Under the pieces are notes generated by a model, which was given only the letters and a program-made list of their open reading frames with translations, made no database searches and was not told the DNA's origin. The position numbers and the translations under genes were made by a program. 64,000 nt of DNA, from the NCBI GenBank assembly GCA_937928775.1, contig CALFVI010000007.1, positions 1-64,000 on the forward strand, given 5' to 3'. The stretch is from an uncultured Elioraea sp. Its GTDB lineage: Bacteria; Pseudomonadota; Alphaproteobacteria; Acetobacterales; Acetobacteraceae. Numbering within the stretch: the first letter of the stretch is position 1; each line of letters begins with the position of its first letter. Below, piece after piece: positions 1 to 64,000 of the stretch.

Positions 1-2
1 TG

Positions 3-485
3 CAGACGCCGCCGGTGCAGCGCCCGCAGGAGGGCTCGACCGCCCTGCAGAACACGCTCGAGCGGCTTCGCCAGCAGCAGGCGCAGCGCCAGGCCCAACC
101 GCAGCGGCCGGCGGGCGGCGGGGCTCCCGCAGCTGGTGCGCCGGGGGGAACCGCGCCGACCCCGGGCCTCACCCGCGGCGAGATTGAAGGCCTGGCGAAT
201 CGGATCTCGGAGTGCTGGTCGGTCGATCCCGGCATGCTCGGGCTCGATCAGATCGTGGTCGAGGTCACGGCTCGGTTCCGCCCGTCCGGCCAGGGGGTGG
301 CGGTGATCGCGGTGCAACCCGCACCAGGCACCAATCTTGCCGACCCCCGCGTGCGTGCGCTGTTCGAGAGCGCGCAGAGGGCCTTGCGTAACCCGCGCTG
401 CGAACCGCTGCCCGTGCCGGCGGAAAAGATCGCCACCCTCGAGAGCGCACTCTTCCGCTTCAACCCACGCGGGTTGATCCGCTGA
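3..485 (+). CDS. tolA: TolA C-terminal domain protein (5' end outside window)
   Basis: Pro/Gln/Ala-rich linker followed by a TolA-like C-terminal domain (ISECWSVDPG...); immediately upstream of tolB. Confidence 0.75.
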   Translation, partial: QTPPVQRPQEGSTALQNTLERLRQQQAQRQAQPQRPAGGGAPAAGAPGGTAPTPGLTRGEIEGLANRISECWSVDPGMLGLDQIVVEVTARFRPSGQGVAVIAVQPAPGTNLADPRVRALFESAQRALRNPRCEPLPVPAEKIATLESALFRFNPRGLIR

Positions 486-568
486 TCCGCTCGGCCTCAC
501 GTCAGTTCCATCGCGTGTGACATCGACCACGCACGCTCGGTGCGCTAGGAACCGCGCGACCGGAGGCG

Positions 569-1954
569 ATGGCCGTTGCCATGACGAAGCAACTTCTTTC
601 CCCGACTGCGTTCGAAGCGCTGGAGAGGGTGAGCCTTTCGCGGCGCGCTCTGCTTGCCGCCGTGCCGGTGGCGACAACCATGCTCACCCTCAATGCCCGC
701 GCTCAGGCCGAGAGGCCGGTGATCGACATCACCCGCGCGCGCACCGACCCCCTGCCCATCGCGATCCGCGATTTCGCCGGCGCACAACCTTGGGGTGAGC
801 AGATCGCGCAGGTGATCACCGCCAACCTCGCGCGTTCCGGCCTGTTTCGCCCGATCGATCGGCGTGCCTTTTTGCAGGACAATCCGGACGGCACGCCGCG
901 CTTCGCCGAGTGGCGCGTGATTGGTGCGCAGGCGCTGGTGACGGGACGCGTCGACCAGCAGGGTGATCGGCTCCGCGTTGAGTTTCGGTTGTGGGACGTG
1001 CTGCCCGGTACGCAGATCCAGGGCACGGCCTATACGACCCAGGCCCCCAACTGGCGGCGCATCGCGCACATCTGTTCGGATGCCATCTACGAACGGCTGC
1101 TGGGCGAGAAGGGCTACTTCGACACCCGCATCGTCTACGTCTCCGAATCGGGGCCGCGCGACCGTCGCATCCGCCGCCTCGCCATCATGGACCAGGACGG
1201 CGAGAACCACCGTTTTCTCACCGATGGCACTTGGGCGGCGCTGACGCCGCGCTTCCACCCCAACACGCGCGAGATCGCCTATATGTCGTATGCGCGGAAC
1301 GAACCGCGCGTGTTCCTGATGGACGTGGACACGCGGCGCGAGACGCTGCTCGGCAATTTCCCCGGCATGACTCTCTCGCCCCGCTTCAGCCCCGACGGCA
1401 ACAGCGTCATTCTCTCTGCCATCCGCGGCGGCGATGCCAACATCTATGTTGTCGATTTGCGTACCCGGCGGGAACGTCAGCTCACCTTTGGCCCCTCCCT
1501 CGACGTCTCGCCGTGCTTCTCGCCGGATGGGCAAAAGATCGTGTTCAATTCCGACCGCGGCGGCGACCAGCAGCTCTACGTGATGGATGCCGACGGCGGC
1601 AACCTGCGCCGGATCAGCTTCGGCCAGGGCCGCTACGCCACCCCTGTGTGGTCGCCGCGCGGCGACCTGATTGCCTTCACCCGGCTCACACGCGGCACCT
1701 TCGCCATCGGTGTGATGCGCCCGGACGGGTCGGGCGAGCGGATCCTCTCGGAAGGCTGGCAGATGGAGGGACCGGCGTTTGCGCCAAATGGTCGCGTGCT
1801 CGCCTTCTGGCGCGAAACGCGAGCGCAGGACGCGCGCGGTGCCGGCTACTCCTCGCGACTTGCCTCGATCGACATCACTGGGTTCAACGAGCGCGCCCTG
1901 CCCACGCCGGCCGACGCCTCTGACCCTGCCTGGTCGCCGCTGATCCCAGGATAG
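569..1954 (+). CDS. tolB: Tol-Pal system translocation protein TolB
   Basis: TolB N-terminal domain plus WD40-like repeats ([27 protein letters not shown]); tol operon context. Confidence 0.95.
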
Positions 1955-2087
1955 ACGCCTTCTTGCCACACTGCCGCCCGAGGTTGATCGCACGGACGGC
2001 AGGTCGCATATGCGTTCGCGTCGGTTGTGGTTGCAGCGGAGGAAGCCCACACCAGCACGTGCTATCCCGAAAGGAGTTGCCCTGACC

Positions 2088-2558
2088 ATGACCCGCATGC
2101 GGCTCGCCCCCCTGTCCGGATTGGTCTTGCTCGCTGCCTGCGCCCAGGCTCCTGACCAGGGCGGCGCCGCAACGGGTATCGGCCAGGCCACCGGGCCTCG
2201 TCCGGGCACGCAGGAGGATTTGGTCGCCAATGTCGGCGACCGTGTCTTTTTCGACTTCGACCGTTCGAACATCCGCCCCGACCAGGCGCCGACACTGGAT
2301 CGCCAGGCCGCCTGGCTGCAGACGCACCGGCAGGTGCGGGTTGTCATCGAGGGACATGCCGACGAGCGCGGCACGCGCGAATACAACCTCGCCCTCGGCC
2401 AGCGTCGCGCCGATTCGGCGCGCAACTACCTGATCGCGCGCGGTGTCGAGGGGTCGCGCATTCGGACCATCTCCTACGGCAAGGATCGTCCTGCAGTGCT
2501 CGGGTCGAACGAGGAGGCGTGGGCACAGAACCGGCGCGCCGTGACCGTTGTGCAGTAA
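2088..2558 (+). CDS. pal: Peptidoglycan-associated lipoprotein Pal (OmpA domain)
   Basis: Lipobox LLAAC; OmpA motif VVIEGHADERGTREYNLALGQRRADSARNYL. Confidence 0.95.
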   Translation: MTRMRLAPLSGLVLLAACAQAPDQGGAATGIGQATGPRPGTQEDLVANVGDRVFFDFDRSNIRPDQAPTLDRQAAWLQTHRQVRVVIEGHADERGTREYNLALGQRRADSARNYLIARGVEGSRIRTISYGKDRPAVLGSNEEAWAQNRRAVTVVQ

Positions 2559-2586
2559 ACGGCTGCTCGCGACCGCGCTCTTGGCA

Positions 2587-2608
2587 CGGGCGGCCCCGCG
2601 GCCGCCCG
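2587..2608. terminator. 9-bp perfect GC hairpin (CGGGCGGCC-CCGC-GGCCGCCCG) in the pal-cpoB gap
   Basis: Perfect inverted repeat read directly; no T-tract, so attenuator or mRNA-stability element is equally possible. Confidence 0.4.
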
Positions 2609-2661
2609 CTGCGTTTCCCGCGCTGCTGCCAGCACGCTGCGCAGGGAGAGGAAGGAGACCG

Positions 2662-3567
2662 ATGCGAACCCCGTGCGTGATCGCTGCCCTGTTCGCCCTC
2701 GCTGCCGCCACGGAGGCGGTGGCGCAGCTCGAGAGCCGAGAGGCGATCGCGTTGCAGAACCAGATCCTCGAGTTGCGGCGGGATCTGCAGGCGCTGCAGG
2801 GCAGGCTCGGCCCAGGCGCTGGCGCGGTCGCCCCGCCGGTCGCCCTTGCCCCGCCGGTAGGGGCGGGCGCCGCCCCTTTGTCTGGCAGCCAGCAAGAGCT
2901 GCTCACCCGCCTCCTTGAGCGCGTGCAGGCGCTGGAGACAGAGCTGCGTCTGCTGCGTGGCCGCAGCGACGAAACCCAGAACGCGCTGCGCGAGCTGCAA
3001 GCGACGATGGAGAAGACCCGCGAGGACCTCGAGTTTCGGCTTAGCGCGTTGGAGGGCGGGCGCGGCGGAGCACCGCAACGGCTGGCCGCTGGCGGCGCCC
3101 AGCCGGCCGCGCAGGCTCAGGGGCAGCAGCAGGGCGCCCTGCCCACGCCTCCGGCTGCCCCCGCTCAGCCCGCCCGCCCGCGCAGCCAGGAGCAGATCCT
3201 GCGCGCTGCCCAGGACGCCTTGCGTCGGCAGGACTGGGCGACGGCGGACCGTGAGGCCCAGGCATTCATCGCCACCTATCCGCGTGATGCTCGCGTCGGC
3301 GAGGCCTACCTGGTCCGCGCCGAGGCGCTGTATGGTCGGCGCGAATTTGCCCAGGCTGCCCTTGCCTACGACGATGCACGCTCGCGCGTGACCGACCGCT
3401 CCCGCCGGCAGGATGTGCTGCTCGGTCTAGGTCGTTCGCTCGCCGCCCTCAACGAACGCGCGAGCGCCTGTGAGGTGTTTCGCCAGCTCGCGTCCGACTT
3501 CGCCACCGACATGCGGGCCGATATTCGGGACGCGCTGAACAGTGAGAGGTCTCGGCTGCGCTGCTGA
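2662..3567 (+). CDS. cpoB: Tol-Pal system protein YbgF/CpoB (coiled coil + TPR)
   Basis: Signal peptide, coiled coil, C-terminal TPR (AQDALRRQDWATADREAQAFIATYPRD); directly after pal. Confidence 0.85.
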   Translation: MRTPCVIAALFALAAATEAVAQLESREAIALQNQILELRRDLQALQGRLGPGAGAVAPPVALAPPVGAGAAPLSGSQQELLTRLLERVQALETELRLLRGRSDETQNALRELQATMEKTREDLEFRLSALEGGRGGAPQRLAAGGAQPAAQAQGQQQGALPTPPAAPAQPARPRSQEQILRAAQDALRRQDWATADREAQAFIATYPRDARVGEAYLVRAEALYGRREFAQAALAYDDARSRVTDRSRRQDVLLGLGRSLAALNERASACEVFRQLASDFATDMRADIRDALNSERSRLRC

Positions 3568-3629
3568 CGAGGCTCGAGACCCGCTTCGCTGCCACTCTCG
3601 CGCGGCTCGGGCCGTTCGAGCCCGCTCCT

Positions 3630-4856
3630 TTGCTCGCGGTCGCGGTCTCAGGCGGGGCGGATAGTCTCGCCCTTGCCCTGCTTGCCGATGGCTGGGCGCG
3701 GGCCAGGGGAGGGCGAGTGATTGGTCTTGTCGTCGATCACGGTGTCCGTTTTGCGGCCGGCCTCGAGGCGTCCCTGGTCGCCGCTTGGCTGGCAGCGCGC
3801 GGCATCGCGGCCCGCACCTTGCGGCTCGACACGCCCGGCGGCAGCGCGCAGGCCCTGCGCCGCGCCCGTCTGCAAGCCCTGGCCCAGGCGGCTGTTGAGG
3901 CGGGGACGCTGCATCTCCTCCTCGCCCATCATGCGCTCGACCAGGCGGAGACCGTGCTGCTGCGTCTGGCGCGGGGGTCGGGCGAGCGGGGGCTTGCGGG
4001 CATGGCGGAAACCCGGCCTGTCGGCCCCGTGCGCCTGCTGAGGCCGCTGCTCGGTGAGGGGCCGTCCGCCTTGCGGGCGCTGCTGCGCGCGACCGGCCAG
4101 CCCTGGATCGAGGATCCGTCGAACACGGGACGGACGACGCGGGCGAGGCTGCGGGCTGCCTTGCGCGATCGCGATGGCGAAGGGGTGGCGGTCAGAGCCG
4201 CGTTGGGGGTCGCCATCATCGCCTCGCGTCGTCGCAAGGAGGCGGAGGAGAGGCTCGCCCGGTCACTGGCCGAGGCGGTCCGGCTTTCCCCCCTCGGCTA
4301 CGCCTTGCTCCATGCGGCGAGGTTCGTGGCGTGGACCGAGTCCCTCCGGCGGGAAGCCCTTGCTGCCCTGTTGCGGTGCATCGGCGGCCATCACCATCCC
4401 GTGCGCGGGGATCGTCTCACCGCTCTCCTGTCCCGTTTGGAAAGGGGCAAAGGAGGCACCGCCGCCGGCTGCCTCGTCGCGCCGCGGGGCGGCGTGTGGC
4501 TGATCGCGCGCGAGCCTGCGGCGGCGGCGGCGGCGGTCACTGTGATCGATGGGCAGCCTGTGTGGTGGGACAGGCGGTGGCGCGTTCGGGCCTCGCCGGG
4601 AGATAGCGTCGGCGCGGTCGGTGCTGCCGAGGCGGCGGCGTTGCGCCGGGCGAGAGAAGAGGCGCGCGGCATCCCATCCGTCGTCCTGGCCACCCTGCCG
4701 GCGATTAGGCGCGGTGACGTGTTGGTTGCGGTGCCGCCAATCTTGTATGCTCGAACCAGTGGAGGGTTGGTGCCAGAAGCCCGGTTTCGGCCCCCCGAAC
4801 CGCTGATTGCCTGCTGGGAGGGTGGGGCGGGGGAGGGGCCATTGGAAGCTTGGTAA
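3630..4856 (+). CDS. tilS: tRNA(Ile)-lysidine synthase TilS
   Basis: PP-loop AVSGGADSLALALLA; HHALDQAETVLLRLARGSG; start may lie slightly upstream. Confidence 0.9.
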   Translation: MLAVAVSGGADSLALALLADGWARARGGRVIGLVVDHGVRFAAGLEASLVAAWLAARGIAARTLRLDTPGGSAQALRRARLQALAQAAVEAGTLHLLLAHHALDQAETVLLRLARGSGERGLAGMAETRPVGPVRLLRPLLGEGPSALRALLRATGQPWIEDPSNTGRTTRARLRAALRDRDGEGVAVRAALGVAIIASRRRKEAEERLARSLAEAVRLSPLGYALLHAARFVAWTESLRREALAALLRCIGGHHHPVRGDRLTALLSRLERGKGGTAAGCLVAPRGGVWLIAREPAAAAAAVTVIDGQPVWWDRRWRVRASPGDSVGAVGAAEAAALRRAREEARGIPSVVLATLPAIRRGDVLVAVPPILYARTSGGLVPEARFRPPEPLIACWEGGAGEGPLEAW

Positions 4857-4916
4857 CGAAACCCATGTTACGTTTGGTGGCGGGTCGCGCCGAGACAGAC
4901 CGAGGATGATCGTGGC

Positions 4917-6860
4917 GTGAGCAACTTCGGACGGAACCTGGCCCTCTGGGTCATCATCGCGCTCCTTTTGGTGGCGCTGTTCAACCTGTTTCAGCCTTCC
5001 TCGCCCCGCCATTACGCGAGCCAGCTCGCCTACTCCGACTTCCTCAACGAGGTCGGCAACGGCCAGGTGCGCGACGTCACTATCCAGGGACGCGTCGTCA
5101 CCGGCCAGCTGCTGGATGGGCGGATGTTCACGACCTATCTGCCGCCGGACGCCGGCACGGTGACCATCCAGAAGCTGACTGATCGCGGCGTACGCGTGCT
5201 GGCCCGGCCGGAGGAAAGCGAGGTCAACCCGATCTTCCACTACCTCCTTTCCTGGTTCCCGATGCTTCTGCTCATCGGTGTCTGGATCTTCTTTATGCGC
5301 CAGATGCAGTCGGGCGGAGGTCGGGCGATGGGCTTCGGCAAGTCGCGCGCGAAGCTTTTGACGGAGAAGCAAGGCCGCGTGACCTTTGACGACGTGGCTG
5401 GCATCGACGAGGCGAAGGCCGAGCTGCAGGAGATCGTTGACTTCCTGCGCGATCCGCAGAAGTTCCAGCGCCTCGGCGGGCGCATTCCGAAGGGCGTGTT
5501 GCTGGTTGGGCCGCCTGGCACCGGCAAGACCCTGCTTGCCCGCTCGATCGCCGGCGAGGCAAACGTTCCCTTCTTCACCATCTCAGGCTCTGACTTTGTC
5601 GAGATGTTTGTCGGCGTCGGGGCCTCGCGCGTGCGCGACATGTTCGAACAGGGCAAAAAGAACGCCCCTTGCATCATCTTTATCGACGAGATTGACGCAG
5701 TCGGGCGCCATCGCGGCGCGGGCCTGGGCGGAGGCAATGACGAGCGCGAGCAGACCCTGAACCAACTCTTAGTTGAGATGGATGGGTTCGAGTCCAACGA
5801 GGGAGTGATCCTGATCGCTGCCACCAATCGCCCGGACGTGTTGGATCCCGCTTTGCTCCGGCCCGGCCGATTTGACCGGCAAGTGGTGGTGCCGAACCCT
5901 GACGTGAACGGACGCGAAAAGATTTTGCGCGTGCACATGCGGAAGGTGCCGCTCGCCGCCGATGTCGACCCGAAGGTTCTGGCGCGCGGCACCCCCGGCT
6001 TCTCGGGGGCCGATCTCGCCAATCTCGTCAATGAGGCCGCGCTCCTTGCCGCCCGCAACGGCAAGCGCGTGGTCGGCATGGCCGAGTTTGAGGCGGCGAA
6101 GGACAAGGTGCTGATGGGGGTGGAGCGCAAGTCCCTCGTGATGAGCGAGGAGGAGAAGCGCATGACCGCCTATCACGAGGCGGGGCACGCCCTGGTCGCG
6201 ATCTCGATGCCTGAGTGCGACCCGGTGCACAAAGCGACCATCATCCCGCGCGGGCGTGCTTTGGGCCTCGTGATGTCTTTGCCAGAGGGTGATCGCTACT
6301 CGAAGCAGAAGTCCAAGCTCCGGCAGGAGCTGGCCATGGCGATGGGCGGGCGTGCAGCGGAGGAGATCGTGTTTGGGCCCGACCGTGTGTCCAACGGCGC
6401 CGCCGGCGACATTAAGATGGCGACTGACCTGGCGCGGCGCATGGTCACCGAGTGGGGAATGAGCGATAAACTCGGGATGGTAGCCTATGCCGAGAACTCC
6501 CAGGAGGTGTTTCTCGGCCACGCCATTACCCAGACCAAGAACATCTCGGAGGCGACCGCGCAGGAGATCGACCGCGAGATCCGTCGCATTATCGATGAGG
6601 CGTATACGACCGCGAAGCGCATCCTGACCGAACGTCGCGCCGACCTTGATCGGCTCGCTCAGGGTCTTCTCGAGTACGAGACACTGTCGGGGGAAGAGAT
6701 CAAAGCGTTGCTGGCCGGCGAGCCGATCGTCCGCAAGCAAGAGCAGGACCAGCCGCAGGCTGACCAGCGCCGTTCCTCGGTGCCGACGTCGGGGCGACTC
6801 GCCAAGGCTGGGTCCGCCCCTGCCGGCGGCTTTGGCCCGCAGCCGCAACCGAACATCTGA
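4917..6860 (+). CDS. ftsH: ATP-dependent zinc metalloprotease FtsH
   Basis: Walker [17 protein letters not shown] zinc motif. Confidence 0.98.
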
Positions 6861-7081
6861 ACGCCCCTCGGCCGATCGCTTTCTGTGCGCGTGGCCGACA
6901 GGCCCGGGCGGGATTGGGTAGGGTCCTGCGGCTGAAGGGGCAAAGACGCCTCTTGGCGCGGTGCGGTAGGCCAGCGATAAAGCGGCCGCCAAGTGTGGGG
7001 TGCCGAACCTCGCGCGACGTGCCGCGAAGGCCTTCCCGCTGACCGGCGCGTCTCCTTTTGGGTCCGCAGGAGCCTTTGCCA

Positions 7082-8458
7082 ATGCCGTCCGACACGCGTC
7101 GTCTGTTCGGAACTGACGGGGTGCGCGGAAGGGCGAACGCTCCGCCAATGCGGCCGGAAACCGCTCTGCGCCTCGGCCAGGCCGCCGGCGCCCTGTTCCG
7201 CCGCAGCGGGGCCGGGCACCGGTCGCGCGTTGTCATCGGCAAGGACACGCGCCTCTCCGGCTACATGATCGAAAATGCGCTCGCCGCCGGGTTTATTTCG
7301 GTGGGCATGGATGTGAACCTGGTCGGCCCCTTGCCCACACCCGCTATCGCCTGGCTCACCCGCTCCATGCGGGCCGATCTTGGGGTGATGATCTCGGCCT
7401 CGCACAATCCGTTCGAAGACAACGGCATCAAGCTGTTCGGTCCTGATGGCTGGAAGCTCTCGGACGCGATGGAAGCCGAAATCGAGCAGCTGATGATGGA
7501 TGCTGCGATCGAGTCCCACCTTGCCGCGCCGGCCGAGTTGGGTCGCGCCGTCAGGCTCGAGGATGCGCGCGGGCGCTACATCGAGGCGGCGAAATCGTCG
7601 TTTCCCCGAAACCTTCGCCTCGATGGGCTGCGCATCGTCATCGACTGCGCACATGGTGCCGCTTATCGCGTCGCCCCTCTGGTGCTCGCCGAACTCGGTG
7701 CGGAGGTGATCACGCTCGGCGTCGCGCCCGATGGGGTGAACATCAATCGCGACTGCGGCTCCACCGTCCCTGAGCACATGAGGAGCGAGGTGGTGGCCAA
7801 CGGCGCCGATCTCGGGCTTGCGCTGGATGGGGATGCGGACCGCTTGATCCTTGCTGATGAGACGGGACGGATTGTTGATGGCGATCAGGTGCTCGCCCTG
7901 ATCGCCGATGCCTGGTTGCGCTGCGGGCGGCTGGCCGGTGGCGGCGTGGCGGCCACCGTGATGAGCAATATGGGGCTCGAGCGCTTCCTCGCCGAGCGGG
8001 GGCTTGTGCTCGAACGAACGGCTGTCGGCGACCGTTACGTCGCCGAGCGCATGCGCGCGAAGGGGATGAATGTGGGTGGCGAGCAGTCGGGCCACATGAT
8101 TCTGACCGACTACGCGACGACCGGTGACGGGCTGATCGCCGCGCTGCAGGTGCTGGCCGTCATTGTCGAGACCGGGCGCCCAGCCTCCGAAGTGTGCCGC
8201 CAGTTCGAACCCTTGCCGCAACGGTTGCGGAACATCCGCCACGATGGGCGCCTCGATCTCGGCCACCCACACATCGCGCGCGCGATCGCCGAGGCCGAAG
8301 CTCGGCTGGCCGGACGGGGGCGTCTGCTGATCCGCCGTTCAGGCACAGAGCCTGTCGTCCGTGTGATGGCCGAGGCGACCGAGGAGAGTCTCGTTTCGGA
8401 GGTGGTAGATTTCGTTGCGGAGGCGATCCACTCGGCCATCGCCGAGGTGGTGAGCTGA
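7082..8458 (+). CDS. glmM: Phosphoglucosamine mutase GlmM
   Basis: [33 protein letters not shown] motifs. Confidence 0.97.
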
Positions 8459-9279
8459 TGAAGGGCAGGGTGCTAATCATCGCCGGATCCGACTCCGGGG
8501 GTGGGGCGGGGATCCAGGCCGACATCAAGGCTGTTACCTGCCTCGATGCTTTCGCCATGACGGCCGTCACCGCCCTCACCGCGCAGAACACGCAAGGTGT
8601 TGCCAACGTGCTGCCCGTGCCGCCGGCCTTCATTCGCGAACAGATCGACGTCGTCGTCTCCGACCTCGGCGTGGATGCTGTGAAGACCGGCATGCTGCAC
8701 GACGTGCCGGTGATCGAGGCTGTGGCGGAAGCGATTGCGGCGCTCGACCCGGCCATGCCAGTGGTAGTCGATCCGGTGATGGTGGCGAAAGGCGGGCAAA
8801 GGCTGTTGGCGCAGAACGCGGTTTCCGCCCTAATCCGCCTGATGATCCCGCGCGCGACGGTGATCACCCCCAATGTTCCGGAGGCGGAAGTGTTGGCCGG
8901 CTCAGCCATCCTCTCCGTTGACGACATGAAGAGGGTGGCGGAGCGTCTCCTCTCCTTGGGCTGTAACGCCGTGCTCATGAAGGGTGGGCACCTGCCAGGG
9001 GAGAGAGTGACCGACCTCCTCGTGACAGCAGACGGCATGGAAACCTTCTCCGGCCCGCGCATCGACACGCGCCACACCCACGGCACCGGATGCACCCTGG
9101 CCTCGGCAATTGCAGCGGGGCTCGCGCAGGGGAAGGGCTTGCACGAGTCCGTCATTCGTGCCCGTCACTACGTCGCACTCGCGCTCGCCTCGGCCCCCGG
9201 CTACGGTCATGGGCACGGGCCACTTAATCACGCGGTCACCGTCGATCCCGCCCGGCTCGCCGCGTTGTCTTGCGCCTAG
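8458..9279 (+). CDS. thiD: Hydroxymethylpyrimidine/phosphomethylpyrimidine kinase
   Basis: IAGSDSGGGAGIQADIKA...; GTGCTLASAIAA. Confidence 0.95.
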   Translation: MKGRVLIIAGSDSGGGAGIQADIKAVTCLDAFAMTAVTALTAQNTQGVANVLPVPPAFIREQIDVVVSDLGVDAVKTGMLHDVPVIEAVAEAIAALDPAMPVVVDPVMVAKGGQRLLAQNAVSALIRLMIPRATVITPNVPEAEVLAGSAILSVDDMKRVAERLLSLGCNAVLMKGGHLPGERVTDLLVTADGMETFSGPRIDTRHTHGTGCTLASAIAAGLAQGKGLHESVIRARHYVALALASAPGYGHGHGPLNHAVTVDPARLAALSCA

Positions 9280-9379
9280 AGCAGCTTCTACATGAGTGCA
9301 AACCGCCCTGTCCTTATCCTGCGTGCATCGTCACGCACGCGGCTGAATTGATCCGTCTTCGATCTGCCCTCGGTCGCGC

Positions 9380-10230
9380 GCCGCCCCACCGCGGCAAACG
9401 CGGCCAAAACGACCGTGAACACAGCGAGCGCGCCTGCCGCTGGCACGGGGACGAGCTACGTGCGCCCGATGAACAGCCTGTCGCCCCACAGGGCCAAGTT
9501 TGTCGCCTGGATCAGGCCGCTCGTGCCCGTGTCGTTGTACGGCGGCATGATCACGGGCCTGGTGCGCTTCGGCAGGATCACGATCTGCATCGTCACCACG
9601 GATTCGCTCGCGAGCAGGAGCACGTCCTCGAAGGTCCGCAACTGCCGTGCCCTCTCCACCGAAGAGAGGCCCTAGCCCTCGATGAAGAAGTCGCGTCGAA
9701 GCGCCGGGCAAAAGGTCGATTGCGGCAAGCAGGCTGCCGCGGGCGATGGTTGGCACGCCGAAGCTTGCGAAGGTGATCCACCTCGCGGAGATGCGCGGGA
9801 ACGCCTAGGTCGCCTCATCGCTGACCGTAACGGCGAACGTGCTCGTCGCGAAATCGCCGGCTAACCGTTTTGCACTAGCTTGCATGTCGACCGTCTGGCA
9901 CATCGTCACGGGCGTCGGTAGCACGCCCTCTGGCCAAGCATCTTCCACGGTTGCGACCCAGTTCTCCTTGCCGGTGCAGCCGAAGCCGAAGGCGGGCGCG
10001 CAATCATTCCTATCGAAGCCGCCAAAGCTCTTGTAGGCCGATACGCCCCAAGGCGCGAAACCGACGGCCCTCTCGTAATCCGAGATACCTTGCGGTGCCG
10101 GAACCGGGAATCCGCTGCTGCCACCTTGCACGGCGACCGTAGTCTCGAAGCTGTTGTTCCGCAGGATGTTGGCCTGCGCTGCCGCCGGTGCGAGGAGCAA
10201 GGCGGCGCTGAAGGCGAGCGTACGGGACAT
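9380..10230 (-). pseudogene. Decayed PEP-CTERM-type exported protein
   Basis: Signal peptide and ANILRNNSFE N-terminus in one frame; body fragments (PPYNDTGTSGLIQATNLALWGDRLFIGRT*) and C-terminal VPVPAAGALAVFTVVLAAFAAVGRRA separated by frame changes and stops. Confidence 0.65.
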
Positions 10231-10350
10231 GCAACGCTTGGTCGTCTCGCCTGTCAGTCTCGACCGTCCGGCGCACGGCACCTTGCGCGATCACGGTGCC
10301 ATCGTGTCGATCTGCCGATACAACGTTGGCTAGCCGGAACAGGAGCATGG

Positions 10351-10515
10351 TGATGTCTTGCCTTCCCCTGATTGTCATGGCTGGCTTCGCCGACCGGCCC
10401 TTCGCCGGCAATCCGGAAGCAGTCGTGCGGTTCGAGGCCTGGTTGCCGCACACTGTGCTGCAAGGCATCGCTGCCGAGCACCCTCTTAGCGAGGCCGCCT
10501 TCGTGGTCCCCGAAC
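10351..10515 (+). pseudogene. PhzF-family (phenazine biosynthesis-like isomerase) N-terminal relic
   Basis: MAGFADRPFAGNPEAVVRFEAWLPHTVLQGIAAEHPLSEAAFVVPE matches the PhzF N-terminal signature; the rest of the protein is absent. Confidence 0.7.
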
Positions 10516-10696
10516 TGGCGGCTCCGCGTCCGCGCAGGCTCACGCGTCCTTCTAGACGAACGCCGCGCCTGAGCGCGGCGGGCGAGATCGCGCGGGTGAC
10601 GCGCGGCGTGCTTGCGGCCGTTCGACAGGGCGGCTATAGCCCGTGGCGGGTCACGCCCCCCCACCGGGGCGCATCGCTTCTGCAAGGGAGCTTGCC

Positions 10697-11890
10697 ATGG
10701 CGAACAGTGCTACGCCGCCCGCGCGGCCATCTCTCCGTCCTGCCAATCCGCGTTTCTCTTCCGGTCCCACCGCGAAACGGCCTGGCTGGTCGCTTGCCGC
10801 CCTTGAGGGCGCACTGGTCGGCCGGTCGCACCGCGCGAAGGAGGCGAAAGCGCGGCTTGCCGAGGTGATCGCACGCTCGAAACGGATTCTCGGTCTGCCG
10901 GAGGATTGGCGCCTTGGCATCGTTCCAGGTTCCGACACAGGGGCGATCGAGATGGCGATGTGGACCCTGCTCGGCGCGCGCCCTGTCGACGTGATCGCCT
11001 TCGAATCCTTCGGCGAGGCCTGGGCTGTGGATGTCGCGAAGCAGCTCAATGTCGAGCATCGCATCCTTTCAGCCCCGTACGGCAGGTTGCCGGATCTGAG
11101 AGCCGTCGACTGGACCCATGATGTCGTGTTTTGCTGGAACGGCACCACCTCCGGGGTGCGCATCCCGGATGGGGACTGGATCGCGCCCGACCGCGCGGGG
11201 CTTGCAATTTGCGACGCCACCTCGGCCGTGTTCGCGATGGCGCTGCCGTACGATCGGCTCGATGTGATCACCTGGTCCTGGCAGAAGGTGCTGGGCGGTG
11301 AGGCAGCGCACGGCATGCTGGCGCTCTCTCCGCGCGCGGTGGATCGACTTCTTTCACACAAGCCCGCCTGGCCGCTGCCGAAGATCTTCCGCCTTGTTTC
11401 TGGTGGCAATCTCATCGAGGGCATCTTCAAGGGTGAGACGATCAACACGCCCTCCATGCTCTGCGTGGAGGATGCGCTCGATGGACTCGCCTGGGCGGAC
11501 TCGATCGGTGGCTTGCCCGAGCTGATCCGCCGATCGGAGGCGAACCTCGCCGCGGTCGCGCGTTGGATCGAAACAACACCGAACTACGCCTTCCTTGCCG
11601 AGGATCCCCGCACGCGGTCCTCGACTTCGATCTGCCTTTCCATCGTCGCTTCCTGGTTCATCGCCCTTCCCGCGGAGAGACAGGCCGAGGCGGCGAAGGC
11701 AATCGCTGCACTTCTGGAGGCGGAGGGTGTGGCGCTTGACGCGGGCGGCTATCGCGACGCGCCGCCGGGGCTGAGGCTCTGGGGCGGGGCGACGGTGGAG
11801 ACCGCCGACATTGAGGCAGCTCTCCCTTGGCTTGATTGGGCTGCAGAAACGGTCGCGCTGCGTTTCGCAACCGTGCCGGCCGGGAAGTGA
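10697..11890 (+). CDS. serC: Phosphoserine transaminase
   Basis: [18 protein letters not shown]..., [17 protein letters not shown]-lysine region; adjacent to serA. Confidence 0.93.
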
Positions 11891-11894
11891 GTCC

Positions 11895-13481
11895 ATGCCA
11901 AAGGTTCTCATCTCCGATAAGCTCTCGCCCGCGGCGGTCGACATCTTTCGCAGCCGGGGCATTGAGGTTGACGTCAGGACCGGGCTTTCGCCGGCGGAGT
12001 TACGGGCCGTCATCGCCGACTATGACGGGCTTGCTGTCCGCTCCTCGACCAAGGTGACGGCGGAGCTCCTTGCCGCGGCGAGAAATCTCAAGGTGGTTGG
12101 TCGTGCCGGTGTTGGCGTTGACAATGTCGACGTGAAGGCCGCTACCGCCCGCGGCGTGGTGGTGATGAACACGCCGCACGGCAATGCCATCACCACCGCC
12201 GAGCACGCGATTGCCCTGATGTTCGCGCTCGCCCGGCAGATCCCGGAGGCCTCTCTTTCCACTAAGGCCGGCAAGTGGGAGAAGAACCGCTTCCTGGGCG
12301 TCGAGCTCTATGGCAAGACGCTTGGCATCATCGGCTGCGGGAATATCGGCTCCATCGTCGCCGACCGTGCGCTCGGCTTGAAGATGAAGGTGATCGCCTA
12401 TGATCCATTCCTCTCCGATCAACGGGCGGTCGCGCTCGGCGTAGAGAAGGTTGATCTGCACGATCTGTTCGCGCGGGCCGACATCATCACCCTGCATGCG
12501 CCGCTGACGGAAGGCACTCGCCACATCATCGATGCGCGCGCAATCGCGCAGATGAAGCGCGGTGTGCGCATCATCAACTGTGCGCGTGGCGGGCTGATCG
12601 TCGAGAAGGATCTTTACGACGCACTCGTCTCCGGCCATGTCGCCGGTGCGGCGCTCGACGTGTTCGAGACCGAGCCGGCAACCGAAAGCCCATTGTTCCG
12701 GCTAGAGAACGTTGTCTGCACGCCGCATCTCGGTGCCTCGACGAAGGAGGCGCAGGAGAACGTGGCACTCCAGATTGCCGAGCAGATGAGCGATTTCCTG
12801 CTGACGGGGGCGGTGACGAATGCGATCAACATGCCCTCTGTCTCGGCCGAGGACGCGCCACGGCTTAAGCCTTACATGGAGCTTGCGCGACTGCTGGGCG
12901 CGTTCGCCGGCCAGCTTTCGGCCGCGCGTGACCGTGGGTTTCGCGCTGTCGCAATCGAATACGAGGGCCTTGTGGCGGCATTGAACCACACTCCGCTGAC
13001 TGCGGCGGCACTCGCTGGACTGCTCGGCCCCTTGATGGAGGGTGTAAACATGGTGAACGCGCCGGTGATCGCGCGCGAGCGCGGCATCGATCTCACCGAG
13101 ACAGTGCACGATCGGCCATCCGAGTATCAGACCCTGATCCGGATCGCGGTAACGACCGATCGCGACACGCGAACCGTTGCCGGTACTCTGATCGCGGGTT
13201 CCCGTCCGCGTCTGATCGAGATCAAGGGCATTCCGGTGGAGGCCGACTTCTCGCGCCATATGCTGTACGTGACAAACGAGGACAAGCCGGGCTTCATTGG
13301 TCGGTTCGGGACCACGCTCGCGGAAGCCGGTGTGAACATCGCGACCATGCATCTCGGTCGCACTGCGCCGGGAGGGGACGCGATTTGCCTAGTTTCCGTC
13401 GATGAGCCGGTGCCGGCGGAGGTGCTCGAACGCGTGCGCGCGTTGCCGCTGGTGAAACAGGCGACCCTGCTGTCGTTTTGA
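11895..13481 (+). CDS. serA: Phosphoglycerate dehydrogenase
   Basis: D-2-hydroxyacid DH motifs (GIIGCGNIGSIVADRALGLKMKVIAYDPF), C-terminal ACT domain. Confidence 0.96.
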   Translation: MPKVLISDKLSPAAVDIFRSRGIEVDVRTGLSPAELRAVIADYDGLAVRSSTKVTAELLAAARNLKVVGRAGVGVDNVDVKAATARGVVVMNTPHGNAITTAEHAIALMFALARQIPEASLSTKAGKWEKNRFLGVELYGKTLGIIGCGNIGSIVADRALGLKMKVIAYDPFLSDQRAVALGVEKVDLHDLFARADIITLHAPLTEGTRHIIDARAIAQMKRGVRIINCARGGLIVEKDLYDALVSGHVAGAALDVFETEPATESPLFRLENVVCTPHLGASTKEAQENVALQIAEQMSDFLLTGAVTNAINMPSVSAEDAPRLKPYMELARLLGAFAGQLSAARDRGFRAVAIEYEGLVAALNHTPLTAAALAGLLGPLMEGVNMVNAPVIARERGIDLTETVHDRPSEYQTLIRIAVTTDRDTRTVAGTLIAGSRPRLIEIKGIPVEADFSRHMLYVTNEDKPGFIGRFGTTLAEAGVNIATMHLGRTAPGGDAICLVSVDEPVPAEVLERVRALPLVKQATLLSF

Positions 13482-13514
13482 CCGTCTCGACCCGCGCGGC
13501 CCATGGCCGTGGCA

Positions 13515-13623
13515 AGGCGCCTTCAGGGCCGGGCTGTGCGCATCGAAGCAGAACATTTCTGCAGGGGGATGAAAATCGAGCCACATGGCGCCGTCAGGGC
13601 CGGACTATGCGCAGCGAAGCCGA
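13515..13623. repeat. Imperfect direct repeat (~37 bp unit, two copies ~69 bp apart)
   Basis: GGCGCCTTCAGGGCCGGGCTGTGCGCATCGAAGCAGAA versus GGCGCCGTCAGGGCCGGACTATGCGCAGCGAAGCCGAA. Confidence 0.6.
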
Positions 13624-14463
13624 ATGCGCCGCGATGCGCTGGGCCTCCGCAACAACGGCTTCCGCAGCAAGGACGTAGACGTCGTCGGTAAGCACCGGTC
13701 GGACCGGATGCGCGTCGTAACGCCCGGCGACGGGCAGGCGGCGAATGGCGATGATCATGCCCGCGAGTTTGCCCGATGTGTCCATTACGGGGCCGCCTGA
13801 AAACCCCGGCACCGTGCCCGGCAAGGTCGCGACGAAACCCGGGCCAAGTCGCGGCACATGGACCGTGCGTCCTGTCGCCTCACCGAAAACGTTTCGGGGC
13901 ACGGCGATGAGCGGGTCGCGCGCCGGAACCGACCCGAACGCATGCAGGCGCATGCCGGGTGGAGGCGTGGGTAGCGGCGTGGCCACCACTCGCCTTTCTT
14001 GGCCCATGATCTCCTGACCCAGGGTGGGAAGAAAGCCAGAGGGAATTTCGAGAACAGCGAGATCCATCGTCGAACTGACACCCACCAGCCGCGCTGCGAT
14101 GGTGGGGCCTCCCGGTGGGCCGCGCCGAAGCATGACGCGATCGCCGTTCGCAATGCCCTCGACGACATGGGCGGCTGTGACCGCGAGCCCGGGCGCGATC
14201 TGGAAGGCCGACCCGACAAGGCGCCGCGTGATGACCGTGGCGTGGAGCGGGAGGTGCGCTGTCGTGACAAGCGCTTGGGTCCCGCCAGCGACTGGGGGCG
14301 ACCCATTCGCGGCCGGGGTGGCGGTGAAACCCTCCCTCGGCGCAGCCTGCGTTTCCGCAACAGATGCAGCGGCCATGCAGACCAGGAGGGGAAGCAGGAG
14401 AGCTCGTACGCCCGACGGCCAAATCTGCCACAGTATGCGCGCGACGACGGCGAGCCCTCTCAA
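13594..14463 (-). CDS. Trypsin-like serine protease (secreted)
   Basis: VTAAHVV, DLAVLEI, PGFSGGPVMDTSGKLAGMI catalytic signatures. Confidence 0.85.
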   Translation of the reverse strand: MRGLAVVARILWQIWPSGVRALLLPLLVCMAAASVAETQAAPREGFTATPAANGSPPVAGGTQALVTTAHLPLHATVITRRLVGSAFQIAPGLAVTAAHVVEGIANGDRVMLRRGPPGGPTIAARLVGVSSTMDLAVLEIPSGFLPTLGQEIMGQERRVVATPLPTPPPGMRLHAFGSVPARDPLIAVPRNVFGEATGRTVHVPRLGPGFVATLPGTVPGFSGGPVMDTSGKLAGMIIAIRRLPVAGRYDAHPVRPVLTDDVYVLAAEAVVAEAQRIAAHSASLRIVRP

Positions 14464-14720
14464 TCGGATCCTCCTGACTGAGCTTTTTCCTCACCACGGG
14501 ACGGTTGCCCCGCACACGGCCGACGCTACGCTCGAAACGTGAACCGACCGTAAAAGCCAGGACGATCGCGCTCAGCGAACGACGAGCACGTTGCGCAACC
14601 GACGCATCCATTCGCTCTAGGCCTCGCGCCACTGATTCCCTGTTGCCACCGGCCGGCGCCTGCCCCATGAAGTGGGCGCAAAGGTTCCTGAAGGCCTTGG
14701 CCCATGACAGGGAGGAACGC

Positions 14721-15731
14721 ATGACCCTCAGTCGCCGCACGCTCTTGGCTGCCGCCGGCATGCTGGCCGCGACGCGCACCGCCTACGCCCAGGCGGGCAA
14801 CGAACTGCGCATCAGCCACCAATGGCGCCCACAGTCGGACGCGCGCGATCGTGGCGCGCGCCTGTTCGTTGAGGAGGTGCGCAAGCGCGCCCCTGAACTC
14901 CGTTTCCGCATCTACCCCAACCGGTCGCTGATCTCGAACCCCGTCGCGCAGTTCGACGCCATGCTGTCGGGCTCGCTCGAGATGGCGGTGTTCCCGATCA
15001 CCTACGGTGTGGGTAAGGTGCCCGAATTCTCCATCGGCATCATGCCCGGAACAATCCGCAGCGTCGACCAGGCGATGCGGCTGAAGGGAACCCCGTTCCA
15101 TCGCCGCTTCCAGGAGATCGCGATGGAGGGCGGCATCCGCCTCGTCACCTGGTGGTGGACTCCGGGCGGCTTCGCCTCGCGCGACCGCGCGATCGGCGGC
15201 CCAGAGACAGTCGCCGGACTGCGCATGCGCGCCGCCGACCCGACCTTCGAGCTGATGCTGAAGGAAGCCGGCGCCTCGGTCGTTTCCATGCCCTCGACCG
15301 AGATCTATCCCGCCATGCAGTCGGGCGTGCTCAACGCGACTCTGACCTCCGCCGAGACCTTCGTCTCGATGCGGCTTTATGAGCAGACACGGTATGCCAC
15401 CATCGGCGGGCCGAACACGCTCTGGATGCTCTATCAGCCGCTCGTCATGGCGACCACGGTGTGGAATCGCTTGACACCCGACCAGCAGCGCGCGATCGAC
15501 GAGGCGGCGGACGTTGCGGACGAGTGGTTCGCGCGCGAACAGAAGGATGCGGCCGAAAAGGCGGTGGAGGCCTTCACCCGCGCGGGCAACCAGGTGCGCG
15601 GCCTGACTGATGCCGAATACGCCGCCTGGGTGGCGCTCGCCCGCCGCACCGCGTGGGAGGAGTTCGCGCGCTCGACGCGACACGGGCGGGAGCTGCTCGA
15701 TCTGCTCACCAAGGCGCTCGCGTCAACGTAG
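14721..15731 (+). CDS. TRAP transporter substrate-binding protein DctP (operon 1)
   Basis: Signal LSRRTLLAAAGMLAATRTAYA; DctP fold, followed by DctQ and DctM. Confidence 0.9.
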   Translation: MTLSRRTLLAAAGMLAATRTAYAQAGNELRISHQWRPQSDARDRGARLFVEEVRKRAPELRFRIYPNRSLISNPVAQFDAMLSGSLEMAVFPITYGVGKVPEFSIGIMPGTIRSVDQAMRLKGTPFHRRFQEIAMEGGIRLVTWWWTPGGFASRDRAIGGPETVAGLRMRAADPTFELMLKEAGASVVSMPSTEIYPAMQSGVLNATLTSAETFVSMRLYEQTRYATIGGPNTLWMLYQPLVMATTVWNRLTPDQQRAIDEAADVADEWFAREQKDAAEKAVEAFTRAGNQVRGLTDAEYAAWVALARRTAWEEFARSTRHGRELLDLLTKALAST

Positions 15732-15781
15732 CGTCACCTCCGTCCCGTTCGAGCACGCCGCGGAGGCTTTGGGTCCGCGCG

Positions 15782-16309
15782 ATGTCGCTTGCGCCTCTTC
15801 GCTCGGATGACGGTCCGCGCGCGGCACCCCTCTGGGTGCGCGCCATCGATGCGGTCGGGCTCGTGTGCGCGATTGCCGCCGCCGTCCTGCTCACCGCCGC
15901 AATGCTGGTGGTAAGCTACATGGTGGTGCACCGCTCGCTCGGCGCCTCGGCCTTCTGGGAAATCGAGCTCGCGGTCTACTTGATGGTGGGCGGGATTTTC
16001 CTCGCTTCGCCCTACACGTTGCGCACGAAGGGTCACGTCAACGTCGACCTGCTCCATGTTCTGCTCGACGGGAGGGCGAAGCGCGCCTTCGCCTACGGCA
16101 CGGCTGCGGTCGGCTGCGCTGTCTGTCTCTACCTCGCCTGGCATGGTTGGAGGCTGTTCCATGAGGCCTGGGTGACGGGCGAGACGTCGGAGAGCATGTG
16201 GAAGCCGGTGCGCTGGCCGCTCTACCTGGCGATGCCAGTCGGTCTCGCCCTGACCGCCCTGCAATACGCGGCGGAACTGTGGAAGATTGGCGCGCGAGGA
16301 CAGTCGTGA
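15782..16309 (+). CDS. TRAP transporter small permease DctQ (operon 1)
   Basis: 4-TM DctQ-like; ...RTKGHVNVDLLHVLL. Confidence 0.88.
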   Translation: MSLAPLRSDDGPRAAPLWVRAIDAVGLVCAIAAAVLLTAAMLVVSYMVVHRSLGASAFWEIELAVYLMVGGIFLASPYTLRTKGHVNVDLLHVLLDGRAKRAFAYGTAAVGCAVCLYLAWHGWRLFHEAWVTGETSESMWKPVRWPLYLAMPVGLALTALQYAAELWKIGARGQS

Positions 16310-17622
16310 GCGAACTCGAGATCGGAGGACTGATCCTCGTCGTCACCCTCGCTGTGCTGTTCTCGGGGCTCCCCATCGCCTGGGGGCTCGCGCTGGTCGC
16401 GGTCGGCTTCCTTGCCGTGTTCGGCTCCGCTGGCGCGCTGAACACGCTCGCCATCACCATGATGAGCGAGCTCTCCTCGTTCGCGCTGCTCACCATTCCG
16501 CTGTTCATTCTGCTCGGCGCTTCGGTGGGGGTGAGCAGGGCGGGGGCGGACATCTTCGAGAGCCTGCATCGCTGGCTCGCCCGCGTGCCGGGAGGGCTCG
16601 TCATTGCCAACATCTACGCCTGCGGTCTTTTTTCCGCGATCTGCGGCTCCTCGCCGGCCACCGCCGCCGCGATTGGCAAGATCGGCGTGCCGGAAATGAT
16701 GAAGCGCGGCGTGAAGCCACGGCTTGCGACGGGCGCGATCTGCGCCGGCGGTACCCTGGGCATCCTCATCCCTCCCTCAGTCACGTTGATCCTCTATGGC
16801 ATCGCAACCGAGACCTCGATCGGGCGGCTGTTCCTCGCCGGCGTCATCCCCGGCCTGCTGTTGACAACCCTCTTCGCCGTCTATGCCTGGGCAGCCTCCA
16901 TCCGCGACGTGCGGCGCAATCCGCAGCCTGTGGAGCGTTACACGATGGCGCAGAAGATGGAGGGACTGGCGCGCGTCGCACCCTTCCTAGGCATCATCGT
17001 TGCGGTCGCGGCGTTCATGTATGGCGGCTTCGCCACGCCCTCCGAGGTGGCCGCCATCGCTGCCTTCCTCGCACTCGTGCTGGTAATCGTCATCTACCGC
17101 ACCTGGCGAGTTGGCGAGCTTTGGGCGATCTACCGCGACACTGTGCGCGAAAGCACGATGATCATGATGATCATCGGCTCGGCCGCCCTGTTCGGCTACA
17201 TGATGAGCTACCTCTACGTCACCCAGACGGTCGCGGATGCGCTCGTCTCTCTCTCGCTCAACCGCTGGGTGCTGATGGCGATCATCCAGCTACTGCTGCT
17301 GCTTGCGGGCTGTTTTCTGCCTCCCGTGGCCATCATCCTGATGCTGATGCCGATCCTGCAACCGGTGCTGGAGGCCAACGATTTCGACCTGATCTGGTTC
17401 GGCATCCTTCTCACCATCAATCTGGAGATCGGCCTGATCACGCCACCCGTGGGCCTGAACCTCTATGTGCTGCGCGGGGTGGCGCCGCAGGTGCCGCTGT
17501 CCGAAATCCTCTGGGGCAGCCTGCCCTTCGTGCTGCTGATGCTGGGCTTCATGGTGCTGCTCTGCGTCTTCCCAGGCATCGCGACCTGGTTGCCGAACGC
17601 CGCGATGGGTCGCGGGTTCTGA
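16306..17622 (+). CDS. TRAP transporter large permease DctM (operon 1)
   Basis: GTLGILIPPSVTLILYG, LEIGLITPPVGLNLYV signatures. Confidence 0.95.
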   Translation: MSELEIGGLILVVTLAVLFSGLPIAWGLALVAVGFLAVFGSAGALNTLAITMMSELSSFALLTIPLFILLGASVGVSRAGADIFESLHRWLARVPGGLVIANIYACGLFSAICGSSPATAAAIGKIGVPEMMKRGVKPRLATGAICAGGTLGILIPPSVTLILYGIATETSIGRLFLAGVIPGLLLTTLFAVYAWAASIRDVRRNPQPVERYTMAQKMEGLARVAPFLGIIVAVAAFMYGGFATPSEVAAIAAFLALVLVIVIYRTWRVGELWAIYRDTVRESTMIMMIIGSAALFGYMMSYLYVTQTVADALVSLSLNRWVLMAIIQLLLLLAGCFLPPVAIILMLMPILQPVLEANDFDLIWFGILLTINLEIGLITPPVGLNLYVLRGVAPQVPLSEILWGSLPFVLLMLGFMVLLCVFPGIATWLPNAAMGRGF

Positions 17623-18462
17623 GCGCGTGTGCTTCCGGCTGGGCGCGGCTCCTGGTCGCGCCGTCCCTGGTAGGGGTCGCAGCTTTTGCGACCGCCTTGT
17701 CGGTGCTGATGGTGAGCCGAACGAATCGGACGCGAGCCGATTTCGCCCTCGGGCATCTCCGCCTCGCCGCCGTTCCGGGCGATTCATGCCGAGGTGGTGC
17801 GGATCCTGCTGTTCAGGCGCGCGAGTGGAAGCCGCCTCCGCCTCATCCTCTTCGCGCTCGTCCGCCTCGCTGCGCTGATCGCGCTCGCTCTCGCCTGGCT
17901 CCCGACGCATCTCGCCTGAGTCTCCGCCCCCTGCCTGCCGAGGCACGAGCCCGCTTGGCAGCGGAGCGGGTCGGTGTCTCATGCTCTGCCGCCCCGAGTG
18001 GTTGGCGCTAACCCGATGAGCTCGTAAGGCGGCCGCGCCATCACCCTCGTCTCGCGCTTCGCCGCCTGCGTTTGCGATGCCCGCGCGCGCCGGGCATGAG
18101 GAAGCCAGCGTGATTGGGCCAAAGCGTCTTCGCCATCGCGCCGTGCCATCCCCTCCAGACCGAGTTCGCTCTCGCTCACGCGAAAATCACATGCGCTGCA
18201 ACCTGACAAACCCGGCACTTATGCCCCCATCACCACGGTTGCCATCCGCCGTGCAAGAACGGGGAAGATCAGCTGCGCGACGGCGGTCGTGCTGCCGGCA
18301 GGTCATCACGTCCGCACGCAAGACCTCCAGCGCCATCGCCGCCAACTCGAACAAGGATGCGGCGAGAAATCCGGGCGAACGCTCGAGTCACGCGAAAGAT
18401 GCCGAGCTCTTTTTGAAAAACCGTGGTTGCTTTCCCAGTGCGCCCGTAGGTCAGGTTGTCGA

Positions 18463-18840
18463 TCAGCCATCGCCGTACCGGTCCGGCACATGCAACGACG
18501 CCCGCAGGGGCCGTCGCACGTTGTTCAGATCACACACCCGGTCGGGCAGGGCGATCGGGTCGTGCGGGATCTCCTCCTCGGGGATCAGGCTTGACAGGTG
18601 CGCGATGCAGTTCAGCCGCGCCCGCTTCTTGTTGTTCCCCTCCACGATGGACCATGGCGCCTCGGGAATGTTCGTGCGATCGAACTTCCCTTTCTTCGCT
18701 TTCGTGGACTGCTGCCATCGCACGCGCAACTGCAGGTCCATCGGTGAGAGCGTTCACCGCTTCGAGGGGGCGTGGATGCGCATGAGGCACCGCAGTAGCT
18801 GCTCCTCATCGAAATCATCCTCGAGTTCGGCCTTAAGCCA
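18463..18840 (-). pseudogene. PPK2-family polyphosphate kinase relic, N-terminus and Walker region missing, in-frame TGA
   Basis: KR*TLSPMDLQLRVRWQQSTKAKKGKFDRTNIPEAPWSIVEGNNKKRARLNCIAHLSSLIP...; in-frame TGA (18754-18756) where PPK2 has W of (K/R)W-LSPMD. Confidence 0.8.
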
Positions 18841-18947
18841 GGTGGTCGTGTCGCGATCGTTCGGGTCGTCCATGGCGCTGCCCACACGCGCCCCATTTCG
18901 TCCTAGACGATTGCGCGCTGATGTGGATGACAATCCGGCGAAGAGCT

Positions 18948-19613
18948 TCAGCAGCTGTGGAAGGCGAGCCCGTCGATGCGCGCAGCGAAACCAGGCCCCC
19001 CCACAGCGCCGAGCGCGATCTCGGTTACGTAGGCGGTCGGCGCCATCCTGTAGGCGGTGCGGAACTCCTGCGCCAGTCGCACCGTCTCCTCCACCCACCC
19101 CGCGGCAGGCGTCGAATCACGGCGCAGCCAGCGCGTCTGTTCCAGCACGAGCAGCAAGGGGGTGGGGTGCCAGGCGGGCTCCCCGGCCTCACCGCCCCAG
19201 CGATAGGCGAGCGCGAAGCCGGGCAGCGGCCTGGTTGGGCTGAGCGCGCGGGCGAAGCCCAGCGCGTAGCGCTGCACGAGGTTCATCCGCTCGCCGTCGG
19301 GCTCGAAGCCGACGCGCACGACGATGCCCGCATCGTTGCTGTCGCTTTCGATGCGCCACCGCCAGCTGAGGCACAGCGCGGGGTGGACGGGCACCCGCAT
19401 CGGCAGGAATACCACCGCAGCCCCGCCAGTTTCGCGCCCTGCCTCGAGGCGGATCGTGGTCTCGCCCTCTGCCGTGACGGAAAGGGGAGGGAGCGGTCCA
19501 GATATCGGCTGCACGCGCCAGCCCTGCGCGGCGAGGGCGGGGTCGAGGCGCGCCGCCGCGGCCGCCGGCAGGGCAGCGGCAAGGGCGAGGGTCAAGGCGA
19601 GGGAGGCGCGCAC
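18948..19613 (-). CDS. DUF3047 family exported protein
   Basis: Signal peptide; LSWRWRIESDSNDAGIVVRVGF... and C-terminal ALGAVGGPGFAARIDGLAF. Confidence 0.6.
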   Translation of the reverse strand: MRASLALTLALAAALPAAAAARLDPALAAQGWRVQPISGPLPPLSVTAEGETTIRLEAGRETGGAAVVFLPMRVPVHPALCLSWRWRIESDSNDAGIVVRVGFEPDGERMNLVQRYALGFARALSPTRPLPGFALAYRWGGEAGEPAWHPTPLLLVLEQTRWLRRDSTPAAGWVEETVRLAQEFRTAYRMAPTAYVTEIALGAVGGPGFAARIDGLAFHSC

Positions 19614-19701
19614 GGAGCGAGTGTAGCGCACTCTCGCCCCTTCTGGTCGCCCCGCCTGCCCGCCTGTATGGTCAAGGCGAGTTGTAAGGAGGGGACACGC
19701 C

Positions 19702-20400
19702 ATGGCCGAGATCACTATCACGGCAGCCGATGGGTCGGGCGAGTTCTTCGCCTACCTTGCGCGCCCAAAAACCCAGCCTGCCGGCGCGGTGGTCGTAATC
19801 CAGGAAATCTTCGGCGTGAACGCCGGCATGCGTGCGATCACGGACTCGCTCGCCGACTGGGGGTTCATCGCCCTCTGCCCAGACCTGTTCTGGCGGATCG
19901 AACCGCGCGTCGACATCACCGACCGCACCCAGGCCGAGTGGGACAAGGCCTTTGCCCTGTTCAAGGCCTTCGACCAGGAGAAGGGGATCGAGGACCTGAA
20001 GGCCGCAGTCGCTGCGGCGCGGCGCCTGGAGGGTGCGAACGGCAAGGTCGCCACCATGGGCTTCTGCCTCGGTGGGCGGATGGCGGCGCTGATGGCGCTG
20101 CGGTCGGATGCGGAGGCCAATGTGTCGTACTACGGGGTCGGGCTCGAAGGGTTCGCGTCCGAGCTGCGGGCGCTCAAGCGGCCTTTGCTTATGCACATTG
20201 CGGAGAAGGACCGCTTCGTGCCGAAGGAGGCGCAAGGGGTGGTGCTTGCCGCTGTGCTGCCCAACCCGCATGTCGCGGTTCATGTCTATCCGGACGTCGA
20301 TCATGCCTTCGCCCGGGTTGGCGGCCAGCATTGGGACGGGCGGGCGGCGGCGATCGCCAACGGTCGGACGGCCGAGTTTCTTGCCCGCCATCTCTGTTAA
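19702..20400 (+). CDS. Dienelactone hydrolase family protein
   Basis: IQEIFGVNAGMRAITD, GFCLGGRMA nucleophile region, DHAF. Confidence 0.93.
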   Translation: MAEITITAADGSGEFFAYLARPKTQPAGAVVVIQEIFGVNAGMRAITDSLADWGFIALCPDLFWRIEPRVDITDRTQAEWDKAFALFKAFDQEKGIEDLKAAVAAARRLEGANGKVATMGFCLGGRMAALMALRSDAEANVSYYGVGLEGFASELRALKRPLLMHIAEKDRFVPKEAQGVVLAAVLPNPHVAVHVYPDVDHAFARVGGQHWDGRAAAIANGRTAEFLARHLC

Positions 20401-20463
20401 GACAGCATCGCGCACGGAACGAAACGTGGCCGGCATGGACGGCGCGAACGAGGGAGGAGGGGC

Positions 20464-21699
20464 ATGCCGGGCGCTCTTTCGGGCCTGAAGGTGATTGATC
20501 TAACCCGCGTCCTCGGCGGGCCCTACTGCACCATGATCCTGGCCGACCACGGGGCGGAGGTGATCAAGATCGAACCTCCCCAGGGCGACGAGACGCGCGA
20601 CTGGGGCCCCCCCTTCCGCGATCATGGCGACGGCACGCGCGACGCCTCCTACTTCCTCGGCGTCAACCGCAACAAGGTCTCGTTGGGGCTTGATCTCGCG
20701 CGCGAGGAGGGGAGGGCGGTGTTGCTGCGCCTGCTTGAGGGCGCGGACGTGCTGGTGGAGAATTTCAAGCCCGGAACAATGGAGAGATGGGGGCTCGGTT
20801 ACGAGGCGCTCAAGCTGCGCTTCCCCCGCCTCATCCACTGCCGCATCTCCGGCTTCGGCGCCGACGGCCCGCTCGGCGGCTATCCTGGCTACGACGCCAT
20901 CATCCAGGCGATGGCGGGGCTGATGAGCATCAACGGCACGCCTGAGACGGGGCCTGTGCGGCTGGCAACCCCGATGGTCGATCTCGGCACCGGTCTCTAT
21001 TCCGCGATCGCGATCCTGATGGCGCTCTACGAGCGCGACCGCAGCGGGCAAGGCCAGTTTCTCGACATGACGCTCTACGACTGCGGCATGGCGCTTTTGC
21101 ATCCGCACGCCGCCAACTATCTGCTGTCGGGGCGCCGTCCGGTCGCCACCGGCAACCCCCACCCGAACCTCGCGCCGTACGACAAGTTCCGCACCCGCAC
21201 CTGTGAGATCTTCATCGGCACCGGCAACGATTCGACCTTCCGCCGGATGTGCGATCTGCTCGGCCGCCCGGAGCTTGCCGAGGATGCGCGCTTCGCCACC
21301 AACGCCGATCGGCTCGCCAATCGCGAGGCGCTGTCGGCCATCGTGCAGGAGATCATCGCCGACGAGGACGGGCACGCGTTGTGTGAGCGGCTTCTGGCGG
21401 CGGGCCTGCCGGCCGGCCCGGTGCTTTACGTCGACGAGGTGCTGGCTGCGCCGCACACGGCAGCGCGCAACATGGTGGCGGAGATCGGCTGGTATCGGGC
21501 GTTGAACACGCCAATCAAGTTCTCACGCACCCCGGGTGGCGCGCGCACGGCCCCGCCTCGGTTCGGCGAGCATGGGGAAGCCGTGCTCGCCGCCCACGGG
21601 TTCGCCGAGGACGAAATCGCGGCGCTGAAGGCGGCCGGCGTGGTGGTGACGGAACGCCGAGGCGCGGCGCGGAAATCGGCGGCGAAGGCGGCGGAGTAG
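20464..21699 (+). CDS. CaiB/BaiF family CoA transferase
   Basis: GLKVIDLTRVLGGPYCTMILADHGAEVIKIE; NRNKVSLGLDL. Confidence 0.95.
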   Translation: MPGALSGLKVIDLTRVLGGPYCTMILADHGAEVIKIEPPQGDETRDWGPPFRDHGDGTRDASYFLGVNRNKVSLGLDLAREEGRAVLLRLLEGADVLVENFKPGTMERWGLGYEALKLRFPRLIHCRISGFGADGPLGGYPGYDAIIQAMAGLMSINGTPETGPVRLATPMVDLGTGLYSAIAILMALYERDRSGQGQFLDMTLYDCGMALLHPHAANYLLSGRRPVATGNPHPNLAPYDKFRTRTCEIFIGTGNDSTFRRMCDLLGRPELAEDARFATNADRLANREALSAIVQEIIADEDGHALCERLLAAGLPAGPVLYVDEVLAAPHTAARNMVAEIGWYRALNTPIKFSRTPGGARTAPPRFGEHGEAVLAAHGFAEDEIAALKAAGVVVTERRGAARKSAAKAAE

Positions 21700-21703
21700 G
21701 CGG

Positions 21704-22573
21704 TCAGCCCTGGCTTCTCGTCTCCGGTTGACCGTTGGATAGGGACGGGATCGCTTCCGCCTCTGCCTTCAGACGCCGATAGCTCCTCAGCCCGAACGGG
21801 AGGGACGCGACGTAGAGAAGCCCGATCAAAGCGAAGGTGGCCCACGGCTCGCTGACGAGGAGAGCAACACCGAGCCCAGCACCGAGCAGGAGCGGCAGCA
21901 CGTATTCGTTCGGCACCTTAAAATTCTTGAAGCTCCAGGTGGGCAGGGTGCTGACCATCAGCGCAGCGATTGCAAACAGCAGCACGCCGGCGAAGGCCGG
22001 GTGGCGCGCGGCGTGGGCGAGAGTCGCGAGCCCCGAGGCTTCAGCCTGCAGCCACAGGAACAGCGGGAAGAGGGCGAGCCCCGCCCCTGCCGGTGCCGGC
22101 ACGCCGACGAAGAAGGAGTAGGTGTAGGCCGGTTTTGGCGCGCCATCGATGGCGGCGTTGAAGCGGGCAAGCCGCAGTGCTGCGCACACCGCGAACATCA
22201 GACACGGTGCCCAGCCGAGCCCGCCCCAGGCCTGAAGGGTCCAGAGATAGAGCACGAGGGCCGGTGCGATGCCGAAACAGAGGAAGTCGGCGAGGCTGTC
22301 GAACTCCGCGCCGAACCGCGTGGTCGCCTTCAGCAGGCGGGCGATGCGCCCATCGAGCCCGTCGATCACGCCCGCGACCACGATCGCTGCCGCCGCCGCC
22401 TCCCACCGCTCGAGGAGCGCGAAGCGAATTGCGGTCAGGCCTGCGCAGAGCGCAACCAGCGTCATCAGGTTGGGGATGAGCCGGTTGAAGGAGAGGCCCT
22501 GGAAGCGTGGGCGGGAGCGGCGGCGGATCCGCGCGCGCCACCGTTCCATCGCAGGCGTGAGGGCAGGGCGCAT
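21704..22573 (-). CDS. pssA: CDP-diacylglycerol--serine O-phosphatidyltransferase
   Basis: CDP-alcohol phosphotransferase motif DGLDGRIARLL...FGAEFDSLADFLCFG; adjacent psd. Confidence 0.93.
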   Translation of the reverse strand: MRPALTPAMERWRARIRRRSRPRFQGLSFNRLIPNLMTLVALCAGLTAIRFALLERWEAAAAAIVVAGVIDGLDGRIARLLKATTRFGAEFDSLADFLCFGIAPALVLYLWTLQAWGGLGWAPCLMFAVCAALRLARFNAAIDGAPKPAYTYSFFVGVPAPAGAGLALFPLFLWLQAEASGLATLAHAARHPAFAGVLLFAIAALMVSTLPTWSFKNFKVPNEYVLPLLLGAGLGVALLVSEPWATFALIGLLYVASLPFGLRSYRRLKAEAEAIPSLSNGQPETRSQG

Positions 22574-22574
22574 G

Positions 22575-23276
22575 TCAGATCATCTCCGCGGTGCGGGCGG
22601 GTTCGGTCGAGGCGAGGTCGGCGACGACCGTCTCGCCTGCAATCATCCGCTGTCCGACCGCAACGAGAGGGGCAGCATGCTCGGGCAGGTAGAGATCGAC
22701 CCGAGAGCCGAACCGGATGAGACCGATCCGCTCGCCCGCTCGCACGTCTTGGCCCTCACGCACCTCGCAGACGATGCGACGCGCGATCAGCCCGGCGATC
22801 TGCACGACCGCAAGATTGCGGCCGCAGGCCAGCTCAAGCAGGATGGCATTGCGCTCATTCTCCTCCGAGGCCTTGTCCAGTGCCGCGTTCAGGAACGCAC
22901 CCGGGTGGTGGGCGATGCGGCGGATTCGCCCCGCCGCCGGCGCACGGTTGATGTGCACGTCGAACACGGAGAGGAAGGTCGCCACCCGCGTCCGTGGCTC
23001 GGGGCCGAGACCGAGTTCGGCAGGAGGGACGGCGGGTGCGATCGACACCACGCGCCCGTCGGCAGGGGCGAGAATGAGTCCAGGCCGCTGCGGCACGGCG
23101 CGGTCGGGGTCGCGAAAGAAGACGGCGGAGAACGCGGCACCGGCAAGGCCAAGCCAGACGAAGCCGTGCCAGAGGAGGCCCAGCACGAGCCCCGCAAGGG
23201 CAGGGGCGACGATGAAAGGAAGCCCCGCGCGGTGCGGCCGGGCCAGCACCAGGGCGGCGGTGTCGAGAAGGCTCAT
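22575..23276 (-). CDS. psd: Phosphatidylserine decarboxylase
   Basis: RDPDRAVPQRPGLILAPADGRVV...; GSRVDLYLP processing site region. Confidence 0.93.
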   Translation of the reverse strand: MSLLDTAALVLARPHRAGLPFIVAPALAGLVLGLLWHGFVWLGLAGAAFSAVFFRDPDRAVPQRPGLILAPADGRVVSIAPAVPPAELGLGPEPRTRVATFLSVFDVHINRAPAAGRIRRIAHHPGAFLNAALDKASEENERNAILLELACGRNLAVVQIAGLIARRIVCEVREGQDVRAGERIGLIRFGSRVDLYLPEHAAPLVAVGQRMIAGETVVADLASTEPARTAEMI

Positions 23277-23390
23277 CTGTCCATGGTGTGTCGATTCGAT
23301 GACAGTGCTGACACGGATCGCCCGTGAAGGCGAGGGCCGTCCGTTCTGTTCAGCGAAGCTTTACCCTCCGGCGGCCATGCTCGGCACACC

Positions 23391-23861
23391 ATGACCGCGT
23401 CCGCCTGTCCGCCCTTCGCTCCCTCATCCCCCGTGGCGCTGAGCAGCCGCCCTCTCGGCCGCCTTGGTCCGTTTGAGGTCGGGCTTGATGGCTCACTCTC
23501 GCCCTCCGGCGCCTCGGGCCCCGTTCGCTTCGCCTTCGCCTGGCGCGGCCGCCGCGTGCAGGCCGAACTCGGGCCAGGGCGGCAGCTCCGTTTCGGCATC
23601 CGTGCCGTCCGGATCCCCTTCACGGCGGAGGAGGCGAGCAGACGACGATCGGCACTGAAGGCGGTGCTCGCGCTGCGCACCAGCGGCGAGGTGAACCTTG
23701 CGGCGGTTCTGTCACCGGCGCATGAACTCCGCCTCGAATGGCAGGAAACCCTAGAGGCGACGACGGCAACCCGTCTGGTCGCTGCTGCAACACGCTTCAT
23801 TCTGCTCGTACAGCCCTATCTCACCCTGCTCGAGGAGGAGGGCGCCGTCCCACCCGTCTGA
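23391..23861 (+). CDS. Hypothetical protein
   Basis: 156-aa ORF without recognised domain; frame fits surrounding gene layout. Confidence 0.5.
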   Translation: MTASACPPFAPSSPVALSSRPLGRLGPFEVGLDGSLSPSGASGPVRFAFAWRGRRVQAELGPGRQLRFGIRAVRIPFTAEEASRRRSALKAVLALRTSGEVNLAAVLSPAHELRLEWQETLEATTATRLVAAATRFILLVQPYLTLLEEEGAVPPV

Positions 23862-24102
23862 CCTGCTGCGCCGCCGGGTCGTCGCTGGCATCTGCGCCGC
23901 TGATGAGCTCATGAGGCGAACGACTCAGGGGCTGGCGCTGCAGTGGGCGCTAGGCGGATTCCTCGGGCAGGGCTGGATGCGGCACCGGGACGGCCGTTCC
24001 ATCTGGTCTCGCTGAGGCGACGTGCTGGCCGCTGAACGAGGCAGCGCGCCGCACACCTTAGGCGTTAGCCGGGCAACGAGTTCTGGCGCGCGGTCCCGCC
24101 CT

Positions 24103-25440
24103 TCAGCCCCCCTCATGCCGCGGCACGATAAACACCTGGCCTGGATAGATCAGGTTCGGATTGCGGATCTGGTCGCGGTTCGCTTCGTAGATGATCGTGT
24201 AGCGAATGCCGCGACCATAGGTCGCCCGCGCAATCCGCCACAGGCTTTGGCCCGGCTGCACCACCACCATACCCTCAAGCAGGCCTTCCGGCGGCATGGT
24301 CGCTCTCTGGAACTCCACTTCGGCCCGCGCCATCACCTTGCCGTCGGCGGCGAGCTGGTCGGCACGCAAAGCGGCGACCTTGCCCGGTTCGATCGGCACC
24401 GCCGACGGCGCCAGGCTCCAATGACCGGCCTCGTCCGCCCGCGTGTCGCCGAGATGGTTAGCGTCGAGGTAGAGGCGTACGGCCGCGCCTGGCGCGGCGC
24501 GGCCAGAGAAGCGGATGTCCCCGCCCTCGCCGTACTCCACTGCCTCCACGGTCACCGAACCTCTGCGGGTTGGCTGCAAAACGCCCGTGTCGTGCGCGGC
24601 GGGTACGGACGGCATGGGCGCGGCTTGGACCCGGCTCGACGTGTCGGGGGGCGTCGTGGGCAGCGAGGTCGCCTCGGCCCGTTCTGTGCCCGGCCGTGGA
24701 GACTGCGCCGCCGCCTTGGATGGCGAAGGCGCCGCCGCGGCCGAAGGCGTCGCAGCGTCGGCAGACGGCGCCTGCAGAACCCGCAATTCGCCGTGCGGCT
24801 CGCGCGGCGTGAGCAGGGCGATCGGCGGCGGCGGAGGCGTCTCGGCCGGCAGAGGACGGCCGGCGACGTCGCGATCCCGCTCAGGGACGACGATCACCAA
24901 GGTGGATGCGGATTCCAGTACGGTCCCGTCTGGGGCGCGGGCGACCAGGCTGAGTTCGCGCCCGCCCGGCGGCATCGGCCGGGCGGGAACGAAGACCCAC
25001 TCGCCGCGATCATCCGCCCGTGCGCGGCCGATCTCCTGGCCCCGGTCGAGGATCGTCACCTCGGCATGCGGCGCCGCCCGACCAGCCATCACCGCCTCAC
25101 CGCGCGCGCTGACGCGCACGATGTCGAACGACGGACGAGAAGGGGCAGGCGGCGATGGCGGCGTGGGAGGTATGGGGCCGGCTAGGGCCGATGATGCGGA
25201 CTCGGCCGGCGCCACGACAGGGGCGGCAGGACGCTCCGCCTGCATGCGCAGCGCCATCTCAGTCTGCGCAGTCGGACCCGGGGTCCGACCCGCCGGCCGA
25301 AGGTTACGGTCGCCAGCCAACCACCAAAGCCCACCGGCAATGGCGACCAGGCCGGCGAGACCGACCAAAACGGGTCGCATGGCCCGACCTCGCTGCGGCT
25401 GTTTCATCGCCCCAAGCATAGGTTTTAGGGGGCGTGACAT
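24103..25440 (-). CDS. LysM peptidoglycan-binding domain protein with Ala/Pro-rich linker
   Basis: C-terminal [49 protein letters not shown]-terminal TM. Confidence 0.88.
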
Positions 25441-25683
25441 CGTCCTGCAATGCGAGGCGCGTTCACCGTCGCGCGGGCGGCTGTGGTGCCCAAGCCGGCC
25501 GCGGACGACGCGGCGAGGGTCGCGCGACCGACCAGAGCAGAGCAGACGAAAGGGGCGGCAGACGCGAGCGTGCCGAATGCGCGGGCGTGCCGTCTCATGC
25601 AGCCCCTCGCGGAGGCGTGCGCTCACGCCGGGAGGGCGAGATCGGTATGGTCGGAACGGATCAACCGGGAACGGATGTGACTG

Positions 25684-26361
25684 ATGCGCGGCGAGGCGGA
25701 TGCGATGGCCGAACGGACAGTGTGGGATCTGCCGACCAGGCTGTTCCACTGGGCGCTCGTGCTGTGCCTCGTGGCGTCCTTCCTCACGGTCAAGCTACAC
25801 GAGATGCGCCTTCACGCCTGGTTTGGCTATACGTCTCTCACGCTCGTGTTGTTTCGCCTGGTGTGGGGACTTGTCGGCAGCGAGAGCGCTCGCTTCGTTC
25901 GCTTTCTGCGCGGTCCCGCCGCGGTGGCCAACCACCTCCGCGGCCTCTTCCGCCGCGACCCCGACCGCGAGATCACCCACAACGCGCTGGGTGGTTGGGC
26001 GGTGGTTGCCCTCCTTTTGCTCGTCCTGGCGCAAGGAACGACGGGGCTGTTCGCCAACGACGACATCGTCTTTCGTGGCCCCCTTTTCCCGCTCGTCGGC
26101 AAGGCCTGGTCAGACCGTTTCACCACGTGGCACTACCGGATTTCGGATGCATTGCTCATCATGGTTGCTGTGCATGTTGCAGCGGTGCTTGCGTACCGCA
26201 TCCTGTTCGGGCGCGATCTGATCACGCCGATGCTGACCGGCCGCAAACGCCTGCCTGGTGCTGTCGCTTCCCCACGCCTCGCCTCGCCCTGGCTTGCTTT
26301 CGCCATCTTCGCGGTGGCGGCCGGGACGGTGTGGGCAGTGGTAACCCGGCAGCTGTTCTGA
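25684..26361 (+). CDS. Cytochrome b561-type membrane protein (cytochrome b/b6 domain)
   Basis: [14 protein letters not shown]...[18 protein letters not shown]...RFVRF; paired with cytochrome c'. Confidence 0.88.
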
Positions 26362-26366
26362 GTGCG

Positions 26367-26807
26367 TCAGCGCTGCGGTGCGCGATAAGGGCGGTGGCAG
26401 GCGCCGCAGGCCTGGCCGGTCGCCTCGAAAGCCTGGGCGAGCGCCTTCTGGTCGGTCCCCTGCGCTGCGGCGACCAGCGCTTCAGCGCGTTGCGTGAAGG
26501 CGTCAGCCACGCGTTCGAACCCTGCACGGTCGGTCCAGACCGTCGGCAGGGCGCGGCTGCCTTGCCCATCGCTGCCAGGCGGGAAGAGTGTCTTGATCTT
26601 CGGCGCATGCTCGGCGATGGCGCGGGCGTGCGGCAAAGCCTCGCTATTAGGGTCGCCCATCTGCACAATGGTCTGGATCGCCTCCATCTTGTCGCGAAGC
26701 AGTCGGAAGCCTGCCTGGCGGTCGGCGATGACGTTGGTTTGCGCCAACGCGAGAGCCGGCGGCAGGGCGAGGACAAGTGCGAGGACAGTGGCGCGCAAGA
26801 CCGTCAT
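26367..26807 (-). CDS. Cytochrome c' / c556 family
   Basis: Signal peptide and C-terminal CGACH haem site typical of cytochrome c'. Confidence 0.88.
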   Translation of the reverse strand: MTVLRATVLALVLALPPALALAQTNVIADRQAGFRLLRDKMEAIQTIVQMGDPNSEALPHARAIAEHAPKIKTLFPPGSDGQGSRALPTVWTDRAGFERVADAFTQRAEALVAAAQGTDQKALAQAFEATGQACGACHRPYRAPQR

Positions 26808-26973
26808 CGGTGTCGTGCTTCCCGTTGCAGTGCACCGGCCGAGGGCGCCGGCGCGTTGGAGACTGCCAAAGAGCAGGGCGGGCAAACCGCTCACAATCCT
26901 GTGCGCAGCCGACTGGGCAGCGGGTGACAGGGGCGTATGGCCGCGTTAGTGCCGCCTTCATCGCGTTCGGGGC

Positions 26974-27675
26974 ATGGAGATCCGCATGCAGTTTGCCCGC
27001 TTGCGTGCCATCGCCGTCTTTTGCGGCTCCCGTCTCGGCAGGGATCCGCGCTTCAGCGCGGCGGCCGATCGGCTCGGGCGTCGGTTCGGCGAGGCGGGCA
27101 TCCGCCTGGTGTACGGCGGGGGGCGAATCGGGCTGATGGGGCGGATTGCCGATGCCTGCCTTGCTGCCGGCGGACAGGTCACAGGCGTCATCCCCCGCTT
27201 CCTCGCGGAACGCGAGGTAGCGCACGAAGGCATTGCCGACATGCGCATGGTGGAGGCGCAGCGAATCCGTACCAACGGCCGCCCTTCCGGCGCAGCTGGT
27301 CAGGCGGCGAAAGGCGGCTGCGTCACGCCGCGCGAGGAGATGGAACTCGAGATCAACGCGATGCACATCCGCAAGGCCTGGATGGCGGCGGAGGCGGATG
27401 CCTTCGTGATGCTGCCCGGCGGCTTGGGCACGCTCGACGAGACGATCGAGATCTTGACGTGGCGCCAGCTCGGCTTGCACGAGAAGCCGATTGTGCTGTG
27501 CGACATCGCGGGCAGTGCGCGGCCCCTTGTCGCCGCCATCGATGCCGCGATCGAGGCCGGTTTCGCAGAGCCCTCCGCGCGTAGCTTATTCGCCGTCGCC
27601 GACGGACCGGATGCCGTGTTGCCGCTGCTTGCGAGCCTCACTTCCCCCTCGCACGCTCCCGCTACGGCGAGCTGA
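26974..27675 (+). CDS. LOG family protein (TIGR00730 Rossmann fold)
   Basis: VFCGSRLG, MLPGGLGTLDETIE motif (PGGxGTxxE). Confidence 0.88.
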   Translation: MEIRMQFARLRAIAVFCGSRLGRDPRFSAAADRLGRRFGEAGIRLVYGGGRIGLMGRIADACLAAGGQVTGVIPRFLAEREVAHEGIADMRMVEAQRIRTNGRPSGAAGQAAKGGCVTPREEMELEINAMHIRKAWMAAEADAFVMLPGGLGTLDETIEILTWRQLGLHEKPIVLCDIAGSARPLVAAIDAAIEAGFAEPSARSLFAVADGPDAVLPLLASLTSPSHAPATAS

Positions 27676-27733
27676 GGCGGCGTCTTGCCGGCTGATCGGC
27701 ACAGGCCTATACGCAAGCGAGGCGTCTGGCAGT

Positions 27734-27810
27734 CGGAGCGTAGCTCAGCCTGGTAGAGCACTGTGTTCGGGACGCAGGGGCCGGAGGTTCGAATCCTCTC
27801 GCTCCGACCA
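27734..27810 (+). tRNA. tRNA-Pro (anticodon CGG), CCA encoded
   Basis: Cloverleaf folded by hand: acceptor CGGAGCG/CGCTCCG, anticodon loop TTCGGGA, T loop TTCGAAT. Confidence 0.95.
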
Positions 27811-27909
27811 GCCGGACGCCCCTCTCTTAACCCTGCTCAGACCAGAGGTCGCATTCCGCGCTGACCTAGGCGCGGCTAAGGTGCCAACGAGCACGCGGAG
27901 GCAGGGCGA

Positions 27910-29307
27910 ATGTCGCAACCGGACTACGACGTCATCGTGATCGGGGCTGGGCCGGGGGGCTATGTCTGCGCCATCCGCTGTGCCCAGGCTGGGTTGCGTG
28001 TCGCTTGCGTCGAAAAGCGCCACACCCTAGGCGGCACCTGCCTGAACATCGGCTGCATTCCCTCCAAGGCTCTGCTGACGAGTTCCGAGAAGTATGCCGA
28101 GGCCCAAGCCCACCTCGAAGACCATGGGGTGGTGATCGGCGGCGAGATCGGGCTCGATTTGCACCGGATGCTGGCGCGCAAGGACCAGGTGGTCGCCGCC
28201 AACGTCCAGGGCATCGAGTTCCTGTTTCGCAAAAACAAGGTAACCCGGCTCGAGGGCGAGGGGCGGATCGAAGCGCCCGGCCGGGTAGCGGTGAACGGCA
28301 CTGTGCACACCGCACGGCACATCGTGATCGCCACCGGCTCCGAGAGCACGCCTCTGCCGGGGGTCGAGGTGGATGAGCGGATGATCGTCTCCTCCACCGG
28401 CGCGCTCGGGCTCGAGCGAGTTCCCGCGCACCTTGCCGTCATCGGCGGCGGCTATATCGGGCTCGAGCTCGGGTCTGTTTGGCGCCGCTTGGGTGCCAAG
28501 GTGACGGTGATCGAGGTTCTCGATCGCATCCTGCCGACGATGGACGGCGAGGTGGCGAAGACCTTCCAGAAGATCCTGACCAAGCAAGGGATCTCTTTTC
28601 GCCTCAGCACCAAGGTGGTCGGAGCGCGGAAGGGGAATGACAGGGTAACGCTCGAGCTCGAGCCAGTCGACGGTGGGCAGGCGGAGGAGCTGCAGGCCGA
28701 CGTCGTGCTGGTCGCGATCGGCCGCCGTCCATATACCGCGGGTCTCGGCCTCGACGAGGTTGGGGTCGCGCGCGACGAGCGCGGCCGCATTCGCACGACG
28801 GACGGCTATGCCACCTCAGTTCCCGGCATCTGGGCGATCGGTGACGTCATCGCCGGCCCGATGCTCGCCCACAAGGCGGAGGAGGAGGGAATGGCGCTAG
28901 CCGATCGGCTCGCCGGGCGGCACGGACACGTCAACTATGAGGCGATCCCCGGCGTGGTGTACACGGCACCCGAGGTTGCCGCCGTCGGGGCGACCGAGGA
29001 GGAGCTGAAAGCACGGGGTGTGGCATTTCGGGTCGGCAAGTTTCCCTTCAGCGCTAACGGGCGCGCCCGTGCCATGGGCGAGACGGAGGGTTTCGTAAAG
29101 ATTCTTGCCGATGCGGCGACCGACCGCATTCTCGGCGCGCATATCATCGGGCCGCAGGCGGGCACCTTGATTGCGGAACTGGCGCTGGCGGTGGAGTTCG
29201 GCGCTTCGGCCGAGGACGTGGCGCTCACCTCGCACGCGCACCCTTCGCTGAACGAGGCAGTGAAGGAAGCGGCCCTCGCGGTGTCCGGCAAGCCGCTGCA
29301 CCTGTGA
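27910..29307 (+). CDS. lpdA: Dihydrolipoyl dehydrogenase
   Basis: GGTCLNIGCIPSKALL redox motif; HAHPSLNEAVKEAA. Confidence 0.97.
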   Translation: MSQPDYDVIVIGAGPGGYVCAIRCAQAGLRVACVEKRHTLGGTCLNIGCIPSKALLTSSEKYAEAQAHLEDHGVVIGGEIGLDLHRMLARKDQVVAANVQGIEFLFRKNKVTRLEGEGRIEAPGRVAVNGTVHTARHIVIATGSESTPLPGVEVDERMIVSSTGALGLERVPAHLAVIGGGYIGLELGSVWRRLGAKVTVIEVLDRILPTMDGEVAKTFQKILTKQGISFRLSTKVVGARKGNDRVTLELEPVDGGQAEELQADVVLVAIGRRPYTAGLGLDEVGVARDERGRIRTTDGYATSVPGIWAIGDVIAGPMLAHKAEEEGMALADRLAGRHGHVNYEAIPGVVYTAPEVAAVGATEEELKARGVAFRVGKFPFSANGRARAMGETEGFVKILADAATDRILGAHIIGPQAGTLIAELALAVEFGASAEDVALTSHAHPSLNEAVKEAALAVSGKPLHL

Positions 29308-29418
29308 GCTGCACCTGTGATGTGAGAGGGGGGCGGCGGGCCCGGCCGAGGGGGCCGGCCGTCGGCGACGAAACCGCGTGATGCGTCAGGCGCTTTTGCG
29401 CTATCCTTCGCGCACCGC

Positions 29419-31863
29419 ATGAACACGCAAGACGCCACCCGCCCGTCCCGCCTCGTCCCCCCCGCGGTCGTCGAACTGCTCCGGCGGCGCGCGGCGGACC
29501 TTGCCGGGGTGTCTTCCGCTCTGGTTGGAATTACGCTGGCGGCAGCGCTCGCCACCTACGACCCGGCGGACCCCTCCCTCAACACTGCGACCGTCGCTCC
29601 AGTGTCCAATCTCGCCGGGCCAGCGGGCGCCATTCTCGCCGATCTTGCCCTGCAGGGCTTCGGGCTCGCTGCCTGGCTCGTTGTTGCGACACCTCTGGGG
29701 TGGGGCTTTGCGTGGATCGCGCGCGGGGCAGTGGGCGCGCCTCTTGTTCGCCTCGCCTGTCTTTTGGTCGCCCTGCCTCTGCTTGCTGCGACCCTTGCCT
29801 TGCTTCCGATCGGGAGCGGCGAGATGACACCAGCTGGTGTGGGCGGTGTGGCGGGCATCGTCGTTGCCGACCGCGTGCTCGCTGCGGGCGAGGCGGTGTT
29901 TGGCCTGCTCGGCCGCGCGTTTGCAGGTTTTGGCCTCTTTGGCTTTGCTGCCCTGTTCGCCGCGGTGGCGATCGGGCTGACGCCAGGCGAATGGCTCCGT
30001 GCCATGCGCGCGACAGTACGAGGGGCCATCGCCGCTGCACGTGTGGTCGGTCATGTGGCGCTTCGCCTTGGCAAAGGCTTCGCGCGTGCGAGGGAGGCGA
30101 TGGCAGTCCGCCGCGCCCGCCGTCGCGTTGAGCCGCGCATCGTGCCACCTGAGCCCGATCCGCCGACCCCGGGCGAGGAGCAGGGCGTGCCGGCAGGGTC
30201 GACGCAGCAGGCCGCGCCGGTGTCCAGTAGCGCCGCGCCTGCAGCCGCGTCACGCCCGGCGCGCCGGGTGGAAGCGCCTGCCGAGCCGAGGCGCAACCCC
30301 TCCGCTGGCCAGGGGTCGCTGCCGCTCGCCGGCGGTTGGGTGCCACCTCCGCTTGCCTTGCTCGCTGCCCCGCCGGCCAATCGCCCGGGCCGGCCTTCGG
30401 CTGAGGCGCGGGAGGCCAACGCCCGGCTGCTGGAAGGCGTGCTGGCCGATTTCGGTGTGCAGGGGCGCATCGTCGCCATCCGCCCCGGCCCCGTGGTCAC
30501 GCTGTATGAGCTCGAACCCGCACCGGGTACGAAGTCGAGCCGCGTCATCGGGCTTGCCGACGACATCGCGCGGTCGATGAGCGCGCTTTCGGTGCGCGTG
30601 GCGGTGGTGCCGGGGCGGAACGCGATCGGCATCGAACTGCCCAATGCGCGGCGCGAGACCGTCTGGCTCTCTGAACTTCTTGGCTCGGAGGAGTGGGCCC
30701 GCTCCAAGGGCAGGCTTGATCTCGCGCTGGGGAAGGACATCGGCGGTGCTCCCGTCATCGTCGATCTCGCCGCCATGCCGCACCTCCTGATCGCTGGCAC
30801 CACAGGGTCGGGCAAGTCGGTCGCCATCAACACCATGATCCTCTCGATCCTGATGCGGCACCCGCCCGAGGAGTGCCGGTTCATCATGATCGACCCCAAG
30901 ATGCTCGAGCTATCCGTCTACGACCGCATCCCGCACCTGCTTGCCCCGGTGGTGACGGAGCCGGCGAAGGCGGTGGGCGCGCTGAAATGGGCGGTGCGCG
31001 AAATGGAGAGGCGCTATCGCCTGATGAGCCAGCTCGGCGTGCGCAACATCGCGGGCTACAACGCTCGCATCTCGGAAGCGAGGGCGAAGGGCGAGACTTT
31101 GACCCGCCGGGTGCAGACCGGCTATGACCCGGAGACCGGCCGCCCCACCTTCGAGGAGCAGCCGGTCGGCGGCGACAAGCTGCCCTTCATCGTCGTCGTG
31201 GTCGACGAGATGGCGGATCTGATGATCGTCGCCGGCAAGGAGATCGAGGCCGCGGTGCAGAGGCTCGCGCAGATGGCGCGCGCGGCAGGCATTCACATAA
31301 TCATGGCGACGCAACGGCCGTCGGTCGACGTCATCACCGGGGTGATCAAGGCGAACTTCCCCACGCGAATCTCATTCCGGGTGGTGAGCAAGGTCGATTC
31401 CCGCACCATCCTCGGCGAGCAGGGCGCGGAGCAGCTGCTGGGCCAGGGCGACATGCTCTACATGGCGGGGGGAGATCGCATCCTCCGCGTCCATGGCCCC
31501 TTTGTCTCCGATCGCGAGGTGGAGAGCGTGGTCGAGCATCTGCGCAGCCTAGGCGAGCCGGATTATCTCGACGACGTGACGGAAACCGACGGGGCGGTCG
31601 CTCAGGCTGGCGGTGAGGCGCCTCTGCCCGGCTTCGGCGCGGTCTCGGGCGAGGAGAGCGACGAGGCGAGCCTCTACGACCAGGCGGTCGCTCTCGTCTT
31701 GCGCGAGGGCAAGGCTTCCACCTCCTTCGTGCAGCGCCACCTGCAGATCGGCTACAACCGCGCGGCGCGCCTGATCGAGCGGATGGAGAAGGAAGGCGTG
31801 GTCGGCCCGCCGAACCATGTGGGAAAACGCGAGATCCTGCTCCGCCGGCCTGAGGAGGACTGA
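29419..31863 (+). CDS. ftsK: DNA translocase FtsK
   Basis: N-terminal TMs, [16 protein letters not shown]-terminal gamma winged helix. Confidence 0.97.
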
Positions 31864-31921
31864 ACGCGCCCATACCGCGCGGGGCTTGGGCGATGCCCGT
31901 TCCGCACCATCTCCCTTGGCG

Positions 31922-33082
31922 ATGGCCGACCGCGCGCCAACACTCTCGTTCGACCTCGTCGACCGCATCGCCGAAGTCGCAGCCGCCGACTGGGACGCCT
32001 GCGCCGGCGACGACAACCCCTTCGTCAGCCACGCCTTCCTCGCCTGCCTCGAGGAGTCTGGATCGGCCTCGCCGCGCACCGGCTGGCTGCCGCGCCATCT
32101 CCTGCTGCGCGACGCGCAAGGGCAGGTGGTCGCGGTTGCTCCGCTCTATGCGAAGTCGCACTCCTGGGGGGAGTACGTGTTCGACCACGCGTGGGCGGAC
32201 GCCCTTGAACGGGCGGGAGGGCGCTACTATCCGAAACTTCAGGTTGCGGTTCCATTCAGCCCCGTGCCCGGGCCTCGGCTTCTTGTTCGCGACGCCTCGC
32301 TTCGGCCTGCCGTCGCGACTGCGCTTGCGCGTGTCTGTGATGACCTGCGGCTTTCTTCCGTCCACGTCACGTTCTGTACGGGCGACGAACAGAACGTGCT
32401 GGAGGCGGCGGGCTTTCTGCCGCGGCTTGGGCTCCAATTCCATTGGCGCAACGATGGCTATGCTACGTTCGAACACTTCCTTGCCCGTCTGACTTCGCGC
32501 AAGCGCAAGCAGGTCAGGAAGGAGCGTGAGCGCGCGTGCTGGGGCCTGCGCATCCGCCCTTTGCGCGGGCGCGAGATTACCGCCCGGCACTGGGATGCCT
32601 TCCACACCTTCTACCTTGCCACGGTCGACAAGCGCTGGGGCCACGCCTACCTCACGCGTCGCTTCTGGCCGATGCTCGGGGAATGCTTGGGCGATTGCGT
32701 CGTGCTGATGTGGGCGGAGGAAGAGGACGGCACGCCGGTGGCGGGGGCGCTCAACCTGCTCGGACGCGATGCCTTGTTCGGGCGGAACTGGGGCGCGGCG
32801 CGCGAGGTGCCCTTTCTCCATTTCGAGCTCTGCTACTACCAGGCGATCGAATTCGCGATCGCGCATGGCTTGGCCCGGGTCGAGGCCGGTGCGCAAGGCG
32901 AGCACAAGGTAAGCCGCGGCTACCTGCCGGTGCCGACCTTCTCTGCGCATTGGATCGCGCATGAGGGGCTGCGCGACGCGGTGGCCCGCTTCCTCGCCCG
33001 CGAACGCCCGGCGGTGCGCGCGACGATCACGCGCATTGCCCAGGAACAGAGCCCGTTCCGCGAGGAGAGCGGTCAGGGTTGA
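31922..33082 (+). CDS. GNAT family N-acetyltransferase (COG3146 type)
   Basis: NPFVSHAFLACLEESG...; EAGAQGEHKVSRGYLPVPTFSAHW. Confidence 0.85.
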   Translation: MADRAPTLSFDLVDRIAEVAAADWDACAGDDNPFVSHAFLACLEESGSASPRTGWLPRHLLLRDAQGQVVAVAPLYAKSHSWGEYVFDHAWADALERAGGRYYPKLQVAVPFSPVPGPRLLVRDASLRPAVATALARVCDDLRLSSVHVTFCTGDEQNVLEAAGFLPRLGLQFHWRNDGYATFEHFLARLTSRKRKQVRKERERACWGLRIRPLRGREITARHWDAFHTFYLATVDKRWGHAYLTRRFWPMLGECLGDCVVLMWAEEEDGTPVAGALNLLGRDALFGRNWGAAREVPFLHFELCYYQAIEFAIAHGLARVEAGAQGEHKVSRGYLPVPTFSAHWIAHEGLRDAVARFLARERPAVRATITRIAQEQSPFREESGQG

Positions 33083-33115
33083 ACCGCCGCGCGCGCGGGG
33101 CGAGGCTCGCCGCCG

Positions 33116-33997
33116 ATGCTTGCCGCCTATGCGATGCTCGCCTCGTCGATGGCGCTCGTCGGCGCGAATGTGCCGGTGGCGAAACTCCTCGCCGAGGCTC
33201 TGCCAATCCCGCTGATCGCCTGCCTCCGTTGCCTGCTCGCCACCCTCGTGCTTTGGCCGCTGATGCGGCTGGTCGATCGGCCCGCCTTGATGCCGTCGCG
33301 GGCCCTCCTCGGCAACCTGTTCTGGCAGGCGGCGTTCGGCACCGCTCTCTACAACGCCGGGCTGTTGGCTGGGCTTCGTTTCACCTCGGCGCTCGAAGGC
33401 GGGCTTGTGCTCGCCACCCTGCCTGCGGTGGTGGCGATCGGGTCTGCGCTGTGGCTTGGCGAGCGGCTCAGCGCTCGTGGCTGGGCCGCGGCCGGCCTTG
33501 CGGCGATTGGCATAGCGGCCATCAACGCCGTGCGTGCGGGCGTAGAGGGTGAAGGCTCGCTGCTGGGCAACGCCCTCGTCTTCGCGGGTGTGGTTGGAGA
33601 GGCGGTCTACGTGCTGCTGGCCAAGCGGATCGCCGGGCGTGTTCGCGTGCTGACGGCGTCGTTCTGGATGCAGCTCTTTTCGGTTCTGCAATTGATGCCC
33701 TTCGCCGTGGCCTCTCTCCCCCGGCTCGCGGAAGATGGCTTGCGAGGGGACATCGTCGTGCTGCTCGTCCTCCACAGCCTGACTGCAAGTGTACTCTGCC
33801 TCCTCCTCTGGTACGGGGGCTTGCGTCGCGCACCCGCCTCCGTCGCCGGTGTGTTCACTGCCTTCCTGCCTGCCACAGCGGCGGTGGTCGGCGTGTTGGT
33901 TCTCGGCGAGCGGTTCACGCTCGCGCATGGCGCGGGGCTTGCCCTCATGCTCGGCTCGATCCTGCTCGCCACCTGGCCGTCGCGAGGGGCGGGGTGA
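33116..33997 (+). CDS. DMT/EamA family transporter
   Basis: 10-TM duplicated EamA pattern. Confidence 0.88.
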   Translation: MLAAYAMLASSMALVGANVPVAKLLAEALPIPLIACLRCLLATLVLWPLMRLVDRPALMPSRALLGNLFWQAAFGTALYNAGLLAGLRFTSALEGGLVLATLPAVVAIGSALWLGERLSARGWAAAGLAAIGIAAINAVRAGVEGEGSLLGNALVFAGVVGEAVYVLLAKRIAGRVRVLTASFWMQLFSVLQLMPFAVASLPRLAEDGLRGDIVVLLVLHSLTASVLCLLLWYGGLRRAPASVAGVFTAFLPATAAVVGVLVLGERFTLAHGAGLALMLGSILLATWPSRGAG

Positions 33998-34017
33998 GAG
34001 CCTAGTTCGCCTGCACG

Positions 34018-35132
34018 GGTGCTGCACTCGTCACGCGCCCGGTCGAGGACACGCTCGGGCGGCTCGCGGCGGCGCAGGCGGATCACGGCCTGTCGGCGAG
34101 CGTGGAGCAGAACGAGGCATGGGCGCGTGCGATCGAAGCCCTGCAGGCAGCGGTCACGGCGAACGGGGGAGCGGGTTGGACGATCGCGGTCGCATACGAC
34201 CTCGTGCGACTGGAGAGGCGCATCGACGCTGTCCTGCTGAGCGATCGCGCGATTTTCGTGCTGGAGTGCAAGTCACGTGCTGCGGATCGCGCGGCCCTGC
34301 GCCAGGTTGAGGACTATGCGCTCGATCTGCGTGACTTCCAGGCGGGGTCCCGATCGCACCCGATCGTGCCGATCCTGGTCGCCGGGGAGGTCACGCCGCG
34401 AGCCGTTCAGCGGTCTCTGCCATGGCCCGATGTGGCCGAGCCGTTCGCGACCACGCACCATGGGCTGAGCCTGCTGATCTCGGAGATCCTCGCTGGGATC
34501 CCGGCGCCGGAGATTCCGCTCGATGGCGAAGCGTGGCTCGCCGCACCCTATCGCCCGGTTCCGACCATCATCGAGGCGGCGACGATGCTGTATGCGCGCC
34601 ACGGTGTCGCCGAGATCGCGAAGGCGAGGGCTGACCCTGCGAATCTGACTCGCACCGCGTCCGCGATCGACCGTGCGATCGAGCAGGCAAGACGGGATCG
34701 CGCGCGGACCGTCGTCTTTATCACCGGCATCCCCGGCTCCGGCAAGACGCTCTGCGGGTTGAACGCGGTATTCGGGCGAGCCCGCGCCGACGGGGCAGCG
34801 TTCCTCTCCGGCAACGTGCCGCTGATCACCGTGCTGCGTGCGGCACTCGCCCGCGATGCGGCGGCGCGGGGTGCCGCGCGCGGCGTTTCGCCGGCACGCG
34901 CTGGCAGACGGGGCGCGACTATGCCACCGACATCGTCAACACCGATCGCGTGTTGCTGACCCGGGCGCGCCACGAGACCGTGATCCTCGTCCCGATCGGT
35001 GACGCGGACGATCCGACCCCCCCGCCCGCCGAGTTCGATGCGATCGCGCAGCGCTTGCGCGAAGCTGGTGTTCGCTCGCTCGAACTCTCCGCTGCCGCGT
35101 CGCGCCATGGCCTCACTCCCAACCTGCTCTGA
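34018..35132 (+). pseudogene. DUF2075 (Schlafen-like helicase) protein, internally deleted and frameshifted
   Basis: N-terminal DUF2075-like half with Walker A ITGIPGSGKTL; C-terminal NTDRVLLTRARHETVILVPIG occurs in another frame; helicase core missing. Confidence 0.75.
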
Positions 35133-35136
35133 TGGC

Positions 35137-36467
35137 TCACCAGCCGATCGCCGCCGGAAGCCAGGTCGCAAGACCGGGAAAGAGATAGACCACGACCAAG
35201 CCGGCCATCTGGAGCGCGACGAACGGAAGGGCACCGCGGTAGATCGCGGTGGTCGAGACCTCCTTCGGGGCGACGCTGCGCAGGAAGAACAAAGCCCAGC
35301 CGAAGGGCGGCGTGAGGAGCGACGTCTGCAGGTTGACGCAGATCAGGGTGGCGAGCCAGACCGGGTCGACCCCAGCATGGGCGAACACCGGCAGGAACAG
35401 GGGAACCGCGATGTAGGTGATCTCGATCCACTCGAGGAAAAACCCGACCACGAAGACGAGCGCCATCATGAACCAGATGTCGGCGCCGACCCCGCCCGGA
35501 ATGAAGGCGAACAGGTCATGCACCAACGCTTCGCCCTGCAAGCCGCGGAAGGCGAGCGCGAACACCTGGGCGCAGATCAGGATGAACATCACCATCGCGG
35601 TGATCCGCGTCGTGGTCTGAACCGTCTCCTTTAGCACCGTCCAGGAGAAGCGACCCCCGAGTGTGGTGATGACGATTCCACCGAGGGCGCCCATCAAGGC
35701 GGCTTCGGTGGGCGCGGCGATGCCGCCGATGATGCTGCCGAGCACGGCGACGACGAGGCCGAGTGGTGGCGCGACCACGCTGAGAGCCTGCCTCCAGAGT
35801 GCTGCGCGCGACACAAGGGAGCGTTCCGCGATCGGAACGGCCGGCGCTGCCTCGGGTCGACGCATGCCGAGGACGAGGATGTAGGCCGCATAGAGCGCGG
35901 CGAGGATGAGGCCGGGCAGGACCGAGGCGGCGAACAGCGTACCAATCGAGAGGTTCATCACGTCGGCAAGTAGGATCAGGATCAGCGAGGGCGGGATGAT
36001 CTGGCCCAAGGTGCCGGAGGCGCAGATCGTGCCGCAGGCAAAGCCAGGGTCGTAGCCGCGCCGGAGCAGATTGGGCAGGGTGAGCAGGCCGAGCGTGACA
36101 ACGGTCGCCCCGACGATGCCCGTCGTTGCGCCCATCAGCACGCCGACAAGGACGAGGCCGAGGCCGCGCCCTCCAGGGACGGGGCCCAGAAGGCGCCCCA
36201 CCACGTCCAACAGATTTTCCTTTTGGCGAGCCGCGACTTCTCCAGCATCACCCCCAGGAAGACGAAGAGGGGAATGGCGAGGAGCGTATAGTTGGTGACC
36301 ACGCCGAAGATGCGGTGCGGCAGCAGGTTGAACAGAAGCGGGCCAAAGCCGAGCCAACCCCACACGAAGCCCGCAACCGCAAGACCGATGCCCACCGGGA
36401 TGCCGAGCATGAGAAGCGCGAAGAAGCTCGCCAGCATGGCGATCGCGTAGAGTTCGTTGAGCGGCAT
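35137..36467 (-). pseudogene. TRAP large permease DctM (operon 2) with frameshift
   Basis: N-terminal frame (MPLNELYAIAMLASFFALLMLGIPVG...LFVFLGVMLEKSRLA) and remainder (ENLLDVVGRLLGPVPGG...) in different frames; break at ~36214-36226. Confidence 0.85.
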
Positions 36468-36500
36468 GATGAGGGGGCCGGGGGGCGTGGCGGCGGTGCA

Positions 36501-36995
36501 TCAGGCAGGGCGAAGGCGACGCACGGCGCGCAGGGCGGAGGAGACGGCCTGCAGGCCGAGGAGCAGGAAGCCGACCGGGATCAGCGCCTTCAGTGCCCAG
36601 CGATGCGGAATGCCGCCGGGGTTGGCGCTGCCCTCATTCAGCCGCCAGGACTGCGCGACATAGCCCCAGGAGAGATCGACGACGACGGCAGCGATCGCGA
36701 CCAACAGGAGTGCGGCCAGGAGGTCGATCGCAGCCTGTGCTCGGGCCCCGAACCGCGCATAGATTACGTCGACGCGCACGTGCTCGCCGTGCCGAAGCGC
36801 GTAGGACATGCCGATCAGCGCGATCGGGCTCATCAAATGCCATTCAAGCTCCTGGGCCCAGACGCTGCCGGTGGCGAAGCCCTAGCGCTGCAGCACGTTG
36901 CCGGCCATGACCAGAACGAGCGCGAAGGCGGCCCAGGCGGCGATGCGGCCGATCGCATCGATGGCCTGATCGATCAGGTCGGCCGCACGCTGCAT
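36501..36995 (-). pseudogene. TRAP small permease DctQ (operon 2) with in-frame TAG
   Basis: MQRAADLIDQAIDAIGRIAAWAAFALVLVMAGNVLQR*GFATGSVWAQELEWHLMSPIALIGMSYALRHGEHVRVDVIY; stop at 36882-36884. Confidence 0.85.
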
Positions 36996-37009
36996 CGTCC
37001 GATGGCTCC

Positions 37010-38150
37010 TCAGGCGCAGGCAGGGCGGATCCTGGTGTGATAGGGGACCTCGCTCTGTTCCGCCCTGGCATCGAACTTCGCTTTGTAGGCGAAGTAGCTC
37101 TCATGCACTCGGCGGGTCAACGGGTCGCGCTCGACGGCCTGAGCGAGCACCTTCATCGTCTCCTCGCGCAGCCGCTCGACCACCGGGTCGGGCAGCTGGC
37201 GCGCGATCACGCCGTGGTTGCGCACGAGGTCATCGAGAGCGTCGGCGTTGTTCTTCTGGCACCAGGCTTCGCTGATCACGGTGCAGGCGGCGCAGGCGTT
37301 CTCGACGATCGCCTTCAGATCGTTTGGCAGGCGGCTCCAGGCTGCCTTGTTGATCGCGAGTTCGGTCGCGGTCGCGGGCTCGTGCCAGCCGGTCGTGGAG
37401 TAGAATTTGGCGACGCGGTGCAGACCCAGTTGGCGATCGAGATCGGGGCCGACGAACTCGGCGGCGTCGATCACGCCGCGCTCGAGGGCCGGGAAGATCT
37501 CGCCAGCCGGCAGGAGCCGCGTATCAACCCCGAGCGCCTGATAGACCCTTCCCGCGAGGCCGGGGATGCGCATCTTCAGGCCGCGCAGATCCTCGACGGT
37601 CTCGATCGGGCGGCGGAACCAGCCCGTCATCTGGACGCCGGTATTGCCACAGAGGAACGGCACGATATTGAATCGGTCATAGACCTCGCGCCAGAGATCC
37701 AGCCCGCCGCCGTCGTCCATCCAGCCGTTGAGGCCCTGGAAGTTGAGCCCGAACGGCACGGCGGTGAAGTACTGGGCGGCGAAGCTGCGGCCGGTCCAGA
37801 AATAAGCGTTGGCGTAGCTGCACTCCACGAGGCCCTGGCTCACCGCGTCGAAGCCTTCCGCAGCGGGAATGAGCTCGCCGGCGCCGAAGAACTGGATCCT
37901 CAGACGCCCGCCCGACGTCGCCTCGATGCGGCGGATCAGGTCGCGCGCACTGCCGGGGCCAGTCGAGGAAAAGGCGGCGTTCGGCCCGGAGAAGGACGTC
38001 ATGCGCCAGGTGATGGTGGACTGTGCGGTGGCAACCGCCGGAGCGGCGAGCGTGCCGACGGCGGCGGTAGCGAGCAGGCGTCCGCGCTGTAGGGGGACTC
38101 CCTCGGAAAAGAGTGATACGCTGGCGTTTGGCGCCGACAAGCAATGCCAC
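37010..38150 (-). CDS. TRAP substrate-binding protein DctP (operon 2); start codon unclear
   Basis: DctP fold continuous (TITWRMTSFSGPNAAF...); no ATG/GTG in the ~20 codons before the signal peptide. Confidence 0.8.
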
Positions 38151-38340
38151 AAGCAAGGCCCATGCCATGACCGGGGATGCGTCTTGGGAGCCGGCGTTGA
38201 CGCACCCGTGGGCGAAGCCTCGCGCACGCTGCGCGCGCGCACATCACGGCCGGGCCGCGACCATGGCCCCGCCTCGGCGGTCCTGCTTACACTGATGCCG
38301 CACGGGCCGGCAGAGCCCGCAACGCCGAGGGAAGAAAGCC

Positions 38341-38775
38341 ATGCTGGTGGAAACGATCCTGAAGGAGAAGGGGGCGGACGTGGTCTCGGTCGCGCCTGCC
38401 ATGACTGTCGCTGAGGCGGCGAGGATCCTGAGCGCGCGACGGATCGGCTCCGTGCTCGTGCGCAACGAGGACGGCGGAATTGCGGGCATTCTCTCCGAGC
38501 GCGACATCGTGCGCGGCATCGCGGAGCAGGGCGCGGCCTCTCTCGGCCTGCCGGTCAGTGCCCTGATGACGCGCGACGTGGTGTTCGCCTCGCCCGCCGA
38601 CACGCTCGACTCCGTGCTCGCGGTGATGACGGAGCGACGGTTCCGCCATCTGCCCGTTCTGGATCAGGGGCGCCTGGTTGGCCTCATCTCCATCGGCGAT
38701 GTCGTCAAGCGCAAGATCGAGGAGGTGACTGAGGAGGCGGAGGGGCTGAGGGCGTTCGTGCAGGGGGCAGGCTGA
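38341..38775 (+). CDS. CBS domain-containing protein
   Basis: Two CBS motifs (ISIGDVVKRKIEE). Confidence 0.93.
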   Translation: MLVETILKEKGADVVSVAPAMTVAEAARILSARRIGSVLVRNEDGGIAGILSERDIVRGIAEQGAASLGLPVSALMTRDVVFASPADTLDSVLAVMTERRFRHLPVLDQGRLVGLISIGDVVKRKIEEVTEEAEGLRAFVQGAG

Positions 38776-38826
38776 GCTGTGTCGCGCGGTGCTGGCGCCG
38801 GGCTCAGCGCGCGTTAGATTTCCAGC

Positions 38827-39558
38827 ATGGAAGAGCTCGCCACCTGCCTGCATGACCTGACCGCCCTCGGCACCCGAGGAACCTTGGCGCTGGCTGGAGC
38901 GCTGTTCCTGGCCGGCCTGGTCGGCAGCGCCACGCACTGTGTGGGCATGTGCGGGCCTTTCGTCGCGGCGCAGGTCACCGCCCGCTTCTCCGCCTGCCCC
39001 ACGCTCTCCCGCCTCGAAGCAGGCGCGCTTGTGCCCTACCACCTCGGGCGTATGCTGACTTACACGGCGCTCGGCGCCGTGTGCGGTTTCCTCTCAGGCA
39101 CCGTCGTGCATGCGGCTGGCTTTCGGCCCGTGCTGGTTGCCCTCCTGCTGTCTGGTGCGCTGCTGATGTTGGCGCAGGCGTTCGTGCAGGTCGCCGCCCT
39201 CCTGCCCGCCGCTCCAGCCGCCATCGCCGAGCGCGTGGTGCAGCTCGCTTCTCCCCTGCTCGCCGATCCGAGGGGCTCGCGCCGCTTCCTGCTCGGCGTC
39301 GTGCTCGGCTTCCTGCCTTGCGGCTTGCTTTACGGGGCGTTGGCGGCGGCCGCTGCTTCGGCAAGCGCGCTCGGGGGTGCTCTCGGCATGATGGCGTTCG
39401 CGCTCGGCACGGTTCCCGCGTTGATCGGCGTCGGGTTCGCGGGCGCGTTCTTCGGTCGCCGATTCCAGCCCGTCGCGCGCGCCCTGGCAGCGCCTTTGCT
39501 GCTGCTAAATGCTGCCGTGCTGGGCGGGCTTGCGCTGCGCGCTGCTGGTTACGCCTGA
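38827..39558 (+). CDS. TauE/SafE-type (cytochrome biogenesis-associated) membrane protein
   Basis: GLVGSATHCVGMCGPFVAA and GFLPCGLLYGAL motifs; near cco cluster. Confidence 0.88.
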   Translation: MEELATCLHDLTALGTRGTLALAGALFLAGLVGSATHCVGMCGPFVAAQVTARFSACPTLSRLEAGALVPYHLGRMLTYTALGAVCGFLSGTVVHAAGFRPVLVALLLSGALLMLAQAFVQVAALLPAAPAAIAERVVQLASPLLADPRGSRRFLLGVVLGFLPCGLLYGALAAAAASASALGGALGMMAFALGTVPALIGVGFAGAFFGRRFQPVARALAAPLLLLNAAVLGGLALRAAGYA

Positions 39559-39564
39559 CTGGGC

Positions 39565-40350
39565 CTACTCGACAACGTCTTTGTACGCATGCCACGTGGC
39601 GTGGCCAATGAGAGGCATCGTGACCGCCAGACCGAGGAAAGCTGGAATGATGCCGAAAGCGGTGAAGGCGACGATCAGCGCGGCCCACAGCGTCATCGCT
39701 GGCCAGTTGAGCCGAACTGCGGTGAAGCTGGTCGCCACCGCGACAAACATGTTGGTGTCGCGATCGAGAAGCATCGGGATGGAGACGGCGCTGATCGCGA
39801 ACACCAGGGCGGCGAACAGGGCACCGACTGCCGTGCCGACGGCCCAGAAGGGGATCGCGGATGGCGCTGTCAGTTTAGCGATGATGGTATCCCAGCTCGG
39901 GGTGAAGCCGAGGCCGAAGAACAGGGCGAAGATCAGAAGCGCGATCCGGATCCAGCCGAGGTGGAACAGCCCGAGCAGCACGCCCATGTAGGACAGCTGG
40001 GTCGGGTTGCGCTTGAATCCCGCCAAGGCTGCTGCCAGCGACACCGGCTCACCTGCCGCGATGCGCCGGCTTGTTTCGTAAAGCCCGGCGGCAAGCAAAG
40101 GGGCGAGGAAGAAAAATCCTGACGTCATCGGCAGCACCAGCCAGAACGACTCGAACTGCCAGAGGACCAGCAAGAGAGCGTAGGTGATGGCGAGGATCAG
40201 AAGCCCGTAAGTCACACTGACAGCTGGTGCCGCCATCATGTCACGCCACCCGGCGCTCAGCCACGCCCAAGGCCGATCGACCGGAATTCGCCGCACCCTA
40301 GGGCTATCTCCGTAAAAAACTGGTACTGCCCCGCTCTCCACCTGCGCCAT
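39565..40350 (-). CDS. DUF2189 membrane protein
   Basis: Multi-TM, GDSPRVRRIPVDRPWAWLSAGWRDM...; divergent from ccoN. Confidence 0.85.
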   Translation of the reverse strand: MAQVESGAVPVFYGDSPRVRRIPVDRPWAWLSAGWRDMMAAPAVSVTYGLLILAITYALLLVLWQFESFWLVLPMTSGFFFLAPLLAAGLYETSRRIAAGEPVSLAAALAGFKRNPTQLSYMGVLLGLFHLGWIRIALLIFALFFGLGFTPSWDTIIAKLTAPSAIPFWAVGTAVGALFAALVFAISAVSIPMLLDRDTNMFVAVATSFTAVRLNWPAMTLWAALIVAFTAFGIIPAFLGLAVTMPLIGHATWHAYKDVVE

Positions 40351-40446
40351 CGCGATTTCCCACCTTCTCTCGCCCGTCGTTCGGCACGCTGCCGCGCAGG
40401 CGAACGCCTGACGGAAGGATGGCACGCCGATCGGCGCCCGTCGACC

Positions 40447-40460
40447 TTGACACACGTCAA
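40447..40460. promoter_or_regulatory. Candidate FNR/FixK-type site TTGACACACGTCAA
   Basis: Perfect TTGAC-N4-GTCAA palindrome between divergent DUF2189 and ccoN. Confidence 0.7.
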
Positions 40461-40538
40461 TGTCGCTGCACGTTGCTTTCAGCAAAATGAAGATAGCTCC
40501 AGCCGGCGCCTGGGGCACGCTGGATATGAGAGGAACGC

Positions 40539-42020
40539 ATGGGGGAGAGTCTCGCGATCTCGGCTGGCGCTGGACCGGTCGTTCGGACAGAGGCAGCCTA
40601 CGTTGAAGACGTCGTCCGCGCCTTCGTGATCGCGACCGTGTTCTGGGGCGTGGTCGGCTTCCTGATGGGGACGATCATCGCCTGGCAGCTCGCCTTTCCC
40701 CTGCTGAACCTTGATCTCGAGTGGACAACGTTCGGCCGGCGTCGCCCCGTCCATACTTCGGCGGTGATTTTTGCTTTCGGCGGCAATGCTCTGCTCGGCA
40801 CCTCGCTTTACGTCGTGCAGCGCACCTGCCGGGCCCGGCTGTTTGGCGGAAACGAGGCAGGGTGGTTCCTGTTCTGGGGCTATCAGACCTTCATCGTCCT
40901 GGCCGCCCTCGGATACGTCACCGGGGTAACGCAAGGGAAGGAGTATGCCGAGCCCGAATGGTATGTCGACCTGTTCCTGACCTTTGTCTGGGTCGTCTAC
41001 CTCATCGTCTTCGTCGGCACGATCATGAAGCGCGAGGAGCCTCACATTTATGTGGCGAACTGGTTCTACCTCGCCTTCATCATCACCATCGCGATGCTGC
41101 ACATCGGCAACAATCTGGTGCTGCCGATCGACTGGGGCTCCGCCAAGTCGTACCAGGTGGCGGCCGGCGTGCAGGATGCGATGATCCAGTGGTGGTATGG
41201 CCACAACGCTGTCGGCTTCTTCCTCACAGCGGGCTTCCTCGGGATGATGTACTACTTCATCCCGAAGCGCGCCGAGCGACCTGTCTATTCATATCGGCTC
41301 AGCATCGTCCATTTCTGGTCGCTGATCTTCCTCTACATCTGGGCCGGGCCGCACCATTTACACTACACGGCTCTGCCGGACTGGACGCAGACGCTGGGGA
41401 TGATCTTCAGCGTCATGCTGTGGATGCCGTCGTGGGGCGGGATGATCAACGGCATCATGACTCTGTCGGGAGCGTGGGACAAGCTGCGCACCGATCCCGG
41501 GCTTCGCTTCTCCGTCACTGCCGTCGCCTTCTACGGCATGAGCACCTTCGAAGGTCCGGTGATGAGCATCAAGGCCGTCAATGCGCTCAGCCACTACACG
41601 GACTGGACGGTGGGCCATGTGCATTCGGGGGCGATGGGCTGGGTCGGCTTCATCACCTTCGGCGCGATCTACTACCTCGTGCCCGTGCTATGGGGAAAGC
41701 GCGAGCTCTACAGCCAGCGCCTTGTCGCCTGGCACTTCTGGATCGCCACCTTGGGCATCGTCTTCTACATCACGGCGATGTGGGTGTCGGGCATCATGCA
41801 GGGGCTGATGTGGCGTGCCTACGACGAGCTCGGCTTCCTGCAGTACAGCTTCATCGAGACCGTCGCCGCCATGCACCCCTACTACGTGATCCGCGCTTTG
41901 GGCGGGGTGCTCTACGTCACTGGCGCGCTGATTATGGTCTACAACCTCTACAAGACCGTGACGGAATCGGAACCGTTGCCGGCGCCAGCGCCGGCCTGGC
42001 GCCCGCAGGCTGCCGAGTGA
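40539..42020 (+). CDS. ccoN: cbb3-type cytochrome c oxidase subunit I
   Basis: Haem-copper oxidase motifs ([37 protein letters not shown]). Confidence 0.98.
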
Positions 42021-42033
42021 GGGAGGCCGCGCG

Positions 42034-42753
42034 ATGCTCCGGCACGAGACGATCGAGAAGAATGTCATCCTGCTCGCGGTGCTCACGTTGATCACGGTTT
42101 CGATCGGCGGGCTTGTCCAGATCATTCCCCTGTTCACGATCGAGACGACCATCGAGCGTGTCGAGGGGGTGCGGCCCTACTCGCCGCTCGAGCTCGCGGG
42201 GCGCAACATTTACATCCGTGAGGGCTGCTATGTGTGTCACAGCCAGATGGTGCGGCCTTTCCGTGACGAGCTCGAACGCTATGGCCACTACAGCCTGGCG
42301 GCGGAGAGCATGTACGATCGCCCCTTCCAGTGGGGCTCGAAGCGCACCGGGCCTGATCTCGCCCGCGTGGGGGGCAAGTACTCGAACGAGTGGCACTACC
42401 AGCACCTGATCGATCCCCGCTCCGTGGTGCCGGAGAGCATCATGCCGCCCTACGCGTTCCTGGTTCGGCCTCTGAAGTTCGACGACATCGAAAAGCACAT
42501 GCGCGCTCTGCAGCGCCTCGGTGTTCCATATACGGACGAGATGATCGCCAACGCGCGGGCCGATCTCGTCGCACAGGCGAATCCAGACGCTGATACCACC
42601 GGCTTGCTCGCGCGCTACCCGAAGGCGGTGGTGGGCGATTTTGACCGCAACACGCGTGTGGTGACGGAGATGGACGCCCTCATCGCCTACCTGCAGATGC
42701 TCGGCACGCTGGTGAACTTCGCCGAGGTGACGCCGCAACAACTTCGCCAGTAG
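42034..42753 (+). CDS. ccoO: cbb3-type cytochrome c oxidase subunit II
   Basis: [16 protein letters not shown] haem c site. Confidence 0.97.
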
Positions 42754-42764
42754 GAGCCGGCGCG

Positions 42765-42923
42765 ATGCTCGAGTGGCTCGCCCAGCACTACGAAGCTCTG
42801 CGGCAGATGTGGGTCGTCTGGTTCATGCTTCTGTTCGTCGGCATCGTTGCCTGGGCGTTCTGGCCCTCCAACAAGGAGCGGCTGGAACGGCAGGGCAGGA
42901 TCCCGCTCGACGACGACAGGTGA
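42765..42923 (+). CDS. ccoQ: cbb3-type oxidase subunit CcoQ
   Basis: 52-aa single-TM ORF MLEWLAQHYEALRQMWVVWFMLLFVGIVAWAFWPSNKERLERQGRIPLDDDR between ccoO and ccoP. Confidence 0.88.
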   Translation: MLEWLAQHYEALRQMWVVWFMLLFVGIVAWAFWPSNKERLERQGRIPLDDDR

Positions 42924-42939
42924 CGGAAAGGAGCACCCG

Positions 42940-43809
42940 GTGCCCACCAAGATCGAGAAGGATGCCCTGACCGGCAAGCTCACCACCGGGCATGAATGGG
43001 ACGGCATCAAGGAGCTCAACACGCCGCTGCCCAAATGGTGGCTTTACATTCTCTACGCAACCATCATCTGGGCGGCGGTCTGGGCCTTGCTGTTTCCTTC
43101 CTTCCCGGGGCTCTCGGGCTATTTCGGCGGCGTTCTGGGCTGGACGAAGCGCGAAGACATCGCGCGTGAGGTGGCGGCGGTGGCGGATGCCCGGGCGCCG
43201 ATGTTCGAACGCATTCGCACCACCGATCTCGAGGAGATCCGACGCGACCCCACACTCCTTCGATTCGCGATGGCCGGCGCACGCCAAGCCTTCGCCGACA
43301 ACTGCGCACCCTGTCATGGGTCGGGCGCGGAAGGCCGTCCGGGCGGGTTTCCGGCCCTGATCGATGACGATTGGATCTGGGGCGGCACGCTGGACGACAT
43401 CGTCTTCACCATTCGCCACGGCATCCGCAATGCCTTGGACGACGATGCCCGTCAGAGCCAGATGCCGGCCTATGGTCAGATCCTGTCTCGGCGCGAGATC
43501 GAGGACGTCGCGGAGCATGTACTGTCGTTCACCGGACGGGCGACGGATGCCGAGGCCGCCAAACGCGGAGAGGCGATCTACGCGGAGCACTGCGTGGCCT
43601 GCCACGGTGAGCAGGGCGAGGGCGTGCGCGCCGTCGGCGGGCCGAGGCTGAACGATGCGATCTGGCTCTACGGCGGTTCGCGCGATCAGATCATCGCTCA
43701 GATCACCAATCCCCGCATGGGGGTGATGCCACCCTGGCAGGGCCGGCTGGACGAGGCGATCATCCGCATGCTCGCCGTCTATGTCCACACGCTGGGCGGC
43801 GGAGAGTAG
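42940..43809 (+). CDS. ccoP: cbb3-type oxidase subunit III (dihaem)
   Basis: GTG start; CAPCHG and CVACHG haem sites; EWDGIKELNTPLPKWWLYILY. Confidence 0.96.
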   Translation: MPTKIEKDALTGKLTTGHEWDGIKELNTPLPKWWLYILYATIIWAAVWALLFPSFPGLSGYFGGVLGWTKREDIAREVAAVADARAPMFERIRTTDLEEIRRDPTLLRFAMAGARQAFADNCAPCHGSGAEGRPGGFPALIDDDWIWGGTLDDIVFTIRHGIRNALDDDARQSQMPAYGQILSRREIEDVAEHVLSFTGRATDAEAAKRGEAIYAEHCVACHGEQGEGVRAVGGPRLNDAIWLYGGSRDQIIAQITNPRMGVMPPWQGRLDEAIIRMLAVYVHTLGGGE

Positions 43810-43828
43810 GCCGCGGGGCTAGAGGACG

Positions 43829-45340
43829 ATGCGCGTGGACCGCAACATCAACCTCGCGGAACCGCGGGTGACTGCGACTCCGCCCGCGCGGCTCTATGCC
43901 AATCGGGTCAAGGTCTATCCCGCACGCGTGCACGGAACGTTCCGCACAGCGAAGTATGCCTTCCTCGTCTTCGCGCTCGCCGTCTACTACACGCTGCCCT
44001 GGCTGCGGTGGCCGCGCGGCGAGGGGGCGCCGGACCAGCTGATCCTGCTCGACTTCGCGGGTCGGCGCTTCTACCTCGGTCCGGTCGAAATCTGGCCGCA
44101 GGAGATCTATCTCGTCACTGGCCTGCTCATCCTCTCCGCCATCGGCCTCTTTCTCGTCTCCTCCCTGTTCGGACGGGTCTGGTGCGGCTATGCCTGCCCG
44201 CAAACGGTGTGGACCGACCTCTTCATGTGGATCGAGCGCCGCATCGAGGGCGATCGCAACGCCCGGATGAAGCTCGATCAGGGGGCGCGCGACGCCGCCT
44301 ATTGGCGCAAGAAGGTGACCAAGCACGCGCTCTGGCTCGTCATCGCCTTCCTCACTGGCGGCTCGTTCGTTCTTTATGTGCAGGACGCGCCGACCGCGGT
44401 GCGCGACATCTTCACCGGTGAGGCCGGGGCCTGGACCTACACGTTCGTCGGTCTTCTCACCTTCACCACCTATACGCTCGCCGGCTGGGCGCGCGAGCAG
44501 GTGTGTACCTACATGTGCCCCTGGCCGCGTTTCCAGGCCGCGATGCTCGATGAGCAGTCGCTGATCGTCACCTACCGCGCCTGGCGGGGTGAGCCGCGCG
44601 GCAAGCACAAGCAGGGAGAGCCCTGGGAGGGGAGGGGCGACTGCATCGACTGCCGCCAATGCGTCAACGTCTGCCCCACGGGGATCGACATCCGCGACGG
44701 CCAGCAGCTCGAGTGCATCGGCTGCGGGCTGTGCATCGACGCCTGCAATGCGGTGATGGACAAGATTGGCCGCCCGCGCGGCCTGATCGCGCTCGACACT
44801 CTGGCCAATGTGCAAGCCTGTGAACGCGCCGTCGCCGCCACCCCGCCGGGGCCTGGGCGCATTCCGGTGGCCGAAGCTGCGCATCAGCGGATGAAGATCA
44901 TCCGCCCGCGCACAATGATCTACCTGGGCGTGCTCAGCCTGGTCGCGGCGGTGATGCTTCTCGCACTCGCCACCCGCAGTGTCACTGACCTTTCCGTGCT
45001 GCGCGACCGCGCGCCGGTCTACGTCCTGTTGTCGGATGGGTCGGTGCGCAATGCCTATACGCTCAAGATTGTCAATAAGACTCACGAGGCGCGCGTCTTC
45101 ACCCTCAGCCTCGACGGGCTTGCGGCCGCGACGCTGGCCGCGGTCGGCACCGAGGACGTGACAGGCGCGACCATTCCGCTCTCTGCCGCGCCGGACAGCG
45201 TGGCATCGCACCGCGTCTACGTCACTGCGCCGCCCGGTGCTGTGCTGCCCGAAAGCACAACCGTCACCTTCCGTCTCATTGATGCCGCGGGGCGCGAGGC
45301 GGCGCGCGCGGAGAGCGTGTTCCTCGCTCCGCGACGGTGA
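43829..45340 (+). CDS. ccoG: cbb3 oxidase accessory protein CcoG (RdxA/FixG)
   Basis: 4Fe-4S sites CIDCRQCVNVCPTGIDIRDGQQLECIGCGLCIDAC. Confidence 0.96.
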   Translation: MRVDRNINLAEPRVTATPPARLYANRVKVYPARVHGTFRTAKYAFLVFALAVYYTLPWLRWPRGEGAPDQLILLDFAGRRFYLGPVEIWPQEIYLVTGLLILSAIGLFLVSSLFGRVWCGYACPQTVWTDLFMWIERRIEGDRNARMKLDQGARDAAYWRKKVTKHALWLVIAFLTGGSFVLYVQDAPTAVRDIFTGEAGAWTYTFVGLLTFTTYTLAGWAREQVCTYMCPWPRFQAAMLDEQSLIVTYRAWRGEPRGKHKQGEPWEGRGDCIDCRQCVNVCPTGIDIRDGQQLECIGCGLCIDACNAVMDKIGRPRGLIALDTLANVQACERAVAATPPGPGRIPVAEAAHQRMKIIRPRTMIYLGVLSLVAAVMLLALATRSVTDLSVLRDRAPVYVLLSDGSVRNAYTLKIVNKTHEARVFTLSLDGLAAATLAAVGTEDVTGATIPLSAAPDSVASHRVYVTAPPGAVLPESTTVTFRLIDAAGREAARAESVFLAPRR

Positions 45341-45344
45341 GCAC

Positions 45345-45833
45345 ATGACCGGGGCCGACCCGCGCCGAAGCCGCTGGATCCCTTGGGCGTTCGTGGCCTT
45401 CATGGGGGTGGTGATCGCCGTCAACGCCGTCTTCGTCTGGCTTGCCCTTTCCACCTTCACCGGCACCACGGTCGATCGTGCCTATGAGCGCGGGCGTCTC
45501 TACAACGAGGTGCTGGCGGAAGCCGAACGGCAGCGTGCGATCGGTTGGCGGTTCGAGATCGCGTTCCGTCCGGCGGCGGAGCAGCGGGGCACGCTCTTCG
45601 TCTATGCCCGTGACGCCTCCGGTGTCCCGCTCGATCGTCTCGAGTTCGAGGCGATCGCTCTGCGCCCCCTCGAACGCCCCGATCCCCTCCCGCTCGCCCT
45701 GAGAGAGAGCGGGCGTGGCCGTTACGTTGCCGAAATCGATCTGCCAAAGCGAGGGCAATGGGAGGTGCGCCTCGCCGCGCGCCGCGGCGAGGTCGGTCCT
45801 GTGGAGGTGCGCGAGCGGATCATTGTGCCGTGA
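45345..45833 (+). CDS. ccoH: FixH/CcoH family protein
   Basis: Single N-terminal TM and FixH-like domain; between ccoG and ccoI. Confidence 0.88.
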   Translation: MTGADPRRSRWIPWAFVAFMGVVIAVNAVFVWLALSTFTGTTVDRAYERGRLYNEVLAEAERQRAIGWRFEIAFRPAAEQRGTLFVYARDASGVPLDRLEFEAIALRPLERPDPLPLALRESGRGRYVAEIDLPKRGQWEVRLAARRGEVGPVEVRERIIVP

Positions 45834-48193
45834 CTGCGTTGGGGTCCACCAAGCCTGCACCCTTCACCGGGAGTGCGGCGTGCCTGCATTGCGGCGCACC
45901 TTGCCCGAACGGCGAGCGCTTCTGCTGCACAGGCTGCGAAGGCGCGCATGCCCTCATCACTGGGCTCGGGCTCGACCGGTTCTACGAGCGGCTCGAGGCC
46001 GCCGCCCCGCGGCCCGATCCTGCCGCCGCCCGTCACGACCTTGCCGCCCGCGCCCGCCCCAACGGCGCTGACGGCTGGTCGCTCGAGCTTCTCGTCGGCG
46101 GCGTTTCCTGCGCTGCCTGCATGTGGCTGATCGAGCAGGTGTTGGCGCGCGAACCAGATGTCACCTGGGCCAGGCTCGCCCTCTCCACCCGGCGTCTGAC
46201 CATCCGCTGGCGGGGCACAGCCCAGCGTGCCAACGACTTCGCCGAACGCCTCGCTCGCCTCGGCTTCACCACCGCGCCGTGGGACGCCTCCTGTCTATCC
46301 GCCGCTGACGATGCCGAGGCGAAACGGCTTCTGCGCGCGATGGGCATCGCCGCCTTCGCTTCGATGAACGTGATGCTGGTCTCGGTCGCGGTCTGGGTCG
46401 GGCATGACGACGGCGACATGGGCGAGGCTACGCGTACACTGATGCACTGGCTCGCTGCGCTAATCGCGCTGCCGGCGATCGCCATCGCCGGGCTGCCGTT
46501 CTACCGCTCGGCCTTTACAGCGCTTGTGCGCGGGCGGGCCAATCTCGACCTGCCGATCAGCCTCGCCGTCCTGCTGACCGCGGCGATGAGCCTCTCCGAG
46601 ACCATCCGCGGCGGGCCTTACGCCTACTTCGACTCCGCTGTCACGCTCCTGTTCCTGCTTCTGGTCGGCCGCTATCTCGATCGTCGCGCGCGCGGCCGTG
46701 CGCGCGAAGCGGTGGCCCGGCTTGCTGCCCTTAACCGCGCCCCGGTCGGCGTGCTGGGCGAGGATGGCGTCGCACGGCCACGTTTGCCCGAGGAGGTTCG
46801 CACGGGCGAACGCGTCCTCGTCGCTGCCGGCGAGCGGGTCGGGGTCGATGGCGTGGTGCTGTCCGGCGTCTCGACGGTCGACGAGAGCCTGCTCACGGGC
46901 GAAATCCTGCCGCGCGCTGTTCGCCCAGGGGATCGTGTGCATGCCGGCACGCTGAACCGTGACGCCGCCCTCATCGTGCGCGCCGCCGCGTCTGGCGAGG
47001 GGACGCTGCTTGCTGCCATTGTGCGGCTGATGGAGCGCAGCGAGCAGTCGCGCTCGCGGTTCGTCTCTCTCGCCGATCGCGTGTCCCGACTATACACGCC
47101 GGCGGTGCATGGGCTCGCGCTGGCCACCTTCCTCCTTTGGTGGGGGGTGTTGGACGCGGCGTGGCAACAGGCGCTCGTCTTCGCGGTGGCGGTGCTGATC
47201 ATCACCTGCCCCTGCGCCCTTGGCATCGCCGTTCCAGTGGTCCAGGTCGTCGCCGCCGGCCGACTGGTCAGGCAAGGCGTGCTGGTCACCTCAGGCACCG
47301 CATTCGAGCGTCTGGCCGAGGTCGACACCGTGCTGTTCGACAAGACCGGCACCTTGACGGAGGGCAAGCCGACACTGCTGGCGGGAGCGTGGACGGCGGA
47401 AGATCTTTCCGACGCCGCCCGCCTCGCTGCCGCGTCGCGTCATCCCCTCGCTCGGGCGCTGGTGCAGGCAGTACCCGCGGTGGCGCCGGCCGATGGGGTG
47501 GTGGAGCATCCTGGACTGGGGCTTGAGCTCGCAACCCCTTCAGGGCCGATCCGCCTCGGCGCGGCAGCGTTCGTCGGCGCGGAGGGGGGGGAGGGAATGG
47601 AGCTTTGGCTGTCCCGCCCCGGCCGGGCGCCGGTGCGGTTCGCCTTCGCCGATGCTCTGCGGCCTCAGGCAGCGGAAACGATTCGCCAACTCACCGAACG
47701 CGGCTTCGTGGTCGAACTCCTTTCTGGCGATCGCAGGTCGGCCGTGGGAGAGACCGCGCGAGCCGCCGGCATCGAACGCTGGACTGCGGAAGCATCGCCG
47801 CAGGCGAAGATCGCCCGACTGCACGCCTTGCGCTCGGAAGGGCGTCGGGTGCTGATGGTGGGGGATGGGCTGAATGATGCCCCAGCGCTCGCCGCCGCGC
47901 ATGCCTCGATCGCTTTCGCCTCCGGCTCCGACGTCGCACAGGCCGCGGCCGATGTCGTCGTTCAGGGCAAGTCGCTCGCGCTGGTTGCGGAGACGATCGG
48001 TTCGGCGCGCCGCGCCCAGGCCGCGATCCGTCAGAACATCGCGATCAGCCTTGCCTACAACATCGTCGCCGTGCCGCTTGCGATCGCGGGGCTGGTCACG
48101 CCGCTGATCGCCGCAGTCGCGATGGCAGCGTCTTCGTTGACTGTCATCCTCAACGCCTTGCGCGTGGACCGCGGAGTGGCATGGACGCGCTGA
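45830..48193 (+). CDS. ccoI: Copper-translocating P-type ATPase CcoI/FixI
   Basis: GVSCAACMW HMA site, CPC motif, DKTGTLTEG, GDGLNDAPAL. Confidence 0.96.
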   Translation: MTALGSTKPAPFTGSAACLHCGAPCPNGERFCCTGCEGAHALITGLGLDRFYERLEAAAPRPDPAAARHDLAARARPNGADGWSLELLVGGVSCAACMWLIEQVLAREPDVTWARLALSTRRLTIRWRGTAQRANDFAERLARLGFTTAPWDASCLSAADDAEAKRLLRAMGIAAFASMNVMLVSVAVWVGHDDGDMGEATRTLMHWLAALIALPAIAIAGLPFYRSAFTALVRGRANLDLPISLAVLLTAAMSLSETIRGGPYAYFDSAVTLLFLLLVGRYLDRRARGRAREAVARLAALNRAPVGVLGEDGVARPRLPEEVRTGERVLVAAGERVGVDGVVLSGVSTVDESLLTGEILPRAVRPGDRVHAGTLNRDAALIVRAAASGEGTLLAAIVRLMERSEQSRSRFVSLADRVSRLYTPAVHGLALATFLLWWGVLDAAWQQALVFAVAVLIITCPCALGIAVPVVQVVAAGRLVRQGVLVTSGTAFERLAEVDTVLFDKTGTLTEGKPTLLAGAWTAEDLSDAARLAAASRHPLARALVQAVPAVAPADGVVEHPGLGLELATPSGPIRLGAAAFVGAEGGEGMELWLSRPGRAPVRFAFADALRPQAAETIRQLTERGFVVELLSGDRRSAVGETARAAGIERWTAEASPQAKIARLHALRSEGRRVLMVGDGLNDAPALAAAHASIAFASGSDVAQAAADVVVQGKSLALVAETIGSARRAQAAIRQNIAISLAYNIVAVPLAIAGLVTPLIAAVAMAASSLTVILNALRVDRGVAWTR

Positions 48194-48375
48194 TGCTGCT
48201 CATTCCCCTGTCGCTGATCCTGGGCCTTGGCGCGCTCGCCTTGTTCCTTTGGGCTCTGCGTTCGGGTCAGTTCGAGGATCTCGACGGAGCGGCGCGCCGG
48301 ATCCTGTTCGACGACGACCCGCCGCGCGGCAGGCCGTCACCCCCACCCTCGTCCCGCACGGAGGACAAGCCATGA
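48181..48375 (+). CDS. ccoS: cbb3-type oxidase assembly protein CcoS
   Basis: LIPLSLILGLGALALFLWALRSGQFEDLDGAARRILFDDD. Confidence 0.95.
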   Translation: MDALMLLIPLSLILGLGALALFLWALRSGQFEDLDGAARRILFDDDPPRGRPSPPPSSRTEDKP

Positions 48376-48560
48376 CCCCACAAACCATCGTATTCGGCCT
48401 GATCGGTGCGCTGATCGCCCTGGTCGGTCTCATCATGATGGCCGCGGCCAAGGACAACGCCTTCTACGTCGCCGGTCTGATCCTGTTCGTCTCCTTCGTT
48501 CTCTATCTGTTCAAGCTCGTGCGGCTGCACTTCGATCGCGAGGAAGCGCGGCGTCGCTGA
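48372..48560 (+). CDS. Small two-TM hypothetical protein
   Basis: 62-aa ORF MTPQTIVFGLIGALIALVGLIMMAAAKDNAFYVAGLILFVSFVLYLFKLVRLHFDREEARRR; overlaps ccoS stop. Confidence 0.75.
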   Translation: MTPQTIVFGLIGALIALVGLIMMAAAKDNAFYVAGLILFVSFVLYLFKLVRLHFDREEARRR

Positions 48561-48659
48561 GCGGCGCCGATGTCGGCGCAAGAATGACAAATCTCTTGCG
48601 CCTGACGTGCGAAGGGGCTGTCATCATGCGCGAGGGGTGTTCCGCTTCGGGAGACGTAC

Positions 48660-49667
48660 ATGGATCGCCGTAGCTTTCTGCGTGCCGCCCTGCCGGCGGC
48701 GTTCGTCGCCTCAACCCTGCCGAGCGCGCCTGCGATGGCGCAGGCCAGGCGCTGGCAGATGGCCACCCCGTATCCGGATGGCAACTTCCACACTGTCAAC
48801 ATCCGCGCCTTCCTGAAGGAGATCGAGGAGGGCTCGGGCGGGCGGCTCGCCATCACGCTGCACAGCAACGCCTCGCTCCTGCGCATGCCTGAGATCAAAC
48901 GTGGCGTGCAGACCGGGCAGGTGCAGATGGGCGAGATCCTGCTCTCGGCCTACGCCAATGAAGACCCGATGTTTGAGGTGGACGGCATCCCGATGCTGGT
49001 GACCAATTTCACCCAGGCGCGCGTGCTTGCCGGACTGCAGAGACCGTTCGTTCAGGCTCGTCTCGAGCGCCAGGGGTTGACCCTTCTCTACATGGTTCCG
49101 TGGCCGCAGTCGGGCTTCTACACCAATGTCCCCGTCACCTCGATCGAGACCCTGCGCGGCACGCGCTTCCGCACCTTCAATGCGGCGACGCAACGCTTCG
49201 CCCAGCTCGTCGGGGCGACGCCGACCACGGTGCAGGTGCCGGAGATTCCGCAGGCCTTCGCCACGGGCGTCGTCAACGCCATGGTGACCTCTGCAGCGAC
49301 CGGTGTCGACGTGCAGGCTTGGGACTTCGTGAAGCACTTCACCCCCGTCGGCTTCACGCGCACAAAAAACGCTGTCTTCTGTTCGACGCGCGCGCTGCAG
49401 CAATTGCCGGCAGACCTGCAAAGGCTGATCCGAGACGCCGCCGAACGCGCCGAACAGCGCGGCTGGGATGCGGCGCAGGAGCAGGAGAAAAGCAGGCAGG
49501 ACGAGCTCGTCCGCCGTGGCATGACCGTTGCTGACCCTCCGCCGGAGCGGCTGATGCGCGAACTTGCTCAGATCGGCGAGACCATGACCAACGAGTGGCT
49601 GGCCAAGGCCGGAGAGGACGGGCGGAAACTGATCGAGGCCTATCGCGCCGCGATCGCCCGCGTCTGA
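48660..49667 (+). CDS. TRAP substrate-binding protein DctP (operon 3)
   Basis: Signal MDRRSFLRAALPAAFVASTLPSAPAMA; DctP fold. Confidence 0.92.
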   Translation: MDRRSFLRAALPAAFVASTLPSAPAMAQARRWQMATPYPDGNFHTVNIRAFLKEIEEGSGGRLAITLHSNASLLRMPEIKRGVQTGQVQMGEILLSAYANEDPMFEVDGIPMLVTNFTQARVLAGLQRPFVQARLERQGLTLLYMVPWPQSGFYTNVPVTSIETLRGTRFRTFNAATQRFAQLVGATPTTVQVPEIPQAFATGVVNAMVTSAATGVDVQAWDFVKHFTPVGFTRTKNAVFCSTRALQQLPADLQRLIRDAAERAEQRGWDAAQEQEKSRQDELVRRGMTVADPPPERLMRELAQIGETMTNEWLAKAGEDGRKLIEAYRAAIARV

Positions 49668-49680
49668 GATCGCGTCGCGC

Positions 49681-50220
49681 GTGCAGGGTCTGCGGCGCGC
49701 GCTCGACGCGCTGTATCTGGCGGGTGGGGTGGCAGGCGCGATCGCGATCATCGCGATCGGCCTGCTCGTGCTGGCGCAGGTCCTTGGGCGGCTGGTTGGG
49801 CTTCACCTTCCAGGATCGGACGATCTCACCGCCTACGCCGTCGCCGCTTCCGCCACGCTGCCGCTCGCCTACACCTTCCGCCACGCCGCCCATATCCGGG
49901 TCGACGTCATCATCGGCCGCCTCGCCGGACGGGCTCGCCACGCGTTCGAGCTCCTCGCACTTGCGATCGCGTCCGCCGTTGCCCTGCTGTTCGCTTATGC
50001 CTGCCTCGACACGTTGATCGACTCCTGGACCTTCGGTGAGGTGGCGCAAGGCATGCTCGCCGTGCCGATCTGGATGCCCCAACTCGCCCTGGTCACGGGG
50101 AGCGCGCTATTCGCGCTCGCTCTGATCGACGATCTCATCGTCGCGCTCGCCGGCAAAGAGCCATCCTACCGCCGCGCGGCTGACCGCAGCGCCGGGGAAG
50201 GCGCAGCGGAGGAAGTGTGA
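49681..50220 (+). CDS. TRAP small permease DctQ (operon 3)
   Basis: 4-TM, FRHAAHIRVDVIIGRL. Confidence 0.9.
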   Translation: MQGLRRALDALYLAGGVAGAIAIIAIGLLVLAQVLGRLVGLHLPGSDDLTAYAVAASATLPLAYTFRHAAHIRVDVIIGRLAGRARHAFELLALAIASAVALLFAYACLDTLIDSWTFGEVAQGMLAVPIWMPQLALVTGSALFALALIDDLIVALAGKEPSYRRAADRSAGEGAAEEV

Positions 50221-50221
50221 G

Positions 50222-51553
50222 GTGGAACCCTACCTTATCGACAGCGCGCTCGTGCTGATCGCGACCATGTTCGCGCTTCTCGCGCTCGGTGTCTGGATCG
50301 GGGCTGCGCTGATGCTAACGGGCGTGGTCGGCATCGTCGTGCTGCCAGCCTTGTTTCCCCAATTCAACGAATTCCCCATCGAGAAGGTGATGGGCACGGC
50401 GGTGTGGCAAGCGATGGCGTCCTGGACGCTCGCCGCGTTGCCGCTCTTCATCTGGATGGGCGAGATCCTGTTCCGGACGCGGCTGGCGGAGGATATGTTC
50501 CGCGGCCTCGCGCCGTGGGTGCAGCGCCTGCCGGGGCGGCTGATGCATGTCAATGTGTTCGGGTGCGGCATCTTCGCAGCGGTCTCGGGCTCGTCCGCTG
50601 CGACCTGCGCGACCATCGGCAAGATGAGCCTGCCCGCCCTTCTCTCACGCGGCTATTACAGGCCGATGGCGATCGGCAGTCTCGCCGGCTCAGGAACCTT
50701 GGGCCTGCTCATTCCGCCTTCCATCATCATGATCGTCTACGGGGTGGCGGCTGAGGTGTCGATCGTTCGCCTCTTCATCGCGGGCGTGATTCCAGGGCTG
50801 ATGCTGATCGCGCTCTTTTCCGGCTACATCATAGTCTGGTCGCTGCTCAACCCATCGCGCACGCCGCAGCGCGATCCGCACACCACATTTGCCGAGAAGG
50901 TCCGTGCCTCGGCCGATTTGATTCCGCTTCTGCTGCTCATCTTCGTGGTGATCGGTTCGATCTATGGGGGGCTTGCCACAGCGACCGAAGCTGCAGTGAT
51001 GGGCGTGGTCGGTGCGCTTGCGTTGTCCGCCTGGTCTGGCACGCTGACGCGAGCGAGTTTCATCGACTCGCTGATGGGCGCGGTGCGGCTCTCCTGCATG
51101 ATCAACTTCATCCTCGCCGGTGCCGCCTTCCTCACCCAGGCGATGGCTTATTCGCGGATTCCGGCAGCCATGGCGGCCTGGGTCGGCGCGCAGGGGTTCC
51201 ATCCTTACGTCGTCATCGCCGTGCTCACCGCGCTCTACATCGTGCTCGGCTGTTTCATCGACGGGATTTCGATGATCGTGCTTACCGTCTCGGTGGCACT
51301 GCCTGTCATTCAGGCCGCAGGATTCGATCTGCTGTGGTTTGGCATCTTCGTCGTTCTGGTGGTGGAGATGGCGCAGATCACCCCGCCCGTCGGGTTCAAC
51401 CTGTTCGTACTGCAGGGCCTGACGGGTGAAAACATCTTCCGCATCGCTGCTGCGACCGCGCCGTTCTTCGCGTTGATGTGTCTTGCGGTTGCGCTGGTGA
51501 CGGTGTTCCCGGGTCTCGTCACCTGGCTGCCGTCGACCATGCTGGGCAGCTGA
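50222..51553 (+). CDS. TRAP large permease DctM (operon 3)
   Basis: GTLGLLIPPSIIMIVYG; VEMAQITPPVGFNLFV. Confidence 0.95.
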   Translation: MEPYLIDSALVLIATMFALLALGVWIGAALMLTGVVGIVVLPALFPQFNEFPIEKVMGTAVWQAMASWTLAALPLFIWMGEILFRTRLAEDMFRGLAPWVQRLPGRLMHVNVFGCGIFAAVSGSSAATCATIGKMSLPALLSRGYYRPMAIGSLAGSGTLGLLIPPSIIMIVYGVAAEVSIVRLFIAGVIPGLMLIALFSGYIIVWSLLNPSRTPQRDPHTTFAEKVRASADLIPLLLLIFVVIGSIYGGLATATEAAVMGVVGALALSAWSGTLTRASFIDSLMGAVRLSCMINFILAGAAFLTQAMAYSRIPAAMAAWVGAQGFHPYVVIAVLTALYIVLGCFIDGISMIVLTVSVALPVIQAAGFDLLWFGIFVVLVVEMAQITPPVGFNLFVLQGLTGENIFRIAAATAPFFALMCLAVALVTVFPGLVTWLPSTMLGS

Positions 51554-51569
51554 TTCGCCGACCCGGCAC

Positions 51570-52034
51570 CTATCGGACCAGGAACAACGCCTCAACCTCT
51601 GCGACAGCGTCCGCCGGCAGCGAGGCCACACCGATGGTGGTGCGCGTGTGCCGGCCGGCCTCGCCGAACAGTTCAACGCAGAGATCGGAAGCCCCGTTCA
51701 TCGCAAGTGCGTGCTGGGTGAAATCCGGCGTGCAGGCGATGAAGCCACCGAGGCGGACGACACGCGCGATGCGGTCGAGATCGCCGCCGCAGGCTGCCTT
51801 TGCCTGGGCAAGCACGTTGAGAAAAGCGATGCGGCAGGCCTCGCGCCCTTGGTCGATAGTCACGCCAGCGCCGAGTTTGCCACTGATCGCAACTTGGCCA
51901 TGGCGCATAGGCAGCTGACCGGAGACGAAAAGGAGGTTGCCTGCCATCATGAACGGAACGTAGTTGGCGACCGGCAGTGCCGGCTCCGGTACGTGCAGCC
52001 CCAGGGCTTCGAGACGGGCCTCGATCGATGCCAT
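51570..52034 (-). CDS. RidA family protein
   Basis: GNLLFVSGQLP...RIVRLGGFIACTPDFTQHALAMNGASDLCVELFGEAGRHTRTTIGVASLP. Confidence 0.93.
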   Translation of the reverse strand: MASIEARLEALGLHVPEPALPVANYVPFMMAGNLLFVSGQLPMRHGQVAISGKLGAGVTIDQGREACRIAFLNVLAQAKAACGGDLDRIARVVRLGGFIACTPDFTQHALAMNGASDLCVELFGEAGRHTRTTIGVASLPADAVAEVEALFLVR

Positions 52035-52232
52035 GCCAGGTGTCCTTCCTTCGCGATCCGAGTTTGCCCTCACTGCCGACAGATGACGTGTCAGGAACGC
52101 CCTGTCGAGGCAGTTCCTCGATCGCACCTCCTGTTCGCGTACGCCACGTCCGCCTGAGCCCAAGCCGCGGCCACAGCTCGGCGTACCATGCGGCGTGCAA
52201 CAGGGCAGCAGCATCGGCTGATGCCCGCCCGG

Positions 52233-53003
52233 TCAGGCAAGCCTGCGCGTCTGCAGGGTCGCTGCCGCGACGAGGCCGGCGACCATCACCACAACAAGTG
52301 CAGGCATCGTGTACAACCACCAGCCGAGTCCGAGCATGGCAAATCCGTTCGCGATCATTTGTCCCCAAGAGGTGGCAGCCGGATCACCAAGCCCGACAAA
52401 GGCCAGTGCCGCCTCGGCGAGTATCGCGCCGCCGAACACGATGCCCGAGGACGCCGCCAGCGTAGATACGAGCACTGGCAGAACATGACGCCGAACAATC
52501 GCGGCAGGCGAGACGCCAAGGGCGACCGCCGCGCGCAGAGAGGGCTGCGCGCAGACTGTGATCGTCTCGATGCGAACGAGGCGAGCAATCACCGGCCAGC
52601 CCGTCAGCCCAATATCCAGGGCAAGTGCCAGAGTTGATCCGCCGAACAGGCTTGCCACGAGGATCGCAAGCAGAAGGGTGGAAAGACTGGCCACGATTTC
52701 GGTCGCGCGCATGACGATCTCCTCCAGCAACGGCGGCGCCAGCCCGGCGACCAAACCGACGATGAGCCCGACGTCGAACGCGGCCGACGTTGCGATTTGG
52801 CCAACCGTGAGCGAGGCCCGCCCGCCTTGCAGGACCGCAGCGAGCAGGTCGCGGCCGAGATCGTCGGTGCCAAAGGGATGCAAGGCGGAAGGCGGAAGCA
52901 GAGGTGTGCCGAGTGGCAGGTGGTCAAGGACCCCCGCAGGGGCAAACAGCAGACACGCAAGGGAGAGCACGGCAAGAAGCCCAGCGGCAACACCGCGCAT
53001 CAT
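52233..53003 (-). CDS. ABC transporter permease, dipeptide/oligopeptide (DppC/OppC) type
   Basis: HPFGTDDLGRDLLAAVLQGGRASL; EAALAFVGLGDPAATSWGQMI. Confidence 0.88.
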   Translation of the reverse strand: MMRGVAAGLLAVLSLACLLFAPAGVLDHLPLGTPLLPPSALHPFGTDDLGRDLLAAVLQGGRASLTVGQIATSAAFDVGLIVGLVAGLAPPLLEEIVMRATEIVASLSTLLLAILVASLFGGSTLALALDIGLTGWPVIARLVRIETITVCAQPSLRAAVALGVSPAAIVRRHVLPVLVSTLAASSGIVFGGAILAEAALAFVGLGDPAATSWGQMIANGFAMLGLGWWLYTMPALVVVMVAGLVAAATLQTRRLA

Positions 53004-53004
53004 C

Positions 53005-53383
53005 GCAGGTTCAGCCTCGGCTCAAGCAGAACGGAAGCGGCGTTGCCCGTCAGATCGGCAGGCGAGGCGGCTTCGAAGGTCAGGAATGCCGTCGATGCCA
53101 GTCATTCCAGCCACACCCGCATGACAAAGGCCTGTTCCCAACGTGCGGCTACGGTCATACCGATCAGACGGCGCGCCACCCAAAATGCCTTGCCCTCTCC
53201 TGAGGGGCGATCGAGCTCATGCGGCGCGGCGTGATCCTCCGTCTGGCCCTCTGCCGCACGCTCGCCGGTCACTGCGACGGCTGCGCTTCCCGATTCATTC
53301 CAGGAGCGGACGAAGAGGATGGTTCCGGCAACGGAGAAGGCGAGGACAGCGAGGACGGCTCGGCGCAACAGGAAGGGCAGCAT
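53005..53383 (-). pseudogene. DppB/OppB permease relic with central deletion
   Basis: N-terminal MLPFLLRRAVLAVLAFSVAGTILFV and C-terminal ASVLLEPRLNLR* abutting OppC start; the central TM region is missing. Confidence 0.6.
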
Positions 53384-53412
53384 TGGGCAATCCGTTTCGC
53401 GTGACACCGGTG

Positions 53413-54960
53413 TCATCGCGGGCGGTGTCGTTTCTCCGCCACTTCGCCGCTCCATGGGGCGAAGCCGACGAACGCGTCACGCCACGCGGCAAGGAAACTA
53501 GTCTCCACGAGCCACCAATACGGAAGATCATGGGCAAGGATTGCTTGCGCCTCGCGATAGGCGTCGCCGCGTTCAGCCTCGTCCAGCAGCGATGCCGCGC
53601 GATCGAAGAGCGCATCAACAGCGTGGCTTCGGTAACCGGCCGCGTGTGAGAATGGCACATTGCCGATCGTGGAGGAATGAACCGTGCGATGGACACCAAT
53701 CTCCTGATCCGTGCCTTAGCAATAGGAGATGAGGGTGAGGTCGAAGTCACGGCGAGTGAAGACCGTCTGGCTCAGCAGGGCTCGGTCGATAATCCGCGGC
53801 CGAAGGACGATCCCGAGAGGGGCGAGCTGAGCGCGCATCAGTTCGCTCTACCCGCGCGAAGGCTGGGAGATGGACGATGTCGAGCGTCACTCGAACGCCG
53901 TCCTGTCCCCGTCTGAAACCGGCTGCTTCGAGCCTGCACGCCGCCTTGGCCGAATCGTGCGGCCAGATGGCGAGTGCGCCGGGCGCATGCGCCCACGGGA
54001 TCCCGGAGGCAATTTGTGCGTCCGGCACACGCCCTGCGCCGAACGCAAGACGGTCGAGGAACTATGCGCGGTCAAGCCCGAGGCCGAAGGCCTCGCGCAG
54101 GGCGAAGTGATCCGTGATTGGCCGATCAAGATTGAAGCCGGTTATCATGGCGCAGTTCGATCCGCCAGGTGCAGCGCGCGTCTCGACAATGGTGACACTG
54201 CGGTTCCGAAGGCGTGCGGCGTCGGGAGGGGCAATGCGGCTCACCATGTCGACTTCACCAGCAACCGGTGCATTCACCTGTGCCGCCGCATCCGGAATGA
54301 TCCGGAACACGATGCGGTCGAGCCTCGGCAGCCCTCTTAGGTCTTGTTGCGTACTAGCACAACTTGGTCATCACGACGCCAGGACACGAACCGAAACGGG
54401 CTGGTACCGATCGGACGCAGATTCGCCGGGGTGTTGGTCGGATCGCAGCCAGCGAACAGATGCGCGGGCTGAATCGGCGCTTCGGTCACCGAGAGCTAGC
54501 GGAGGAGGGCGGGGTGCCGTCGCTTCACACGGAACGTCACAGTATGAGGGTCAACGATATCGACAGTGGAGACCGCTGTAGCCAAGCCGGCGCGCGCACG
54601 GGGATGGAAGCGAAAGAGGAGATCCTGGAATGTGACCTTCACAGCCTCGGCCGTGAACGGCTGGCCATCGTGCCAGAGAACTCCTCGCCTGAGGTGAAAC
54701 GTCATGCTCTGCCCGTCGCCGCTTGCCTCCCAAGCCTCCGCGAGATCGGGTGATGGTGAACCAGACTCGTCGATTTCGACGATACCGTTCTACATCGATC
54801 CGGCGACGGCATGAATAGGGCCCGCCGTCGATATGGCAGGGTTGAGGAGGCCGGGATCGCCCGAAACCGCGATCACTGCAGAGCCTCCGGACGAAAACGC
54901 AGACTATGGCCAGAAGGCGACAGCGATGGTCACCGTCAGTGCAGTGAATCGCAACGTCAT
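53413..54960 (-). pseudogene. Peptide ABC transporter substrate-binding protein (SBP family 5) pseudogene
   Basis: [73 protein letters not shown]...; stops at 54904-54906 and 54790-54792, further frame changes, C-terminal DLPYWWLVETSFLAAWRDAFVGFAPW. Confidence 0.85.
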
Positions 54961-56190
54961 ATGCCTCTCCTCCCCTGCAACGGTGGACGAATAGCGGAGT
55001 GGTATGAAAAAGACGAAAAATCAGCATAACAATCTCGAGGCGTTCGGTGATGGCACTCGGGTAGAGTGTGGCGGTCGAGAAGAGGCGCAAAGCAGGCCTC
55101 TGCGACAGGCACGGTGGACTGAGCGATCAGTGATGAGCACGGCTTCAAGACCAGAGCAGTGACGCGAGCGTGGCAGAACAAGGGTGCCTAACAGAGCGGC
55201 TTGATGGAAAGGCGGCGACCCTCGAGGGGGTGGCGTGCGAGCGGCGGCTGAAACGGTGCGCGACCGACACGGCCACCGGCAACAGACCTTGGCAAACCGA
55301 ACGCCTATGGAGAGCCCGCGTATCACATCCGGGCGCGGAGGGCAGCCCGGCTATTCTCTTTGTTGCGCAGGTAATGGCCCTTCGTGCAGAGGGTTCAGCG
55401 CGTACGCTGCTGCCGGCGCAGGGACCCCAAGTCTCGCCAATGGCATCGGTCAGGCTGCGCCTGCCTCATCCCGAAGCCGTTGGCCAACGACTGATTTGGC
55501 ACAGTCATGCCTCCAAATCCACTGTCAGGCGCGCTGCCAGCGGCACCTTCTTTGTCCGGCAGTCGTTGCTCGAAACACTCAACATCGACAGCGAGACGCT
55601 TAATCATGTGCAGGACGGGGAGTGCCGAGACCGTTACGGTAAAAAAAGGACGGAGAAGCAACATAGGCGGCAAGCAACCTAGACTGCCCACACGTCGGGA
55701 GGCACCATGCCTTGGGAGTCGCCTGCCGCATGGCAAGCCGTCAGAGGCACATCAGCGGTGCTTCGGGCAAGAGTGCGCGACAGGTCAACACACGCCAGAC
55801 ACCGCTTGGCTTTGTCACGCTGAGTCGACAAGATGTTTCGCCCGCATCCATAGCGTGCCTCAAGCTGGCGATGGAAGTGGAACAGTCTCACGCCGAGAGT
55901 GATCGGAGATATAGCCTGCTTGAGCCCGATTGAGGGCCTCGGCAGGCGATCTATGCCGAGTGGGGTCTTGCAACCAGCCTGTGTTGGTTTCGTGATCGAG
56001 ACTTAGCTCGCTCGATGCGATCGTATCGATGCTTTGTTGACAGTGTGCCATCAACGCCGTGCCGCGTGCTCAAGCGGCGCCGTGCTAGGGCGGATTGTTG
56101 GATGCTCGAGCAGGCTAAATTGTCTTGCCGAGCTTCTCGCGCCTTGGACCTCGGTCATGAGAACAGCGATGAACCCTTGGGGGAAATAGG

Positions 56191-57729
56191 ATGGACTTCC
56201 ATGGCTGCCGAGCGAAACCTGTTCGAGTTCAGCCGCTGGAGCGGGTCGGTGAAGATGCTGTGCTCTATGTTTCTGAAGGCACGACGGTGGTCATCGGCGC
56301 CAGGGCTAGCGACGTCGCTGAGCTTCGCTCTCTGGCGGCTGACCGCACCGTCATCGTTGCCAATGGTCATGCTGTCGGACAGCCTGAGGCATTGAGGCCA
56401 GCGCAATGGCGCGCGGAATGCGTGCGGGCAGTAGAAGGCTGGCTCGGTGCCTTCCGAGTGCACTGGCACGGATCAGACGACGTGACACATGCGGACGTGG
56501 TGATCGACCTTACAGCTGAACCGCTGATTAGGCATGAGGTCGCTCCGTTCGGCTACGTGCGTCCAACGAATGGGGACCGGGCGGCTGCTTTCGCTGAGGC
56601 CGCCGCATGGAAAGGGTGTTTCCGCAAGCCGCGGTATTTCACATATCTTCCCGAAATTTGCGCGCACGAAAGTTTCGGCCTGACAGCATGTTCGCGCTGC
56701 CTGGACGTGTGCGCCGCTGAGGCAATTCGATCCGGCGGCACCGTAATCGTCGTCGATCCGCATCTATGTCAGGGATGTGGAAGTTGCTCCTTGGCTTGTC
56801 CGACTGGCGCGCTCAGCGTCGCTGCCCCCTCTCGCGCAGACCTTTTGTCCAGTGTCCGCCAGGCACTCGCCGAAACCCGCAGCGATCGTCCAGTTGTCCG
56901 CGTGGTCGAGGTAGCGACTGTCGAGAAGAGCTACACGACTACAAGAGAAAATGCGGTGGAGATAGCTGTACCGGCTCTCGCCGCGTTCGGGGAGGAGCTC
57001 TGGTTTGCGGCTCTCGCCGCGGGCGCAGGAGCGATCATCCTTCAGCCATCACGCAGCTTGCCGAACAAATCGTTGCAGCTCCTCATGCAACGCGTCTCGG
57101 TTGCCAACACGATCATGCAAGCTTTCAGGCAGGGAGAACCCGCTATTCGGGTAGCGTCTGCCGGTGGGGAGCACAACGAGGCATGGCACCTTCCGGCAGT
57201 TCAGCCCAGTCGCGCAAACTCTTTGCCGCCAGACCAGCCTCTGCTGAAACGTGTGGTGCTGAATGAGGCACTCGACGTCCTTTGCCGATCTGGTGATGCG
57301 CCGGTTGCCTTGCCTGAGGGAGCAACGTTCGGCTCTATCGATGTCGAGCGTGAGCGCTGCGTGCTCTGTTCGTCCTGCGCGCGCGTGTGCCCGACGGCGA
57401 CCATCCGGTATGCGGAGGACACGCGCTGGGCGAGACTCTTCTTTCATGAGGCGAATTGCATTCAATGTGGGGCGTGTGCTCGTATCTGTCCGACAGGTGC
57501 GATAACCCTTTCGCCGCGTATCGCGCCCCCCGATGAGAGATCCGGATGGCGCGAGGTTCAGGCGGACCCGATCGCGTTCTGTCCGTCCTGCGGCAAGCCA
57601 GTCATGCCGTCACGTTTGCGCATGTGGTTGCAGGAACGCGCAAGGCAACTGGGTGCCGACTCTGCAATCGTGGCTAATACTGCGCTCTGCAGCGTTTGTC
57701 GGCAGTCGGCAGGCGTGGCCTACGACTGA
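56191..57729 (+). CDS. 4Fe-4S polyferredoxin-type protein
   Basis: CSRCLDVCAAEAI, CQGCGSCSLACPTGAL, CVLCSSCARVCPTATI, CIQCGACARICPTGAI plus CPSCG and CSVC pairs. Confidence 0.85.
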   Translation: MDFHGCRAKPVRVQPLERVGEDAVLYVSEGTTVVIGARASDVAELRSLAADRTVIVANGHAVGQPEALRPAQWRAECVRAVEGWLGAFRVHWHGSDDVTHADVVIDLTAEPLIRHEVAPFGYVRPTNGDRAAAFAEAAAWKGCFRKPRYFTYLPEICAHESFGLTACSRCLDVCAAEAIRSGGTVIVVDPHLCQGCGSCSLACPTGALSVAAPSRADLLSSVRQALAETRSDRPVVRVVEVATVEKSYTTTRENAVEIAVPALAAFGEELWFAALAAGAGAIILQPSRSLPNKSLQLLMQRVSVANTIMQAFRQGEPAIRVASAGGEHNEAWHLPAVQPSRANSLPPDQPLLKRVVLNEALDVLCRSGDAPVALPEGATFGSIDVERERCVLCSSCARVCPTATIRYAEDTRWARLFFHEANCIQCGACARICPTGAITLSPRIAPPDERSGWREVQADPIAFCPSCGKPVMPSRLRMWLQERARQLGADSAIVANTALCSVCRQSAGVAYD

Positions 57730-57803
57730 GTTATGTTGCACGCGCAGCGTAAATTTGCGCGCGCAATTGCCTTTCAAGTCATGTCTGCCTGTTCGCACTC
57801 GGC

Positions 57804-58526
57804 TCAACGTCGGCCGCACCACGCGGCATCGGTGCGGGCGATGACCAACGCATCGGCGAGGTCACAGACAGACGCGTAGAAATGCGACCGGTCGGCAGCT
57901 GCAGCGCGCAGCAGATTAAGGAAGCGCGGCAGCCAGGGCTGCAGAAATGTTTCCCAGACGAACGCTTCGCTGATTGTTGGGTGGTGGTCACCTTGGGCGC
58001 TTCTGAACGCCAGCACGTAGAGGAGCTCGAAGAGATACGCCACGTGGTCTGGCGGTTCGGGCCAGCCCTCGGCCGGTGTGAGGCCCATTTGGGCAAAAGT
58101 ATCGCGAATGGGGTCGGCGCAGGGGCCGCCGATGCGTTGTTCGGGATCGAGATAGAAGGATGCCCAAGGTGGCGCAAGCACTCCGAAGGGTCCGACAAAC
58201 AGGGCCGTGTGCGCGCGGAGGTGCGCCTCAAGATCGCCTTGGTGCAAGGCTGCTATCATCCCGTACCCGGCACGCTGAAACGGCTCGGAGAGGTGGCCGG
58301 TCGCCAGTTCGATCAGCGATGAAAACCTGTCGGGCCAACGCTGCGGCGGGCCAAAGGCGTGCGCCAGCACAAAGTAGAGATTGGCCCGAACCACCGCGGA
58401 GGAGAGCGCGTCGACGCCGCTGACCCCTGCGTTGCCCGCCTGGATGCCGTCAAGTGGGATGACGCTGGGCCCGGCGCTTGTCGAGAGCGCGTGGTCCGGC
58501 GTCAGCTTCGCTCCAACCGACACCAC
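57804..58526 (-). CDS. TorD/DmsD-family molybdoenzyme chaperone
   Basis: LYFVLAHAFGPPQRW...HTALFVGPFGVLAPPWASFYLDPEQRIGGPCADPIRDTF; operon context; start uncertain (GTG proposed). Confidence 0.82.
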   Translation of the reverse strand: MVSVGAKLTPDHALSTSAGPSVIPLDGIQAGNAGVSGVDALSSAVVRANLYFVLAHAFGPPQRWPDRFSSLIELATGHLSEPFQRAGYGMIAALHQGDLEAHLRAHTALFVGPFGVLAPPWASFYLDPEQRIGGPCADPIRDTFAQMGLTPAEGWPEPPDHVAYLFELLYVLAFRSAQGDHHPTISEAFVWETFLQPWLPRFLNLLRAAAADRSHFYASVCDLADALVIARTDAAWCGRR

Positions 58527-58587
58527 TGGCTGGTCTGCCTTTGAGCTGCGGAGGCCTTCGCAGCCGGGGTCTGCGCCGGCGCGCGCT

Positions 58588-59289
58588 TCAGGCCTTCCCG
58601 TACTCACGGATGTAGAACACGTGTGGCTGTGTTCCCTTATCACGCTGGAGCACGCGCGGGCGATGCCGCGCGAGAGCCTTCGCTGGTTTGCTTTCCGGAT
58701 CGTTGAGATCGCCGAACAGCCGAGCATCGGCAGGGCAAGCGGTCACGCAGGCCGGATCTTCCCCAACGGCAACCTTGTGATCGCAGAAGGTGCATTTCTC
58801 GACGACACCTCGCGGGCGCACCCCGGCGTAGGTCGTCGCTCGCGCGGGATTGTAGTAGGGCAACGGCGCCTGCACCCGCTCAGCCATTTCCCGTCCCGAG
58901 AATGTCGCGCCGGGGATGGCGGCTTGGCTATCGCGATAGTTTGCGTGTGGGGTGTCCTTGTTGAAGAAGATCACACCATAAGGGCAGGCCAGCTGGCACA
59001 GGCGGCAGCCGATGCATTTGTTCGCGTCGTGCAGCGTCATGCCATTTTCGGCCTTGTACATGGCCGTGGTCGGACAATTGGTGACACAGGGCGCGTTCTC
59101 GCAATGATTGCACAACGTCGGGATATACCTGAACGTCGTGTTCGGAAACGTGCCGCGCGTCTCCACGATGTGATTCGACCAATGGAACTCGACCGGCACA
59201 TTATTCTCCGCCTTGCATGCGATGTCGCAGGCGGCGCAACCGACGCACCGGTGCAGGTCGATTACCATCGCGTAGCGTTTCTTGGCCAT
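58588..59289 (-). CDS. 4Fe-4S dicluster electron-transfer subunit of molybdoenzyme (ArrB/DmsB-like)
   Basis: CVGCAACDIACKAENNVP, CNHCENAPCVTNCPTTAM, CIGCRLCQLACPYGV, CTFCDHKVAVGEDPACVTACPADA. Confidence 0.93.
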   Translation of the reverse strand: MAKKRYAMVIDLHRCVGCAACDIACKAENNVPVEFHWSNHIVETRGTFPNTTFRYIPTLCNHCENAPCVTNCPTTAMYKAENGMTLHDANKCIGCRLCQLACPYGVIFFNKDTPHANYRDSQAAIPGATFSGREMAERVQAPLPYYNPARATTYAGVRPRGVVEKCTFCDHKVAVGEDPACVTACPADARLFGDLNDPESKPAKALARHRPRVLQRDKGTQPHVFYIREYGKA

Positions 59290-59315
59290 CGCTCGCGCTC
59301 CTTTGTGCGATTTTG

Positions 59316-61964
59316 TCAAACGCGCTCGACACGTACGCGGGTCAACCCGCCGTGTCGTGCCGTCGAACCACTCAGCCGTTCGTAGTCCGAAACATGCAGC
59401 TCATTGTTGTTTCCACCGCGCGGCAGGCGTCGGGCGAAGTCCTTTGCTGCGACGCGCCCGTAGGCCCAGTGCCCCTGACCATAGCATTTGGCAACCGTGC
59501 CAGGCCGAACACCTTCCCAAGCCTTCAGGCGAACCACGATCGATCCCTGAAGTGAGGTCACCCGCACGAGATCGCCGTTGCGCAGACCGAGCCGCGCAAC
59601 GTCGGCCGGGTTCATCTTCAGAACGTCGTCCCAGTTTTCGTCTCCCGGATCGCAGTTCTTGTGCGCCTGATACCACGTGCAGTTCTGCGAACGGCCTTCG
59701 CGGTTTAGCCGGGACCGGTGCTCGAAGAAGATGAACGGAAACTCTCGCGGATCACCATGCCGAAAGGCAGGCTCGAAATGCGGAACGAACGCAAGCTCGC
59801 CGCGGGCGACGTATTTCGTGGCCTCCATGACGTCGTCGACGGTCACCTTGTGCTTCGCCGCATGCTCCTCCAGTGCTTTCTTCAAGGTGCTGCTGTAGAA
59901 TTCAAACTTCTTGGTCACCGTTGGGAAGCGGTCAACGCGCTGGCCATAAGTAAAGCGTTTAGAATTCCACACGCCTTTGCGAACGAATGCCTCCCACCCG
60001 TCGATTGCATCCCCATACTTACCCCAGTTGGGATCGGTCTTGTCCCAACATGCTCGGGTTGATGCCTTCAAATGGTAGAGGGTGAACTCCTGGGCGTTCG
60101 TCGGCGCCTGGCCGGTTTCGGGGTCCTTGAACATCTCCTTGAAGTAGCGGAGTGGCTTGTCAAAGCCGCGTTCGGCAAGCTTCTCCGCAAGCAGCCAGGG
60201 CACCTCCGTCTCCTCGTTACGCACATCCGCAACAGGCTTGATCACTGGCACGTTCAAGGTCGTATAGCTGTGCAGGTTCTGCTTGTTGTTGACGTAGCCC
60301 CAGCGTTCGAACATCTGATGCGGGGCTGGCAGGACGATGTCGGCGAACATCGTTGTTTCCGAGGCGTTGGTCGTGATGTGCACGAGGAAAGGAAGTTTGC
60401 TCAGCGCCTCTTCCCAACGCTGTGCGCCGGTGCAGGAGAATGCGAAGTTAGACCAATAGGCGATGATCAGTTTGAGATCGTAGGGGTCATTGGCAAGCAT
60501 GGCGTCGGCGACGCGGTTCGTCACCACGCCGCTGCCAGGACGCCCGGACGCCATGGCCGGAAATTCAAGTCGGCCCCGCTGGTCGATCTTCGGATACTTC
60601 AGCCCCTCTTTCGCGATGTCGTCGAGATATGCATCGTGGGCTGGCGCGCCTCGCGTCACGGTTGGTGCATGAGTGACGACGCCACCACGTGCATCGACCG
60701 ACCCGACGAGACCATTCAGTGCGTGCGCCGCCATTGCAGCGTAGGCGCCGCGCACCTGCATGCAGGCGCCAGGTGACAGCCAGCTGATGGCGCGCGAACC
60801 CGCTGCGGCGAAATCGAGTGCGACACGACGGATCTGCGCGGCAGGAATGCCGCAGATCGGCTCTGCCCACTCGGGTGTCCGATCCTTCAGTTCAAGGTTC
60901 CACCAGGCAAGCAGCCCATGGGTGTGCTTTTCAGCGAATATCGGAACCGGGACAGCGTCGCTGGCCCCATTGGTTGCGGTTGCACCTGCAGCGGAGGCGA
61001 GTGTCTGCAGTGGTTCGATCTCCCGCCCAGGGACAAAGCGGTTCTTGCCGTCAACAAAGTCGCCGACGAAAGACTTGTTCCAGGCACCCTCGACAAGAAT
61101 GACGTGCGCGATGGCAAGGGCCAGCGCGCCATCTTCACCGGGAATGACGGGAAGCCACTCGTCTGCCTTGGCAGCGGTCGCTGACAGCCGCGGGTCGATA
61201 ACGGCGATTTTTGCCCGGTCGCGTACTCCGCCCCAGAAGTTGATCGCGTGTGGCACCATGCGGTTCGAGGCGAGCGGATCCGTACCCCAGCAGAGGATGT
61301 ATCGTGCCTCCTCGAGGTCGTAGTCGCGATAGTTCCAATACCCTTCTGTGTAGAACGAACCAAACTTTTCGGCCTCTGCACAGATGGAAGAATGGCTGAT
61401 ATTATTGGGAGACCCAAGTAGCTTGGTGAACTTGTCGTATAGGATATCATTCAAATTTGTATAACGACCTCGAAGCACGGCGTATTTATGGATCTCGCCG
61501 CTGCGCCGAAGCTCCATGATGCGGTCCGCGATTGTAGCCATGGCCTCGTCCCAGGAGATCGGAACGAAACCGGGATCTTCGTTGCGCCCCTTTTTCGGAT
61601 TGGTTCGCTTCAGCGGCTGGCGTACCCGATCGGGGTCATAAACCTGCTGCAGAGCAAGATGCGGTCGCGGGCAAATCTTCCCATGGTTGCCCTTCGCTTC
61701 CGGGTTGCCGCGAAGATGAATCGCTCGCCCGTCAACGACGCGCACCTGCACCGAGCACCAGCTCGTGCAACCTTGGCAGGTGGTTGCAACCCACGTCCCA
61801 AGTGGAGAAGGCTTCGCCGCATGCGCCTGGGCCGGCGCGAGCAGGCTCAGCGCAGGCAAACCATTCGCCGAGGCAATAAGCGCAGCACCGGCAGTCTGCA
61901 ACACGGACCGACGCGATGCATCCACAGCCGGCTTCATGTCGGCGATCATCGGAATGGCGGTCAT
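59316..61964 (-). CDS. Tat-exported molybdopterin oxidoreductase catalytic subunit, ArrA/ArxA-like (respiratory arsenate reductase / anaerobic arsenite oxidase family)
   Basis: Tat signal SRRSVLQTAGAAL; CQGCTSWC 4Fe-4S site; RGRYTNLNDILYDKFTKLLGSPNNISHSSICAEAEKFGSFYTEGYWNYRDYD; WNLELKDRTPEWAE; FFEHRSRLNREGRSQNCTWYQ. Confidence 0.8.
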   Translation of the reverse strand: MTAIPMIADMKPAVDASRRSVLQTAGAALIASANGLPALSLLAPAQAHAAKPSPLGTWVATTCQGCTSWCSVQVRVVDGRAIHLRGNPEAKGNHGKICPRPHLALQQVYDPDRVRQPLKRTNPKKGRNEDPGFVPISWDEAMATIADRIMELRRSGEIHKYAVLRGRYTNLNDILYDKFTKLLGSPNNISHSSICAEAEKFGSFYTEGYWNYRDYDLEEARYILCWGTDPLASNRMVPHAINFWGGVRDRAKIAVIDPRLSATAAKADEWLPVIPGEDGALALAIAHVILVEGAWNKSFVGDFVDGKNRFVPGREIEPLQTLASAAGATATNGASDAVPVPIFAEKHTHGLLAWWNLELKDRTPEWAEPICGIPAAQIRRVALDFAAAGSRAISWLSPGACMQVRGAYAAMAAHALNGLVGSVDARGGVVTHAPTVTRGAPAHDAYLDDIAKEGLKYPKIDQRGRLEFPAMASGRPGSGVVTNRVADAMLANDPYDLKLIIAYWSNFAFSCTGAQRWEEALSKLPFLVHITTNASETTMFADIVLPAPHQMFERWGYVNNKQNLHSYTTLNVPVIKPVADVRNEETEVPWLLAEKLAERGFDKPLRYFKEMFKDPETGQAPTNAQEFTLYHLKASTRACWDKTDPNWGKYGDAIDGWEAFVRKGVWNSKRFTYGQRVDRFPTVTKKFEFYSSTLKKALEEHAAKHKVTVDDVMEATKYVARGELAFVPHFEPAFRHGDPREFPFIFFEHRSRLNREGRSQNCTWYQAHKNCDPGDENWDDVLKMNPADVARLGLRNGDLVRVTSLQGSIVVRLKAWEGVRPGTVAKCYGQGHWAYGRVAAKDFARRLPRGGNNNELHVSDYERLSGSTARHGGLTRVRVERV

Positions 61965-61977
61965 GGATCGTGATCCT

Positions 61978-62937
61978 TCAGGACAGCGTTGCCATCACGG
62001 AAAGAGGAGTTGGGAGCTGGCCGCCAATCACGGCAGCGTAACGGATGGTGAAGCCGCCAGCGAGCAACAGCAGGCAGGCAATCGCCACTAGGCCGGCGGG
62101 CGGCGTCCGACCTGCCCCAAAGCGCGGTAGCAGCAAAATCCCGACGACGATCGGGACCAGCAGGCCAAACCCGATGCCGAAAACAGCCAGGATAACGCCG
62201 TATTCAGAGAGCATCGCCTGCAGTGCCAGACGGGCAGGCAAGGGCCCAAAGCGCAAATCGACAAACCACGCGAACAGCGTCACGAGGAGGAGTGCAGCAG
62301 CCGCAATCAGCACCAAGGCAACGGGCTTGAGGCCCTGAGCGAAAACGTCCGACGGGCCAGCTTCCAACCGAACAAAGGCCCGCAGCAAGAGATACACAAG
62401 CAAGGAAGCAGCGACTCCGGTGATAGTGAAGAGCAACACCGAGGTAACGATCATCGGGCCCGAGGCCCAAAGTGGGTGCGAGGTCAGAACCGCGAGCAAC
62501 AAACCATGGTAGATTCCCACCGCAACGGCGAACGGGACACCCAGAACACCTGCAACGGACGCGCTGAGAACCCGGGGCAGGCTGACGTGCGGGAAGAGCA
62601 AGCGGAAGGCGAAAAGGGCGGACAAGGCGACGAAGGCGCCTTGGATGATGGCACCCCACCACATCACGGATGTGGGCGACACGTTAAGGATCAGCTGATA
62701 GACGTTGAGCTTATTGCCAAGCTTCCAGAACAGAAGGCCAAGGCCCGCTGCAACGGAGACTGGTGCAATCGTGGCTGCGACTTTGACCAGGGGCAGGTAG
62801 CGCTCCTCCGCGAAGCGCCACAGCAGGAAGGCGAATAGGAACGCGCCGACGCCCACGCCTCCGAGAAAGAGGTCTCCGACCACGCGCTCGTCCCAGATCA
62901 AACCTCGTTGCAAAGTCAGTATGAGCTCCGTGTCCAT
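61978..62937 (-). CDS. NrfD/PsrC-type quinone-interacting membrane anchor
   Basis: Multi-TM NrfD-like (WDERVVGDLFLGGVGVGAFLFAFLLWRFAEE); first gene of molybdoenzyme operon. Confidence 0.88.
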   Translation of the reverse strand: MDTELILTLQRGLIWDERVVGDLFLGGVGVGAFLFAFLLWRFAEERYLPLVKVAATIAPVSVAAGLGLLFWKLGNKLNVYQLILNVSPTSVMWWGAIIQGAFVALSALFAFRLLFPHVSLPRVLSASVAGVLGVPFAVAVGIYHGLLLAVLTSHPLWASGPMIVTSVLLFTITGVAASLLVYLLLRAFVRLEAGPSDVFAQGLKPVALVLIAAAALLLVTLFAWFVDLRFGPLPARLALQAMLSEYGVILAVFGIGFGLLVPIVVGILLLPRFGAGRTPPAGLVAIACLLLLAGGFTIRYAAVIGGQLPTPLSVMATLS

Positions 62938-63072
62938 CTCCGACCTCCGAGGCTACCACGCGCAAGACCGTCGTTAGATGTCCCGGTCGGGGCAGCTCTT
63001 CCCGACCTTCGCGGACGCGCGGTGTTTCGCTCAGCTTCGCCACCACTCTTCCGCGAGCCTCTCGCTGCCGCA

Positions 63073-63086
63073 TTGCGCTAGATCAA
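63073..63086. promoter_or_regulatory. Candidate FNR/CRP-type site TTGCGCTAGATCAA upstream of the molybdoenzyme operon
   Basis: TTGNN-CTAG-ATCAA partial palindrome, 136 bp upstream of the NrfD start. Confidence 0.4.
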
Positions 63087-64000
63087 CTCGACGTGAGGCG
63101 GCCTTTGTCTCGAGGTGAGATCAGTCATCGCCACGCTGATCTTCGGTAGATGAGTGGCTTGCAGCCGACGCGCACACTGGGATGTGAGCAACGGTGCACG
63201 GGGGCGGCGGTGCGGCCGGCTCCAACCTCTGCCGGCAGCGCAAGGCATGACATGCGCACGCGCGCTAACGCTGAGTGCCGCATGTCCAACACCAGTGCTG
63301 TGAAATGCGCGATGGCGCCCCCCAATCGTGACCAAAAGGCCGAGCTGTTGCCGGCGGTGAGCCCGATACCCTAGTTGGCGATAGATACTTGCGCGCGTCA
63401 CTGACGCTCCGTTCCGAGTCTGTCACTGTACGTCACTCGGTGTTTTTCCGCGCCACGCACCTGATTGCTGCACGGGCTCCCGCCAAGAAAGCAGAAAAAG
63501 CCGAGCCAATTTCACTGCGCGGGGCGCGGCTTAGCGTGCGACGTCGTGGCGTGGGACAGGCGGCGACGACTGAGGCGAGCAAACCGTAAGTGTTGGCAAG
63601 CGCCTCGACGCGGACAGCACCCAGCGGGTGGTGTCGAGGTTCGCCTTGTCGTCGCGGTGCGGTCGTAGAAACCGCCGATCAATGCAGGCTTTCCGGCCAG
63701 CTTGGGCCAAGGGTGATGCCGCCGATCCAACCGACTACGCCAGACGAATTTGCCCCGCGTCCGGCTGGATGATCACCACCACCTACCGCGTCACCACGTT
63801 AGCAACGGACTATCGCCCTGCTCCAGCGGAGGGTGGACGCATTGCCGCGGTCGAGTCGAAGCACACGTCATTGATCGGGCCGAGACCCGAATGATGCCTG
63901 CACGGAGTATCGGACACGTACGAAACCGCCGGGCCGATCAGTGATGGCAAACTTTATGAGCGCCTCGCGTGCATCGGGGGTTCCTGACGTTGGCGATCTT

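Follow-up and report, generated by a model that had tools for sequence, protein, structure and literature searches.

The window (the whole 64,000-nucleotide stretch analyzed, from contig CALFVI010000007.1 of an uncultured Elioraea sp.) carries a gene set, arrCABD, whose sequence features are of the Arr type and not of the Arx type. We lean toward the view that arrCABD specifies an Arr-family respiratory arsenate reductase whose physiological direction is As(V) reduction, and we consider it very probable that the enzyme handles arsenic. The Arr family is known; its setting here, in an Elioraea host that is apparently ubiquinone-only, is new. A search of the open-access literature did not turn up any description of genes for arsenic respiration in Elioraea, although such a description may exist.

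Gene content of the arr locus

The following features were identified.

61978 to 62937, minus strand: arrC, NrfD/PsrC-type membrane anchor of 319 aa, presumed to be the quinone-reactive subunit (Pfam NrfD, 2.4e-25; same position in the arr operons of Halomonas, Planctomycetota, and Firmicutes)
59316 to 61964, minus strand: arrA, molybdopterin catalytic subunit of 882 aa, predicted to be Tat exported, with RGRY at residues 165 to 168 (NCBIfam ArrA, 1119.8 bits over the full length; PDB 6cz7, E 1e-291)
58588 to 59319, minus strand: arrB, ferredoxin subunit of 243 aa with 16 Cys for four [4Fe-4S] clusters (NCBIfam ArrB, 1.6e-95)
57804 to 58727, minus strand: arrD, TorD-family chaperone (Pfam Nitrate_red_del, 6.2e-19)
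56191 to 57729, plus strand: polyferredoxin of 512 aa with 24 Cys, convergent to the arr operon (Fer4 domains, Pfam)
51989 to 64000, no strand: part within the window of an inserted segment that carries the arr module and a permease gene and has no recognizable genes in parts of its length (comparison with the unoccupied G001 site)

A preliminary description of this DNA had proposed a four-gene minus-strand operon encoding an NrfD protein, a catalytic subunit, a 4Fe-4S subunit, and a TorD protein. All four genes were recovered at that place and on that strand, and Pfam analysis agreed, with NrfD, molybdopterin, MGD-binding, Fe4S4, Fer4, and Nitrate_red_del/TorD matches. The Tat signal and the CxxCxxxC site that it had reported in the catalytic subunit were located to an RR motif at residues 18 and 19 and to the CxxCxxxC...C site for a [4Fe-4S] cluster formed by C63, C66, C70, and C98. 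ArrB contains 16 Cys in a pattern that matches other ArrB proteins and fits four [4Fe-4S] clusters. The arrB and arrA reading frames overlap by 4 nt. In its listed form, the TorD open reading frame shares 140 nt with arrB, indicating that the true arrD start is probably downstream of position 58588, candidate GTG start codons being present at 58526 and 58394. Scans for promoters, terminators, and tandem repeats returned nothing useful. The operon was found in three of seven Elioraea genomes, and the two other copies display an identical gene order and 94 to 95% identity, with dN/dS ratios of 0.05 to 0.06 among the three copies and no stops. This recurrence shows that the operon did not arise from a fortuitous reading of the sequence, and the ratios indicate strong purifying selection in Elioraea.

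The catalytic subunit belongs to the ArrA family

The motif (R/K)GRY has been proposed to identify ArrA proteins, and the motif XGRGWG to identify ArxA proteins (PMC6549141). The Elioraea protein contains R165, G166, R167, and Y168 near the pocket. RGRY was present in every ArrA-side row of our alignment and GRGWG in all (5/5) of the Arx rows; XGRGWG is absent from the Elioraea protein. In a tree of 31 proteins, the Arr and Arx clades each received 100/100 support and the Elioraea protein was located inside Arr, a larger tree likewise placing it within ArrA. Its identity to ArrA proteins outside the genus is 51 to 68%, versus approximately 35 to 39% to ArxA. These results sharpen the preliminary assignment of the subunit as ArrA/ArxA-like to ArrA.

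Comparison with profile models led to the same placement. The Elioraea protein matched the NCBIfam ArrA model NF041714 end to end with 1119.8 bits, which is below the cut-off of this model (1600 bits). Among the ArrA proteins checked, only the Shewanella-like ArrA clears that cut-off (1742 bits), unlike the proteins from Elioraea, Desulfoluna (1290.6 bits), and Mesobacillus selenatarsenatis SF-1 (1120.5 bits), the last of which we take to be an arsenate respirer. The cut-off is therefore narrower than the ArrA family. ArxA proteins score 438 to 442 bits with the ArrA model, and the next-best NCBIfam family for the Elioraea protein was PhsA (257 bits), TtrA giving 88 bits. The best solved structure was that of Shewanella ArrA (6cz7), and the pocket residues that we checked are those of Shewanella ArrA and of the ArrA of named arsenate respirers. 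The phylogeny and HMM comparison suggested in the preliminary description thus gave a position within the ArrA clade and no placement with PhsA/PsrA or Ttr.

The published order of arr genes is CAB or AB (PMC2500031), and arxABC was conserved in all the arx genomes of another study (PMC6549141). Among the loci that we fetched, those of Planctomycetota, Firmicutes, and Halomonas commonly showed the order NrfD-ArrA-ArrB-TorD. The C-A-B-D order of Elioraea was correctly said to differ from that of arx operons, but it is not the peculiarity that it had been taken for: it fits arr CAB, does not fit arxABC, and is evidence for Arr. Together, the motif, gene order, and tree rule out an Arx identity, and a PsrA, PhsA, or TtrA identity is ruled out by the scores and by the order CAB, which is neither ABC nor BCA.

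Comparison with known systems

The Elioraea locus shares with the ArrCAB(D) systems of M. selenatarsenatis, Desulfosporosinus, Tepidibacillus, and others the gene order, full-length homology, the RGRY motif, the cluster cysteines, the type of anchor, and TorD, but it differs from them in that its ArrA has an insert (residues ~315 to 341), its ArrC is divergent, and its polyferredoxin partner is distinct. The hosts of those systems are menaquinone users. In Desulfosporosinus sp. UBA8487, two arrCAB loci were observed on different contigs. The ArrAB complex of Shewanella sp. ANA-3 (PDB 6cz7) is similar in the full-length ArrA sequence, the motif, and the cluster residues, although this strain has no ArrC and relies on CymA instead (PMC2500031), whereas Elioraea has ArrC. 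The ArxB2ABCD systems of Alkalilimnicola and of the Cereibacter ORIO plasmid belong to the same superfamily and have in common with Elioraea an NrfD anchor, TorD, and a ubiquinone-type host; they differ by the XGRGWG motif, the B2-A-B-C-D order, the low identity reported above, and their separate clade.

The closest ArrA outside Elioraea was that of Halomonas llamarensis (68% identity), a bacterium whose main quinone is Q9 and for which no anaerobic growth was observed (PMC10291192). The two lineages were sisters in the ArrA tree (98/98) and in the ArrC tree (100/99). They share the ArrA insert, which none of 78 other ArrA and five ArxA proteins possesses, and two substitutions in ArrC, P76 to K (P in 30 of 30 other anchors) and Q/E217 to L (Q or E in 28 of 30). 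They also share the polyferredoxin (319 bits), a homologue of which is conserved in both other arr-carrying Elioraea genomes (G004 and G005) and in the H. llamarensis locus (L018), and a ubiquinone-based host. The Halomonas gene (L018, positions 3986 to 5929, plus strand) is located upstream of the arr genes on the same strand and encodes a TatB-like N-terminal region (53 bits versus a cut-off of 56.5), whereas the Elioraea gene is convergent. The TatB-like region hints that Fe-S loading may be connected to Tat export. A further homologue of the polyferredoxin (137 bits) was detected in another member of the Pseudomonadota (L115, positions 11797 to 13332, in genome G312), a few kilobases from an Arx operon. 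Because only two lineages are concerned, the insert, the ArrC changes, and the polyferredoxin suggest, but do not show, an adaptation to ubiquinone. Searching ArrC against solved structures by sequence gave no match on which the substitutions could be placed relative to a quinone site. We do not claim accelerated evolution of the anchor, since the sister stem has an ArrC/ArrA stem-length ratio similar to that of the ubiquinone branch.

Proposed function and the quinone pool

According to the reading that we favor, ArrA would be exported together with ArrB to the periplasm by the Tat system, and arsenate would be reduced at the molybdenum center of ArrA by electrons that ArrC, in the membrane, takes from the quinone pool and that pass through the four clusters of ArrB. 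TorD, and probably also the polyferredoxin, would serve in assembly. With ubiquinone apparently the only quinone of the host, the reaction would have to run near equilibrium with ubiquinol, probably providing an accessory electron sink at low oxygen.

The nature of the quinone pool raises a difficulty. Menaquinone, at approximately -70 mV, has been argued to give arsenate reduction a driving force that quinones at approximately +100 mV do not provide; only menaquinone is held to give a real driving force, nearly all Arr carriers use it, and a ubiquinone-using arr carrier has been cited as unable to respire arsenate (PMC2500031). Likewise, menaquinone has been assigned to Arr and ubiquinone to the arsenite-oxidizing Arx, in a study that lists arrAB carriers without any Alphaproteobacteria (PMC5908839). 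The host genus, Elioraea, comprises aerobic anoxygenic phototrophs. Its described members are anoxygenic phototrophs containing ubiquinone-10, and anaerobic growth on nitrate was not seen for the aerobic anoxygenic phototroph E. tepida (PMC8781829). In the seven Elioraea genomes, three of which are at least 98% complete, MqnA and MqnD were absent and all the MenD matches were below the cut-off, most likely corresponding to other thiamine-diphosphate enzymes. The pool of Elioraea is thus apparently ubiquinone-only. The host departs in this respect from menaquinone use, which accompanies Arr in the literature but does not define the protein, and both As(V) reduction and As(III) oxidation consequently have to be considered.

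It is possible, if somewhat doubtful, that this Arr-type enzyme operates in reverse, oxidizing arsenite and delivering electrons to ubiquinone for cbb3 respiration or photosynthetic flow, which is the job of Arx. The quinone pool, the driving force available only from menaquinone, and the published assignment of ubiquinone coupling to Arx all point in this direction. So do two features of the host: two photosynthetic reaction-centre genes were present in seven of seven Elioraea genomes searched, and ccoN, ccoO, and ccoG were found in the window, bearing out the earlier depiction of a cbb3-bearing lineage. The sister ArrA belongs to the ubiquinone-9-containing Halomonas without observed anaerobic growth, and the two ArrC residues changed in the pair are conserved elsewhere. 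However, the active-site motif and the phylogeny are those of ArrA throughout, none of the checked pocket residues shows a change that marks the Elioraea and Halomonas pair, and the ArrC changes come from two independent lineages only. A broader proposal, which we advance tentatively, is that the Arr of Elioraea and H. llamarensis might form a ubiquinone-adapted branch acting as an arsenite oxidase or bidirectional valve in aerobic or phototrophic cells, in which case the quinone and the anchor, rather than the catalytic motif, would determine the direction.

Arr is assumed to go with menaquinone and an anaerobic host, and Arx with ubiquinone as an oxidase; the presence of a genuine ArrA in aerobic phototrophs that are apparently ubiquinone-only breaks this pairing. 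The Elioraea enzyme is thus a natural test of whether the enzyme, the anchor, or the quinone pool decides the direction of the reaction. Such an ArrA would moreover place Alphaproteobacteria and hot-spring phototrophs among the organisms potentially mobilizing or trapping arsenic.

We regard it as unlikely that the protein is an ArrA relative acting mainly on a different substrate (antimonate, a thioarsenate, or selenate, for example): at an identity of 51 to 68% the sequence alone cannot settle the substrate, but the checked pocket residues match those of ArrA from Shewanella and from the named arsenate respirers.

Genomic context and acquisition of the operon

The genome is an incomplete metagenome-assembled genome (MAG) and the segment surrounding the operon has stretches without recognizable genes, as might be expected of a contaminant or of a decaying relic without function in Elioraea, but contamination is ruled out by the collinearity of both flanks with the Elioraea chromosome of G001 (83 to 89% identity) and by recurrence in three genomes, and the dN/dS ratios and intact frames reported above make a relic highly improbable.

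The interval between aat and a TRAP permease gene spans approximately 4 kb in the near-complete genome G001 and approximately 14 kb in G005, in which the arr module lies in between. Alignment of the contig of the window (C7) to G001 similarly left an unmatched stretch at approximately 51989 to 66384, versus 1.6 kb in G001. The GC content of the inserted segment is 0.62, versus 0.673 before it, and GC3 is 0.63 to 0.74 for the arr-module genes and 0.82 for four neighbors outside the insertion. The open reading frames flanking the arr module mostly lack domains. Gene decay seems to have affected positions 51673 to 56190 of the window, where a single permease open reading frame retains a recognizable domain; the matching region of G004 encodes permeases as well as a family-5 solute-binding protein.

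A copy of the operon with 95% identity is carried by contig CALBEG010000018.1 (30963 bases; C18 of G004), from another MAG of an uncultured Elioraea sp. Among 386 sampled genomes of the host class, there was no further match at the ArrA level, three weaker matches being 35 to 43% identical. Horizontal acquisition of the arr module, followed by its maintenance by selection in some Elioraea, best explains these observations. The simplest reading is a gain in the ancestor of the three carriers and purifying selection thereafter, although the absence of arr from G001 may be a loss. A tRNA-targeted integrative element was rejected, as ARAGORN detected no tRNA near the site and ten scanned open reading frames contained no transposase or integrase domain. 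Plasmid carriage was also rejected, PLSDB returning only an Arx match, and none for the polyferredoxin.

Other arsenic-related genes

The preliminary description had reported that neither ars genes nor arr regulators were visible. We likewise recognized no ars or arrXSR regulator gene adjoining the operon. The absence of ars genes holds for the window but not for the genome, since contig C70 (positions 9884 to 14216, minus strand) carries an ars operon encoding an ArsR-ArsC fusion, an ArsJ-associated GAPDH, ArsJ, and Acr3. The ArsC part of the fusion is of the low-molecular-weight-phosphatase type and scores below the NCBIfam arsC cut-off (68 versus 174 bits), so that its ArsC activity is putative. 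The four genes fit exposure of the host to arsenic.

The Elioraea MAG G004, which has an estimated contamination of 3%, contains both Arr and Arx, the latter encoded by an arxB2-A-B-C-D operon (contig C257, positions 4012 to 10507, minus strand). Its ArxA displays the sequence YGRGWG and is sister to ArxA of the Cereibacter azotoformans ORIO plasmid. Another DMSO-family enzyme encoded by G004 (contig C32, positions 4530 to 7091) is nearest to PhsA-type models, with scores far below the cut-off.
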